From positions 1 to 46,201 of the forward strand of contig JACCWM010000166.1 in the NCBI GenBank assembly GCA_013697635.1: DNA of 46,201 nucleotides. Direction: 5' to 3'. The DNA is from Lujinxingiaceae bacterium (lineage in GTDB: Bacteria > Myxococcota_A > Bradymonadia > Bradymonadales > Bradymonadaceae). Every line of letters starts with the position of its first letter. Position 1 is the stretch's first letter. The notes under the pieces are model-generated. The model saw only the letters and a list, made by a program, of their open reading frames with translations, was not told where the DNA came from and made no database searches. This document shows, piece after piece, positions 1 to 46,201 of this stretch. A program made the translations under genes and the position numbers.

Positions 1-61
1 GGTCGGCGACGGACGCGTCTATCGGCCGACAGGCCGCGACTCGTTGCTTCAAGGCCTGCCC

Positions 62-3000
62 GTGAAATTTGCCCGCACATTCAAGTCAAACGTCGTCTTG
101 CTGGCCATCTGGGCCGGCGCGCTCTTGTCGGCTTGCTCATCGGACAGCGACGGCCCAAGCCTCGATCGCGACGCCAGCATCGTGTCCCCCGACACCGATG
201 CGCAACGCGACGCAACGCACACGCCCGACACCACCCAGACCCAGCCCGATACCGTGAGCGTCATTGACACGGGCCGACGTCCGCCGCGCGATGGCGGCCC
301 CGCCTGGGATTGGGATGTCGATGATGACAACCATGGCCTCTTTCAACTCGACGGCGTCATCCCGCCCACTGGCCCCGTCAGCGGCGGCACGCGCGTTCAA
401 CTGCGCGGCCGCGGCTTCGATGTGAACACGCGCGTCTTCTTTGGCAGCCAGGAGATGGTGGTTCGCCTCTCGGGCGCCCACCTCATTGGCAAGACACCTC
501 CGGCATCGGGACCGGGTCCGGTCAGTATCCGTGCGATCGCCCCGGACGGCACCACCCGCAACTTGACCGACGGCTTTGATTACACCGCCGACATCTCTGT
601 CGACAGCATCGTGCCACGACGCCTGCCCACCCAGGGTGGCGTCGAGGTTCAAATCCATGGCAACGGCTTCGCCTCCCCGATGGGCGTCTCATTCTCGGGC
701 CGCAGCGCGGCGCGCGTCGAGGTCGTCCACGAGACGCTGCTGCGCGTCGTTGTGCCCGCGCACCCGCGCGGGCTCGCCGATCTTCGCCTGACCTCACCGT
801 CGCAGAGCGTCGTAATCGAGCAGGCCGTCGAATACTACGAGCCGCTTTCGATCGAGCGCGTCACACCCTCGAGCGGTCCTTTGGCCGGCGGCCAGAGCGT
901 GACCTTGCAGGGAAAGGGCTTCAACAGCGCCACCGAGGTTTATTTTGGCCAGGCGCGCGCCCAGGTTCAGAGCGTCGACGCTGGCGCCGGATCGATCCGC
1001 GTGCTCACGCCGGCGGCGAGCGCGGGCCTGAGCGCGGTCAGCGTCAAGAACGCCACCGACAATTTTCGCCTTGATGACGCCTATTTCTACCGCGCCAATG
1101 GTGCACTACGCCTGGGCGCGCTTCACCCCAATTTTGGGCCGACCACGGGGGGCACCGAGGTCTGGCTGGTCGGCTATGGATTTGACGTCGCCAACCTGCG
1201 TATCCGCTTTGGCGCCACCCTTGCCACCGTGATCAACGCCGGGCCCGACCATGCGCTGGTGCGCGCACCGGCCGGCAGCGTGGGCTCGGTCGACGTCGTC
1301 ATGCTCAGCGGCACAAACGAGCTCGATCGCGTCGTGAACGGCTTTGACTACCGCGCAGCGATCACGATTGACTCGCTGACACCGACCACAGGCAGCGCGA
1401 CGGGTAACCAGAGCGTGACCATCAAAGGCTCAGGCTTCTCAGGCGCCGAGCGCGTGTACTTTGGCACGCTTTCGGCCGGCTTTCAGATCATCTCGCCGAC
1501 CGAGATTCGGGCGACCACGCCCGCTCATGGCGCCGGTCTGGTCGACGTCGTCGTCTCGGCAAACGGCATCGAAGCGCGGCGAAAAGACGCGTACCGCTTT
1601 ACCGATTCTCTGGAAGTCTGGGGTTTCTCGCCGGTGCGCGGCGCGATCGCCGGCGGCACCTACGTCGCCCTGCGGGGCACGGGCTTTTCCGGCCTGCTCA
1701 GCGTCGATCTCGGCGGCAAGGCCGCCACCGAGGTGCGCCGCCTCGACGACAACAACCTGTACTTCATGACGCCCGCACAGGGTCCTGGCGAGGTAACGGT
1801 CGAGCTCACCGCCGGCGACTTGCAGGCCCGCGCGCCCTATCCTTTCGTTTATTTCAATCCGATCAACACCTTTGGCGGCGCCTCAGGCGCCGAGGTGCTC
1901 GGCTCGGTCAACATCACCGTGCTCGCCATGGGCGGCAGCGCCGTGGCCAACGCCTTTGTCATGCTCTCGACGCGCTCGGAGACTCCCTACCAGGGCCTCA
2001 CCGACGCCAACGGCCAGCTCACGCTCTCCGGCCCCGGCGTGCTCGGCGCCCAGACCGTCACGGCCACGGCCGCCGGCCATTCCACGACCACCTTGCAGGC
2101 GATCGACGCCGAGAACATCACGATCTTCTTGATGCCGCTTGATGGCGAGGGCGGCGGCGCAGCAGGCGATCCGCCACCCTTTGGCACGATTTCGGGCAAG
2201 ATCATCAACAAGGGCAAGCGCGCCAACCATGAGGGCGACGGCGTCGTCTACGACATGGCGATCGTGCGCACCACCCAGGCCCACATCCAGGGCCCGGTGA
2301 TGAACCCCGGCCCCGGCTCAATGGTGTTGCGCGACGAATCGACCTACGAGATTCGCTCACGTGTCGGTGACATCGCCCTGATCGGGCTTTGCGGCACCTA
2401 CAATGAGACGACCGACACCTTTACCGCCGACTTCATGGCCGTCGAGCGCTTCATGAACGTCACCAACCGCGGCACCTACCGCGTCGATCTCGAGTGCGAC
2501 ATCGCCCTCGACCAGACCGCCCAGGTCAAGCTGATCAATCCGATCTATTCGCCCCAGGGCCCGGACAACAACATCGTCAACATCTTCTGGAACTTTGGCT
2601 TCGAGGGCGTCTACCCAAGCCCCACGCGTGGACGAGGCCTCGACAGCGTGCTCGAGATTCCCGGACAACCCTCCCAAGACGGCGAGCTCGCGGACATCTC
2701 GCATATCGTCGTGGGCGGCAGCTACACCAGCAACTTCGCGCCCTACACCCAGACCTCGCGCACGAACATCGCCGATTTCTCCGAGGTCGTCGCCCTTCCG
2801 CCGCTGCTCGACGTGCCCGAGCTCGTCTCGCCGCACCCCGGCGGCACGGTCGTCAACAACCGCATCCGCTTTCGCGCCTCCGGGCCCTACTATCCCGACT
2901 TCTTCTGGGTGGTCGTTCGCAACTTGCAGGGCATGCCTATCTGGCAGTTCATCGTGCCCGGCACCGAGACGATGGTCACCCTGCCCGAGTTCCCAAGCTT

Positions 3001-3178
3001 CGCGCATCTGCCCTACGAGCAACGCCCCGAGCCGCTCGCGCCCGGCCCGCTCTACCTGGTGATCTACGGCGTACGCATTCCCAATTTCACCTACGAGAGC
3101 TTCTCCTACAACGATCTGAGCGCGGAGCGCTGGGAGGCCTTCTCGGTTGCAAGCTGGGTCATTCAACTGCTGCCTTGA
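62..3178 (+). CDS. Outer-membrane-type lipoprotein with six IPT/TIG domains
   Basis: Predicted exported lipoprotein of about 1038 residues. The N-terminus has a basic stretch, a hydrophobic segment and a lipobox ending LLSAC, followed by an acidic Ser/Asp/Thr-rich linker. Six IPT/TIG immunoglobulin-like domains follow, beginning near residues 98, 181, 264, 350, 437 and 519. Each opens with a P-x-x-G-x-x-x-GG pattern and a G-x-GF turn. A carboxypeptidase-regulatory-like beta domain (around residues 615-695, with TDANG) comes next, then a roughly 330-residue C-terminal region I do not recognise. I chose the GTG at 62, which has AAGG seven bases upstream, over the TTG at 44, because it gives a normal signal peptide. 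It lies 21 bp before mutS on the same strand. IPT/TIG domains usually serve adhesion or surface display; the actual role here is unknown. Confidence 0.85.
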   Translation: MKFARTFKSNVVLLAIWAGALLSACSSDSDGPSLDRDASIVSPDTDAQRDATHTPDTTQTQPDTVSVIDTGRRPPRDGGPAWDWDVDDDNHGLFQLDGVIPPTGPVSGGTRVQLRGRGFDVNTRVFFGSQEMVVRLSGAHLIGKTPPASGPGPVSIRAIAPDGTTRNLTDGFDYTADISVDSIVPRRLPTQGGVEVQIHGNGFASPMGVSFSGRSAARVEVVHETLLRVVVPAHPRGLADLRLTSPSQSVVIEQAVEYYEPLSIERVTPSSGPLAGGQSVTLQGKGFNSATEVYFGQARAQVQSVDAGAGSIRVLTPAASAGLSAVSVKNATDNFRLDDAYFYRANGALRLGALHPNFGPTTGGTEVWLVGYGFDVANLRIRFGATLATVINAGPDHALVRAPAGSVGSVDVVMLSGTNELDRVVNGFDYRAAITIDSLTPTTGSATGNQSVTIKGSGFSGAERVYFGTLSAGFQIISPTEIRATTPAHGAGLVDVVVSANGIEARRKDAYRFTDSLEVWGFSPVRGAIAGGTYVALRGTGFSGLLSVDLGGKAATEVRRLDDNNLYFMTPAQGPGEVTVELTAGDLQARAPYPFVYFNPINTFGGASGAEVLGSVNITVLAMGGSAVANAFVMLSTRSETPYQGLTDANGQLTLSGPGVLGAQTVTATAAGHSTTTLQAIDAENITIFLMPLDGEGGGAAGDPPPFGTISGKIINKGKRANHEGDGVVYDMAIVRTTQAHIQGPVMNPGPGSMVLRDESTYEIRSRVGDIALIGLCGTYNETTDTFTADFMAVERFMNVTNRGTYRVDLECDIALDQTAQVKLINPIYSPQGPDNNIVNIFWNFGFEGVYPSPTRGRGLDSVLEIPGQPSQDGELADISHIVVGGSYTSNFAPYTQTSRTNIADFSEVVALPPLLDVPELVSPHPGGTVVNNRIRFRASGPYYPDFFWVVVRNLQGMPIWQFIVPGTETMVTLPEFPSFAHLPYEQRPEPLAPGPLYLVIYGVRIPNFTYESFSYNDLSAERWEAFSVASWVIQLLP

Positions 3179-3199
3179 GCGCCAGGTGTTTTGTTCACG

Positions 3200-5914
3200 A
3201 TGAAGATGACCCCGATGTTGCAACAGTATCTGGACGTCAAACGACGTTTTCCAGATGCGATCCTCTTCTTTCGCATGGGCGATTTCTACGAGATGTTCTT
3301 CGAGGACGCCGTTCTCGTCTCCAAGGAAGTCGGGCTGACGCTGACCTCGCGCAACAAAGGCAGCGCCGACGAGGTGCCCATGGCCGGCATGCCGCACCAC
3401 TCGCATTCGGGCTACGTCAGCCAGCTCATCGCCAAAGGCTATACGGTCGCCATCTGCGATCAGATCGAGGATCCGGCCCAGGCCAAGGGCATCGTCAAGC
3501 GTGACGTGGTGCGCGTGGTCACCCCGGGCGTAGTGCTCGACGCGGACAACCTCGACGAGCGTGCGCCCAACTACTTTGCGGGCGTGATGGCGCGAGGGGC
3601 CAAAGAGAGCGGCCCGGCATTCGGGCTTGCCAGCGTGGACATCTCGACCGGGGATTTTCGCGTCACCGAGCTTGGCAGCGTCGATGAGCTGGCCGGCGAG
3701 CTGCTTCGCCTGGAGGCGCGCGAGCTGCTGGTGCTCGATGCTGAGCAGGACTGGCTCAACGCCATGCGCCCCCAGCTCTCCAACACCTTCATCCGCGTCA
3801 AGCCGGCCCACTACTTCGCCTGGGCTGAGCTGGCGCAGCGCATCGATGACGGCGTGCGCATCGACCAGGAGCTTCGCGCCGATTGCTATTATTTGAACGC
3901 GGCCGATCTCGAGGCGCTCTCGGGTGCGCTTGAGGGCTTCGCGCTCGATGCCCCACAGCTCGTCAAGGGCGCGGCGGCCGCCGTGCTCAGCTATCTGGTC
4001 GATACACGCCGCGGCGTGCCGGCCAACGTGGGCCGCGTGGTGGCCTACCGCTCGAACTCCTTTCTGGTCATCGACGAGTCGACCAAGGCCAACCTGGAGC
4101 TGACCCAGACGCTGATGGGCGCCAAGCGCTCCGGCAGCCTCTTGGGCGTGATCGACCGCACCGCGACCGCCATGGGCGCGCGCCGGCTGCGCAATTGGCT
4201 CAGCTACCCGCTGGTCGACGTGCGCGCGATCGAGCGCCGCCTCGATGCTGTCGAGGAGCTGGTCAAGACCCCCGCGCTTCGCCAGGATTTGCGCGGCGGC
4301 CTCGAGGCCGTCTACGACATCGAGCGGCTGTGCGGGCGCATCTCGGCAGCGAGCGCCAACGCCAGGGATCTGCGCAGCCTGCAGAGCACGCTCGCTGTCT
4401 TGCCCGCGATCAAGGAGCGCCTTGGGGGCAGCCAGAGCGCACTCTTGTTGCAGCTCGAAGCCGCCCTCGATCCGTGCACCGAGCTTTGCGCGCTGATCGA
4501 GCGAGCGCTGGTCGACGATCCGCCCAGCGCATTGACCGAGGGCGGCCTCTTCAAGAGGGGCTTCCACCCCGAGCTCGACGAGCTCATCGAGCTCTCCAGC
4601 AACGGCAAGGACTGGATGCTGCGCTTTGAGGCCCGTGAAAAGGCGCGCGCAGGCATCAGCAGCCTCAAGGTCAAATACAACAGGGTGTTCGGCTACTACA
4701 TCGAGATCACGCGCGCGAACCTCGACGCCGTGCCCGACGACTACATCCGAAAACAAACCCTGGCCAACGCCGAGCGCTACTTCACCCCCGAGCTCAAGGA
4801 GATGGAGGAGCGCATCTTGGGTGCCGACGACCAGCGCACCCAGCTCGAGTACCAGCTCTTCGAGGAGCTACGCAAAGAGGTCGGCAAGCACACCGCGCGC
4901 TTGCTGCAAACGGCCACGAGTCTGGCCGATCTCGACGTCGTCGGCGGCCTGGCCGAGCTCGCCCACCGCCAGGATTACTGCCGCCCGGTGGTCAACGACG
5001 CCGAGCGCATCCACATCGTCGAAGGCCGACACCCGGTGGTCGAGTCGACGCTGGTCGGCGAGCGTTTTGTCGGCAACAGCGTGGACTTCGACGCTAAAAG
5101 CTCGCGGCTTTTGATCATCACCGGGCCGAACATGGCCGGCAAGTCGACGGTGATCCGCCAGGTCGCGCTGATCGCCCTGATGGCGCAGATGGGCTCGTTC
5201 GTGCCGGCCCAGTCAGCGACGATCGGCGTGGTCGACAAGATCTTTAGCCGCGTCGGCGCAAGCGACAACCTGGCGCGTGGCCACTCCACCTTTATGGTCG
5301 AGATGACCGAGACGGCCCACATCCTCAACAACGCCACGGCCAAGAGTCTGATCATCCTCGACGAGATCGGGCGCGGCACCTCGACCTTCGACGGCCTCTC
5401 GATCGCCTGGTCGGTGGCCGAATACCTGCACGACGAGATTGGCGCCAAGACCATGTTCGCTACCCACTACCACGAGCTCACCGAGCTTGTGCGCACCCTC
5501 GACGGCGCGCGCAATTTGAGCATTGCCGTCAAGGAGTGGAACGACGACATCATATTCTTGCGAAAGCTCGTCGAGGGCCAGGCCAACCGCTCCTATGGCA
5601 TCCAAGTCGGCCGCCTGGCAGGCCTGCCCGAGGCCGTGGTCAAGCGCGCCAAAGGCGTGCTCGAAAACCTCGAGGCCGGCCAGTTCGACGACATGGGCGT
5701 GCCGCGCCCGGGCCGACGCGCCGGCGACCACGCGCGCGTCACTCGCCATAACAACCCCAATCAGCTCTCCTTGTTCAATGCCGGGGCCAGCGCCCATGCC
5801 CCCGAGGAGGACGAAGTGCTCGAGCGTCTGCGCCACCTCGACGTCAACACCCTGACTCCGCTCGAAGCCCTCAACCTGCTCGGCCAGCTTGCCCGTGCCC
5901 TGGAGCCTAAATGA
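3200..5914 (+). CDS. mutS: DNA mismatch repair ATPase MutS
   Basis: MutS recognises base mismatches and small loops in DNA and, with MutL, starts strand-specific repair in the cytoplasm. Full length at about 904 residues. The mismatch-reading F-x-E motif (GDFYEMF) sits near residue 34. The C-terminal ATPase carries Walker A GPNMAGKST near residue 641, Walker B/signature LDEIGRGTSTFDG near 718, and the ATHYHEL switch near 753. A QLSLF pentapeptide near residue 854 matches the beta-clamp-binding consensus. I prefer the ATG at 3200, since MKMTPMLQQY aligns with the usual MutS start; the TTG at 3191 adds three residues. The stop overlaps the next start as ATGA, so the downstream lipoprotein is probably translationally coupled. 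Confidence 0.98.
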   Translation: MKMTPMLQQYLDVKRRFPDAILFFRMGDFYEMFFEDAVLVSKEVGLTLTSRNKGSADEVPMAGMPHHSHSGYVSQLIAKGYTVAICDQIEDPAQAKGIVKRDVVRVVTPGVVLDADNLDERAPNYFAGVMARGAKESGPAFGLASVDISTGDFRVTELGSVDELAGELLRLEARELLVLDAEQDWLNAMRPQLSNTFIRVKPAHYFAWAELAQRIDDGVRIDQELRADCYYLNAADLEALSGALEGFALDAPQLVKGAAAAVLSYLVDTRRGVPANVGRVVAYRSNSFLVIDESTKANLELTQTLMGAKRSGSLLGVIDRTATAMGARRLRNWLSYPLVDVRAIERRLDAVEELVKTPALRQDLRGGLEAVYDIERLCGRISAASANARDLRSLQSTLAVLPAIKERLGGSQSALLLQLEAALDPCTELCALIERALVDDPPSALTEGGLFKRGFHPELDELIELSSNGKDWMLRFEAREKARAGISSLKVKYNRVFGYYIEITRANLDAVPDDYIRKQTLANAERYFTPELKEMEERILGADDQRTQLEYQLFEELRKEVGKHTARLLQTATSLADLDVVGGLAELAHRQDYCRPVVNDAERIHIVEGRHPVVESTLVGERFVGNSVDFDAKSSRLLIITGPNMAGKSTVIRQVALIALMAQMGSFVPAQSATIGVVDKIFSRVGASDNLARGHSTFMVEMTETAHILNNATAKSLIILDEIGRGTSTFDGLSIAWSVAEYLHDEIGAKTMFATHYHELTELVRTLDGARNLSIAVKEWNDDIIFLRKLVEGQANRSYGIQVGRLAGLPEAVVKRAKGVLENLEAGQFDDMGVPRPGRRAGDHARVTRHNNPNQLSLFNAGASAHAPEEDEVLERLRHLDVNTLTPLEALNLLGQLARALEPK

Positions 5915-7686
5915 CTCGCACGCCCTCATTGTCACTGCATGCTGCGGCCCTTGCCCTTGTGCCGGCGCTCTTGCTCTTCAGCGCCTGCAAGAGCACGCCG
6001 ACGGTGAACCCCTTCGATTCCGTCGACCAGAAGTCCACCGAGGCCGACCTGCTCGACGAGCCGGTGGTGGTCGTCAGCCGCGAGCAGAGCGCGCGCGCGC
6101 GCCAGCCGCGCCCCAGCGAGACGGCCGTGATGATGCCCGAAGCGCCCGATGATCTTACCCGTCAGATCGACGGCGACCCGGCCGACTGGGATCTGTCCAA
6201 GGCGCGCGCGTTCAACCAAAAACAATACGTCGAATCCGGCGCCGAGTTCTGGACGGGCGCCGCCGACGCGAGCTTTCGCATCGCTGCGCACAGCGACGAG
6301 GGTTATCTCTACTTCTTCGTCGAGGTGACCGACGATCAGGTGATCACGCGCTCGCCGCAGGCCCCCATGGACGCCGTGGTGATCTGGCTTCGCGATCCGC
6401 GCCTCGAGCGGCTCTTGGCCAGCCTGCCCGCCAACTTTCGGCGCAACGAAGTGTTGCGGTCGGAGACGGCGATCACGATCACGCCCGACGGCAAGATCGC
6501 GCGCTTTGGCTCCGGGCCGCCCCTCGATCCGAGCGTCGTGATCGCCGCCGCGAGCCCGCGTGCCAACGGCTACAACATCGAGATCGCCATCAAGCTCGAG
6601 GTGTTACCTCAAGTGGGCGCCATTCCTCTCTCCGAGATCGCCTTTCGCGTCGAGGTGCTCGACGGCGACGACGAAGCGCGCAAAGGCCCCCAGACGCACC
6701 TGAGCATGCTGCCCGAAACCGGTGACGACTCCCCGCGCTACGCCCTGCTCGGCGTCGAACTCTTGCCCCACCGACCGCTCACCGGCCAGATGCCCCGCGT
6801 CGACGCTCTGGGCGCCTGGGAGCTCGTCGCCGCGGGATGGCAATTCAAGTCGCTCGAGACGACCTCCGGCCACTGGACAATCATGGAGGATCTCAAGTCC
6901 ACCCAGGAGGCGGTCACCGACACCAGCGCGCTGCCCGAGGCCTGCCGCCAACAACGAAACGACGTCAGCCTGCTCGAGGCCTTCCAGTCCGCCAACGGCC
7001 AGACCCGCGTGGGCCTGTTCATGTGCGGCCCAAACCCCGACACCGGCCGCTGCCCGAACACCGCGCGCACCGATCTCGTCTGGGTGCACATGGTCCCTGA
7101 GAGCGGCGCCTGGAGCGTGCGCCGCGCCATCAGCGTCTTTGACGAGCCGCTGGCCCAGTGCGTCTTCAAAGGCGCCGATGGCGAGCCCGTTCACCAGGGG
7201 TTCTCGATGTTTCCGGTCTCCGCGCTCAGCCCCTCGCGTTGGGCCGTGGGATGGTCCAGTCGCCACCACCTTCGTGACGAGCGCATCGAGGAGACCGGCG
7301 TCAACTTCGTCGATCCGCAATCGAGCAGCGGGCGCGTCGGCCAGGTGCGCACCGCGCGCTCATCCTCGATGCGCGAGCGACGCACCGTGCAGCGCAGCCA
7401 GGTATTCTTGACCCAGATCGACGACGTGGCCGGCCTCGACATCTGCGAGGTCGAGACCAGTGAAGATCAGGAGTGCACCAACTTCGACACAGGCTGTCGC
7501 ACTCACCCTCACGGCACCAGCGTTCAAACCCTGATCAAGACCTGGAACCCCAAGGCCATCCGCTTCGAGTCCTACCTGCAAACCAAGCACGCCCGCTGCA
7601 CCTCGAGCACACGCTTCGAGCAGGTCGATGGCTTCATGCTCATCCACGCCAATCAGCGCCTCGGTCTCATCCCCACCCGCAAATAG
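5911..7686 (+). CDS. Lipoprotein with N-terminal CBM9/DOMON-like domain
   Basis: Exported lipoprotein of 591 residues with signal segment and lipobox LFSAC. After a disordered linker, residues about 85-250 read like a family 9 carbohydrate-binding (DOMON-like) beta sandwich: a start of the type IDGDPADWD, then LYFFVEVTDD and a DAVVIWLRD strand. This resemblance is from pattern, not a search. The C-terminal half has several cysteines (for example CGPNPDTGRC, and the cluster ICEVETSEDQEC) that may form disulphides outside the cytoplasm. I recognise no catalytic motif. The ATG overlaps the mutS stop (ATGA), so it is co-transcribed with mutS, an odd partner for a cytoplasmic repair protein. It converges on the carbonic-anhydrase-like gene with only 20 bp between. 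Confidence 0.8.
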   Translation: MTRTPSLSLHAAALALVPALLLFSACKSTPTVNPFDSVDQKSTEADLLDEPVVVVSREQSARARQPRPSETAVMMPEAPDDLTRQIDGDPADWDLSKARAFNQKQYVESGAEFWTGAADASFRIAAHSDEGYLYFFVEVTDDQVITRSPQAPMDAVVIWLRDPRLERLLASLPANFRRNEVLRSETAITITPDGKIARFGSGPPLDPSVVIAAASPRANGYNIEIAIKLEVLPQVGAIPLSEIAFRVEVLDGDDEARKGPQTHLSMLPETGDDSPRYALLGVELLPHRPLTGQMPRVDALGAWELVAAGWQFKSLETTSGHWTIMEDLKSTQEAVTDTSALPEACRQQRNDVSLLEAFQSANGQTRVGLFMCGPNPDTGRCPNTARTDLVWVHMVPESGAWSVRRAISVFDEPLAQCVFKGADGEPVHQGFSMFPVSALSPSRWAVGWSSRHHLRDERIEETGVNFVDPQSSSGRVGQVRTARSSSMRERRTVQRSQVFLTQIDDVAGLDICEVETSEDQECTNFDTGCRTHPHGTSVQTLIKTWNPKAIRFESYLQTKHARCTSSTRFEQVDGFMLIHANQRLGLIPTRK

Positions 7687-7706
7687 AGGGTAATTGCCCG
7701 CGAGTG

Positions 7707-8225
7707 CTAGCGCTTATGGCGCAAAGCGAGCTGTACGTAATGTGCCGCTGAGATGCCAAACGAGGCGATCTCCTCGTCGCTGAGCGCGCGCTTGACGCGC
7801 GCCGGGCTTCCGATCGCCAGATGGCCGGCCGGAATGCGTGTGCCGGGGGTGACGGTGCTGCCGGCGCCGATCAAGCAGTTCTCTTCGATGTGGGCGCCGT
7901 CGAGCACGATGCTGCCCATGCCGATCAGGCAATTGTTGGCGATCGTGCAGCCGTGCAAGATCACGCGGTGGCCCACGGTGACATCGTCGCCGATGAAAGT
8001 CTCAAAGCGCCCGCTGGTGACGTGAATCACGCTCAAATCTTGGATGTTGGTGCGCGCGCCGATGTGAATCGGGCAGACGTCGGCGCGAACGACGCTGTTG
8101 TACCATACGCTCGCGCCCGCCCTGAGCGTGGCCGCGCCGATCACGATCGCCCCAGGCGCGATAAAGGCGCCTTCACCCAGGCTGGGAAAGGCGCCTTCGA
8201 ATTCGAGAATGCCAGATTGGGACAT
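7707..8225 (-). CDS. Gamma-carbonic-anhydrase family hexapeptide protein
   Basis: A 172-residue left-handed beta-helix protein of the YrdA/CaiE/PaaY type. Repeated hexapeptide turns (IAPGAIVIG, IGARTNIQD, IGMGSIVLDGA) run through most of the chain and a short C-terminal helix follows. Three histidines sit where gamma-carbonic anhydrases hold their metal: one in SVIHVTSG and two in VGHRVILHGC. A metal-bound active site is therefore plausible, though many family members have no proven carbonic anhydrase activity. The length is normal for the family. It starts 6 bp after the stop of the kinase-like gene on the same strand, so the two are very likely co-transcribed. Confidence 0.92.
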   Translation of the reverse strand: MSQSGILEFEGAFPSLGEGAFIAPGAIVIGAATLRAGASVWYNSVVRADVCPIHIGARTNIQDLSVIHVTSGRFETFIGDDVTVGHRVILHGCTIANNCLIGMGSIVLDGAHIEENCLIGAGSTVTPGTRIPAGHLAIGSPARVKRALSDEEIASFGISAAHYVQLALRHKR

Positions 8226-8231
8226 CGAGGC

Positions 8232-10130
8232 TCAGTCGTCTTCTGCGAAAAGCTCGCCGTATTTGTCGAGCTTGGCCAGCACGCCCTCATCGTCGCTCGG
8301 CTCAGAAGCCTCGGAATCATCAGACTCGCTGGACTCGCCGGCTTCGACCTCGCCAGAATCGACCGTCTCGTCGCCGGATCGCTCCTCGACCTCGCTCACC
8401 GATGATTCTTCCAGGCTCTCATCGGACGAGGCCGCAACGTAAGACTCTCTAGGGCTGTAGTCGTAGTCGACGCTGGACTCCATAATCGACTCGGCCAGCG
8501 AGCTGACGCCATTGGACGAGGACTCCATGCCAGGGATGCCCAGCTCGCCAAACTGCAGCGGGTCGCGAAGAAAGAGTACACCGGAGCGCTTGTCGAGGAT
8601 CGCCATGACCTCCTGGGCGCCGTAGATCTCGGCGATGATCTCGTCGATCGAGCCAAAACGATCGCTCTCGCGATCCATCGACATGCAGTCGAAGATGTCG
8701 TCGAGCTTGCGCGGGATGTCTGGATAAAAGCTCGAAGGCATCGGCGAGCGACGCCCGGGCACCTTGCCGGTGAGCATCTCGTAGAACATGATGCCCAGCG
8801 AGTAGATGTCGCTCTTGACCGTGGCCGTGTTCGGATCCTGGAATTGCTCCGGGCTCATGTAGGCCACCGTGCCCACGCCAACATAAACCTGGTTGCCACG
8901 GCCGCCTTCGCGCTCGACGACGCGCGCCATGCCAAAGTCCGAGAGCAGCGCGTTGCCGGCCGCATCGAGCACGACGTTCTCCGGCTTGAGGCTGCCGTGC
9001 ACGATACCCTTGTCGTGGGCCGCGTTGAGCGCATGCAAGATCTGCAGAAAGTACTTCAGCGCCACGCCCAGCGGCGGGCGGCCCTCGACGTCGATCAGGC
9101 GGCGCAGGTTGCCGTTGGGCGCGTACTGCGTGGCGACGAAGGGAAACTCCGTCTCCGTCGAGATGTCGATGATCTGCACGATGTTCGGATGCAGCAGCTT
9201 GGCCTGGGTCTGCACGATCTCGGTGAAGCGCTCGATGATGTCCTCACGCTGCACGCCGGCAAATACGTTGAAGATGTCACGCACCTCCTTGATCGCCACA
9301 TCGCGGTTGAGCCGCACCTGGCGCGCCCGAAACACCGAGCCAATGCCGCCCGAACCGATCTCTTCGATGCGCTCGTAATCTTCTTCCATGGATCGTCCTT
9401 GGGATTGCGGCCTGGCTGGTGAGGGGGCCACGGTGCTCGACGAAAAACTGGAGTTGGTCATGGGTGCTGGTCTCTTTGCGGGAAGTTCAAATTTTGCCAC
9501 CGGCTCAACGATAGGCGCTGGCTGTGGGGCCGCCTCGTGCACCATGGGCGCTTCAACCGGCGCACTGACGAGGGCCGGCTCACTTGGAGCATCAACATCG
9601 AAAAATGAAGCCTCGGGTGCCCGAGAAACGGCTTCGCCCTCGGCCGTATCGCGTGAATTGGAGTTCGAATCGCCAAAACGCCCGCTGCTCGACGCGCCGC
9701 CACCGGACTCGCCACCACCGGACTCGCCACCACCGGACTCGCCACCGAAGGCGTCGAGGTCGAGATCACCCAGAAAGTCGGTGAAGTCGCTGTTCGAGAC
9801 GTCGCTGGAGTCGTCGCCCGCTTCATCGCCCAGAATTTGCTCGGCGAACTCAATCTCGGCCACGCCCATCCAGGCTGTCGGCTGCTCCAAAGCGTAGAGA
9901 CCCTCTTCGGTCACCGTCATCTGGTCGCCGACGCGATCGTAGGTCAGATAGTTGTTCGACTCCAAAAAGCCCACGTAGCTGAGCAAATGCAGTCGCAACT
10001 CGCTGCCCAGACTCTGCTGAATGATGTCGTACGACGCCGGCGTTCCTTGCTGAGCGTGGTCGGCAACCGTCCCCACGATGCGGGTCAGGTCGTCGAGGAT
10101 ATCGCCAAGCGTCAATCCTTCGGTGTTCAT
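8232..10130 (-). CDS. Kinase-like protein with degenerate catalytic loop (probable pseudokinase)
   Basis: A 632-residue protein in four parts. Residues 1 to about 90 look like a winged-helix domain (EEGLYAL near the wing). A Gly/Ser/Glu and Pro/Ala-rich linker with a five-residue repeat runs to about 250. A Ser/Thr protein kinase fold follows to about 520, and an acidic Ser/Glu/Asp tail of about 110 residues ends the chain. The kinase fold keeps the glycine loop GSGGIGSVF, the lysine of VAIKE (K281), the DFG aspartate (D398) and SPEQF. The catalytic loop reads HGSLKPEN (378-385), not HRDLKPEN, so the catalytic base Asp is Ser380. It may bind ATP without phosphotransfer, or have very low activity. 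It is followed by the carbonic-anhydrase-like gene. The CAGGAGAACG before the ATG is a good ribosome site. Confidence 0.9.
   Translation of the reverse strand: MNTEGLTLGDILDDLTRIVGTVADHAQQGTPASYDIIQQSLGSELRLHLLSYVGFLESNNYLTYDRVGDQMTVTEEGLYALEQPTAWMGVAEIEFAEQILGDEAGDDSSDVSNSDFTDFLGDLDLDAFGGESGGGESGGGESGGGASSSGRFGDSNSNSRDTAEGEAVSRAPEASFFDVDAPSEPALVSAPVEAPMVHEAAPQPAPIVEPVAKFELPAKRPAPMTNSSFSSSTVAPSPARPQSQGRSMEEDYERIEEIGSGGIGSVFRARQVRLNRDVAIKEVRDIFNVFAGVQREDIIERFTEIVQTQAKLLHPNIVQIIDISTETEFPFVATQYAPNGNLRRLIDVEGRPPLGVALKYFLQILHALNAAHDKGIVHGSLKPENVVLDAAGNALLSDFGMARVVEREGGRGNQVYVGVGTVAYMSPEQFQDPNTATVKSDIYSLGIMFYEMLTGKVPGRRSPMPSSFYPDIPRKLDDIFDCMSMDRESDRFGSIDEIIAEIYGAQEVMAILDKRSGVLFLRDPLQFGELGIPGMESSSNGVSSLAESIMESSVDYDYSPRESYVAASSDESLEESSVSEVEERSGDETVDSGEVEAGESSESDDSEASEPSDDEGVLAKLDKYGELFAEDD
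9696..9746 (-). repeat. 15-bp in-frame tandem repeat in the kinase-like gene
   Basis: Three copies of a 15 bp unit (plus-strand form gccaccaccggactc, the rightward-first copy with one change) plus a partial fourth encode repeated GGESG in the linker between the winged-helix and kinase-like domains. Because the unit is a multiple of three, copy-number change would alter linker length without a frameshift. Confidence 0.9.
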
Positions 10131-10235
10131 CGTTCTCCTGGCCTAGGGCCTCGCCAAAATCGAGCTCGCCAAACGTATGCGAAAGCGAGCTTACCCCAGC
10201 ATCTTCACAGCCGCAACGGGCAACACGAAAGCGCG

Positions 10236-11561
10236 TCAGACACCGAAGGCGCGGCGCGAATTCGGTACAGGATCAGCCTCGCTCTCGCCAAAGAGGCGCC
10301 GGACCTGGCGTGACCACTTCGGCACCAGCTCGGGGCGCGCGGGGAACTGACGATAAAGCAGCCGAACGAGCATCATGCGCGCAACCACTGGCGCAAGGCG
10401 CGCGGCGATCGCAACATTGCGCATACCCGCGCGCAGCTTGCCTGCGATCAGCGCCGGATCGACCCCAGGCATGCGTTGCTCGAGGCCTTCGAGGGCCGTG
10501 GCCATGTCGACAAAGCCGTGGTCGAACATCGCCGCGAGCTCGTCGACACTGACCGTTTGCGAGAAGCGGCGAAAGAGGTCGTAGGCGGCGAGCAGCCCCC
10601 CCCAGCGCCGCTGCCAGCTCAGAGCATAGCCGTGGGTGCCTTTGCCCGTGGCCAGCGCGTCGGCCAACAGCCGCGCGGCGACCAGGCCGGCGCCCACCCC
10701 GGAGCCATGCGCGGAGAACACCTGACAGGCGGCATCGCCAAGCAGCGCGACCTTGCCATCGGCGATGCGTTCGAAGGGCCGGCGCAGCGGAATCGCCAGG
10801 CTGCCCCCAAAGATGCGCTCGCCGACCCAGGGCTGCTCGCGCACAAAGTCATCGAGCATACGCCGCCCGGAGCGATGCCCGAGCGCCGGGATGCTGCCCG
10901 TCAAGATGCTCACCGTTCCAGCGTGCACCTTGAGGTTGAGCACCGAGAAGCCGCCCTCGACGCCTGTAAAACACGCCGTATCCCCGATCGGCACCTTGTG
11001 GCTCGCAAAGTAGTCGCGTGCTGCGCCCGGTTCACGTATCGCGCGCACCTCCTGGGCCGCCACGCACAGATGCTCGCGCTCGATGCCCGGCCGCCCCAAG
11101 AGCCCCGCCCCGACCAGCCCTGAAGCATCGACGACAAAGCGCGCCCCGATCGCCCCAAGCGAGGTGTGCAGCCACTTGCCATCAAAGCGGTAGACCTGCA
11201 CCTCGCCCAAAAAGCGCACCCCGGCCGCCTCGCCCTCTCCCTGCAGCCGGCTCACGAGCTGGCGCATATCGACCTCGAGCACATCGTGCTCGCGCACCAC
11301 CAGCCGCTCCGGCCCCCAACCTGCAAACATATGAAACGGCTCTCCGGCCGACAGCAACTCCGGCACACCCGGGCGCCCAATACCGGCCCAATCGAACATC
11401 CAACCCGGCACCCCGTTGACCCAGCGCGCTCCGGCCTGCTCGATCGGACGCCGGTCCAAACACAGCACCGACAAACCGCGTCGGGCACACAGCAAAGCCG
11501 CCGCCGAGCCGGCCGAGCCGGCTCCGACCACAACCACGTCCGCGCGCATGATAGATTTCAT
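10236..11561 (-). CDS. FAD-dependent oxidoreductase (geranylgeranyl-reductase-like)
   Basis: A 441-residue flavoprotein of the p-hydroxybenzoate hydroxylase/geranylgeranyl reductase superfamily. The N-terminal Rossmann motif is VVVGAGSAGSAAALL with an acidic-basic DRR at the end of the second strand. The second FAD-binding motif, VALLGDAACQ, lies near residue 275 and is followed by the glycine-rich GSGVGAGLVAA helix. The substrate cannot be read from the sequence; halogenases, monooxygenases and lipid reductases share this frame. The ATG at 11561 has GGAGG seven bases upstream. It starts 42 bp after uvrA on the same strand and may share its transcript. Confidence 0.85.
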   Translation of the reverse strand: MKSIMRADVVVVGAGSAGSAAALLCARRGLSVLCLDRRPIEQAGARWVNGVPGWMFDWAGIGRPGVPELLSAGEPFHMFAGWGPERLVVREHDVLEVDMRQLVSRLQGEGEAAGVRFLGEVQVYRFDGKWLHTSLGAIGARFVVDASGLVGAGLLGRPGIEREHLCVAAQEVRAIREPGAARDYFASHKVPIGDTACFTGVEGGFSVLNLKVHAGTVSILTGSIPALGHRSGRRMLDDFVREQPWVGERIFGGSLAIPLRRPFERIADGKVALLGDAACQVFSAHGSGVGAGLVAARLLADALATGKGTHGYALSWQRRWGGLLAAYDLFRRFSQTVSVDELAAMFDHGFVDMATALEGLEQRMPGVDPALIAGKLRAGMRNVAIAARLAPVVARMMLVRLLYRQFPARPELVPKWSRQVRRLFGESEADPVPNSRRAFGV

Positions 11562-11603
11562 CGGGCATCCTCCAGTTGGGGTGAATGCCTAAAACCTAAT
11601 CAC

Positions 11604-14540
11604 CTACCCGCTCGCCAGCACGTCGCCCAAGAAACGCCCGGTGTGCGAGGACGCGACGCGAACGACGTCCTCGGGTGTGCCGGCGGCGACCACATAGCCG
11701 CCCTCGTCGCCGCCCTCGGGGCCGAGCTCGATGACGTGGTCGGCGTAGGCGATGATGTCGATGTTGTGCTCGATCATCACGACCGTGTTGCCGGCGTCGA
11801 CGAGCTTGTCGACCACCTCGAGCAGCTTGCGGATGTCGTCGAAGTGCAGGCCCGTGCTGGGCTCGTCGAGGATGTAGAGGGTGTCGCCGGTCGCGATCTT
11901 GGCCAGCTCGCGGCTGAGCTTGACGCGCTGCGCCTCGCCGCCGGAGAGTGTCGGCGAGGGCTGGCCAAGGCGCATGTAGTCGAGGCCGACGTCGAGCAGG
12001 GTCTTGAGCACGCGTGAGATCTTGGGGTGGCTGACAAAGAGCTCGGCGGCGTCGGCGATCGTCAAATCGAGCACGTCGGCTATCGAGTGGCCCTTGTACT
12101 GCACGCGCAGCGTCGTGGCGTTGAAGCGCCGGCCATGACAGCTGTTGCAGGGCACGTAGACGTCGGCCAGAAAGCTCATCTCCACCTTGTTCGAGCCGCC
12201 GCCCTGGCACTCCTCGCAGCGGCCGCCGCTGACGTTGAAGCTGAAGCGGCCCGGCTCAAAGCCGTACATCTTGGACTCGGGAAGCGTGGCGAAAAAGCCG
12301 CGGATCAGATCGAAGACCTTGGTGTAGGTCGCCGGGTTGCTGCGCGGCGTGCGCCCGATCGGGCTCTGGTCGATCTCGATGATCTTGTCGTAGCGCTCCA
12401 GGCCCTCGATGCGCTCGTGGGCGCCCACCGAGCGGTGCTTGAAGTTGACCCGGCGCGCAATCGCCGGAAACAAAATGTCGTTGATCAGCGTGCTTTTGCC
12501 GGCGCCAGAGACGCCGGTCACGCAGACAAAGCAGCGCGACGGGATGTGGATGTCGATGTCCTTGAGATTGTTCTCGCGGGCGCCAAAGATCGTGATGCCC
12601 TCGGCCGGCACGCGGCGCGTCTCGGGGTAGCCGAGCTTTCGCCGCCCGGAGAGATAGTCGCCGGTGACGCTGCCTACAGTGGCCCGAATCTCGTCGGGCG
12701 TGCCGCTGGCGACCACAAAGCCGCCCTCGCGCCCGGCGCCCGGGCCAAAGTCGACGATGTAGTCGGCGCACTCCATGGTCTCGCGGTCGTGCTCGACGAC
12801 GATCACGGAGTTTCCCCGGTCGCGCAGACCCGCCAGCGTCGTCAACAGCCGGGAGTGGTCGCGCTGGTGCAGCCCGATGCTGGGCTCGTCGAGCACATAG
12901 AGGATGCCCGAGAGCTCGCTGCCAAGCTGGCTTGCCAGGCGGATGCGCTGGCTCTCGCCGCCGGAGAGCGTCGAGGCGGCGCGGCCAAGCGCCAGATAGC
13001 TCAGGCCCACGTCCTCGAGAAACTTCAGCCGGCGCCCGATCTCGGCCACGAGATCGGTGGCGATCACGGCCTCGCGCTCGCTTAAGCGCACCTCCTCAAA
13101 GAAGCGCCGCGCACGGTCGAGCCCCATCTGGTTGACGCCATCGAGCGACTCGCCGCGAAAGCTCACCGCCCGGCTCTCCGGGCGAAGCCTGCGCCCCTCG
13201 CACTCAGGACAGCGCGCAAGGCCGATGAACTCCTCAAAGAACGCGCGTGCTCCGGCCGACTTGGCCTTGGCGTGGGCGCGCTCGACAAAGTTCGCGATGC
13301 CGTCAAAGCCCTTGTAGCCCTTGGCCGTGTTGCTCGGCCCCTCCAAAATGGTCTTCTGATCGGCGGCCGACAGCTCGCCCCAGGGCCTGTCCAGGTCGAG
13401 CGCTCGCGCCTCGGCCGTGGTCTGCAGCTTCTCCCAGACGTCGGCGACCTCGTCGGCCCAGCGAAAGCGCTTGACCCACGTCGTGCCCGAGCGCGGCTTG
13501 CCCGGCGCCGATCCGATCGCCGCGATCGCCCCGTCGTTGACGCTCAACTCGCGCTCGACCACCAGCAGCCCGACATCAACCTGGCCCGTGGCCCCAATCC
13601 CGCTGCACGTCGCGCACATACCCAGCGGGCTGTTAAACGAGAAGCTCTGGTGGGTCAGCTCCGGAAAGGCGATGTTGCAGTTGATGCACGAGCGCTCGCG
13701 GCTGTAGAGCCGCTCGCGCTCTTTTTGGCTGCCGACTGCCGGAATCAACACGATCAGCCGCCCATCACCGGTCTTGAGCGCAAGCTCCACGCTCTCGGTC
13801 ACGCGTGCCAGCGCGTCGGGCTTTGCGACCAGCCGGTCGACGACCACGTCGATGTTATGGCGCTTATGCAAATCGAGCTTGTCCACGCCCTCGAGATCGA
13901 GCAACTCGCCGTCGATGCGCGCCCGCGCAAACCCGGACTTTCGCAGCTTATCGAACAGATCGCGGTACTCGCCCTTGCGATTTCGCACCAGCGGCGCCAG
14001 CACCATGAACTTCGTGCTCGCCTCGATCTCCAAAATATCGCCCACCATCTGCTCATCGGCCATCGCCGTGACCTCGCCACCGCACTGGTGACAGTGCTGG
14101 TGGCCCAGGCGCGCATACAACACCCGCAGATGGTCATGAATCTCGGTGATGGTACCCACCGTGCTTCGCGGATTGGACCCCGTGGTCTTCTGCTCGATGC
14201 TGATCGTCGGGCTCAACCCCAACAACTGGTCAAAGTCCGGCTTCTCGATCTGGCCCAGAAACTGGCGCGCATAGGTCGACAGACTCTCGACATAGCGCCG
14301 CCGCCCCTCCGCATACAGCGTATCAAAGGCCAGGCTGGATTTTCCCGACCCGCTTGGCCCCGTAAACACCACGAGCTTTCGCTTGGGAATCACCAGATCG
14401 AGGTCGCGAAGATTGTGCTCCCGCGCCCCACGAATCACGATCGAGTCCCCAACATCGACCACCGGCATCAAGCGCTGCACCGGCTTGGCTTCGGCCCCCG
14501 AAGGGTTGTTGTCCGGGGTATGTACTGGCAAACTGCTCAT
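11604..14540 (-). CDS. uvrA: Excinuclease ABC subunit A
   Basis: UvrA dimers find bulky DNA damage and load UvrB in nucleotide excision repair. The protein is 978 residues, slightly long because of about 30 extra N-terminal residues before the usual [11 protein letters not shown] start; an internal Met at residue 25 is an alternative. Both ABC ATPase halves are complete: Walker [10 protein letters not shown] (61-69) and GVSGAGKST (about 675), and two signature motifs TLSGGESQR and TLSGGEAQR. Zinc-module cysteines are present in CHQCGG, CINC, CATC and, in the second half, CEECQGGG with CNSCHGRRF. It is divergent from the small lipoprotein gene across a 154 bp gap. I looked for a LexA-type operator in that gap and saw no convincing one. 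Confidence 0.98.
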
Positions 14541-14694
14541 AAGATACGGCCTGACTGCGCTTCACTGAATTTTGCATCGAACCCGCACGCGTCGGCGAGC
14601 TTGCCCCAGAGAACAACCCCACACCAGCTATTATTTTTGACCGCCCATATCTCTGGCGCCACCTCACGTATTTTTAGTCAAACGAGGCTTACCG

Positions 14695-15012
14695 ATGAAA
14701 AAGACATGCTTGGCTGCCCTGTGTCTCACGCTGCTCATCGGCTGCTGGAACAAGCCCTTTGACCCTGCGGCCTGGAACAATGCCCCGGATGACGCCACGC
14801 GCTGCGCGATGGGAGCAAGCCTCATCAAAACCCTCGACGGCATGAGCCGCGCCGACTTCGAAACGATGTTCGCCCTCGACACCGCAAACGAGCAGTCCTC
14901 CCACCTCGTTGTGGGCGGATGCATGCTCGGCTGTCACGGCGGCGGCTTCGTGATCATCAACGTCGACTTCGAGGGCGACACGATCGTGAGCGCCGTGCGC
15001 GGCAAAAGCTAG
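14695..15012 (+). CDS. Small putative lipoprotein, unknown function
   Basis: A 105-residue protein with a short signal peptide and lipobox LLIGC. GAGG lies seven bases before the ATG. The mature part is mixed alpha/beta with a CMLGCHGGG stretch near residue 75, whose paired cysteines could form a disulphide. No family is recognised. It sits between uvrA (divergent) and darT (same strand, 166 bp downstream) and marks the left edge of the defence island. There is no evidence that it belongs functionally to the darTG pair. Confidence 0.7.
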   Translation: MKKTCLAALCLTLLIGCWNKPFDPAAWNNAPDDATRCAMGASLIKTLDGMSRADFETMFALDTANEQSSHLVVGGCMLGCHGGGFVIINVDFEGDTIVSAVRGKS

Positions 15013-15178
15013 CTTCAGCTCGCGGTCGAATGAGAATTTTGTCGGTCGCGGACCAACTCGCGTCGTATTGCGCCCGTTTCAGCAACGCTCGGCGCTTCCC
15101 GTCTACGCTCACGCCCAGCTAGACACTTGTATGGGCTTGGAGTATTTTTCGAGACGATTACTGAAGGCGATCCGACCC

Positions 15179-15802
15179 ATGACCTTGATCCTCCACATCA
15201 CGAACATTTCCAACTTGGAGAACATCCTGGTGAATGGAGGGTTATGGAGTATCAACCAAATGCCAGCGACGCTGACGCCGCACTCTAGTGCACACGCGAG
15301 TATCCAGCTTCGCCGAGCACAGACCAAGGTTCCGCTTAACCGTGGAGGCTTCCTTCATGACTACGTACCGTTCTACTTCGGCGAGCGGTCACCGATGCTG
15401 TACGCGAACCACACCGGGACGGTTGTGGGCAGCAACAATGGACAGAATTCAATCATCTACCTGGTCAGCTCGGTTCAAACGGTAGCCTCATTCACCAATG
15501 ACTGGGTGTTCACCGACGGCCATGCGATTATGGTACCCCTGACGAGTTTTTTCGATGACCTGGCGCACCTAAACCAGATCGACTGGAAGGCTGTCCGCGC
15601 GACCTACTGGGCTGACACCAACGATGACCCAGACCGGAAGCGAAGAAAGCAAGCGGAATTCCTTGTTCACCAGTTCGTTCCCTTTTCATGGTTTACGGAG
15701 TTCGCCGTGCTCAATCAAGAGGTCGCGCAACAGGTCCAATCGATCCTGGCGAACGCAAACGCGGCGCTGCCCGTTAAAGTACGTCGAGATTGGTACTACT
15801 AA
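15179..15802 (+). CDS. darT: DarT-type ssDNA thymidine ADP-ribosyltransferase toxin
   Basis: DarT toxins (DUF4433) transfer ADP-ribose from NAD+ to thymidine in single-stranded DNA, blocking replication of host or phage. This 207-residue protein follows the Thermus aquaticus DarT closely by memory of that sequence. It has an N-terminal LHITNISNL, an RRAQTKVP arginine pair (45-46), the HDYVPFYFGERSPMLYA core, TYWAD, and KQAEF with the presumed catalytic glutamate at E160. It ends RRDWYY as the family does. The ATG at 15179 gives the family length, with GAAGG eleven bases upstream; a TTG at 15068 would add an unrelated 37-residue head. GC is clearly lower than in uvrA. The antitoxin gene follows after 11 bp. 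Confidence 0.93.
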   Translation: MTLILHITNISNLENILVNGGLWSINQMPATLTPHSSAHASIQLRRAQTKVPLNRGGFLHDYVPFYFGERSPMLYANHTGTVVGSNNGQNSIIYLVSSVQTVASFTNDWVFTDGHAIMVPLTSFFDDLAHLNQIDWKAVRATYWADTNDDPDRKRRKQAEFLVHQFVPFSWFTEFAVLNQEVAQQVQSILANANAALPVKVRRDWYY

Positions 15803-15813
15803 AGGAGACTTCG

Positions 15814-16875
15814 ATGATTGAAAGCACTTCAGGAAATCTTCTGAACGCCGAGGTCGATGCCCTCGTCAACACGATAAATTGCGTCGGTGTGATGGGCAAA
15901 GGCATCGCGCTTCAGTTCAAGCAGGCGTTCCCCGAGATGTTCGAGGCCTATCGCAAAGCCTCGAAAGCCGGTGAAGTCGTTCCCGGAAAGATGTACATCT
16001 ACGCCACCGGTTCACTTTTAGGACCGAAGTTCATCGTGAACTTCCCGACTAAACGCCACTGGAAGGGGAAGAGCCGACTGGAGGACATCGACGCTGGGCT
16101 CGTGGACTTGGTTCGACAAGTACACGAACTGGGGATTCGGTCGATAGCAATTCCACCTCTTGGGAGCGGCAATGGTGGCCTCGATTGGTCCGTCGTGCGC
16201 CCTCGAATCGTCGAAGCGTTCGAATCACTTCCAGATGTCCGAGTTCTCCTCTACGAACCCAAGGGCGAACCCCAAGGAGAAGACCGCCGGATCGCGCCGA
16301 CGAAAGAGAAGCTAACTACGGCACGAGCCCTCTTCATCCGACTGCTCGACCTGTACACTATTCCAAGCTACGAGCTTACGCTTCTCGAGGTTCAGAAGCT
16401 CGCCTACTTCCTCCAAGAAGCGGGCCAGCCGCTTCGACTCCAATTCGCGAGGCACCACTACGGCCCCTATGCGCACAACCTCAACCACGTTCTGCGTCGC
16501 CTGGAGGGGCACTATCTACACGGGGCGACGGACGTGAAGCCCAGCACCGAGATCAAACTCGTCGCAGGGATAAATGAGGAGGCGACAAATTTCCTCGCCG
16601 ATGACGCCCAAGCCAACGCACGCCTTGATCGAGTCGCCGAACTCATTCATGGGTTCGAGACCCCTTATGGCATGGAGCTGCTCGCCACTGTGCATTGGGT
16701 TGCTCAGGAAGATGGTGCCGCGATCGAAGATATCGACCATTGCGTCAATTTGATCCATGCTTGGAGCAATCGCAAACGGCAAGTCTTGCGGCAAGACCAC
16801 ATTCGCGTTGCACACCACGCCTTGAAGCGCCATGGCTGGTTCGATCCTGCCCCTGCTAGCTTGGCCGGCCGGTGA
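15814..16875 (+). CDS. darG: DarG-type macrodomain antitoxin
   Basis: DarG removes ADP-ribose from thymidine and also binds DarT directly. Residues 1-150 are the macrodomain: GNLLNAEVDALVNT, then GVMGKGIALQF, and PPLGSGNGGLDW in the phosphate loop. K80 in NFPTKRHW falls at the lysine reported as catalytic in Thermus DarG. Residues from about 163 to 353 form a helical domain with VQKLAYFLQEAG and HHYGPYAHN, where DarT neutralisation is expected. I start it at the ATG at 15814 because AAGGAG, overlapping the darT stop, lies six bases upstream. The two genes are therefore one operon. It converges with hsdM, leaving 14 bp. Confidence 0.93.
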   Translation: MIESTSGNLLNAEVDALVNTINCVGVMGKGIALQFKQAFPEMFEAYRKASKAGEVVPGKMYIYATGSLLGPKFIVNFPTKRHWKGKSRLEDIDAGLVDLVRQVHELGIRSIAIPPLGSGNGGLDWSVVRPRIVEAFESLPDVRVLLYEPKGEPQGEDRRIAPTKEKLTTARALFIRLLDLYTIPSYELTLLEVQKLAYFLQEAGQPLRLQFARHHYGPYAHNLNHVLRRLEGHYLHGATDVKPSTEIKLVAGINEEATNFLADDAQANARLDRVAELIHGFETPYGMELLATVHWVAQEDGAAIEDIDHCVNLIHAWSNRKRQVLRQDHIRVAHHALKRHGWFDPAPASLAGR

Positions 16876-16889
16876 ATCCGAGCGAACGC

Positions 16890-18458
16890 CTACGCGCTCT
16901 CGGCAAGATCCCCCAAAATCTCCTCGATCTGCTCGAGCGCGCTGCGCAAATCCTCAGCGATCTCGGCGGCGATCACGTCCGGCTCCGGCAAGTTCTCGGC
17001 GTCGAGCAGGCTGTCGTCCTTTAGCCAGAACAGGTCGAGGCTGCACTTGTCGCGGTTGACGAGCTCGTCGTGGTCGTAGGCGCGCCAGCGGCCCTCGGGC
17101 TGCGTCTCGCTCCAGGTGGCCTGGCGGGTGTGCAGGGCGCCGGGGTTGTAGAGCGCGACGAATTCGTCGAGGTCGGCGCGCTTCATGGGGTTGGTCTTGA
17201 GGGTGAAGTGCTGGTTCGTGCGCAGGTCATAGACCCACAGCTTGCGGGTCCAGGCCTTTGGGCTGGCGGGTTTGCGGTCGAAGAACACGACGTTGGCCTT
17301 GACGCCCTGGGCGTAGAAAATGCCGGTGGGCAGGCGCAAAAGCGTGTGGACGTCGCACTCAGCGAGCAGCTTGCGCCGAATGGTTTCGCCGGCGCCGCCC
17401 TCAAAGAGTACGTTGTCGGGGACGACGACCGCGGCGCGGCCGTGGATCTTGAGCAACGACTTGACGTGCTGGACGAAGTTGAGCTGCTTGTTGGTGGTCG
17501 TCGCCCAGAAGTCCTCGCGCTCATAAGTGATCGTCTCGCGGGCGGTGTCGCCGTCGCCGGCGACGACGAGGATGCTCGACTTGCGGCCAAAGGGCGGATT
17601 GGTGAGCACGACGTCGAAGCGCTCCGTGCCGAGCTCGCGCAGGCCGTCGTCGGTGCGAACGGGCAGGCGGCGGTTGATCTCGGCGTCGGCCTGCTCCGGG
17701 CTCGAGCCATCGGCGACGAGCTCGGCCCGCAGCTTGGCGAGCTCATGGGGCGTCGGACCGACGTTGTGAAGCAAGAGGTTCATCGCGCAAAGCCGCGTCA
17801 CGCCCTGCACGATCTCGACCCCACGCAAGGCGTCGAGCCGCAGGTGCTCGCGCCCCTCGCGCGCCAGCTCCGGGTGCTCGCCAGTAAGCCACTGGTGGGC
17901 CGCCAGCAAGAAGCCGCCGGTGCCGCAGGCCGGGTCGATGATCGTCTCACCGGGCCGCGGCGTCACGCAGGCCACCATCGCGTCGATCAGCGGCCGCGGC
18001 GTAAAGTACTGCCCGGCCCCCGACTTGGTGTCCTGCGCGTTGCGCTCCAACAAGCCCTCATACGCATCACCCTTGATGTCGGCCCCAACCATGACCCACT
18101 GCTCTTTGTCGATCAGGTCGCTGACCAGCCGCTTGAGCTTGGCCGGGTCCTGAATCTTGTTCTGAGACTTGCGAAATACCAGGCCGAGCAGCCCGTGCTG
18201 CTTACCCAGATGCTCCAACAACTCACGGTAGTGCCGCTCCAGATCCGCCCCATCCCGACTCGTCAAACTCGGCCAGTCAAACCCCTCCGGCACCGGCGAC
18301 GCCGCCCGCCAAGGCGCCTTCGTCTGCTCGTCCGCCATCTTCAAGAACAGCAAGTACGTCAGCTGCTCCAGATAATCGCCATACGACAACCCGTCGTCAC
18401 GCAGCACATTGCAATAAGACCACAGCTTGTTGACGATACGATTGGCTTCGATGCTCAT
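16890..18458 (-). CDS. hsdM: Type I restriction-modification methyltransferase subunit
   Basis: HsdM is the adenine-N6 methyltransferase subunit of a type I restriction enzyme. At 522 residues it has the usual length. It opens with the N-terminal helical domain (NKLWSYCNVLR, GDYLEQLTYLLFLKMADE). The methyltransferase fold has AGQYFTPRPL, SAM-binding motif I DPACGTGG (175-182) and catalytic NPPF (287-290). It is the last gene of a leftward operon that begins with hsdR, an unusual position. It follows the uncharacterised gene at 18481-19302 after a 22 bp gap. Its base composition is GC-rich like hsdR, unlike the two genes just upstream. Confidence 0.97.
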   Translation of the reverse strand: MSIEANRIVNKLWSYCNVLRDDGLSYGDYLEQLTYLLFLKMADEQTKAPWRAASPVPEGFDWPSLTSRDGADLERHYRELLEHLGKQHGLLGLVFRKSQNKIQDPAKLKRLVSDLIDKEQWVMVGADIKGDAYEGLLERNAQDTKSGAGQYFTPRPLIDAMVACVTPRPGETIIDPACGTGGFLLAAHQWLTGEHPELAREGREHLRLDALRGVEIVQGVTRLCAMNLLLHNVGPTPHELAKLRAELVADGSSPEQADAEINRRLPVRTDDGLRELGTERFDVVLTNPPFGRKSSILVVAGDGDTARETITYEREDFWATTTNKQLNFVQHVKSLLKIHGRAAVVVPDNVLFEGGAGETIRRKLLAECDVHTLLRLPTGIFYAQGVKANVVFFDRKPASPKAWTRKLWVYDLRTNQHFTLKTNPMKRADLDEFVALYNPGALHTRQATWSETQPEGRWRAYDHDELVNRDKCSLDLFWLKDDSLLDAENLPEPDVIAAEIAEDLRSALEQIEEILGDLAESA

Positions 18459-18480
18459 GCAATGGCTCTAGAGATAAGGA

Positions 18481-19302
18481 TCAGAACAGAGGTTGCTGCT
18501 GTTCAATTGGGATTGGGAACACACCGATGATTACCCACGGATTTGGAGCAACCGAATGCCACTGCTGAGTGGTGCCAAGGAAGAAATGGAGGTCTGTTTT
18601 GAGGAATTGGTCAACGTATTTGACCCGAACTTTCGCCTTCGCCTCGTCTTCGTCACCATTCGCGCGGGCTAGACAGTTCCAATACAACGCCCCGATCTCC
18701 CAATCGAGGATCTGCATTTCACTGCGTTTCCCGGTGGCGTCTTCGAATCGATACGACCACTTCCACGGGATTTTTCGCACAAGATTAAAGGTCTCGCGCC
18801 AGGCATTGTCGGAGAACAAGTCGTACTGCAGTGACAGGTTTCGCATTGCCTCGACGCGTTCCGGCTTCCACTCTCGTTCGTCCGCTTCGACAACAAGGTC
18901 GAGCACTTTCGTAGGTTTGAACATCGCAAGTGAAGCTGTATTAGCTTTGGCTTCCGCGATGAGATTATGAAGGCTTGTGTAAACCTGTGTTTCTTTAAGT
19001 AGAAGTTGACGACGTTCCCGCCAAGCGTCTCTGGTGTCCATGTGCCCGACAGGTTCGAAGCTGGCGTTAGCCGTTGGACGGTAAGTCTCAGGGCGAATAT
19101 CGGAAGTGTTACGGGCGAGCTCAAGTTCGAGCCAATCGAACTTTTTGTATTGTTCTACTTCGCCCAACCGCCGGAATGGGACCGGGTAGATTCGCACCCA
19201 ACTCCCATCGGGACGAACACCTGCCGTACACACGGTCTCTCCATATTTCGTCGAGAGTGTCGGATATGTCTTTACGGTAACAAGGATACGCTCACGAGCC
19301 AT
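18481..19302 (-). CDS. Uncharacterised protein inserted in the type I RM operon
   Basis: A 273-residue soluble protein. I set the start at the ATG at 19302, where GAGGTAAAC gives a good ribosome site; an upstream in-frame start would extend into the previous gene. The N-terminus reads ERILVTVKTYPTLSTKYGET, then CTAGV, WVRIYPVPFR and DIRPETYRP. This looks like a small beta-barrel, conserved-looking region, and I believe related hypothetical proteins occur beside DUF488 genes, but I cannot name the family. The C-terminus has W- and D-rich segments (DWEIGALYWNC, FFLGTTQQWH). No nuclease, ATPase or membrane motif was found. GC near 50 percent in places sets it apart from hsdM and hsdR. It starts 7 bp after the DUF488 gene stop. 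Confidence 0.75.
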   Translation of the reverse strand: MARERILVTVKTYPTLSTKYGETVCTAGVRPDGSWVRIYPVPFRRLGEVEQYKKFDWLELELARNTSDIRPETYRPTANASFEPVGHMDTRDAWRERRQLLLKETQVYTSLHNLIAEAKANTASLAMFKPTKVLDLVVEADEREWKPERVEAMRNLSLQYDLFSDNAWRETFNLVRKIPWKWSYRFEDATGKRSEMQILDWEIGALYWNCLARANGDEDEAKAKVRVKYVDQFLKTDLHFFLGTTQQWHSVAPNPWVIIGVFPIPIEQQQPLF

Positions 19303-19309
19303 GTTTACC

Positions 19310-20203
19310 TCATAAATGATCGGGTGCAAATTCAGTCCCGAAGTCGCGTTCCAGAGCTTCCGCGACACAATGCCGATGGCACTGATGAGGTAGTCGCTCG
19401 AAGCAGGTCAATGCCACGCGATGCCCTTCTTTGACCCATTGAGCAATGATAACCAACGCATCCGACTGTGCAGGGAGACTCTCACGCTCATAAGTTTCGA
19501 AAAGCGCGTCGAAGTCAGCCTGACTGTTTAGCCCTTTACGCTCTGACGACGCGATACCGAGTTCAGGCATGTGCACATATCGGATACCTACATTCTCGCA
19601 GCCTTTTGAAAGTGTGGACCGCGCGAACCCGTATCGTCGGCTTACCGGGTTACGGCGGACATCGCACAGAAGCGTTACTCCGGATTCCATCAGGAGAACC
19701 AGATAGCGTTCCAACGATCTACCCTCATAACCTAAAGTGACGATGCCGGGTGTTCCAGGCAAGGGCTGTGCTGCTTTGATTCGCGCAAGCGATTGAGGGT
19801 CGTCGGCGAATAACTTGGCAGCAATTTCGCTTCGTGTTGCGAAGAACGGATAGCGACGGTAAGTGAGTGCAACGAGAGCATCGCCGCGCTCCACGGGTGC
19901 TTTCGCCACGAAAACAGCAGCCCGTTCACGAACGCTGCTTGCCTTTGCAATGGCGTCTCGTCCTGCGAAAGTCAGCGCCCACGTATTCGGATCGTCTCCC
20001 AAGAAGCCCCGCTCCACCAATTTTCGCTTGTCGGCGTAACTGGTGAAAGAAAACGCGCCAAACCGGTAGGGCACGAAGTCAAACGCAGGTTCAGAGACCT
20101 TACGGGTCCAAAGGAACATAAGCTTTTGGATGTCGGTATTCGATGCACAACCACCGAGAGCCTCGACAAGTGCGAGGAGGAGCTTTTGGCGTTCAAAGAG
20201 CAT
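19310..20203 (-). CDS. DUF488 family protein with N-terminal Panacea-like domain
   Basis: A 297-residue protein in two parts. Residues about 150-285 are a DUF488 domain: LGYEGRSLERYL, CDVRRNPVSRRYGFARSTL, and the cysteine-histidine end LTCFERLPHQCHRHCVAEAL. DUF488 proteins have no well-established activity; they occur widely, often near DNA-modifying genes. Residues 1-100 contain IQKLMFLWTRK and FVPYRFGAFSF, which resemble the QKL...YGP pattern of SocA/Panacea (DUF4065-like) helical domains. That is an inference. The ATG lies inside the last codons of hsdS (11 bp overlap) with AGGA five bases upstream, so it is translated with the restriction operon. GC is lower than in hsdR. Confidence 0.85.
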   Translation of the reverse strand: MLFERQKLLLALVEALGGCASNTDIQKLMFLWTRKVSEPAFDFVPYRFGAFSFTSYADKRKLVERGFLGDDPNTWALTFAGRDAIAKASSVRERAAVFVAKAPVERGDALVALTYRRYPFFATRSEIAAKLFADDPQSLARIKAAQPLPGTPGIVTLGYEGRSLERYLVLLMESGVTLLCDVRRNPVSRRYGFARSTLSKGCENVGIRYVHMPELGIASSERKGLNSQADFDALFETYERESLPAQSDALVIIAQWVKEGHRVALTCFERLPHQCHRHCVAEALERDFGTEFAPDHL

Positions 20204-21689
20204 TGTTTTCCTGAATATAAGATAAATCTAAAGTTCCTTGCGGTAGCGAAGACGCCTCTTCAATGGAGACAGCTCCGACCGGCACTAAACGGCCCTCGAA
20301 GGCGCGCTTGAGGATCGACTGGCGAAGCCGCGCGCAGCGCGCAAGGTTTGTCTTGAGCGTGGTGTCGAGGACGTCGAGTACGGAGAAATGGCGTTCGACC
20401 TCGGCGACGATATGATGTTGTTCGGCGAGGGGTGGGATGGGGTAAGCGATACGCCGGAACCGTTCGAGTGACACTTTCTTCTGCGCTACCCCCTGCGTTA
20501 CATCAACGAATTGACGCTTGATTAACGACGATCCAGTGGCATAGACGTAGTAGACGGCTGGCAATACGCGAGCCGTTGTCCACTTGATAACGTCTGCTGT
20601 GATGATTCCATCAAGTGCAGTGCGTGGATAAAGAGAGGCGTCACCGGGGGGCTCGCCCATCTTGGTAATGACGATGTCTCCCCCCTTAACGCGATGTGCA
20701 ATAAGTTCGTCCGCTTTTTGGTGCCCGATAAACTTATCATCCATTCCTGTGTACTGTTCAGCGCGCACATTGCGAACGAAAATAAGGGGGACGCCAGCGT
20801 CTCGATAGTCAGGAACCTTCAGATTGCTGCCAAACGGTCCAATCGCGAGGTCATAATGTTCTCCTGATCCGAGTTGGCCCGGTGTAGCCCAGCACCACCC
20901 CTCGGGAAGTTCGGGCAATCCTTCGGTTTCGGGCGCAACGGGCTCCACGTATTTCTTCTGCCGCTTCGCCCCGTCCTGTGCCGCCTCGTGCGCCGCCTTG
21001 CGCTCGACGAGGATGCGGGCGAGCAACTCGGACGCCGGCTCGTAGTCGCGGCCTTCGGCGCGGGCGAGTTCGGCCTCGGTGGGCACCAGCCGGCCCTCGA
21101 CGGCGGCCTTGAGCACGCTCGCGCGGGCGCGCTTTACGTTGGCCTTGGCACGGGTGAGCGAGGCGACGGCGGCGTCGAGGCAGGAGAAGTGGGTTTCGAT
21201 GGCGGCGACGATTCGGTGTTGTTCGCTAAGCGGCGGTAGTTCAACGGTAATTTTTTCAAAAGTTCGCTGGGACACTGTGTGCTGCCCAGCCGTGGAAACC
21301 ATGCCGCGCTCAACCTGGGACCGCACCTGTCGATGCTTAAACTGGTACGCGATGAACTTCGAGTCGGCCTGAGCGACAAGCTGAAACCGAATGAAGTGGT
21401 CACAGAAAGCAAAGCCCTTTGGCCCCGCATACGGGACCATTCTCCCAGCGATTAATGGACTCCCATTTACGCGAACAACAAGAAGGTCATCGTGATCGAG
21501 GTAATATTTCGCACGGTCCTTGATCGACATATTGATCTCACGAAGATCAGTGGTCGAAACGGTCCACGCAGCTGAATCTATATCAGCCAAGCGCAGCACG
21601 ACGTTTGGAGTGCCTTCGCCTCGTCGAGCTCCAAAGCCGTTCTGCGAAAGTCGGATCAAATCGCTAAATTTCACAATCGGCCAACTCAC
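20193..21689 (-). CDS. hsdS: Type I restriction enzyme specificity subunit
   Basis: HsdS chooses the bipartite DNA target for both cutting and methylation. The 498-residue chain has two target-recognition domains (about 1-155 and 265-418). Each is followed by a conserved helical spacer that begins PPLSEQHRIV and PPLAEQHHIV and continues to VLKAAVEGRLVP and ILKRAFEGRLVP. Both half-sites are present, so it looks intact. The start is a GTG that overlaps the hsdR stop (GTGA). The central spacer is as GC-rich as hsdR, while both recognition domains are much poorer in GC, as expected if recognition domains were swapped in from elsewhere. Confidence 0.96.
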   Translation of the reverse strand: MSWPIVKFSDLIRLSQNGFGARRGEGTPNVVLRLADIDSAAWTVSTTDLREINMSIKDRAKYYLDHDDLLVVRVNGSPLIAGRMVPYAGPKGFAFCDHFIRFQLVAQADSKFIAYQFKHRQVRSQVERGMVSTAGQHTVSQRTFEKITVELPPLSEQHRIVAAIETHFSCLDAAVASLTRAKANVKRARASVLKAAVEGRLVPTEAELARAEGRDYEPASELLARILVERKAAHEAAQDGAKRQKKYVEPVAPETEGLPELPEGWCWATPGQLGSGEHYDLAIGPFGSNLKVPDYRDAGVPLIFVRNVRAEQYTGMDDKFIGHQKADELIAHRVKGGDIVITKMGEPPGDASLYPRTALDGIITADVIKWTTARVLPAVYYVYATGSSLIKRQFVDVTQGVAQKKVSLERFRRIAYPIPPLAEQHHIVAEVERHFSVLDVLDTTLKTNLARCARLRQSILKRAFEGRLVPVGAVSIEEASSLPQGTLDLSYIQENNAL

Positions 21690-24550
21690 GCCACCAACTC
21701 CCGGTTCAATTCATCCACAATCACCTCCAACTCCTCACCAAACAAACTCCACACCTTGCCCAGCCCGCCCTTCTCGACGAACGGCATATCATCAAAATCT
21801 TCCAAGCGTACCTCCAGGTCGACCACGATGCGGTCGCGGATCATCTCAAGCCAGCCTTGTTGTTCGGCGGTGAACTGGCGGCCGGTGTTGGCCTGTTGGG
21901 CGAGCCAGTGGTCGAAGCGGGCGGCGGCCTGGTCGGCGTAGCTGATGAGCTCGGGCTCAATGCCCATGGCGTGGCGCGTGAGGCTGATCAGGTCGGTGAG
22001 CATGCGGCCGCGTGAGGCGCCGCGCACGCGGCCCTGCTCGACGCGCTCGTAGGCGGCCCAGAGCGACTCGCCGGTCCACTGGCGCGGGGGGCGATTGATC
22101 GCGGCGACGAGCTCCATCAACTGCTTGCGGGTCAGGCGCTGGGCGTAGGGGCGAGCGTAGAGCACCATCAGGGCGTCGATCTCGTCCTTGTAGGCGTCAC
22201 AAAACTGCTCGAAGGCGCCGATCAGGGCCTTGTCTGCGTCGTAGTCGTTGGCGAGGTCGGCGCGGGCGCCGCTGCGGGTGATCTCGTCGATGGTCACGAC
22301 GTCGAGCGTGACGTCCTGGGCTTTGCGGACCTCGAGCAGCGCGGCGCAAAGCTTTGGGGCGTAGGCGATGGGGGCGGCGGCCTCCTCGCGCAGCGCGGCC
22401 TGGGCGGCCTGGAGCTGGGCGTCGTTGGGCTCGGCTGCGGCGGGCAAGCCGGCCATCTGGCGAGCGCGCTCGTCTTCGACGTTGGGGTCGAGGCGGTCGA
22501 GGATGCCGGCGATGACGTCGATGAGCGCCACGCCGCCGCTCGCTGACTCGAGCAGCTCGCGCTGGTCGGGGGTGAGCTGGCGCTCCATGCGGTCGAGGCG
22601 TGCGGCCAGGGTGGAGAGCACGTCCTCGTCGCGGTTGCCGGCGCGCACGAGCTCGAGCAGCTTGGGGAAGCTGATGCCGCGCTCGCGGTCGAGCGGCGGA
22701 TCGGCCTTTTGCTCCTCCATCACGCCCACGCAGTCGACGACGACGAAGTGGGTCTTCTGCTTGGCGTCGGGCGTGACGGCCTGGAAATCGGCGTCGGGGA
22801 TCACGCGCACGCCGCGGCCCTTCATCTGCTCGAAGAGCCCGCGCGATTTGACCGCGCGCAAGAACACCACGCACTCGAGCGGCTTGATGTCGGTGCCGGT
22901 GGCGATCATGTCGACCGTGATCGCCACGCGCGGATTGTAGCTGTTGCGAAACGCCTGGATGAGCTCCTCGGGCTTGTGCGAGGCGCTCTTGCGCTTGGTC
23001 GAGTCGTCGAGGCGCTCGGGCTTGTAGGTCACCTTGACCGCGGCCTCGTTGGACAGCGACCACTCCTCGCGCAGGATGCGCAGGATGTCCTCGGCGTGGT
23101 CGTCGGATTTGGCGAAGATCAGCGTCTTGGGGATCTCGCTGCGGCCGGGAAAGATGTCGGTGAACATGCGTGCGCGCAGCTCGCGCAGCACCGTGCGAAT
23201 CTGGTCGGGCACGACGACGCTGCGGTCCACCTGGGATGCCGTGTAGACGATGTCCTCTTCGAGGGTCTCCCAGCGCACCTGACGCGTCTGGCGGTCGCGC
23301 TTGCCCACGACCGTGTCGGGCTCGGCCACGACCTGGGCGCCGCCTTCGGTGACGCGCGTGCGCAGCTCGTAGACCTGAAAGGGCACGTTCACGCGGTCGC
23401 GAACGGCGTGGATGTGCGTGTACTCGCTGACCACGTTCTTGTTGAAGAAGGCATAAGTTCGCGCGTCGGGCGTGGCGGTGAGCCCGACGAGCGTGGCGTC
23501 GAAGTACTCCAACACCTGGCGCCACAGCGAGTAGATCGAGCGGTGACACTCGTCGATCACCACGACGTCGAAGAACTCGGGCGGCAGCAGCGGGCTGTAG
23601 ACCACCGGCGGCGCCTCGCGCACCAGCGCCGAGCCGGCCCCGACAAAGGCCGAGCCCTCCTCGAGCTCGTCGTCAAAGCTCTCCTCGCCCTTGAGGATCG
23701 AATAGAGCCGCTGAATGGTGGTGATCACGACCTTGTTGACCGGCTCGACCTTGTTGTGGCTCAGGTTGACCACGTTGTAGAGCTCGGTGAACTTGCGCCC
23801 GTCATCGGGCGTCGTATAGACCTGGAACTCCTTGAGCGCCTGGCGACCGAGGTTTCCCCGGTCCACCAAAAAGAGCACGCGGCGCGCGCCGCCCTCGCTC
23901 ACCAGCCGATAGATCGACGAGATCGCCGCGAAGGTCTTGCCCGAGCCCGTGGCCATCTGCACCAGCGCCCGCGGCTTGCCGCCCCGAAAGCTCGCCTCGA
24001 GGTTCTCGACGGCGCGAATCTGCGCTGGCCACATACCGGCAGGGTTCAAGGGCGGCGCGAGCCGCATGCGGCCTTTGAGCGTCGGCGCTTTGGCCGCGCC
24101 CGGCTTGTCTTGCTGGCGCGCGAGCTCGGCATCGAGCCACTCGCGCAGCGTCTCGGGCCGATGAAAAGAGAACATCGCCCGCGCCGTGGCGTCGGCGTCG
24201 AGCCCATTGGTAAACCACGTCTCGATGCCCGTGCTCTCGTACAAAAACGGCAGCGGCCGCACCGGCACCTGCAACGGAGTCGGGGCCTTCTCCGCGTACT
24301 CGCGCGTCTGCGCCTCGACGCTCGACAACGTGACCCCGGCCTTCTTGGCCTCGACGACTCCGACGAGCAGGTTGCCCAGAAACAACAGGTAGTCGGCCGG
24401 CCCCGCGCTGGTCTGGAACTCACGGATCGCCACGCCCGCGGCGGCGCCAAGGTTCATCGCCGCCCGGTCCTGTACGTCCCAGCCGGCCGCCACGAGCTGG
24501 CGGTCGATCTCCAATCGTGCGCGCTGCTCTGGCTTGTCCGCGATGATCAT
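21686..24550 (-). CDS. hsdR: Type I restriction enzyme motor/endonuclease subunit
   Basis: HsdR cuts DNA after ATP-driven translocation in the HsdR2M2S1 complex. It is 954 residues. The N-terminal nuclease has D53 and E67-x-K69 (PADYLLFL then GVVEAKK), the PD-(D/E)XK core. The superfamily 2 motor has Walker A ATGSGKT (200-206), DECHRS as motif II, and GLTATPDART as motif III. A later MIATGTD with FEQMKGRGVR supplies motifs V and VI. A C-terminal helical domain should contact HsdM. A perfect AAGGAGG five bases before the ATG makes this the likely operon head. GC is host-like and high. Confidence 0.97.
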   Translation of the reverse strand: MIIADKPEQRARLEIDRQLVAAGWDVQDRAAMNLGAAAGVAIREFQTSAGPADYLLFLGNLLVGVVEAKKAGVTLSSVEAQTREYAEKAPTPLQVPVRPLPFLYESTGIETWFTNGLDADATARAMFSFHRPETLREWLDAELARQQDKPGAAKAPTLKGRMRLAPPLNPAGMWPAQIRAVENLEASFRGGKPRALVQMATGSGKTFAAISSIYRLVSEGGARRVLFLVDRGNLGRQALKEFQVYTTPDDGRKFTELYNVVNLSHNKVEPVNKVVITTIQRLYSILKGEESFDDELEEGSAFVGAGSALVREAPPVVYSPLLPPEFFDVVVIDECHRSIYSLWRQVLEYFDATLVGLTATPDARTYAFFNKNVVSEYTHIHAVRDRVNVPFQVYELRTRVTEGGAQVVAEPDTVVGKRDRQTRQVRWETLEEDIVYTASQVDRSVVVPDQIRTVLRELRARMFTDIFPGRSEIPKTLIFAKSDDHAEDILRILREEWSLSNEAAVKVTYKPERLDDSTKRKSASHKPEELIQAFRNSYNPRVAITVDMIATGTDIKPLECVVFLRAVKSRGLFEQMKGRGVRVIPDADFQAVTPDAKQKTHFVVVDCVGVMEEQKADPPLDRERGISFPKLLELVRAGNRDEDVLSTLAARLDRMERQLTPDQRELLESASGGVALIDVIAGILDRLDPNVEDERARQMAGLPAAAEPNDAQLQAAQAALREEAAAPIAYAPKLCAALLEVRKAQDVTLDVVTIDEITRSGARADLANDYDADKALIGAFEQFCDAYKDEIDALMVLYARPYAQRLTRKQLMELVAAINRPPRQWTGESLWAAYERVEQGRVRGASRGRMLTDLISLTRHAMGIEPELISYADQAAARFDHWLAQQANTGRQFTAEQQGWLEMIRDRIVVDLEVRLEDFDDMPFVEKGGLGKVWSLFGEELEVIVDELNRELVA

Positions 24551-24648
24551 GGCGCCTCCTTCGTCCAGCAGAGCATGTCAAATGGGGCCTAAATTGAGTG
24601 GAATCGACGACGCGTAGGCCGCAAACGCCGCAACCCGAACCCTCGTTT

Positions 24649-24666
24649 AATAAGCATTAACTTATC
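24649..24666 (-). promoter_or_regulatory. AT-rich palindrome upstream of hsdR
   Basis: ATAAG and CTTAT arms of 5 bp flank CATTAA, in the only AT-rich patch of an otherwise GC-rich gap, about 100 bp upstream of the hsdR start. It could be an operator or part of a promoter. The arms are short, so this is weak. Confidence 0.3.
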
Positions 24667-24717
24667 ATTGCCCACGGACGGCGCTCAAGCGCCAAGTGCG
24701 GGGACGCCGGCACAATT

Positions 24718-24804
24718 GGTGCCGAATCGACGGGGTGCCGTGGCGCAAACGGTGCCCGAATCGACGGGGTGCCGTGGCGCAATCGGTGCCCGAATCGACG
24801 GGGC
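24718..24804. repeat. 33-34 bp intergenic tandem repeat
   Basis: Two near-identical units (24718-24750 and 24751-24784) and a third partial unit (from 24785) share GAATCGACGGGGTGCC and GTGGCGCAA. They differ by one inserted C and single changes. The third unit runs into a palindrome. No coding signal supports a gene here. Confidence 0.85.
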
Positions 24805-24814
24805 ACCCCGTCGA
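24795..24814. repeat. Perfect palindrome with 9 bp arms
   Basis: TCGACGGGG and CCCCGTCGA flank a CA centre. It overlaps the third repeat unit and lies about 110 bp downstream of the gspN stop. It could end or stabilise the gsp transcript, but no T-run follows on either strand. Confidence 0.8.
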
Positions 24815-24921
24815 TACCCCGCGTGGCTTTGCCCGGGGTTTCATGGCGCACCCCGTCCAATTCACGCTCGGCTCAAGCAGGCCGGCGAGCGTCAACAAAA
24901 GCATGTCGAGAGCGAGCGAGG

Positions 24922-26016
24922 TTACTGCTGGGCCTGCAGCTCCCCGGCCTGCGGGCCCTGGGCGGCGGTGGCGGCGCCCTTGAAGCGCAGATTGCCCAGG
25001 GTGCCCCAGAGCACGAAGCCGTACCAGCTGTTGTTCTTGCCGTTGCGAAACTCGTTCATGTTGAGGATGGGGCCGAGGCTGTTCTTGGTGACGAAGCCCT
25101 CGTCGAACTGCATGCGCATCTCGAGCTTGGGGCGGCTCTGGGCGACGTTGGAGGCCAGGGCGATGTCGCCCCATATCTCGCTGCGGATGTCGCGGCCGCT
25201 GGTCTTGAACTCGTTGATCAGCAGGGTCGAGGCGCTGGCGCCGCCGGAGGCGGCGGTCTTCTTCTTCTTTTTCTTGGCGCCGGGCTCGTCTTGCTCGTCG
25301 AGGCCGCCCTCGGCGCCGTCGCCAAACTGCATGCGGGCGCTGAGGGTGCCAAAATTGGTCTGGGGGATCTCGAAGTAGGTCATGGGGGGGAACTTTTCGG
25401 TGTGGATCGTGGCCGGGCCGACGGTGAGCTGCTTGCCGTCGAGGGCGATGTGGCCGGCCGTGATCACGGGGCGCGAGGGGTCGAGGGTCAGGACGAGTTC
25501 GCCGTCGAGCTCGCCGAACATCGGGACGCCGAGCATCGAGCCGACGATCGTGGACTTGCGAAGGTCGATCGCGTCGAGCTCGACCTTGACGTGTCGGCCC
25601 TTGCCGTTTTGGTGGTAGGAGCCGTAGAGATAGCCGCCGCCGAGATCGACCTGGAAGCTCACCGTGGGGCCCAGGTTGAAGACGCTGGAGAGGGGCGCAA
25701 AGCGCGCGCCGAGGCGGTCGAGCTGGACCGACATCGGCAGGCTCTCGGGCGCACCGTCGTTGGGCGCGAGCGCCTCGGGGGCGACGCGCTCGGTGAGCGT
25801 GAGGCCGCGAAGTTGGACGCCGGTGAAGCGCCACAGGCCGATGTCGACGATCTTGACGTCGTACTTGTTGTCGAGCGCCTTCTCGAGCTGGACGACGACG
25901 ATCTGTTTGACGCGGTGGTCGGGGAAGGTGAAGACCAAAAAGGTCATGAACGTCACGAGGGCAAACGCGATATAGAGTGCGTTTCGCACCAGGGGTTTTT
26001 CCAGCCACTGTTCCAC
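24922..26016 (-). CDS. gspN: Type II secretion system protein GspN
   Basis: A 364-residue bitopic inner-membrane protein. One hydrophobic segment (about residues 14-30) precedes a long periplasmic part with AsmA-like beta-strand repeats (VDIGLWRFTGVQLRGL). This matches the deltaproteobacterial GspN family, whose exact job in the secretion machine is unclear. A Lys-rich run (KKKKKK) near residue 250 interrupts the periplasmic domain. The start is a GTG with AGGAG eight bases upstream, placed 2 bp after the gspM stop. It is the last gene of the operon. Confidence 0.85.
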   Translation of the reverse strand: MEQWLEKPLVRNALYIAFALVTFMTFLVFTFPDHRVKQIVVVQLEKALDNKYDVKIVDIGLWRFTGVQLRGLTLTERVAPEALAPNDGAPESLPMSVQLDRLGARFAPLSSVFNLGPTVSFQVDLGGGYLYGSYHQNGKGRHVKVELDAIDLRKSTIVGSMLGVPMFGELDGELVLTLDPSRPVITAGHIALDGKQLTVGPATIHTEKFPPMTYFEIPQTNFGTLSARMQFGDGAEGGLDEQDEPGAKKKKKKTAASGGASASTLLINEFKTSGRDIRSEIWGDIALASNVAQSRPKLEMRMQFDEGFVTKNSLGPILNMNEFRNGKNNSWYGFVLWGTLGNLRFKGAATAAQGPQAGELQAQQ

Positions 26017-26018
26017 GA

Positions 26019-26639
26019 TCAGGTCTCCTTGTCGCGACGGATATAGGTCGAGACGACCAGCAGCACGCGCACGGTGCCCGGCTGATTGCGCTGGGCGCGA
26101 ACATCCATGCGCTTGACGATCACCGGCTCGCGGCTCTTCTCAATGCGGTCGAGCAGCTCGATGAGCCGATCGATCTGGGTCTCACGAATGTCCACGCGAA
26201 GCTGGCGCTCGATGATGATCGGGCCGGTGTCGGTCTTGGACTTCGAGCCCAGCGGCATCTGGTCTTCGTCGTAGCTGCTCACGATGATGTTGGTGGCAGC
26301 AGCGTGGGTGGCCACAAAGCTCGTGAGCTTGAGGTCGTTGTTGGTCAAGACCTCCTCGGAGAAGCGGGCCAGGCGCTCGCTGCCCTCGACGGGCTGCTCC
26401 GATTTCAGGCGGTAGGCCGGGCCGGCCACGGCCAGCAGGCTCAGCGCCTGCTGGTAGCGCTGCGTATCGCGCTCGAGCTCGCCCAGCGAGCGCTGAAACA
26501 GCCCCACCACGAGCGCGAGCAGCAGCACGCAGAGCACCACACCCATGCCGATCAGGCCCTTGCGCTCGCGCTCGGAGAGCGCGGCGAAGGTCGCGGCCAG
26601 GCCCTTGGTTGCGACCACTGTTTTAACGGGTTTCTTCAT
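26019..26639 (-). CDS. gspM: Type II secretion system protein GspM
   Basis: A 206-residue inner-membrane protein of the secretion platform, expected to bind GspL. A cytoplasmic N-terminus (SERERKGLIG) precedes one transmembrane helix (about 29-48). A coiled-coil segment and a periplasmic ferredoxin-like domain follow (VDIRETQIDRLIELLDRIE). Assignment rests on this layout and on its place between gspL and gspN; the sequence itself is poorly conserved in the family. AAGGA lies seven bases before the ATG. Confidence 0.85.
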   Translation of the reverse strand: MKKPVKTVVATKGLAATFAALSERERKGLIGMGVVLCVLLLALVVGLFQRSLGELERDTQRYQQALSLLAVAGPAYRLKSEQPVEGSERLARFSEEVLTNNDLKLTSFVATHAAATNIIVSSYDEDQMPLGSKSKTDTGPIIIERQLRVDIRETQIDRLIELLDRIEKSREPVIVKRMDVRAQRNQPGTVRVLLVVSTYIRRDKET

Positions 26640-26662
26640 TAGCTCATCCTTATTTCAATCAA

Positions 26663-28399
26663 TCAGGAGCAACCGCTCGAGATGTGCAGCTCAAATTGTA
26701 CCTCGGTCTCGCTTCGCACCTGCAGGCGGTCCTTTCGTACCTCGCGCAAACACTTAAGCTGCTCGAGATCGCTTGCCAGGCGGTCGACCGCCTGGGGATT
26801 CGACGTCACGCCGACGATCTGGACCAGGTTGCGATCGGTGTCGACCTCGATGCGGTCGAGCACGACCGTGACGTCCGAGGACATGCGCGAGATCAGGTTG
26901 TACATCAGCTCATAGGCGCTCATCTTGGGCACGAAGCCCCGATCCGAGCCCGCCTCGCCGGTCAGGCGCGCCTGGATTTTTTGCTGGGTGTCGAGCGGCT
27001 CACCGAAGAGCTCGGTGGACTGCTTGAGCACGGCCGAGCGCATCGCTTCCATCTGGGCGCGCTGCTCCATGCGCTGGGTGGCCAAGAACACGGCCAGAAA
27101 GCACACCAGCACGGCCGCCGCAATCCCAATGCGCGTGAGCTGGCCCCGCACGAAGCTCGACTTGCCGCGAAAAGAAAACTCGCCCTGGCGCAGATTGACG
27201 AGCTTTTTCTCCTGGCGGTCGACGGCCTGTTGCAAGGCCAGGCTCAGCCCCAGTCCGATGCTCGCTGCGTGGCGCTCGGCCGCGGGCAGATCGGCCAAAA
27301 TGACGTTGTGCTCGAGGTGAAAGCGCTCGGTGGGCACCATGAACTCGGCTTCCAAAAAACCTACGAGATTCTTGAGCCGGCTCGAGCCGCCCATGATGTA
27401 GATGTTCTCGACCTTGACGCGGCTCTGGGCAAAGAGGCTTTGAAAGCTGCGGCGCAGCTCGCGCACCAGCGGGCCGAGCGCGCCGGTGATGCTCTCGCTC
27501 AAGGCGAGCATGGCCGGATCTTCGGCGTCGGTGGCGGGCAAAATCGCGCCGCGCGCATGCTTGACCTTCTCGGCGTCCTCATAGGAGATGTTGAAGCGCC
27601 GGGCGATCGCCTCGGTGATGTCGTGGCCGGCCATGCGCACCGCGCGCGCCAGAATGGGCTGGCCCTCGTTTACGACGAGCAGGCGCGTGTAGGTGTGGCC
27701 GATGTCGAGCACGGCGTAGCTGCCCGTACCCATCGGTGCGGCGCGCTCAGCGACGTAGCGAAGCATCAGCTCGGGCACGCCCACAACCACCGGATCGACG
27801 CCGCAGCTTCGCGTGTCTTCCAAAAAGGTGGCCATCTCCTCTTTGCGCGCAAAGCCCACGATCGCCTCGTGCTGCTCGGGCTTGGCGCCGGCCCCGACGA
27901 CGAAATCGTAGACCACGGCGCGCGGATCGAGCGGCAGGCGATCCATCAACAGATGGGGCAGGATGCTCGTAACCTTCTGCTTGCTGTCAAAGGGCACCTC
28001 GACATGGATCGTCATCGCCTTGCCGTTTGGCAAACAGGTCACCACCCACTGGCCCTCGAAGTTGCCGCGCTTGGCCAGGCCATTGAGCGCGCGCACCCAA
28101 CCGGGCGCATCAGCCAGCGGATCGAGCTCCGCCTCGAAGCTCTCGGGCTCCAGCCAGTCGTTGTTGGCCACTCCATCGGCGCCCTCAACCGGCGCCGGGC
28201 GCACGGACGTGGCCTCGTCATCGAAGTCGGACACGCTGGCGACACCGGCGACTCCGGCGACACCTGGCACCGGCGCCACCTCGGCGACGAGCACACGCTC
28301 CTCATCGTAGCCGATGACCCGGAGATCGCGCTGGACCTCAAGGTGCACCACTTTGATCGAGTATGTCCCCAGATCCAATCCTGTTATGCGTGTCGCCAT
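26663..28399 (-). CDS. gspL: Type II secretion system protein GspL
   Basis: GspL links the GspE ATPase in the cytoplasm to the GspM/GspC membrane parts. The 578-residue protein has an actin-like PilM-type cytoplasmic domain. Its first phosphate motif is GLDLGTYSIKVV (7-18), and VLDIGHTYTRLLV and IMGGSSRLKN follow. A transmembrane helix lies near residue 430 and a periplasmic PilN-like ferredoxin domain follows it. A Val-Pro-Gly-Ala-rich low-complexity insert (VPGVAGVAGVASV) near residue 45 is unusual. The protein is longer than E. coli GspL, in keeping with the PilM-PilN-like fusion seen in this lineage. Confidence 0.88.
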   Translation of the reverse strand: MATRITGLDLGTYSIKVVHLEVQRDLRVIGYDEERVLVAEVAPVPGVAGVAGVASVSDFDDEATSVRPAPVEGADGVANNDWLEPESFEAELDPLADAPGWVRALNGLAKRGNFEGQWVVTCLPNGKAMTIHVEVPFDSKQKVTSILPHLLMDRLPLDPRAVVYDFVVGAGAKPEQHEAIVGFARKEEMATFLEDTRSCGVDPVVVGVPELMLRYVAERAAPMGTGSYAVLDIGHTYTRLLVVNEGQPILARAVRMAGHDITEAIARRFNISYEDAEKVKHARGAILPATDAEDPAMLALSESITGALGPLVRELRRSFQSLFAQSRVKVENIYIMGGSSRLKNLVGFLEAEFMVPTERFHLEHNVILADLPAAERHAASIGLGLSLALQQAVDRQEKKLVNLRQGEFSFRGKSSFVRGQLTRIGIAAAVLVCFLAVFLATQRMEQRAQMEAMRSAVLKQSTELFGEPLDTQQKIQARLTGEAGSDRGFVPKMSAYELMYNLISRMSSDVTVVLDRIEVDTDRNLVQIVGVTSNPQAVDRLASDLEQLKCLREVRKDRLQVRSETEVQFELHISSGCS

Positions 28400-28434
28400 A
28401 TGACCTTCTTAATTGCGTATGTAGAAATGCAGCG

Positions 28435-30018
28435 TCAATTCTCGCGCCAGTACAACACTCTGCCCTTGGGCATTCGTTCCGTCTCTTCGCGTAACATGCC
28501 ACGAATAGCCTGCAACTCCTCGGGATCGGTCTCGCGCCCGATCAGCGCCTTTTCGTTGGGCAGGCGGCGCAAGGTCTTAGAAAAATCGATCACCGCCTCG
28601 ATCTTGGACTCGGTGGTGCCGTAGACGCCGCTGGAGCGAATGCGGTAGACCGAGGGCGTCTTTGCCGTCACCGAGCGCAGCAGGCCGGCGCGATTGAACT
28701 CGACCGTCCACTGCGGAAACTGCGGGTTGACCGGGTCGATCATCATGGCCGGATTCATCGACGCCAGCCGCTGATATGCCGGCGAGTAGTTGAGGAACTG
28801 GGCCATCAAAATCGGGTTTTGCTTGAGATCGTTGAGATACGAGGGCAGCTGGCTGACGTTGAGAAAAGCCACCGGCTGGCCGGTCCTGGCCGAGGGCAAC
28901 AACTTGCTCTCGGTGCTGCCCACGTAGGCCAGGAGCACCGAGATCGGGTCCTCGAAAAACGAGCGAATTCCATCCAGGGCCAGCGCGTACCAGAAGATTT
29001 CCTGGGCGACCTGCGGGTTGGTCGCACAGATGCTGCCGGCGGGCTGGCCATCGCCGGCACGCCCAGTCTGGCCGCCCTCGACGTTTTGGCAGAGCACCGA
29101 GTAGAACACCGGCGCCCCGATCACGTTGAGGTTGGGCCGGCCGACGCCGTAGACGGTGAGCTGGTCCTTGAAGGCGCGCATGAACGCCTCGCTCATGCCG
29201 TGCACCTGGTAGAGCTCCTCGACGTGGGTGAGCATGGCGTTTCGCGGGCGCACGTCGTGCGAGTCGTCGCGGTCGTAGGCGCGCCGCTCGTCGCCGCCGG
29301 TGCCACGAATCGTGCAATCGCCGCCGAGCACGATCGCCTCCTCGTTGATATCGACGTAATCGACGATGTACTGCAGCATCGTCGCCCGGTCGATAAGCTC
29401 GCCGGCCTTGTCCTTTTGCTCGAAGATGCCGTCGTACTGGGTGTCGAGAATCATCGAGCAAAGCTGGAGCAGATCGCCGGAGCGAATCTCGTCGCGCGCA
29501 AACTGGTTGATGTCGATGCGCCCCTCCTCGGGCAACACCTTGACATCGAAGCGCCCGGTAAAGTTGCCAAAGCCGCCAATGCCCGCCTCGGTCAGGCTGA
29601 TGCCGCCAATCGGCGTCTCCACGCGACCCGAGTTGAAGGGCCCCATCAACAGATCGATGTACTGATACATCTGAAAGTTGCTGCGCGTCATCGCCCGCCC
29701 GATCAGCCGACCCATCTCGTCGTCGGTGCCGCGCGACTCCTCCTGCAGGCCGAACTGAAAGGCGAGCAAGAGGCGCGAGAGGTTCACGCCCGAGCGCGCC
29801 AGATACAAACTCTTGAGGCTGTCGCGCTCGTTGGAGGCGAGCACCAGGTTGAGGCGCGTGGCATAGGCGAACTCGACGACCGCCGTCGACAAGATCACGA
29901 TTGTCACCAGCGCCAAGATCAGAGCGACCCCCCGAGGCTTATCGCGCGACGGCAGGCGCGCGGGCTGATCGAGCCCTTGCAGCACCTTGAGCGTAGCTTT
30001 TGCGAGCAGGGTCATCAT
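28435..30018 (-). CDS. gspK: Type II secretion minor pseudopilin GspK
   Basis: GspK caps the pseudopilus tip with GspI and GspJ. It is about 528 residues. The prepilin cleavage site is KPRG|VALILALV near residue 30; position +5 is Leu, not Glu, which is the usual exception for GspK. A large globular domain follows and includes helix-hairpin-helix-like segments and repeated NQFARDEI/DYVDINEEA stretches. I start it at the ATG at 30018, with GGAG eight bases upstream at the end of gspJ. The TTG at 30024 overlaps the gspJ stop and lacks good spacing. Confidence 0.92.
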   Translation of the reverse strand: MMTLLAKATLKVLQGLDQPARLPSRDKPRGVALILALVTIVILSTAVVEFAYATRLNLVLASNERDSLKSLYLARSGVNLSRLLLAFQFGLQEESRGTDDEMGRLIGRAMTRSNFQMYQYIDLLMGPFNSGRVETPIGGISLTEAGIGGFGNFTGRFDVKVLPEEGRIDINQFARDEIRSGDLLQLCSMILDTQYDGIFEQKDKAGELIDRATMLQYIVDYVDINEEAIVLGGDCTIRGTGGDERRAYDRDDSHDVRPRNAMLTHVEELYQVHGMSEAFMRAFKDQLTVYGVGRPNLNVIGAPVFYSVLCQNVEGGQTGRAGDGQPAGSICATNPQVAQEIFWYALALDGIRSFFEDPISVLLAYVGSTESKLLPSARTGQPVAFLNVSQLPSYLNDLKQNPILMAQFLNYSPAYQRLASMNPAMMIDPVNPQFPQWTVEFNRAGLLRSVTAKTPSVYRIRSSGVYGTTESKIEAVIDFSKTLRRLPNEKALIGRETDPEELQAIRGMLREETERMPKGRVLYWREN

Positions 30019-30020
30019 GG

Positions 30021-30827
30021 TCAAAACTCCAGCACTTCGGTCATCGCAATCTGAGTCTGCGTGGTAAAGCTCTCCTTGAGCCCGCGCGGGCCCTGGGGCG
30101 GCAAGACCATCGTGATGCGCACGCGCGGCGGCAGCCTGCCGGCGAACTGGCGCCGGGTGGTATCCCAGTCGCTCACCCAGCGGCCCTGAGCAATCTCCTT
30201 GGTCGTACCAAGCTGCACTTCGCCGGAATCCCAGTACTCGAACTTGATGCTCTCGATCTCGGGCACCATCACGTAGATCGTGCCGCCGCGGGTGATGTTG
30301 TCGTCGAGCGTGGTGTCGCTGCGGCGCATGAGTTGACTGACCGTTCGCCCATCCTCGGAGCGCCCACGTCGCACGAAGTAGCCGATCTCGGCGTGGTGGC
30401 TCGCACGCTCGCCCTCGATCGTTCGAACGTGCGAAAACGATGTAAAATCAATACGATCCGCGCGCCCAATCAAACCAAACTGCACCGGCTCGCGGTAGTT
30501 TCGTCGGGCACGCTGAGCGCCCTCCTCCTCTTCCTCCTCGTCCTGGCCCGTCTCCTCCTCACCGGGCAGCGGCTCGCCGCCGTGGGCTGCGCCGGCGACG
30601 TAGGCGCCGCCAATTTCGGTGGCCATGCGGTTCATCGACAGGCGCACGATCTGGAAGCGCTCGTAGCGCTCCTCCATGAAATCGCGCGTCTCAAACATGT
30701 TCGAGACGCTCGCCCAGACCACGACCGTGATCGCGGCCATGATGCTCACCGCGATCAGCACCTCGACGAGCGTAAAGCCCGCTGCCGCCCCGGCCCGGCG
30801 AGCATGATGAGTGCGCGAAGTCCTCAT
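30021..30827 (-). CDS. gspJ: Type II secretion minor pseudopilin GspJ
   Basis: A 268-residue minor pseudopilin. The N-terminal signal is cleaved after G17 (AAAG|FTLVEVLI) and has the conserved Glu at +5. A long helix and a beta-rich head follow. The head contains an acidic loop near residue 90 (GEEETGQDEEEEEEG) not expected in E. coli GspJ. It abuts gspI exactly (TAAATG), with GGAGG eight bases before its ATG inside the gspI end, so it is tightly coupled. GspI, J and K together form the pseudopilus tip. Confidence 0.93.
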   Translation of the reverse strand: MRTSRTHHARRAGAAAGFTLVEVLIAVSIMAAITVVVWASVSNMFETRDFMEERYERFQIVRLSMNRMATEIGGAYVAGAAHGGEPLPGEEETGQDEEEEEEGAQRARRNYREPVQFGLIGRADRIDFTSFSHVRTIEGERASHHAEIGYFVRRGRSEDGRTVSQLMRRSDTTLDDNITRGGTIYVMVPEIESIKFEYWDSGEVQLGTTKEIAQGRWVSDWDTTRRQFAGRLPPRVRITMVLPPQGPRGLKESFTTQTQIAMTEVLEF

Positions 30828-31439
30828 TTATTGACCCTCCGGGAAGTCGGAAGAGCCGAACATGTTGAACTCTTTGGTCTCGAGATCGACCACGTACTGC
30901 GTGATCTCGACGGGGAAATCTCTGCCGCCAAAATCAAAGGTCACCGTCAGGGTGACGCGGCGCACCTTCTCGCCAATCTGGTTGATCATGTCGGGAAGCT
31001 GGCCGATCAGCATCGGCAACATCGAGCTAAACGCCGCGTTTCCCTGCATCGCGCCGCCCTGGGCATCGGTGCCACCAAAGAGCTGGGCGTTGAGCTGGCC
31101 CAAAAACGCCTCTTTGGAGTCGTCGGGGATCTCGACCGGCTCGATCAGCGCCTCCCAGCGCATGTTGGGATAGCCCTCGTCGCGAAAGGTGCCGTTGAGC
31201 TTGCGCTCGGCCGTGGCGAAGCCGTCCTCCATGATCTGGTATTCGATGTCGGTCATCTTGCTGCGCGCGAGCAGGCTCGCCTGGGTCAGCTGGTTGGAGA
31301 AGACCGCCTGCTGGCCGCTGTTGGCCATCGTGCCCATCAAGATCGTCAGCGCCGAAGCCAACACCGTCAGCGCGATCATCACCTCGATCAGCGAATACCC
31401 GCGAGCGCCCCGTCGGCAGCCGAAGAGTCGATCAATCAT
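30828..31439 (-). CDS. gspI: Type II secretion minor pseudopilin GspI
   Basis: A 203-residue minor pseudopilin with cleavage after G14 (GARG|YSLIEVMIALTVL) and Glu at +5. The C-terminal head carries TLTVTFDFGG strands typical of the family. I chose the ATG at 31439, preceded by GAGGAGG at ideal spacing, over a TTG at 31457. The start therefore overlaps the gspH stop by 8 bp. Confidence 0.93.
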   Translation of the reverse strand: MIDRLFGCRRGARGYSLIEVMIALTVLASALTILMGTMANSGQQAVFSNQLTQASLLARSKMTDIEYQIMEDGFATAERKLNGTFRDEGYPNMRWEALIEPVEIPDDSKEAFLGQLNAQLFGGTDAQGGAMQGNAAFSSMLPMLIGQLPDMINQIGEKVRRVTLTVTFDFGGRDFPVEITQYVVDLETKEFNMFGSSDFPEGQ

Positions 31440-32121
31440 CGCGTTCCTCCTCGCCAAAATCTGGAGGCGCGTCGAGCTCGTCGCTGTAGATGCGCACCCG
31501 ACCGGTCAAGGGCTCGGTGATCAGCGTATAGCGCGCGCCAGCCTCGTCACCGATCACGATCACCGCCTGCTCCTGAAAGCCGTTTCGAAAAAAACTGATC
31601 GCCGCCTTGCCCGACTCGAAAGGCAGGCGCTGATGGGGCGTGTGAACCTTGTAGATGCGGATGCCCTCGGGCAGCTTTCTGGGCTCGACCACCCCGTCGC
31701 TGACGCGCTGAAAGGTCACGCGCCGGTTGACGCCGAAGGGATCGGCCTCGGCCGCGTTGAACAGATCGTTTTTGGCCCGGTAGCTGTTGGCCAGCTCCTG
31801 GGCCTCCTCGGGCAGCAGCCCCTGGGAGTCGTTGACGTCGAGGCTCTCCACGACGATCGGGCTGTCGGTGACCTCGCTGTAATACTCGTTGGCGTCGAGA
31901 TCGAAGACCAACCTGTACTGCGCATTGTTGATCGCCGCCTGGCTGTAGGTGTACTTGATCACCGAGGTCATGCGCATCGCCTCGTCTTTGAGCTTGGTGT
32001 TGGTCAACAAGCCCATCATATAGACGCCCATCCCCATGAGTCCGGCCACAAGGGCCAGCACCACGAGCAATTCGACCAGCGTTACCCCCCGGTCAAAACG
32101 ATGTGTGCGCCGCTCGATCAA
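31432..32121 (-). CDS. gspH: Type II secretion minor pseudopilin GspH
   Basis: A 229-residue minor pseudopilin with cleavage after G12 (FDRG|VTLVELLVVLAL) and Glu at +5. The globular part ends with ISFFRNGFQEQAVIVIGDE, the usual C-terminal GspH/FimT strand pair. The start is a TTG with AGGTGG just upstream; no in-frame ATG gives a complete signal. It joins the pseudopilus between GspG and the tip. Confidence 0.9.
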   Translation of the reverse strand: MIERRTHRFDRGVTLVELLVVLALVAGLMGMGVYMMGLLTNTKLKDEAMRMTSVIKYTYSQAAINNAQYRLVFDLDANEYYSEVTDSPIVVESLDVNDSQGLLPEEAQELANSYRAKNDLFNAAEADPFGVNRRVTFQRVSDGVVEPRKLPEGIRIYKVHTPHQRLPFESGKAAISFFRNGFQEQAVIVIGDEAGARYTLITEPLTGRVRIYSDELDAPPDFGEEERDD

Positions 32122-32148
32122 AGTGCCACCTGCCCGTTGGTCAAACGA

Positions 32149-32583
32149 TTAGTTCTTGCCGCCGATGTCGTCTTCGGTCCCGGAGATGCCGTCCGGCCCG
32201 GCGCTCGAGATCGAGAAATCCCGGTTGCCGTTTTTCTGGAAGATGTACTCGTTACCCCACGGATCAGGGCGCACCTCTTTGGTCAGCGGCGAGGGACCAC
32301 GCGTAAGCTCCTCGAGGCTGTCAGGCAGACGATGCGGCGAGCTCATCAGGTAATACGAGTTGACCATGCCCTCGAGCTGGCCAATCTCGAGCGCCGCCGT
32401 CTTGGTGTTCGCCTGGTCGAGCGCACCGAAGACGAAGAAGCCCACGACGCCCATGATCGATGCCATGATCGTGACCACGATCATGATCTCGACGAGCGTC
32501 ATACCGCGGCTGCTCACCTTGCTGGCTGCCAAAAAGCGAGAGGTCTTGGGATTGCGGATTCGTTTGCCAAATGCCTTCATCAT
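32149..32583 (-). CDS. gspG: Type II secretion major pseudopilin GspG
   Basis: GspG polymerises to form the pseudopilus that pushes substrates through the secretin. It is 144 residues. Cleavage falls after G27 (SSRG|MTLVEIMIVV) with Glu at +5. The C-terminal family signature is present: RPDPWGNEYIF and the acidic calcium-binding-type loop GPDGISGTEDDIGG. I start at the ATG at 32583, with AAGGAG seven bases upstream; a longer reading frame begins in the preceding spacer. A 71 bp gap separates it from gspF. Confidence 0.97.
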   Translation of the reverse strand: MMKAFGKRIRNPKTSRFLAASKVSSRGMTLVEIMIVVTIMASIMGVVGFFVFGALDQANTKTAALEIGQLEGMVNSYYLMSSPHRLPDSLEELTRGPSPLTKEVRPDPWGNEYIFQKNGNRDFSISSAGPDGISGTEDDIGGKN

Positions 32584-32654
32584 AGTCGTGCTCCTTTTGC
32601 TATCGTTTCGGTTGTTCAATCCAACCATTTGCGTTTGTAAAAAAGGTGAAAGAA

Positions 32655-33881
32655 TCACATCACCGACTGGTTGAGCTGCAAAATCGGCAGCATGATCGCG
32701 AAGACGATAAACGCCACGACCACACCCATGCCGACGATCATGATCGGCTCGAGGATCTTGGTCATCGCCTCGATGCGAATATCGACCTGCTGCTTGTAGC
32801 TAAACGCCACGTTTTGGAGCATCTCCTCGAGCTGGCCACTGCGCTCGCCAACGGCGATCATGTGGGTGACGAGCGGCGGAAACTCGCCGCTTCGCTTGAG
32901 CGGCTGGGCGATGCTCTCGCCCTCTCGGATATTGACGCGCACATCCTCGATCACTTCAACGAGGCGGGTATTTCCCAAGATGTTTTTGACGATGTCGAGC
33001 GCGGTCAAAAGCGGCACGCCGCTCGAGAGCAGAGTGGCCAGCGTGCTCGAGAAGCGCGCGATCGCGATCATGCGCACCAGCGTGCCGACAATGGGCATGC
33101 GCAGCGTAAAGACGTCCCATTTTCTGCGGCCCTTGGGCGAGTTCTTCCACTGAACAAAGCCGAAGGCGGCGACGCCCATCGCCGGGATCAGCAGGTACCA
33201 GAAGCGGCCGAAGAACTCGCTCGAGCCGATCAGGATGCTCGTGATCCAGGGCAGCGCCTGGCCCTGATCCTTGAAGATTGCCGTGACCTTGGGGATGACG
33301 AAGGCGAACAAGATGCCCAGGATGCCCACGCCGACGACCATCATGAGGATCGGGTAGACCATGGCGCCGATGATCTTGCTGCGCAGCTCGATCTGGGCGT
33401 CCAAAAACTCCGTGAGCCGGTCGAGCACGACGTCGAGGTTGCCCGAGCTCTCGCCGGCCTTGACCATGTTGACGTAGAGATGGTTGAAGGCTTTCGGGTG
33501 GTCCTTGAGCACGTTGGCCAGGCTCGAGCCCTCGTTGACCTTGCGGCGAACGTCGGAGAGGATGCGCTTAAGCTCCTCTTTGTCGGCCTGCTCGGTGAGC
33601 GCATTCAAGGTCTCGACGAGCGGGATGCCGGCGCGAATCAAGGTGGCCAACTGGCGCGTCAAAACGGCGATGTCGGTGAGGCTGACGCGCTCGAACATCT
33701 TGGCGAAGTTGACGTCACGATTTTGGGCGGAGCCGGCGCCGCCGCGGCCTTCGAAGACCTCGGTGACAAAGATCCCTTTGCCCTGCAAGGCCGCGCGCAG
33801 CACGTTCATGCTCTCGGCGTCCAGGATCCCCTTGACCGGTTTTCCGGCCTTGTTGAGGCCTTTATACTCGTAAATCGGCAC
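32655..33881 (-). CDS. gspF: Type II secretion inner-membrane platform protein GspF
   Basis: A 408-residue polytopic inner-membrane protein that couples the GspE ATPase to pseudopilus growth. It begins PIYEYKGLNKAGK, then has two GspF domains with the signatures LTRQLATLIRAGIPL and FSSTLATLLSSGVPL. VKAGESSGNLD and VGERSGQLEEML follow each domain. Three hydrophobic segments are visible. The start is a GTG; a 104 bp gap with a strong hairpin separates it from gspE. Confidence 0.97.
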   Translation of the reverse strand: MPIYEYKGLNKAGKPVKGILDAESMNVLRAALQGKGIFVTEVFEGRGGAGSAQNRDVNFAKMFERVSLTDIAVLTRQLATLIRAGIPLVETLNALTEQADKEELKRILSDVRRKVNEGSSLANVLKDHPKAFNHLYVNMVKAGESSGNLDVVLDRLTEFLDAQIELRSKIIGAMVYPILMMVVGVGILGILFAFVIPKVTAIFKDQGQALPWITSILIGSSEFFGRFWYLLIPAMGVAAFGFVQWKNSPKGRRKWDVFTLRMPIVGTLVRMIAIARFSSTLATLLSSGVPLLTALDIVKNILGNTRLVEVIEDVRVNIREGESIAQPLKRSGEFPPLVTHMIAVGERSGQLEEMLQNVAFSYKQQVDIRIEAMTKILEPIMIVGMGVVVAFIVFAIMLPILQLNQSVM

Positions 33882-33906
33882 GTTTCGCTCTTAGTTGCTG
33901 TGAAAT

Positions 33907-33930
33907 CGCCTCCCCACAGGTGGGGAGGCG
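33907..33930 (-). other. Strong GC hairpin between gspE and gspF
   Basis: A perfect inverted repeat, CGCCTCCCCAC with its complement across an AG centre (11 bp arms, probably a 10 bp stem with 4-base loop in RNA). It lies in the only sizeable gap between gspE and gspF. On the minus-strand transcript ATTTCA follows, not a clear U-run. Partial termination or mRNA stabilisation is possible. Confidence 0.8.
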
Positions 33931-33985
33931 TTTCTACACGATTTGGTGACATGTACATTTCTCCGGTCGTCGACATCGCATTGCT

Positions 33986-35734
33986 TCATTTCGCGGCCGA
34001 GGCCGCCGCGGCGTCCTCCTGGGTGACGCGCAACACCTCCTCGATGCTGGTCTGACCCTTGATGATCTTGATGCCGCCGTCGTCGCGCAACGAGCGCATG
34101 CCCAGCGCCTGTGCGGCGCGCTTGATCGAGCCGGCGTCCGAGCGGTTCATCACGAGCTTTCGCACATCGTCCTCGACGGTGAGCACCTCGTAGATACCCA
34201 TTCGGCCCCGGTATCCAAGGCCCAGACACGCTTCGCACTCGCCCTCGACCGAGGGCTTGAAAATCGTGCCGTTGCACTTTTGCTCGAGCTCTTGGGGCGT
34301 GATCCCGATCTCGATCAGCTCGTCGGCAAAGGGGCGGTAAGGCACCTTGCAGGCCGGGCAGAGTTTTCGTACCAGGCGCTGGGCCACCGAGGCGATGATC
34401 GTCGAGCTCACCAAGAAGGGCTCGACGCCCATGTCGGTCAAGCGCGTAAAGGCGCCGGCGGCGTCGTTGGTGTGCAAGGTCGAGAAGACGAGATGGCCCG
34501 TCAAGGAGGCCTGAATGGCCATCTCGGCCGTCTCGACGTCACGAATCTCGCCGACCATGATCACGTCCGGATCGTGGCGCAAGTAGCTGCGCAAGCCGGC
34601 GGCGAAGGTGAGCTTGATCTTGGGCTGCACCTGCATCTGGCTGATCCCGTCGAGCTGGTACTCGACCGGATCCTCGATCGTCAGAATATTCTTGTCCGGG
34701 CTGTTGATCTCGCTCAAGCACGAGTAGAGCGTGGTCGTCTTACCGCTACCGGTCGGGCCCGTGACCAAGATGATGCCGTGGGGCCGGTAGATGAGCTTGA
34801 GCAGGTGGTTCATGTGGTCTTCGGCCAGACCGATGTCGCGCAGGTTGAGCAAGACGGCCGACTTGTCCAAGAGACGCATCGTGATGCGCTCGCCATGCAC
34901 CGCCGGCGCGGTCGCCACGCGGATATCGATGTCCTTGCCGGCCATCTTGATGCGGATACGACCGTCCTGGGGCAGGCGCTTTTCGGCGATGTTGAGCCCG
35001 GCCATGATCTTGACGCGGGTGCTCACGCTGGAGTGAAAGCGCTTGGGTGGGCTGGCCACCTCCTTGAGCACGCCGTCGACGCGAAAGCGCACGACGATCT
35101 CTTTTTCGCCGGGCTCGATGTGAATATCACTGGCGCGCTCGCGAACGGCCTGCACGAAGAGGCTGTTGACGAAGCGGATGACCGGGGCCTCGTCGTCGTC
35201 GCTGGCGTCGAGCAGGTCGTTGATGTCGATCGCGGTTTCTTCGGCGTGCGGATTCTCGGCCTCGTCGAGCTCGTCGAGACCGGCGCCAAGGTTGCGACTC
35301 TTGCGATCGAAGGCGATGTTGATCGCGCTCATCAAGGCCATGCCCGGCACGATCACCGGCAACACCTCGGCGCCCACCAGAAAGCGAATCTCGTCGAGCA
35401 CCTCGACGTTGAGCGGATCGTCGGTGCCCACGAGCACGTAGCCCTCGCGCCTGGCAAAGGGCAGCACGCGGTTCTCGCGCGCGTAGCCAAGCTGCATGGG
35501 CTCGATCAGGCTGAGATCGACCAGGTCGGCCTCGACCTTGTCCTGAAAGGGGTAGTCGAGCTGGCGTGAGAGCGCGCTCATCACGTCGTGCTCGGTGACC
35601 ACTTCCATGTCGATGAGCACCTCGCCGACGCGCCCGCCCTTTTCGGCCTGCACGCGCAGCGCCCGCTCGAGCGCGGCGGGCTGCAGCTTGCCCATCTGCA
35701 CCAGGATTTCGCCGATCAGTTGCCGGTTGTACAT
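33986..35734 (-). CDS. gspE: Type II secretion ATPase GspE
   Basis: GspE is the hexameric cytoplasmic ATPase that drives the pseudopilus. It is 582 residues. An N-terminal MshEN-like domain (QLIGEILVQMGKL) comes first. The ATPase core carries Walker A GPTGSGKTT near 326, the Asp box ILTIEDPVEYQ, Walker B IMVGEIRD and the His box STLHTNDA. Four cysteines (CPAC near 457, CEAC near 499) form the zinc-binding C-terminal metal domain. It starts 4 bp after gspD, with GGAG seven bases before the ATG. The core residues are intact. Confidence 0.98.
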   Translation of the reverse strand: MYNRQLIGEILVQMGKLQPAALERALRVQAEKGGRVGEVLIDMEVVTEHDVMSALSRQLDYPFQDKVEADLVDLSLIEPMQLGYARENRVLPFARREGYVLVGTDDPLNVEVLDEIRFLVGAEVLPVIVPGMALMSAINIAFDRKSRNLGAGLDELDEAENPHAEETAIDINDLLDASDDDEAPVIRFVNSLFVQAVRERASDIHIEPGEKEIVVRFRVDGVLKEVASPPKRFHSSVSTRVKIMAGLNIAEKRLPQDGRIRIKMAGKDIDIRVATAPAVHGERITMRLLDKSAVLLNLRDIGLAEDHMNHLLKLIYRPHGIILVTGPTGSGKTTTLYSCLSEINSPDKNILTIEDPVEYQLDGISQMQVQPKIKLTFAAGLRSYLRHDPDVIMVGEIRDVETAEMAIQASLTGHLVFSTLHTNDAAGAFTRLTDMGVEPFLVSSTIIASVAQRLVRKLCPACKVPYRPFADELIEIGITPQELEQKCNGTIFKPSVEGECEACLGLGYRGRMGIYEVLTVEDDVRKLVMNRSDAGSIKRAAQALGMRSLRDDGGIKIIKGQTSIEEVLRVTQEDAAAASAAK

Positions 35735-35738
35735 AGGC

Positions 35739-38414
35739 TCACTCCACCACGTCGAGGTCTTGGACCTCGATCTGCGGACGAGGCTGAGGATCGGCCTCCT
35801 GCTCTACTTCCTGCTGGCGGCGACCACGACGCCCTTGGGCCTCGATCGTCTCGGGATTGCTGCCGAGAATGCGGTAGCGCGGACCGCCTTCCTCGAAGGC
35901 CTCGAGCGCCTCGCGACGCGCCTGGTCCTCGTTGGAGGCCGTGCCGATCTGGCGGCGCATGCGCTCGACCAGGCCGCTCTTCTTCTGGAAATTGACCTGC
36001 TTCATGTAGTCGAGGTTGCGCTTTCCAAAGAGCTTGAGCAGCTCGCGGCGCTCCTCGATCTTACGATCGTAGATTTTCTTGAGGTCGGCCTCGCTCTCGA
36101 TGATGTAGGGCGTGAGCATGAGCACGAGGTTTTGCTTGGTCGTAATCGTGCTCGTGTTGCGAAAGAGCATGCCGATGAGCGGGATGTCTCCCAAAAAGGG
36201 CACCTTCTCGATCGTGTCGTTCTCGACGTCGCGAATCAGGCCGCCGATCACGACCGTCGACTGATCCTTGACGAGCACGGTGGTCTTGGCGTTTCGACGG
36301 GTACGAATGGGCGCGCCCGCGCCCAGACCGCCAGCGCCCTTGATGTCGCTGACCTCCTGGTCGACCTCGAGGCGCACGTAGCTGCTCTCGTTGACCTGGG
36401 GCAGGATGCGCAGCGTGATGCCGACATCCTCGTACTCGATGGGCGAGATCAAGCCGCCCAATCCACCCAGGCCGGCCAGACCAGCCAGGCCTGCGGCGCC
36501 TGCGCCGCCGGCGCCTGCGCCGAGGCTGCCGATCAGGTTGGAGAGCCCGCCGCCACCGCCGCCGCCAATGCCGCGCAAAAACGGGACGCGCTCGCCGACG
36601 ACAATCTCGGCCTCCTCGTTGTCCATGGTCAGGATTGCCGGCGTTGACAAGATGTTCACCGAGTTGTCCGTCTGCGTGGCCTGCAAGAGCAGCGCAAAGG
36701 CCGGCAGCGAGATGCTCGTGCCAGGGATCTGCACGAGCGGTCCGAGCAGGCCCAGCGCGCCACCGGCGCCACCCAGCGCCTGCTCGATGCCCTGATAGTT
36801 CGACTGGCCGAGGATCAGGCCACGGGTGTCGTCGACCAGGCCGCTCTCGATCGCCTGCGAGGGGATCAGGGCGTCAAAATCCTGGCCGAGGCCGGCGTTG
36901 AAGCCCACGCCGATCTTGCGGTTGACGTCGAGGCCGATCTCCATGATCACGGCCTCGACATAGACCTGGCGCCGGGGCCGGTCGAGCATGTTGATCACGT
37001 TCTCAAGCGAGAGGTAATCGCGCGGCGAGGCGACCACGACAAGCGCGTTGGTGGCCTTGTGCGCGGTGATCTGCACCTCGCCTGAGAGCAGCGAGGCGAC
37101 GTTCTCCTGGCCGCCTGCCTGGCCTCGCGTGGGCGGTGCCTGACGCGGGGCGGCGGTGGTCTGGCCGCGCCCGCGCTGGCCGGCTTGAACGCCCGAAGCC
37201 AGCGAGGAGAGCGTCGACGCCAGATCCTCGGCGCTCGCGTACTCCAAGAATTTGACGTGGATCTGGCCGCCCACGGCCGTGGGCACGTCGAGGATGTCGA
37301 TCATCTCGCGGATGCGCTCAAAGGAGCGCTGGTTGGTGATGATGATCAGCTGGTTGGTGCGATCGTCGGAGATGATCTCCGAGATCACCACGTCGGAGTC
37401 GCTGCCACCACCTCCACCGCCGGCTTCCGGCGCGCTGGTCTGCTGGGCGGCGGCCCGACGCTGGGCCGCGGTCTGGCGAGCGCGCGGTTGCTGAGCGGCG
37501 GCACGACCGGCCGTGCCGGATTGGCCGCCCTCGAAGACTTCCTTGAGCTTTTGGGCCACTTCCTGAGCGTCGGCGTACAACACCTTGTAGACGTAGACGT
37601 TGTTGACCGCCTCGCCCTTGTCGAGGCGCTTGACCAGCGCCTGAAGACGGCGAAGGTTGGCGGCGTTCTCGGTGATGATCAGGCTGGAGTGGTAGGGGAT
37701 GATCGAGGCCGACTTGCTGGCGAACTTGGTCAGAATCTCGGTAACTTCGTCGATCTTGGCGTTCTCCACGGGCACGATCGCCGTGACCATGCGCGCCTCG
37801 TTGGGGATGGTGTCGCCAGCCTCGTAGGGCGTCATCGGCTCGGAGATCGCGTTTTGAGACTCCACGATCTTCAAGAAATTGCCCATCGGCACGATCGTCA
37901 GCCCGTTCATCTCGAGCGCCGCCAAAAACGCGCGGTAAGCCTCGTCGATAGTCACCTCGGTGGGCGAGATGATCGTGATCGTCTTGTTGGCCTTGAGGCT
38001 GTCGGCGACGATGAAGTTGAGGTTCATCGCGCCCGAGAAGAACTTGACGACCTCCTCGAGGTTGGCCTGGCGAAAGTCGATCGTGACCTTGACGTTGCCC
38101 GGCGTGCGCCGGGCCCGGTAGCTGGGATCGAAGTTCGGCGGCAGGTTGAACGTCTCGCTTGACGAGGCATTCTCCGGCGTGATCACCTGGCGCTGCGTGC
38201 CCGTGCGCGCCGGCGGCGTCGTCGTCGTGCCTCGTGGCGGCGGCGTCGGCTCGTCTTGCTCCTCGCCACCGCGGTTGATCACGCCCGGACGCTCCGTGCT
38301 GGCGTCCTGGGCAAAGACCATCGGCGCGGCAAGGCTCGTCGTGGCGCCCACGAGCGCTGCCAGAAGAGCGCTCAGCGCTCGCCTGTGTCCGCTTCTATGG
38401 GGCGTCTTGGCCAT
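35739..38414 (-). CDS. gspD: Type II secretion outer-membrane secretin GspD
   Basis: GspD forms the outer-membrane secretin channel. From the ATG at 38414 it has a Sec signal peptide (ALSALLAALVGATTSLAAPMVFAQD) and is 891 residues, long for the family. N0, N1, N2 and N3 domains are separated by Gly/Gln/Arg-rich spacers. The secretin domain holds VYVEAVIMEIGLD, VPFLRG and VGITLRILPQVNE. Between the last two motifs, about residues 612-655 form a Gly/Ala/Leu-rich run where the gate loop normally lies. A TTG at 38501 and an ATG at 38453 extend it, but only 38414 has the signal peptide near the N-terminus and an AGGA site. Confidence 0.96.
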   Translation of the reverse strand: MAKTPHRSGHRRALSALLAALVGATTSLAAPMVFAQDASTERPGVINRGGEEQDEPTPPPRGTTTTPPARTGTQRQVITPENASSSETFNLPPNFDPSYRARRTPGNVKVTIDFRQANLEEVVKFFSGAMNLNFIVADSLKANKTITIISPTEVTIDEAYRAFLAALEMNGLTIVPMGNFLKIVESQNAISEPMTPYEAGDTIPNEARMVTAIVPVENAKIDEVTEILTKFASKSASIIPYHSSLIITENAANLRRLQALVKRLDKGEAVNNVYVYKVLYADAQEVAQKLKEVFEGGQSGTAGRAAAQQPRARQTAAQRRAAAQQTSAPEAGGGGGGSDSDVVISEIISDDRTNQLIIITNQRSFERIREMIDILDVPTAVGGQIHVKFLEYASAEDLASTLSSLASGVQAGQRGRGQTTAAPRQAPPTRGQAGGQENVASLLSGEVQITAHKATNALVVVASPRDYLSLENVINMLDRPRRQVYVEAVIMEIGLDVNRKIGVGFNAGLGQDFDALIPSQAIESGLVDDTRGLILGQSNYQGIEQALGGAGGALGLLGPLVQIPGTSISLPAFALLLQATQTDNSVNILSTPAILTMDNEEAEIVVGERVPFLRGIGGGGGGGLSNLIGSLGAGAGGAGAAGLAGLAGLGGLGGLISPIEYEDVGITLRILPQVNESSYVRLEVDQEVSDIKGAGGLGAGAPIRTRRNAKTTVLVKDQSTVVIGGLIRDVENDTIEKVPFLGDIPLIGMLFRNTSTITTKQNLVLMLTPYIIESEADLKKIYDRKIEERRELLKLFGKRNLDYMKQVNFQKKSGLVERMRRQIGTASNEDQARREALEAFEEGGPRYRILGSNPETIEAQGRRGRRQQEVEQEADPQPRPQIEVQDLDVVE

Positions 38415-38497
38415 CGTGAGTCCTACGTTCGTATTGGAATGGGGCAACTGCATGAACCACCCGTGTGTGTCGGTCAGGATAGAAGGGAGAAATAATT

Positions 38498-39541
38498 TCA
38501 ACGGATGTCGTACTCGATCTTCTCTTTCTTGCCGCGGCGCTCGACTTCGATCGTCACGTTCTTCTCACGGCGCATCTGCTCGAGCATCTCCATCGCCTTG
38601 CGCTGGTTGTCGAGCGGCACACCGTTGACCGAATGAATGACATCTCCGCTGCGGATTCCGAGCTGCGAGTAGACGCTGTTGGGCGAGATACCGACCAGCC
38701 TTAAGCCTGCCTTCTCGCCGTCTTTGTAGTTGGGCATGATGCGAGCCTGACGCGCGAGCGCCTCAGGATTGGACAGCTCCTGGTCGATCGCGGCGCGATT
38801 GACCGTGTACTTGTTCTCGCTGACCTGTTGCACGGCGTTGCCAGCGCCGGCGCCGACGCCAGCGCCATTTTGGGCCGCGATCGAGGGCTGCTGTGAGCGC
38901 TGTACGCGCTGTGCGGCGGCCTGCGGATCGGCGCCGGTGATCGGCACCCGCGCGTTTGGCGAAGGATTGCCCCCAAGGGTGTTCTCCATGCGAATGAACT
39001 CCAGGCGGCTGTTGCGCCTCAAGATCACGCGGTCGCGGTGAATCTCCAAAATCTCGGCATCCTCGGGGATGATGTCACCCACACGCGTGACGTGGGTCTG
39101 CTGGGTGCGGTTGTCCATCAAGAGCGCCATCGACCATTGCGGCTGCCTGGCGACCATGCAGCCGAGCAACTTGACGTTGAGATCGCTTTGCACGGGCACG
39201 TCCGAGACGATCATCGGCTCGCTGACCATCGGCGCACCAACGCAAATGCCATTTTGGCAATCCTCGCCCTCAGCGCATCCATCGGGACATCCCAGCTCGA
39301 CCACCGGCGCAATGCAGCCAAACAGGCAGCGTCCCGCAATCTCTGAGGACCAATCGGCCTTGGCCAGCCCTTCGTCGATCACCGGCCCACCGGACTTACC
39401 CAGGCTGGGCAGCTCAGGAACCGTGTAGGGAGCAAGCTGGCTGGCCAAGAAGTTGTTGGCGATCAGCGCCAACAACAGGGAGCCAAAACCAATCAGCCCG
39501 AGGTACACAGCCCAGTTGTACTTACGAAAGAAATTTTCCAT
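38498..39541 (-). CDS. gspC: Type II secretion protein GspC with PDZ domain and Cys-rich insert
   Basis: GspC connects the inner-membrane platform to the secretin. The 347-residue protein has a short cytoplasmic N-terminus and one transmembrane helix (about 11-31). A periplasmic homology region (VKLLGCMVARQPQWSMALL, then RVGDIIPEDAEILEIHRDRV) and a C-terminal PDZ domain (GLRLVGISPNSVYSQLGIRS) follow. Between the helix and the homology region lie six cysteines at 72, 76, 85, 89, 95 and 100. They form an EGF-like or CxxxC knot not expected in enterobacterial GspC. It is the first gene of the operon, about 70 bp downstream of a sigma-54 promoter. Confidence 0.93.
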   Translation of the reverse strand: MENFFRKYNWAVYLGLIGFGSLLLALIANNFLASQLAPYTVPELPSLGKSGGPVIDEGLAKADWSSEIAGRCLFGCIAPVVELGCPDGCAEGEDCQNGICVGAPMVSEPMIVSDVPVQSDLNVKLLGCMVARQPQWSMALLMDNRTQQTHVTRVGDIIPEDAEILEIHRDRVILRRNSRLEFIRMENTLGGNPSPNARVPITGADPQAAAQRVQRSQQPSIAAQNGAGVGAGAGNAVQQVSENKYTVNRAAIDQELSNPEALARQARIMPNYKDGEKAGLRLVGISPNSVYSQLGIRSGDVIHSVNGVPLDNQRKAMEMLEQMRREKNVTIEVERRGKKEKIEYDIR

Positions 39542-39610
39542 AGCAACACTCGTTGGTCCCGAGGTGAACGCTCAAATCATGCGGCCAAAGACTGGCACAT
39601 CACTCATAAC

Positions 39611-39626
39611 TGCAAATTGCTTGCCA
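39611..39626 (-). promoter_or_regulatory. Sigma-54 promoter for the gsp operon
   Basis: Read on the minus strand, the sequence is TGGCAAG-CAAT-TTGCA. It matches the sigma-54 consensus TGGCACG-N4-TTGCW at all but one position, with exactly ten bases between the GG and GC dinucleotides. Transcription would start near 39600, giving a leader of about 60 bases before the gspC ATG. Sigma-54 promoters need an enhancer-binding protein; one with a GAFTGA motif is encoded next door. Confidence 0.75.
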
Positions 39627-39851
39627 GCTCGCTTATCGACTTCCTCGCGAACGAGCCACACGCTGTTTTCCAAGGCATCCTCCAGCCGGTTTCATCGAGC
39701 GTAAAACGTCGAAACTACGCGGTCGGACAAGGCGATGCGGCCATTCTTGGTGTCGGTGTGCAACGCTGTGTCGGCAGGGCAAAACTCTATCGAGCCGGGG
39801 GATATTTCATCGGCACCCGCATTGCAAGGCGCGACTTCGACGCCGCCCTTT

Positions 39852-39864
39852 TGACAATTTGTCA
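39852..39864. promoter_or_regulatory. Palindromic enhancer-site candidate 1
   Basis: TGACA-ATT-TGTCA, a perfect 5 bp-arm palindrome centred at 39858, about 240 bp upstream of the sigma-54 promoter. It has the same arms and spacing as the site at 39893-39905. It is a candidate binding site for the adjacent NtrC-family regulator. Confidence 0.6.
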
Positions 39865-39892
39865 TTTTGGCCGCGCCCGCACCGATTCGGCC

Positions 39893-39905
39893 TGACATTT
39901 TGTCA
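39893..39905. promoter_or_regulatory. Palindromic enhancer-site candidate 2
   Basis: TGACA-TTT-TGTCA, centred at 39899, 41 bp (about four helical turns) from site 1 and about 280 bp upstream of the sigma-54 promoter, just after the regulator stop codon. Confidence 0.6.
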
Positions 39906-39919
39906 ACGCGGCTCGGCGG

Positions 39920-41263
39920 TCAGATTTTGCGGTAGATCGTGCGCGTGGCGATGCCCAGCAGTTTGGCGGCGAGCTTCTTGTCGCCGCCGGTCATCTTGAG
40001 GGTCTCGTGGAGCACGCGGCGCTCGATCTCCTCGAGCGAGGTGCCCAGCGGAATCGTGATGTGGCGCGTCTCGACGGGGCGCGCAACGACGTGCTCGGGC
40101 AGGTCGTCGACGTTGACCAGGCCGTCTTTGTCGAGCACGACGGCGCGCTCAATGACGTTCTCGAGCTCGCGCACGTTGCCGGGCCAGCGGTAGGCCGAGA
40201 GGGCCTCGAGGGCCTCGCGGCTGAAACCGCGGATGTCGCGGCCGTTCTTCTCGCGAAAGCCGCGCAAAAAGTGCTCGGCCAAAAGCGGGACGTCTTCGAG
40301 ACGGTGGCGAAGCGGCGGAACTTTGATCTCGACGACGTTGAGCCGGTAGTAGAGATCGTCGCGAAAAGTGCCGGCGCGCATCTCCTCGTCGAGATCCTTG
40401 TGGGTGGCTGTGACGATGCGCACGTCGACGCGCACGGGCTTGTTCGAGCCCAGACGCTCGAACTCGCCCTCCTGCAAGACGCGCAAGAGCTTGACCTGCA
40501 CGTGCGGGGAGAGCTCGCCAATCTCGTCGAGAAACAAGGTGCCGCCATCGGCGGCTTCGAAGCGGCCGATCTTGCGCTGGTTGGCGCCGGTGAAGGCGCC
40601 CTTCTCGTAGCCGAACAGCTCGCTCTCGAGGATCGACTCGGGCAGGGCCGCGCAGTTGACGGCCACAAAGGGTCGCGTGGCGCGCTCGCTTTGCTGGTAG
40701 ATCATCTGAGCGAAGAGCTCTTTTCCCGTGCCGGACTCGCCGGTCAAGAGCACGGTGGCGTCGCTGGCGGCCACCTGGCGCACCAGCGAGAGGGCCTCAC
40801 GAAGCGGCGGCGACTGGCCGATGATGTTGCGCTCGTGGCGCAAATCGGCGAGCTGGGCCTTGAGCACGCGGTTCTCGGCGACGAGCGCCTGGCGCTCGAG
40901 CGCCTGGTGGGCGGCCTTCAAGATCGTGGCGCGCTTGATCGGCTTGGAGACAAAATCGTAGGCGCCCTCTTTCATGCCCTGCACGGCCAGCTCGACGGTG
41001 CCAAAGGCCGTCATCAAGATCACCTCGGCCTCGGGCTGCAAGGTCTGCACGAGCTTGAGCAGATCCATGCCATCGATGTCGGGCATCATCAGATCGGTGA
41101 TCACCAGGTTGAAGGCGCCTGTGCGCAGCAGGTCAAGGGCCTGCTGGCCGCCCTCGGCCGTGGCCACCTCATAGCCTTCCTTGATGAAAAGGCGCTCGAG
41201 CGTCTTGAGATGAGCCGTCTCGTCGTCGACGAGCAGCAGGCGCGCTTTGAGTGATGTTTTCAT
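39920..41263 (-). CDS. NtrC-family sigma-54-dependent response regulator
   Basis: A 447-residue transcription activator with three intact domains. The receiver (about 8-122) has the acidic pair VDDE, phospho-acceptor D57 in VITDLMMPDIDG, and the lysine of FVSKPI. The AAA+ domain has Walker A GESGTGKE, the sigma-54-contact loop GAFTGA, Walker B GGTLFLDEIGE and RWPGNVRELEN. A Fis-type helix-turn-helix ends the chain (TGGDKKLAAKLLGIATRTIYRKI). I start at the ATG at 41263, since the receiver begins immediately after; a TTG at 41311 adds an unrelated head. No histidine kinase gene is in the window. It sits directly upstream of the gsp operon and its sigma-54 promoter. Confidence 0.95.
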   Translation of the reverse strand: MKTSLKARLLLVDDETAHLKTLERLFIKEGYEVATAEGGQQALDLLRTGAFNLVITDLMMPDIDGMDLLKLVQTLQPEAEVILMTAFGTVELAVQGMKEGAYDFVSKPIKRATILKAAHQALERQALVAENRVLKAQLADLRHERNIIGQSPPLREALSLVRQVAASDATVLLTGESGTGKELFAQMIYQQSERATRPFVAVNCAALPESILESELFGYEKGAFTGANQRKIGRFEAADGGTLFLDEIGELSPHVQVKLLRVLQEGEFERLGSNKPVRVDVRIVTATHKDLDEEMRAGTFRDDLYYRLNVVEIKVPPLRHRLEDVPLLAEHFLRGFREKNGRDIRGFSREALEALSAYRWPGNVRELENVIERAVVLDKDGLVNVDDLPEHVVARPVETRHITIPLGTSLEEIERRVLHETLKMTGGDKKLAAKLLGIATRTIYRKI

Positions 41264-41356
41264 GGTATTGATCCGCTGCCGAATCCGATTGAACGTTGAA
41301 ACACGGGCCAAAGTGGGCTAGAACGAGCAGGGTTGTCAACACTTTAGAGTAGTAGA

Positions 41357-42979
41357 ATGGCGAAGGTCATTTACGCGGACGCGGGGGGTATTCAACGGGT
41401 GCATGAGTTGGGTGCCTTGACCACCATTGGTCGGCATCCCGACCAGCACATCCAGATCCTCGATCGCGTGGTCTCCAAAGAACACGCCGTGATCGAGCGT
41501 GGGCTCGATGGCAGCTTCGCGCTCGTCGACGGTGGCAGCCGCAACGGCACCTTCGTCAACGGCGCCGCGATCGCAGGCCGCCGCCACCTCAACGACGGCG
41601 ACACGGTCAGCATCGGCTCGACCACGCTGCTCTTTCAGGTCAATACCGCGCCCGAGCAGGCCCAGGTTCAAAACCGTGTCACGATCCACTCCGACGACCT
41701 CGAATCTCATATCCGCAGCCGCGTCGCCCAGGATCAGGATGCGCGCTTCCAGCCGGAGGCCAAGATCGTCGACGTGGCCACGCTGCGGCGCGACTACGAG
41801 AAGCTGCGCATCGCCCATGAGCTGGGCCAGTCGATCGGCGTTGAGACCGATCTCGACATCCTGCTCGAAAAGATTTTGGAGAAGGCCTTCGAGATCTTTC
41901 CGGCCGACCACGGCGTGATCCTGCTGCGCATCGAGGGCACCGACCGGCTCATCCCGATGGTCGTGCGCTCGCGTGACCAGAGCGCGAAGGTGGGCGACGT
42001 GCGCATCTCCAAGACGATCTTGAATGAGGTGATCGAGGAGAAGCAGGCCGTGCTCTCCTCGGATGCCATGATGGACTCGCGCTTCTCGGGCAGCCACTCG
42101 ATTATCTTGGGCAACATCCGCAGCACGATGAGCGTGCCGCTGCTTCATGAAGCGCGCATCCTGGGCGTGATCCACCTCGACTCCAAGGTCGCCAGCGGGG
42201 CCTTCACCGAAAAAGACTTGCAGATCTTGACCGGCTTTGCGCGCCAGGCGGCCATGCTCATCGAGCATCACAGCCTGATCAAAAAGATGGAGCAAGAGAT
42301 CGTCGTGCGCGAGAAGCTCCACCGACTGCTCTCGCCGCAGCTCGTCGAGGAGGTCGTCAGCGGTCGCCTCGAACTCAAGAAGGGCGGCGAGACGCGCCAG
42401 GCCACGGTGATGTTCGCCGACATTCGAAACTTTACCTCGTTCAGCGAGCGCAACACCCCACAAGGTGTGGTCGACATGCTCAACGAGTATTTCGAGCTGA
42501 TGGTCGACGTGATCTTCAAGTACGAAGGCACGCTCGATAAGTTCATCGGCGACGAAATCATGGCGATCTGGGGCGCGCCGATTGCCCACCCGGACGACAC
42601 CGAGCGCGCCGTGCGCTGCGCCGTCGAGATGCAACAGATGCTCAAGAAGTTCAACGCCGGGCGATCCGAGGAGGACACGCTTCGCATCGGCATCGGGCTC
42701 AACAGCGGCGAGGTCGTCGCCGGCTACATGGGCTCGACCAAGAGCATGAACTACACGGTCATGGGCGACACGGTGAACACCACGAGCCGGATCTGCTCGG
42801 CTGCCGGCCCGGGCGACGTGCTGATCGGCCAGAACACTTTTGACCAGGTCGCCAATCTGATCATCACCGAGAAGCTGCCCCCCACCAAACTCAAGGGCAA
42901 AGCCGAGCACGTCGACATCTACCGCATCCAGGGCATGCGAAAGCGCGACATCCACCCCACGCTTCGCAACTCGACCTGA
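41357..42979 (+). CDS. FHA-GAF-class III adenylate/guanylate cyclase
   Basis: A 540-residue cytoplasmic signalling enzyme. The N-terminal FHA domain (about 1-95) keeps GRHPDQ, SKEHAVIE and GSRNGTFVNG, so it probably binds phosphothreonine. A GAF domain (about 155-310) follows. The class III cyclase domain (about 345-535) has metal aspartates in FADIRNF and GDEIMAIWG, a lysine in DKFIGDE and NYTVMGDTVNTTSRI. The residues needed for catalysis appear present; a cAMP product is likelier than cGMP but not proven. It diverges from the response-regulator gene across 93 bp and converges on the SDR gene. Confidence 0.93.
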   Translation: MAKVIYADAGGIQRVHELGALTTIGRHPDQHIQILDRVVSKEHAVIERGLDGSFALVDGGSRNGTFVNGAAIAGRRHLNDGDTVSIGSTTLLFQVNTAPEQAQVQNRVTIHSDDLESHIRSRVAQDQDARFQPEAKIVDVATLRRDYEKLRIAHELGQSIGVETDLDILLEKILEKAFEIFPADHGVILLRIEGTDRLIPMVVRSRDQSAKVGDVRISKTILNEVIEEKQAVLSSDAMMDSRFSGSHSIILGNIRSTMSVPLLHEARILGVIHLDSKVASGAFTEKDLQILTGFARQAAMLIEHHSLIKKMEQEIVVREKLHRLLSPQLVEEVVSGRLELKKGGETRQATVMFADIRNFTSFSERNTPQGVVDMLNEYFELMVDVIFKYEGTLDKFIGDEIMAIWGAPIAHPDDTERAVRCAVEMQQMLKKFNAGRSEEDTLRIGIGLNSGEVVAGYMGSTKSMNYTVMGDTVNTTSRICSAAGPGDVLIGQNTFDQVANLIITEKLPPTKLKGKAEHVDIYRIQGMRKRDIHPTLRNST

Positions 42980-42991
42980 GCGTTTTGCCCA

Positions 42992-43759
42992 CTACAGGGT
43001 CACGCCGCCGTCGACGTCGATGCAGCGGCCCGTGAAGTATTCACACTCCACGATGAACTTGATCGCCTGATAGATCTCCACGGGCGCTCCCACGCGGCGA
43101 AGCGGCACACGGCTCACCATCGCTTCGAGCACCTCCGGGCGCATGGCTTGCAAAATCGGCGTATCGATAAAGCCCGGAGCCACCGCGCCCACGCGAATGC
43201 CGTAGCGCGCGAGCTCCTCGCCCCACAGCTTGGTGTCGGCGACGAGCCCGGCCTTGGCCGCCGAGTAGTTGGACTGGCCCTGGTTGCCGTGGCGCGAGAC
43301 CGAACTGATGTTGATGATCACCCCGGGCGTGGTGTTGTGCTCGACCATATGGGCGGCGACCTCGCGGGTACACAAGAAGGGCCCGGTGAGATCGACGTCG
43401 ATCACGGCCTGCCAATCGGCGAGGCTCATGCGAAGCACCTTACCGGTGGTGCGATCGCGTTTGACGAGCAGGCCATCTTTGAAGATCCCGGCGTTGTTGA
43501 TCAGGGCGTTGACCTGGCCAAAGGCGTTTGCGCAGGCCTCGACACAGGCCTTGACGTCGTCCTCGCGGCTGACGTTGCCGGTAAAGGTGGCGACGCGCCC
43601 CGGCAGGTCTTGGGTCTCCTCGCCAAGACTTGCGAGCTGTTGCTCGTTCATGTCAAAGGCGAGCACGTCGGCGCCCGCGCGGGCAAGCTCGATGACGAAT
43701 GTGCGTCCCATGCCGTTTGCACCGCCGGTGACAATGACCTTGAGTTCTTCGATTTTCAT
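42992..43759 (-). CDS. Short-chain dehydrogenase/reductase (FabG-like)
   Basis: A 255-residue classical SDR that should reduce or oxidise a carbonyl/alcohol using NAD(P)H. It has the cofactor motif TGGANGMG (11-18), the NNAG motif near 88, the catalytic Ser in NISSVSRHG, and YSAAK with catalytic Tyr and Lys. The C-terminus ends DVDGGVTL, as in FabG-like members. The substrate is unknown, and it is not in a fatty-acid gene cluster. GGAG lies nine bases before the ATG. Confidence 0.93.
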   Translation of the reverse strand: MKIEELKVIVTGGANGMGRTFVIELARAGADVLAFDMNEQQLASLGEETQDLPGRVATFTGNVSREDDVKACVEACANAFGQVNALINNAGIFKDGLLVKRDRTTGKVLRMSLADWQAVIDVDLTGPFLCTREVAAHMVEHNTTPGVIINISSVSRHGNQGQSNYSAAKAGLVADTKLWGEELARYGIRVGAVAPGFIDTPILQAMRPEVLEAMVSRVPLRRVGAPVEIYQAIKFIVECEYFTGRCIDVDGGVTL

Positions 43760-43870
43760 GACTTTGCGCTCCTCGCCCTTGCGCTTCGCTGGGGCTTTTG
43801 GTTAACGTCTGTGCCCGCGGCGCCAGAAAACGGCGTGGCGAGCATCCTTCAGCCTGTGATTTACGGCACC

Positions 43871-43876
43871 TATACT
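43871..43876 (+). promoter_or_regulatory. Possible -10 element for the four-repeat protein gene
   Basis: TATACT, 20 bp before the ATG at 43896. No good -35 lies at the normal distance, so this is weak. Confidence 0.25.
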
Positions 43877-43895
43877 TCGTTGAGTGTGACCTATC

Positions 43896-44987
43896 ATGAC
43901 CAAGCCAACGTTCAAAGACATCAAGGCCCAGGCCGAAGAAATCTACCAGTTGTATGACGCGCGCTTTGCCGGCAAAGCGCGCGCCACACGCGATATCGAG
44001 CTGCTCGACGATCTCCTGGGGCGGCTGGGGCGCCTGATCGACGATGGCCGCACGCTGCTCAACGGCTCACGCGATCCGGCGCTGATGTCGGTGCTCGAGA
44101 TGGCCACGAGCAACCTCGAGGTCTACGAGACCGAGCGCAAGGCGATCGTCTTGGCCCACGAGCGCGGACCGACCTCGGCCGAGTCCAGCCGGCTTGTCAG
44201 CATCGCCAACCTCACCTTTGGCAAATACCATCGCCACTATGCGGGCAAAGAGCGTCGCACCCGTGATCTGGGACTGATGGACGAGATCATCGCAGATCTG
44301 GAGAACATCCACGAGCAGCTCGGCCGCCATCGCTTCGCCGAGCCCGAGGAGGTTGGAGCCAACCTGGCCATTATCGTCCAAAACCTGGGTCTGTACCGAA
44401 CCGAGCGTGAGCATATTGCCGAGTCGCGCCGCTCGGGCACCCATGCCGAGCAAGCCGACGCGCTCGCGACCTTGGCCAATGAACAGTTCAAGATCTACCG
44501 AGAGCAGTTCGCCGGCAAGGGACGCCCCTCGAGGCGCCCTGCCCTGCTCGAGCGCGTCAACGCCCAGCTCGAGGAGATCCACAAGGAGATGCGCCGGCTG
44601 GCCGACCGAGGCTATGATTCCGATTCCAACAAACGAAACATGGGCATCGTGCGCCAGAACCTCGAGATGTATCGCGGCGAGATCGCCGAGATCAAGAAGC
44701 TGCGCGCCACGATCGCCAGCGACGATCTCGTGGGCAACCTCGGCGGCGCCGCCAATGACGTCATGGCCCAGTATCGCGAGAACTTCGCCGGCAAGGATCG
44801 GCGCAGCCGCGATCTCGAGCTGTTGAGCAGCCTTTGCGACATGATGGGCGAGTTGGCTCGCCAGATGGACGACCTCGAGCAAGTTGGCGCAACGCCGGCC
44901 AACACCAAGAACCTGGCGATCGTCATGGACACGCTCTCGATGTACGAATCCGAGTACCGCCACATCGAGGAGGCCAAGGCGCTCTGA
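43896..44987 (+). CDS. Protein of four tandem 91-residue helical repeats, unknown function
   Basis: A 363-residue soluble protein, almost entirely helical by composition, made of four tandem repeats of about 91 residues. Each repeat begins with a [FY]AGK.R..R motif (at 24, 115, 205 and 297), then a leucine-rich helix. It ends with an N-L-x-x-Y-x-x-E helix (at 73, 163, 255 and, as DTLSMYESE, 345). No signal peptide, membrane segment or catalytic motif is present. I do not recognise the family. It could be a scaffold or a helical sensor. It diverges from the SDR gene and precedes glnE by 118 bp. Confidence 0.85.
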   Translation: MTKPTFKDIKAQAEEIYQLYDARFAGKARATRDIELLDDLLGRLGRLIDDGRTLLNGSRDPALMSVLEMATSNLEVYETERKAIVLAHERGPTSAESSRLVSIANLTFGKYHRHYAGKERRTRDLGLMDEIIADLENIHEQLGRHRFAEPEEVGANLAIIVQNLGLYRTEREHIAESRRSGTHAEQADALATLANEQFKIYREQFAGKGRPSRRPALLERVNAQLEEIHKEMRRLADRGYDSDSNKRNMGIVRQNLEMYRGEIAEIKKLRATIASDDLVGNLGGAANDVMAQYRENFAGKDRRSRDLELLSSLCDMMGELARQMDDLEQVGATPANTKNLAIVMDTLSMYESEYRHIEEAKAL

Positions 44988-45105
44988 TCGCAGGCCCCAG
45001 AATTTTCGTTTCTATTTGATAGCGTCGCCGGTGCGCCTAGATCCAAGATGATCGCACGCTCCAGGCGCCACCACCTCCATCAAATCACCGAATTTCTCAT
45101 CGATC

Positions 45106-46201
45106 ATGCCGCCCAACAGCGCACTTCAAAGCCACTTGCCGGCTCTGCTGGCCTCGAGCACGCAGCCCGATCGACTGCAGACGCAGTTTGACGCCTTTTG
45201 CGAGCTGGTCGAGCGCGAAGGCGTGGCCTCAAGCGATGTGCTCGAGACCATCGAGATCTGCAAGCGTTCGGTGGAACCCGAGGAGCTGTTGCACTGTGTG
45301 CTCAACCTGGCGCAAAACGCCGAGGGCCGCTCGAGCTTGAGCGTGGCCGGCGTGCTGCCGGTGTTCGTGACGCTGGCCTCACAGGGCAGCTATCCGGCGC
45401 GAGCGCTGCTTCGCCATCCCGACGATCTGATCTACTTGGCGACCAACGCGCGCCACGACCTGTCCTGGGGCGTCGAGGCGATGGTCACGATCTTGCTCAA
45501 GGACATCGAGCAAAGCAGCGAGCCTGGCGAGCCGCGAAAGGATGTCGTGGCGCGCGCGCTTCGCCGCTTCAAGCGCCGCGAGTCGCTTCGCATCTACCTG
45601 CGCGAGGTCGAAGGTTTGGCCTCGGTGCGCCAGACCACGGCCGAGATCGCCGATCTGGCCCAGGCCTGTCTGGAGGTCGCCGTGGTTGAAGGCGCCGCCG
45701 ATCTGGGCGATGCCTCCCTGGCCAACGATTTCTGTGTGCTGGGCATGGGCAAGCTCGGCGGGCGCGAGCTCAACTACAGCTCCGACGTCGATTTGATCTA
45801 CATCTGCACCGATACGGTCACCGACGACGCCACGCGTCGGCGCCAGATCGACGCGCTGGCTCGCTGGGTCACGGCCGCGCTCGATGCGGCGACCGCCGAC
45901 GGATACGTCTTTCGCGTCGACCTTCGCCTGCGCCCCGAGGGCGATCTAGGCCCGCTGGTTCAGCCCGTCAGCGCCATGATCTCCTACTATCTTCAATGGG
46001 GTCGGACCTGGGAGCGAAGCGCCATGCTCAAGGCGCGCGCCGTGGCTGGCGACCCGGCGATCGGCGCCGCCCTCACCCAGGCGCTCGAGCCCTTCTTGTT
46101 TCGAAAGTATCTGGACTATGCGGTCATTGACGATCTGCGCTCGATGAAACAGATGGTCAATGACAACGCTCAGCTCTCGGCGATCGTCGGGCTGCCCGAG
46201 C
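45106..46201 (+). CDS. glnE: Glutamine synthetase adenylyltransferase/deadenylase (5' part)
   Basis: GlnE adds and removes AMP on glutamine synthetase in response to nitrogen status. The gene runs off the window, and 365 codons are visible. The nucleotidyltransferase motif GMGKLGGRELNYSSDVDLIY (near residue 216) has both aspartates of DVD. VFRVDLRLRPEGDLGPLV, WERSAMLKARAVAGD and FLFRKYLDYAVIDDLR follow in family order. All these belong to the N-terminal half, so the C-terminal transferase lies beyond the end. The ATG at 45106 is the first reasonable start, but it lacks a clear ribosome site, so the true start could differ. Confidence 0.93.
   Translation, partial: MPPNSALQSHLPALLASSTQPDRLQTQFDAFCELVEREGVASSDVLETIEICKRSVEPEELLHCVLNLAQNAEGRSSLSVAGVLPVFVTLASQGSYPARALLRHPDDLIYLATNARHDLSWGVEAMVTILLKDIEQSSEPGEPRKDVVARALRRFKRRESLRIYLREVEGLASVRQTTAEIADLAQACLEVAVVEGAADLGDASLANDFCVLGMGKLGGRELNYSSDVDLIYICTDTVTDDATRRRQIDALARWVTAALDAATADGYVFRVDLRLRPEGDLGPLVQPVSAMISYYLQWGRTWERSAMLKARAVAGDPAIGAALTQALEPFLFRKYLDYAVIDDLRSMKQMVNDNAQLSAIVGLPE

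Follow-up and report, generated by a model that had tools for sequence, protein, structure and literature searches.

What switches on type II secretion in a bacterium of a predatory lineage? The type II secretion system (T2SS) exports digestive enzymes thought to be used on prey by Myxococcota predators. In the literature searched, which leaves most subscription journals outside, we found no description of the transcriptional control of T2SS in these predators, nor of the regulator, its sites or the Bradymonad arrangement reported here. The question is raised by a stretch of 46,201 nucleotides (63% GC; hereafter the window), a contig of a 6.2 Mb genome from the Bradymonadales, a predatory lineage. 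An initial annotation of this DNA had placed its gsp operon under sigma-54 control with an adjacent NtrC-type activator, and had suggested signal-controlled secretion.

The genes are read on the minus strand in the order regulator (41263-39920), a 378-bp gap, and then gspC, D, E, F, G, H, I, J, K, L and M. The operon and the genes beyond it are as follows.

38498..39541, minus strand: gspC, first gene of the type II secretion operon (NCBIfam NF041515 and Pfam T2SSC)
35739..38414, minus strand: gspD, secretin (TIGR02517, 499 bits against a cut-off of 351)
33986..35734, minus strand: gspE, ATPase (profile match)
32655..33881, minus strand: gspF (TIGR02120)
30021..32658, minus strand: pseudopilin genes gspG, gspH, gspI and gspJ (gene order; the minor ones below curated cut-offs)
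26019..30024, minus strand: gspK, gspL (PilM-like) and gspM (weak matches and gene order)
21686-24550, minus strand: HsdR
20193-21689, minus strand: HsdS
16890-18458, minus strand: HsdM, with a DUF488 gene in between

The presence of gspC, D, E, F and pseudopilin genes in one operon identifies a type II secretion system, and the curated equivalog cut-offs are exceeded by gspC (whose product matches NF041515, GspC_delta, with 243 bits against a cut-off of 150) and by gspD. At the end of the operon, a 479-codon ORF (24665-26104, minus strand) has no Pfam or NCBIfam match and is a candidate GspN by position. Type I restriction-modification genes follow directly downstream of the operon (16890-24550, minus strand).

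The following features lie at the head of the operon; the palindromes are written in the direction of gspC, and their centres are counted from the predicted start.

39600 (about), minus strand: predicted transcription start of gspC (from sigma-54 promoter geometry)
39611..39626, minus strand: sigma-54 -24/-12 promoter element of gspC, TGGCAAGCAATTTGCA (sequence scan; conserved in relatives)
39852..39864, no strand assigned: proximal enhancer-like palindrome TGACAAATTGTCA (centre about -258; pair conserved)
39893..39905, no strand assigned: distal enhancer-like palindrome TGACAAAATGTCA (centre about -299; pair conserved)
39920..41263, minus strand: NtrC-family response regulator, proposed gsp activator (domain matches; family placement)

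A near-consensus sigma-54 motif had been described about 60 bp before gspC on the correct strand, and our scan confirmed it: TGGCAAGCAATTTGCA has one mismatch to TGGCACG-N4-TTGCW (TGGCAC-N5-TTGCW) with exact GG-N10-GC spacing, and the gspC ATG (39541, minus strand) lies 69 bp beyond its end. The predicted start, 12 nt downstream of the C in the -12 GC, would give a leader of about 59 nt. By itself the motif is not beyond chance, since the window holds 6 sites with up to two mismatches where shuffles predict 9.0, and the 27 genomic sites with up to one mismatch do not exceed the 35 of a reversed control pattern. The motif alone was for this reason rejected as proof of a promoter, and the significance of TGGCAAGCAATTTGCA stems from its position and conservation. 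The genome encodes one rpoN gene (PF04552, E 9.7e-63).

A stronger signal than the -24/-12 motif, absent from the initial annotation, is the pair of palindromes. TGACAAATTGTCA and TGACAAAATGTCA are 41 bp apart in the intergenic region between the regulator gene and gspC, and they probably face the same side of the DNA, as 41 bp is about four helical turns. No other TGACA-N3-TGTCA site occurs in the whole genome, for which base composition predicts 2.4; what is notable is not the number of sites but that both occur together, in phase, at one spot. Because the exact palindrome is found only at the gspC promoter in this genome, the regulon looks like a single operon.

To follow these elements through the class, upstream regions of gspC were taken from relatives, with gspC located by profile, and the palindrome pairs and -24/-12 sites were listed. 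Across 57 class genomes, the spaced pair occurs about once per Bradymonad-family genome and its reversed control pattern never, the latter being absent from all 379 phylum genomes as well. The pair precedes gspC in all 17 Bradymonad-family loci that have enough upstream sequence (the window included), in 4 of 4 sister-family loci and in most of family f3, and its spacing is 40-41 bp in the Bradymonad and sister families. The distance from pair to promoter ranges from 66 to about 240 bp while this spacing is kept, and the combination of a free distance to the promoter with a fixed phase within the pair points to enhancer-like behaviour. In its geometry (paired palindromes, helical phase and variable promoter distance) the arrangement is that predicted for sites of an NtrC-type enhancer-binding protein (EBP).

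The search for the same motif before gspC in related genomes, which the initial annotation had proposed, showed it to be conserved. Between the pair and gspC, a -24/-12 site with up to one mismatch is found in 24 of 32 loci and one with up to two in 30 of 32, counts that come from related, non-independent genomes (three of one genus) and from a match rule loosened after some of the data had been inspected (Y at position 6, R at 7, C/T at 15, A/T at 16). The counts expected from shuffles are 0.10 and 0.79, respectively, and those on the opposite strand are 0 and 1. Under the strict consensus, a site with one mismatch is present in most Bradymonad genera (G000, the window's genome, and G002, G008, G010, G011, G014, G017 and G020). 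One genome (G022) has the pair and no recognisable sigma-54 site, and another (G001) has only a poor site.

These counts bear on the possibility that the -24/-12 element is a chance match, gsp being transcribed from a sigma-70 or ECF promoter whose repressor or activator binds the palindromes. The genome-wide frequency of the motif agrees with such an explanation, but the excess at orthologous positions does not, nor does the recurrence of the same promoter pattern in distant families (below). The distance between pair and promoter is moreover large and variable, unlike that of sigma-70 operator sites, and no sigma-70-like site was found before gspC in a scan that is weak for the phylum Myxococcota. 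We consider a chance match very improbable, and an additional sigma-70-type promoter may serve gsp alongside the sigma-54 one.

The palindromes could also have a different target. They begin 15 bp past the regulator stop codon in the window and, in the Kofleriaceae-type loci described below, they precede the regulator gene, as would be expected if they mainly autoregulated that gene or formed its 3' end. In the window, however, they lie downstream of the regulator gene, and none was found before the regulator gene in Bradymonads. In six genomes (G004, G005, G007, G012, G021 and G022) the regulator gene is elsewhere and the pair still stands before gspC, which indicates that the pair is an element of gsp rather than of the regulator gene. 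A role confined to the regulator gene is the least credible of the alternatives that we weighed, and we favour a role of the pair in gsp transcription.

The gene directly upstream of gspC, initially annotated as that of an NtrC-type activator, encodes an NtrC-type response regulator with a receiver domain (PF00072), a sigma-54 AAA+ domain (PF00158) in which the GAFTGA motif is present, and a Fis-type HTH (PF02954). It does not reach the NCBIfam cut-off of any of the named EBP equivalogs (NtrC, AtoC, ZraR, GlrR, NtrX and FlbD), and its best matches are all well below (for example AtoC, 468 of 714 bits, and ZraR, 445 of 760). About 29 NtrC-type genes score in the window's genome. In a FastTree phylogeny, all gsp-linked regulators form one clade (local support 96) with the paralogues outside, and linkage to gsp was lost repeatedly. 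The recognition helix, xxRTIYRKL, is near-invariant in this clade and different in the paralogues.

Outside the class, we scanned genome contigs with the regulator and obtained 80 named loci, in many of which, across many Myxococcota families, the regulator is followed by GspC. In Anaeromyxobacter terrae, A. soli and an Anaeromyxobacter MAG (L203, L220 and L234), as well as at locus L218, a degenerate pair with a spacing of exactly 40 bp is accompanied by TGGCAYG-N4-TTGCT, which stands 42-51 bp ahead of gspC. Families f18, f42 and f53 mostly carry (A/C)GGCACG-N4-TTGCT. In Polyangiaceae-type loci (f14) the site reads TGGCACG-N4-TCGCW and stands about 40 bp ahead of gspC; a filter requiring TTG in the -12 box skipped this variant, which was found by direct reading. 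In Kofleriaceae-type loci 60-110 bp separate the regulator from the gspC that follows it, so that both are probably on one transcript; here a pair with 30-bp spacing precedes the regulator, and after the pair come a conserved TGGC-N7-CTTG(T/A) element and an ATG. That both pair and promoter precede the regulator in these loci suggests that the control elements move with the head of the operon. The predicted sigma-54/EBP circuit for type II secretion is conserved in much of the Myxococcota.

The circuit is not universal: in family f4 the regulator adjoins gspC, yet neither pair nor promoter is recognisable, and no pair stands at gspC in families f5, f6 and f8. The case of f4, the number of NtrC-type genes in the window's genome and the several genomes that keep the pair at gspC without an adjacent regulator gene would fit a real sigma-54 promoter whose palindromes are bound by another EBP or by an unrelated factor, the neighbouring regulator being incidental. 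Against this, regulator and gspC are neighbours in many Myxococcota families, the pair shifts to a place ahead of the regulator gene where this gene and gspC are in a common operon, and the recognition helix is conserved; family f5, moreover, lacks both a close homologue of the regulator and the pair at gspC. Another binder is in our judgement unlikely, if less so than the two alternatives above, and the adjacent regulator remains the best candidate.

NtrC-family dimers generally bind paired upstream sites, phosphorylation releases oligomerisation of the AAA+ domain, and the GAFTGA loop contacts sigma-54. Applied to the window, sigma-54 RNA polymerase would transcribe gspC-M from the -24/-12 element at 39626-39611 and would be held there as a closed complex. 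A kinase would phosphorylate the regulator on its receiver domain, and dimers of the phosphorylated regulator would occupy the two palindromes about 260-300 bp upstream. The bound regulator would then form an AAA+ oligomer and loop to the promoter, where its GAFTGA loops would engage and the promoter would be opened, placing the secretion apparatus under on/off control. For every step the genome has the corresponding part (receiver, GAFTGA AAA+ domain, HTH, paired sites, promoter and rpoN). The sequences show presence, conservation and geometry of promoter, palindromes and regulator; which protein binds the palindromes is inferred, as are phosphorylation, looping and signal-responsive transcription.

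Taken at the level of sequence, it is quite probable that gspC-M is a sigma-54-transcribed operon activated by the adjacent NtrC-type regulator through the palindrome pair, and a dedicated activator that responds to a signal, with its gene beside the operon, very probably turns export on. Comparative genomics thus supports sigma-54 control with an adjacent activator, as first proposed; for the suggestion that secretion is signal-controlled, the one basis is the receiver domain of the regulator.

A sequence-motif scan found no histidine kinase adjoining the regulator in the Bradymonad loci. Kofleriaceae-type loci often have, upstream of the gsp regulator, a histidine kinase of roughly 950 amino acids with multiple membrane spans, which is a candidate cognate kinase there; its sensor part has no counterpart in the Bradymonad genomes searched. 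Examples, with similar loci elsewhere, are:

L199, 710-3580: large histidine kinase
L190, 1778-4630: large histidine kinase
L206, 2-3031: large histidine kinase

In the window, a gene for an FHA-GAF-class III nucleotide cyclase (41357-42979, plus strand) is divergent from the regulator gene. The two genes are neighbours across families f1 and f2 of the Bradymonads, including genomes in which the regulator lies at a distance from gsp, and this conserved adjacency suggests that cyclase and regulator may work together.

The initial annotation had held that T2SS operons are not generally under sigma-54 control. The target is indeed unusual, but links between T2SS and sigma-54 have been reported (PMC12316311, PMC9743648). 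In an in silico study of the predicted sigma-54 regulon (PLoS One 2025), T2SS COGs, including COG3031 PulC and COG1450 PulD, are reported as enriched among predicted sigma-54 targets, predominantly in Myxococcia (PMC12316311). That enrichment was obtained by promoter matrix only, and neither Bradymonads nor EBP binding sites or upstream activating sites came up in a term search of the text. For Myxococcus xanthus, the same paper reports that deletion of sigma-54 is lethal (PMC12316311). In Plesiomonas shigelloides, from an unrelated lineage, the T2SS-2 cluster is positively regulated by RpoN and lower in an rpoN mutant (RNA-seq and qRT-PCR), and direct regulation is not claimed in the portion of the paper available to us (PMC9743648). 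One T2SS cluster of Azoarcus is induced under nitrogen fixation (PMC3916325).

Other secretion machines are driven by sigma-54 and a cognate EBP, namely T6SS clusters (cited in PMC3162934) and the Desulfovibrio T3SS (PMC4641369), although both the machine and the EBPs differ from those described here. The Desulfovibrio motif groups have TGT/ACA half sites spaced 9-12 bp, unlike the present palindrome (PMC4641369). With NtrC-family regulons in general the locus shares the -24/-12 promoter, the paired palindromic upstream sites at variable distance and the receiver-AAA+-HTH activator with GAFTGA; what sets it apart is its target, an entire type II secretion operon. The mechanism would be classical, and target and regulator are new and well supported as predictions. 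With site-level evidence, T2SS joins T3SS and T6SS as a secretion machine tied to sigma-54, and naming a specific regulator, its predicted binding sites and a promoter turns the trigger of secretion into a testable question.

More tentatively, and with rather less than even confidence, this may be an ancestral, phylum-wide, single-target sigma-54 switch for T2SS, with a distinct NtrC-type regulator, that gates the export of degradative enzymes in predation. M. xanthus reportedly upregulates its T2SS genes on prey (PMC10196010), and the regulator would, if this reading is correct, be a candidate cause.

TGACA-N3-TGTCA pairs also occur away from gspC in family f5, where their spacing is 37-38 bp; these are probably sites of another regulator.

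G042, C114, 7353-7402: palindrome pair
G034, C92, 2390-2439: palindrome pair
G046, C365, 3315-3365: palindrome pair
G048, C104, 1800-1849: palindrome pair

In Polyangiaceae-type loci (L280, L282 and relatives), tandem TGACA-like palindromes with 20-bp spacing are found about 60-110 bp before the conserved start of the regulator, a position that suggests autoregulation of the regulator in these loci.
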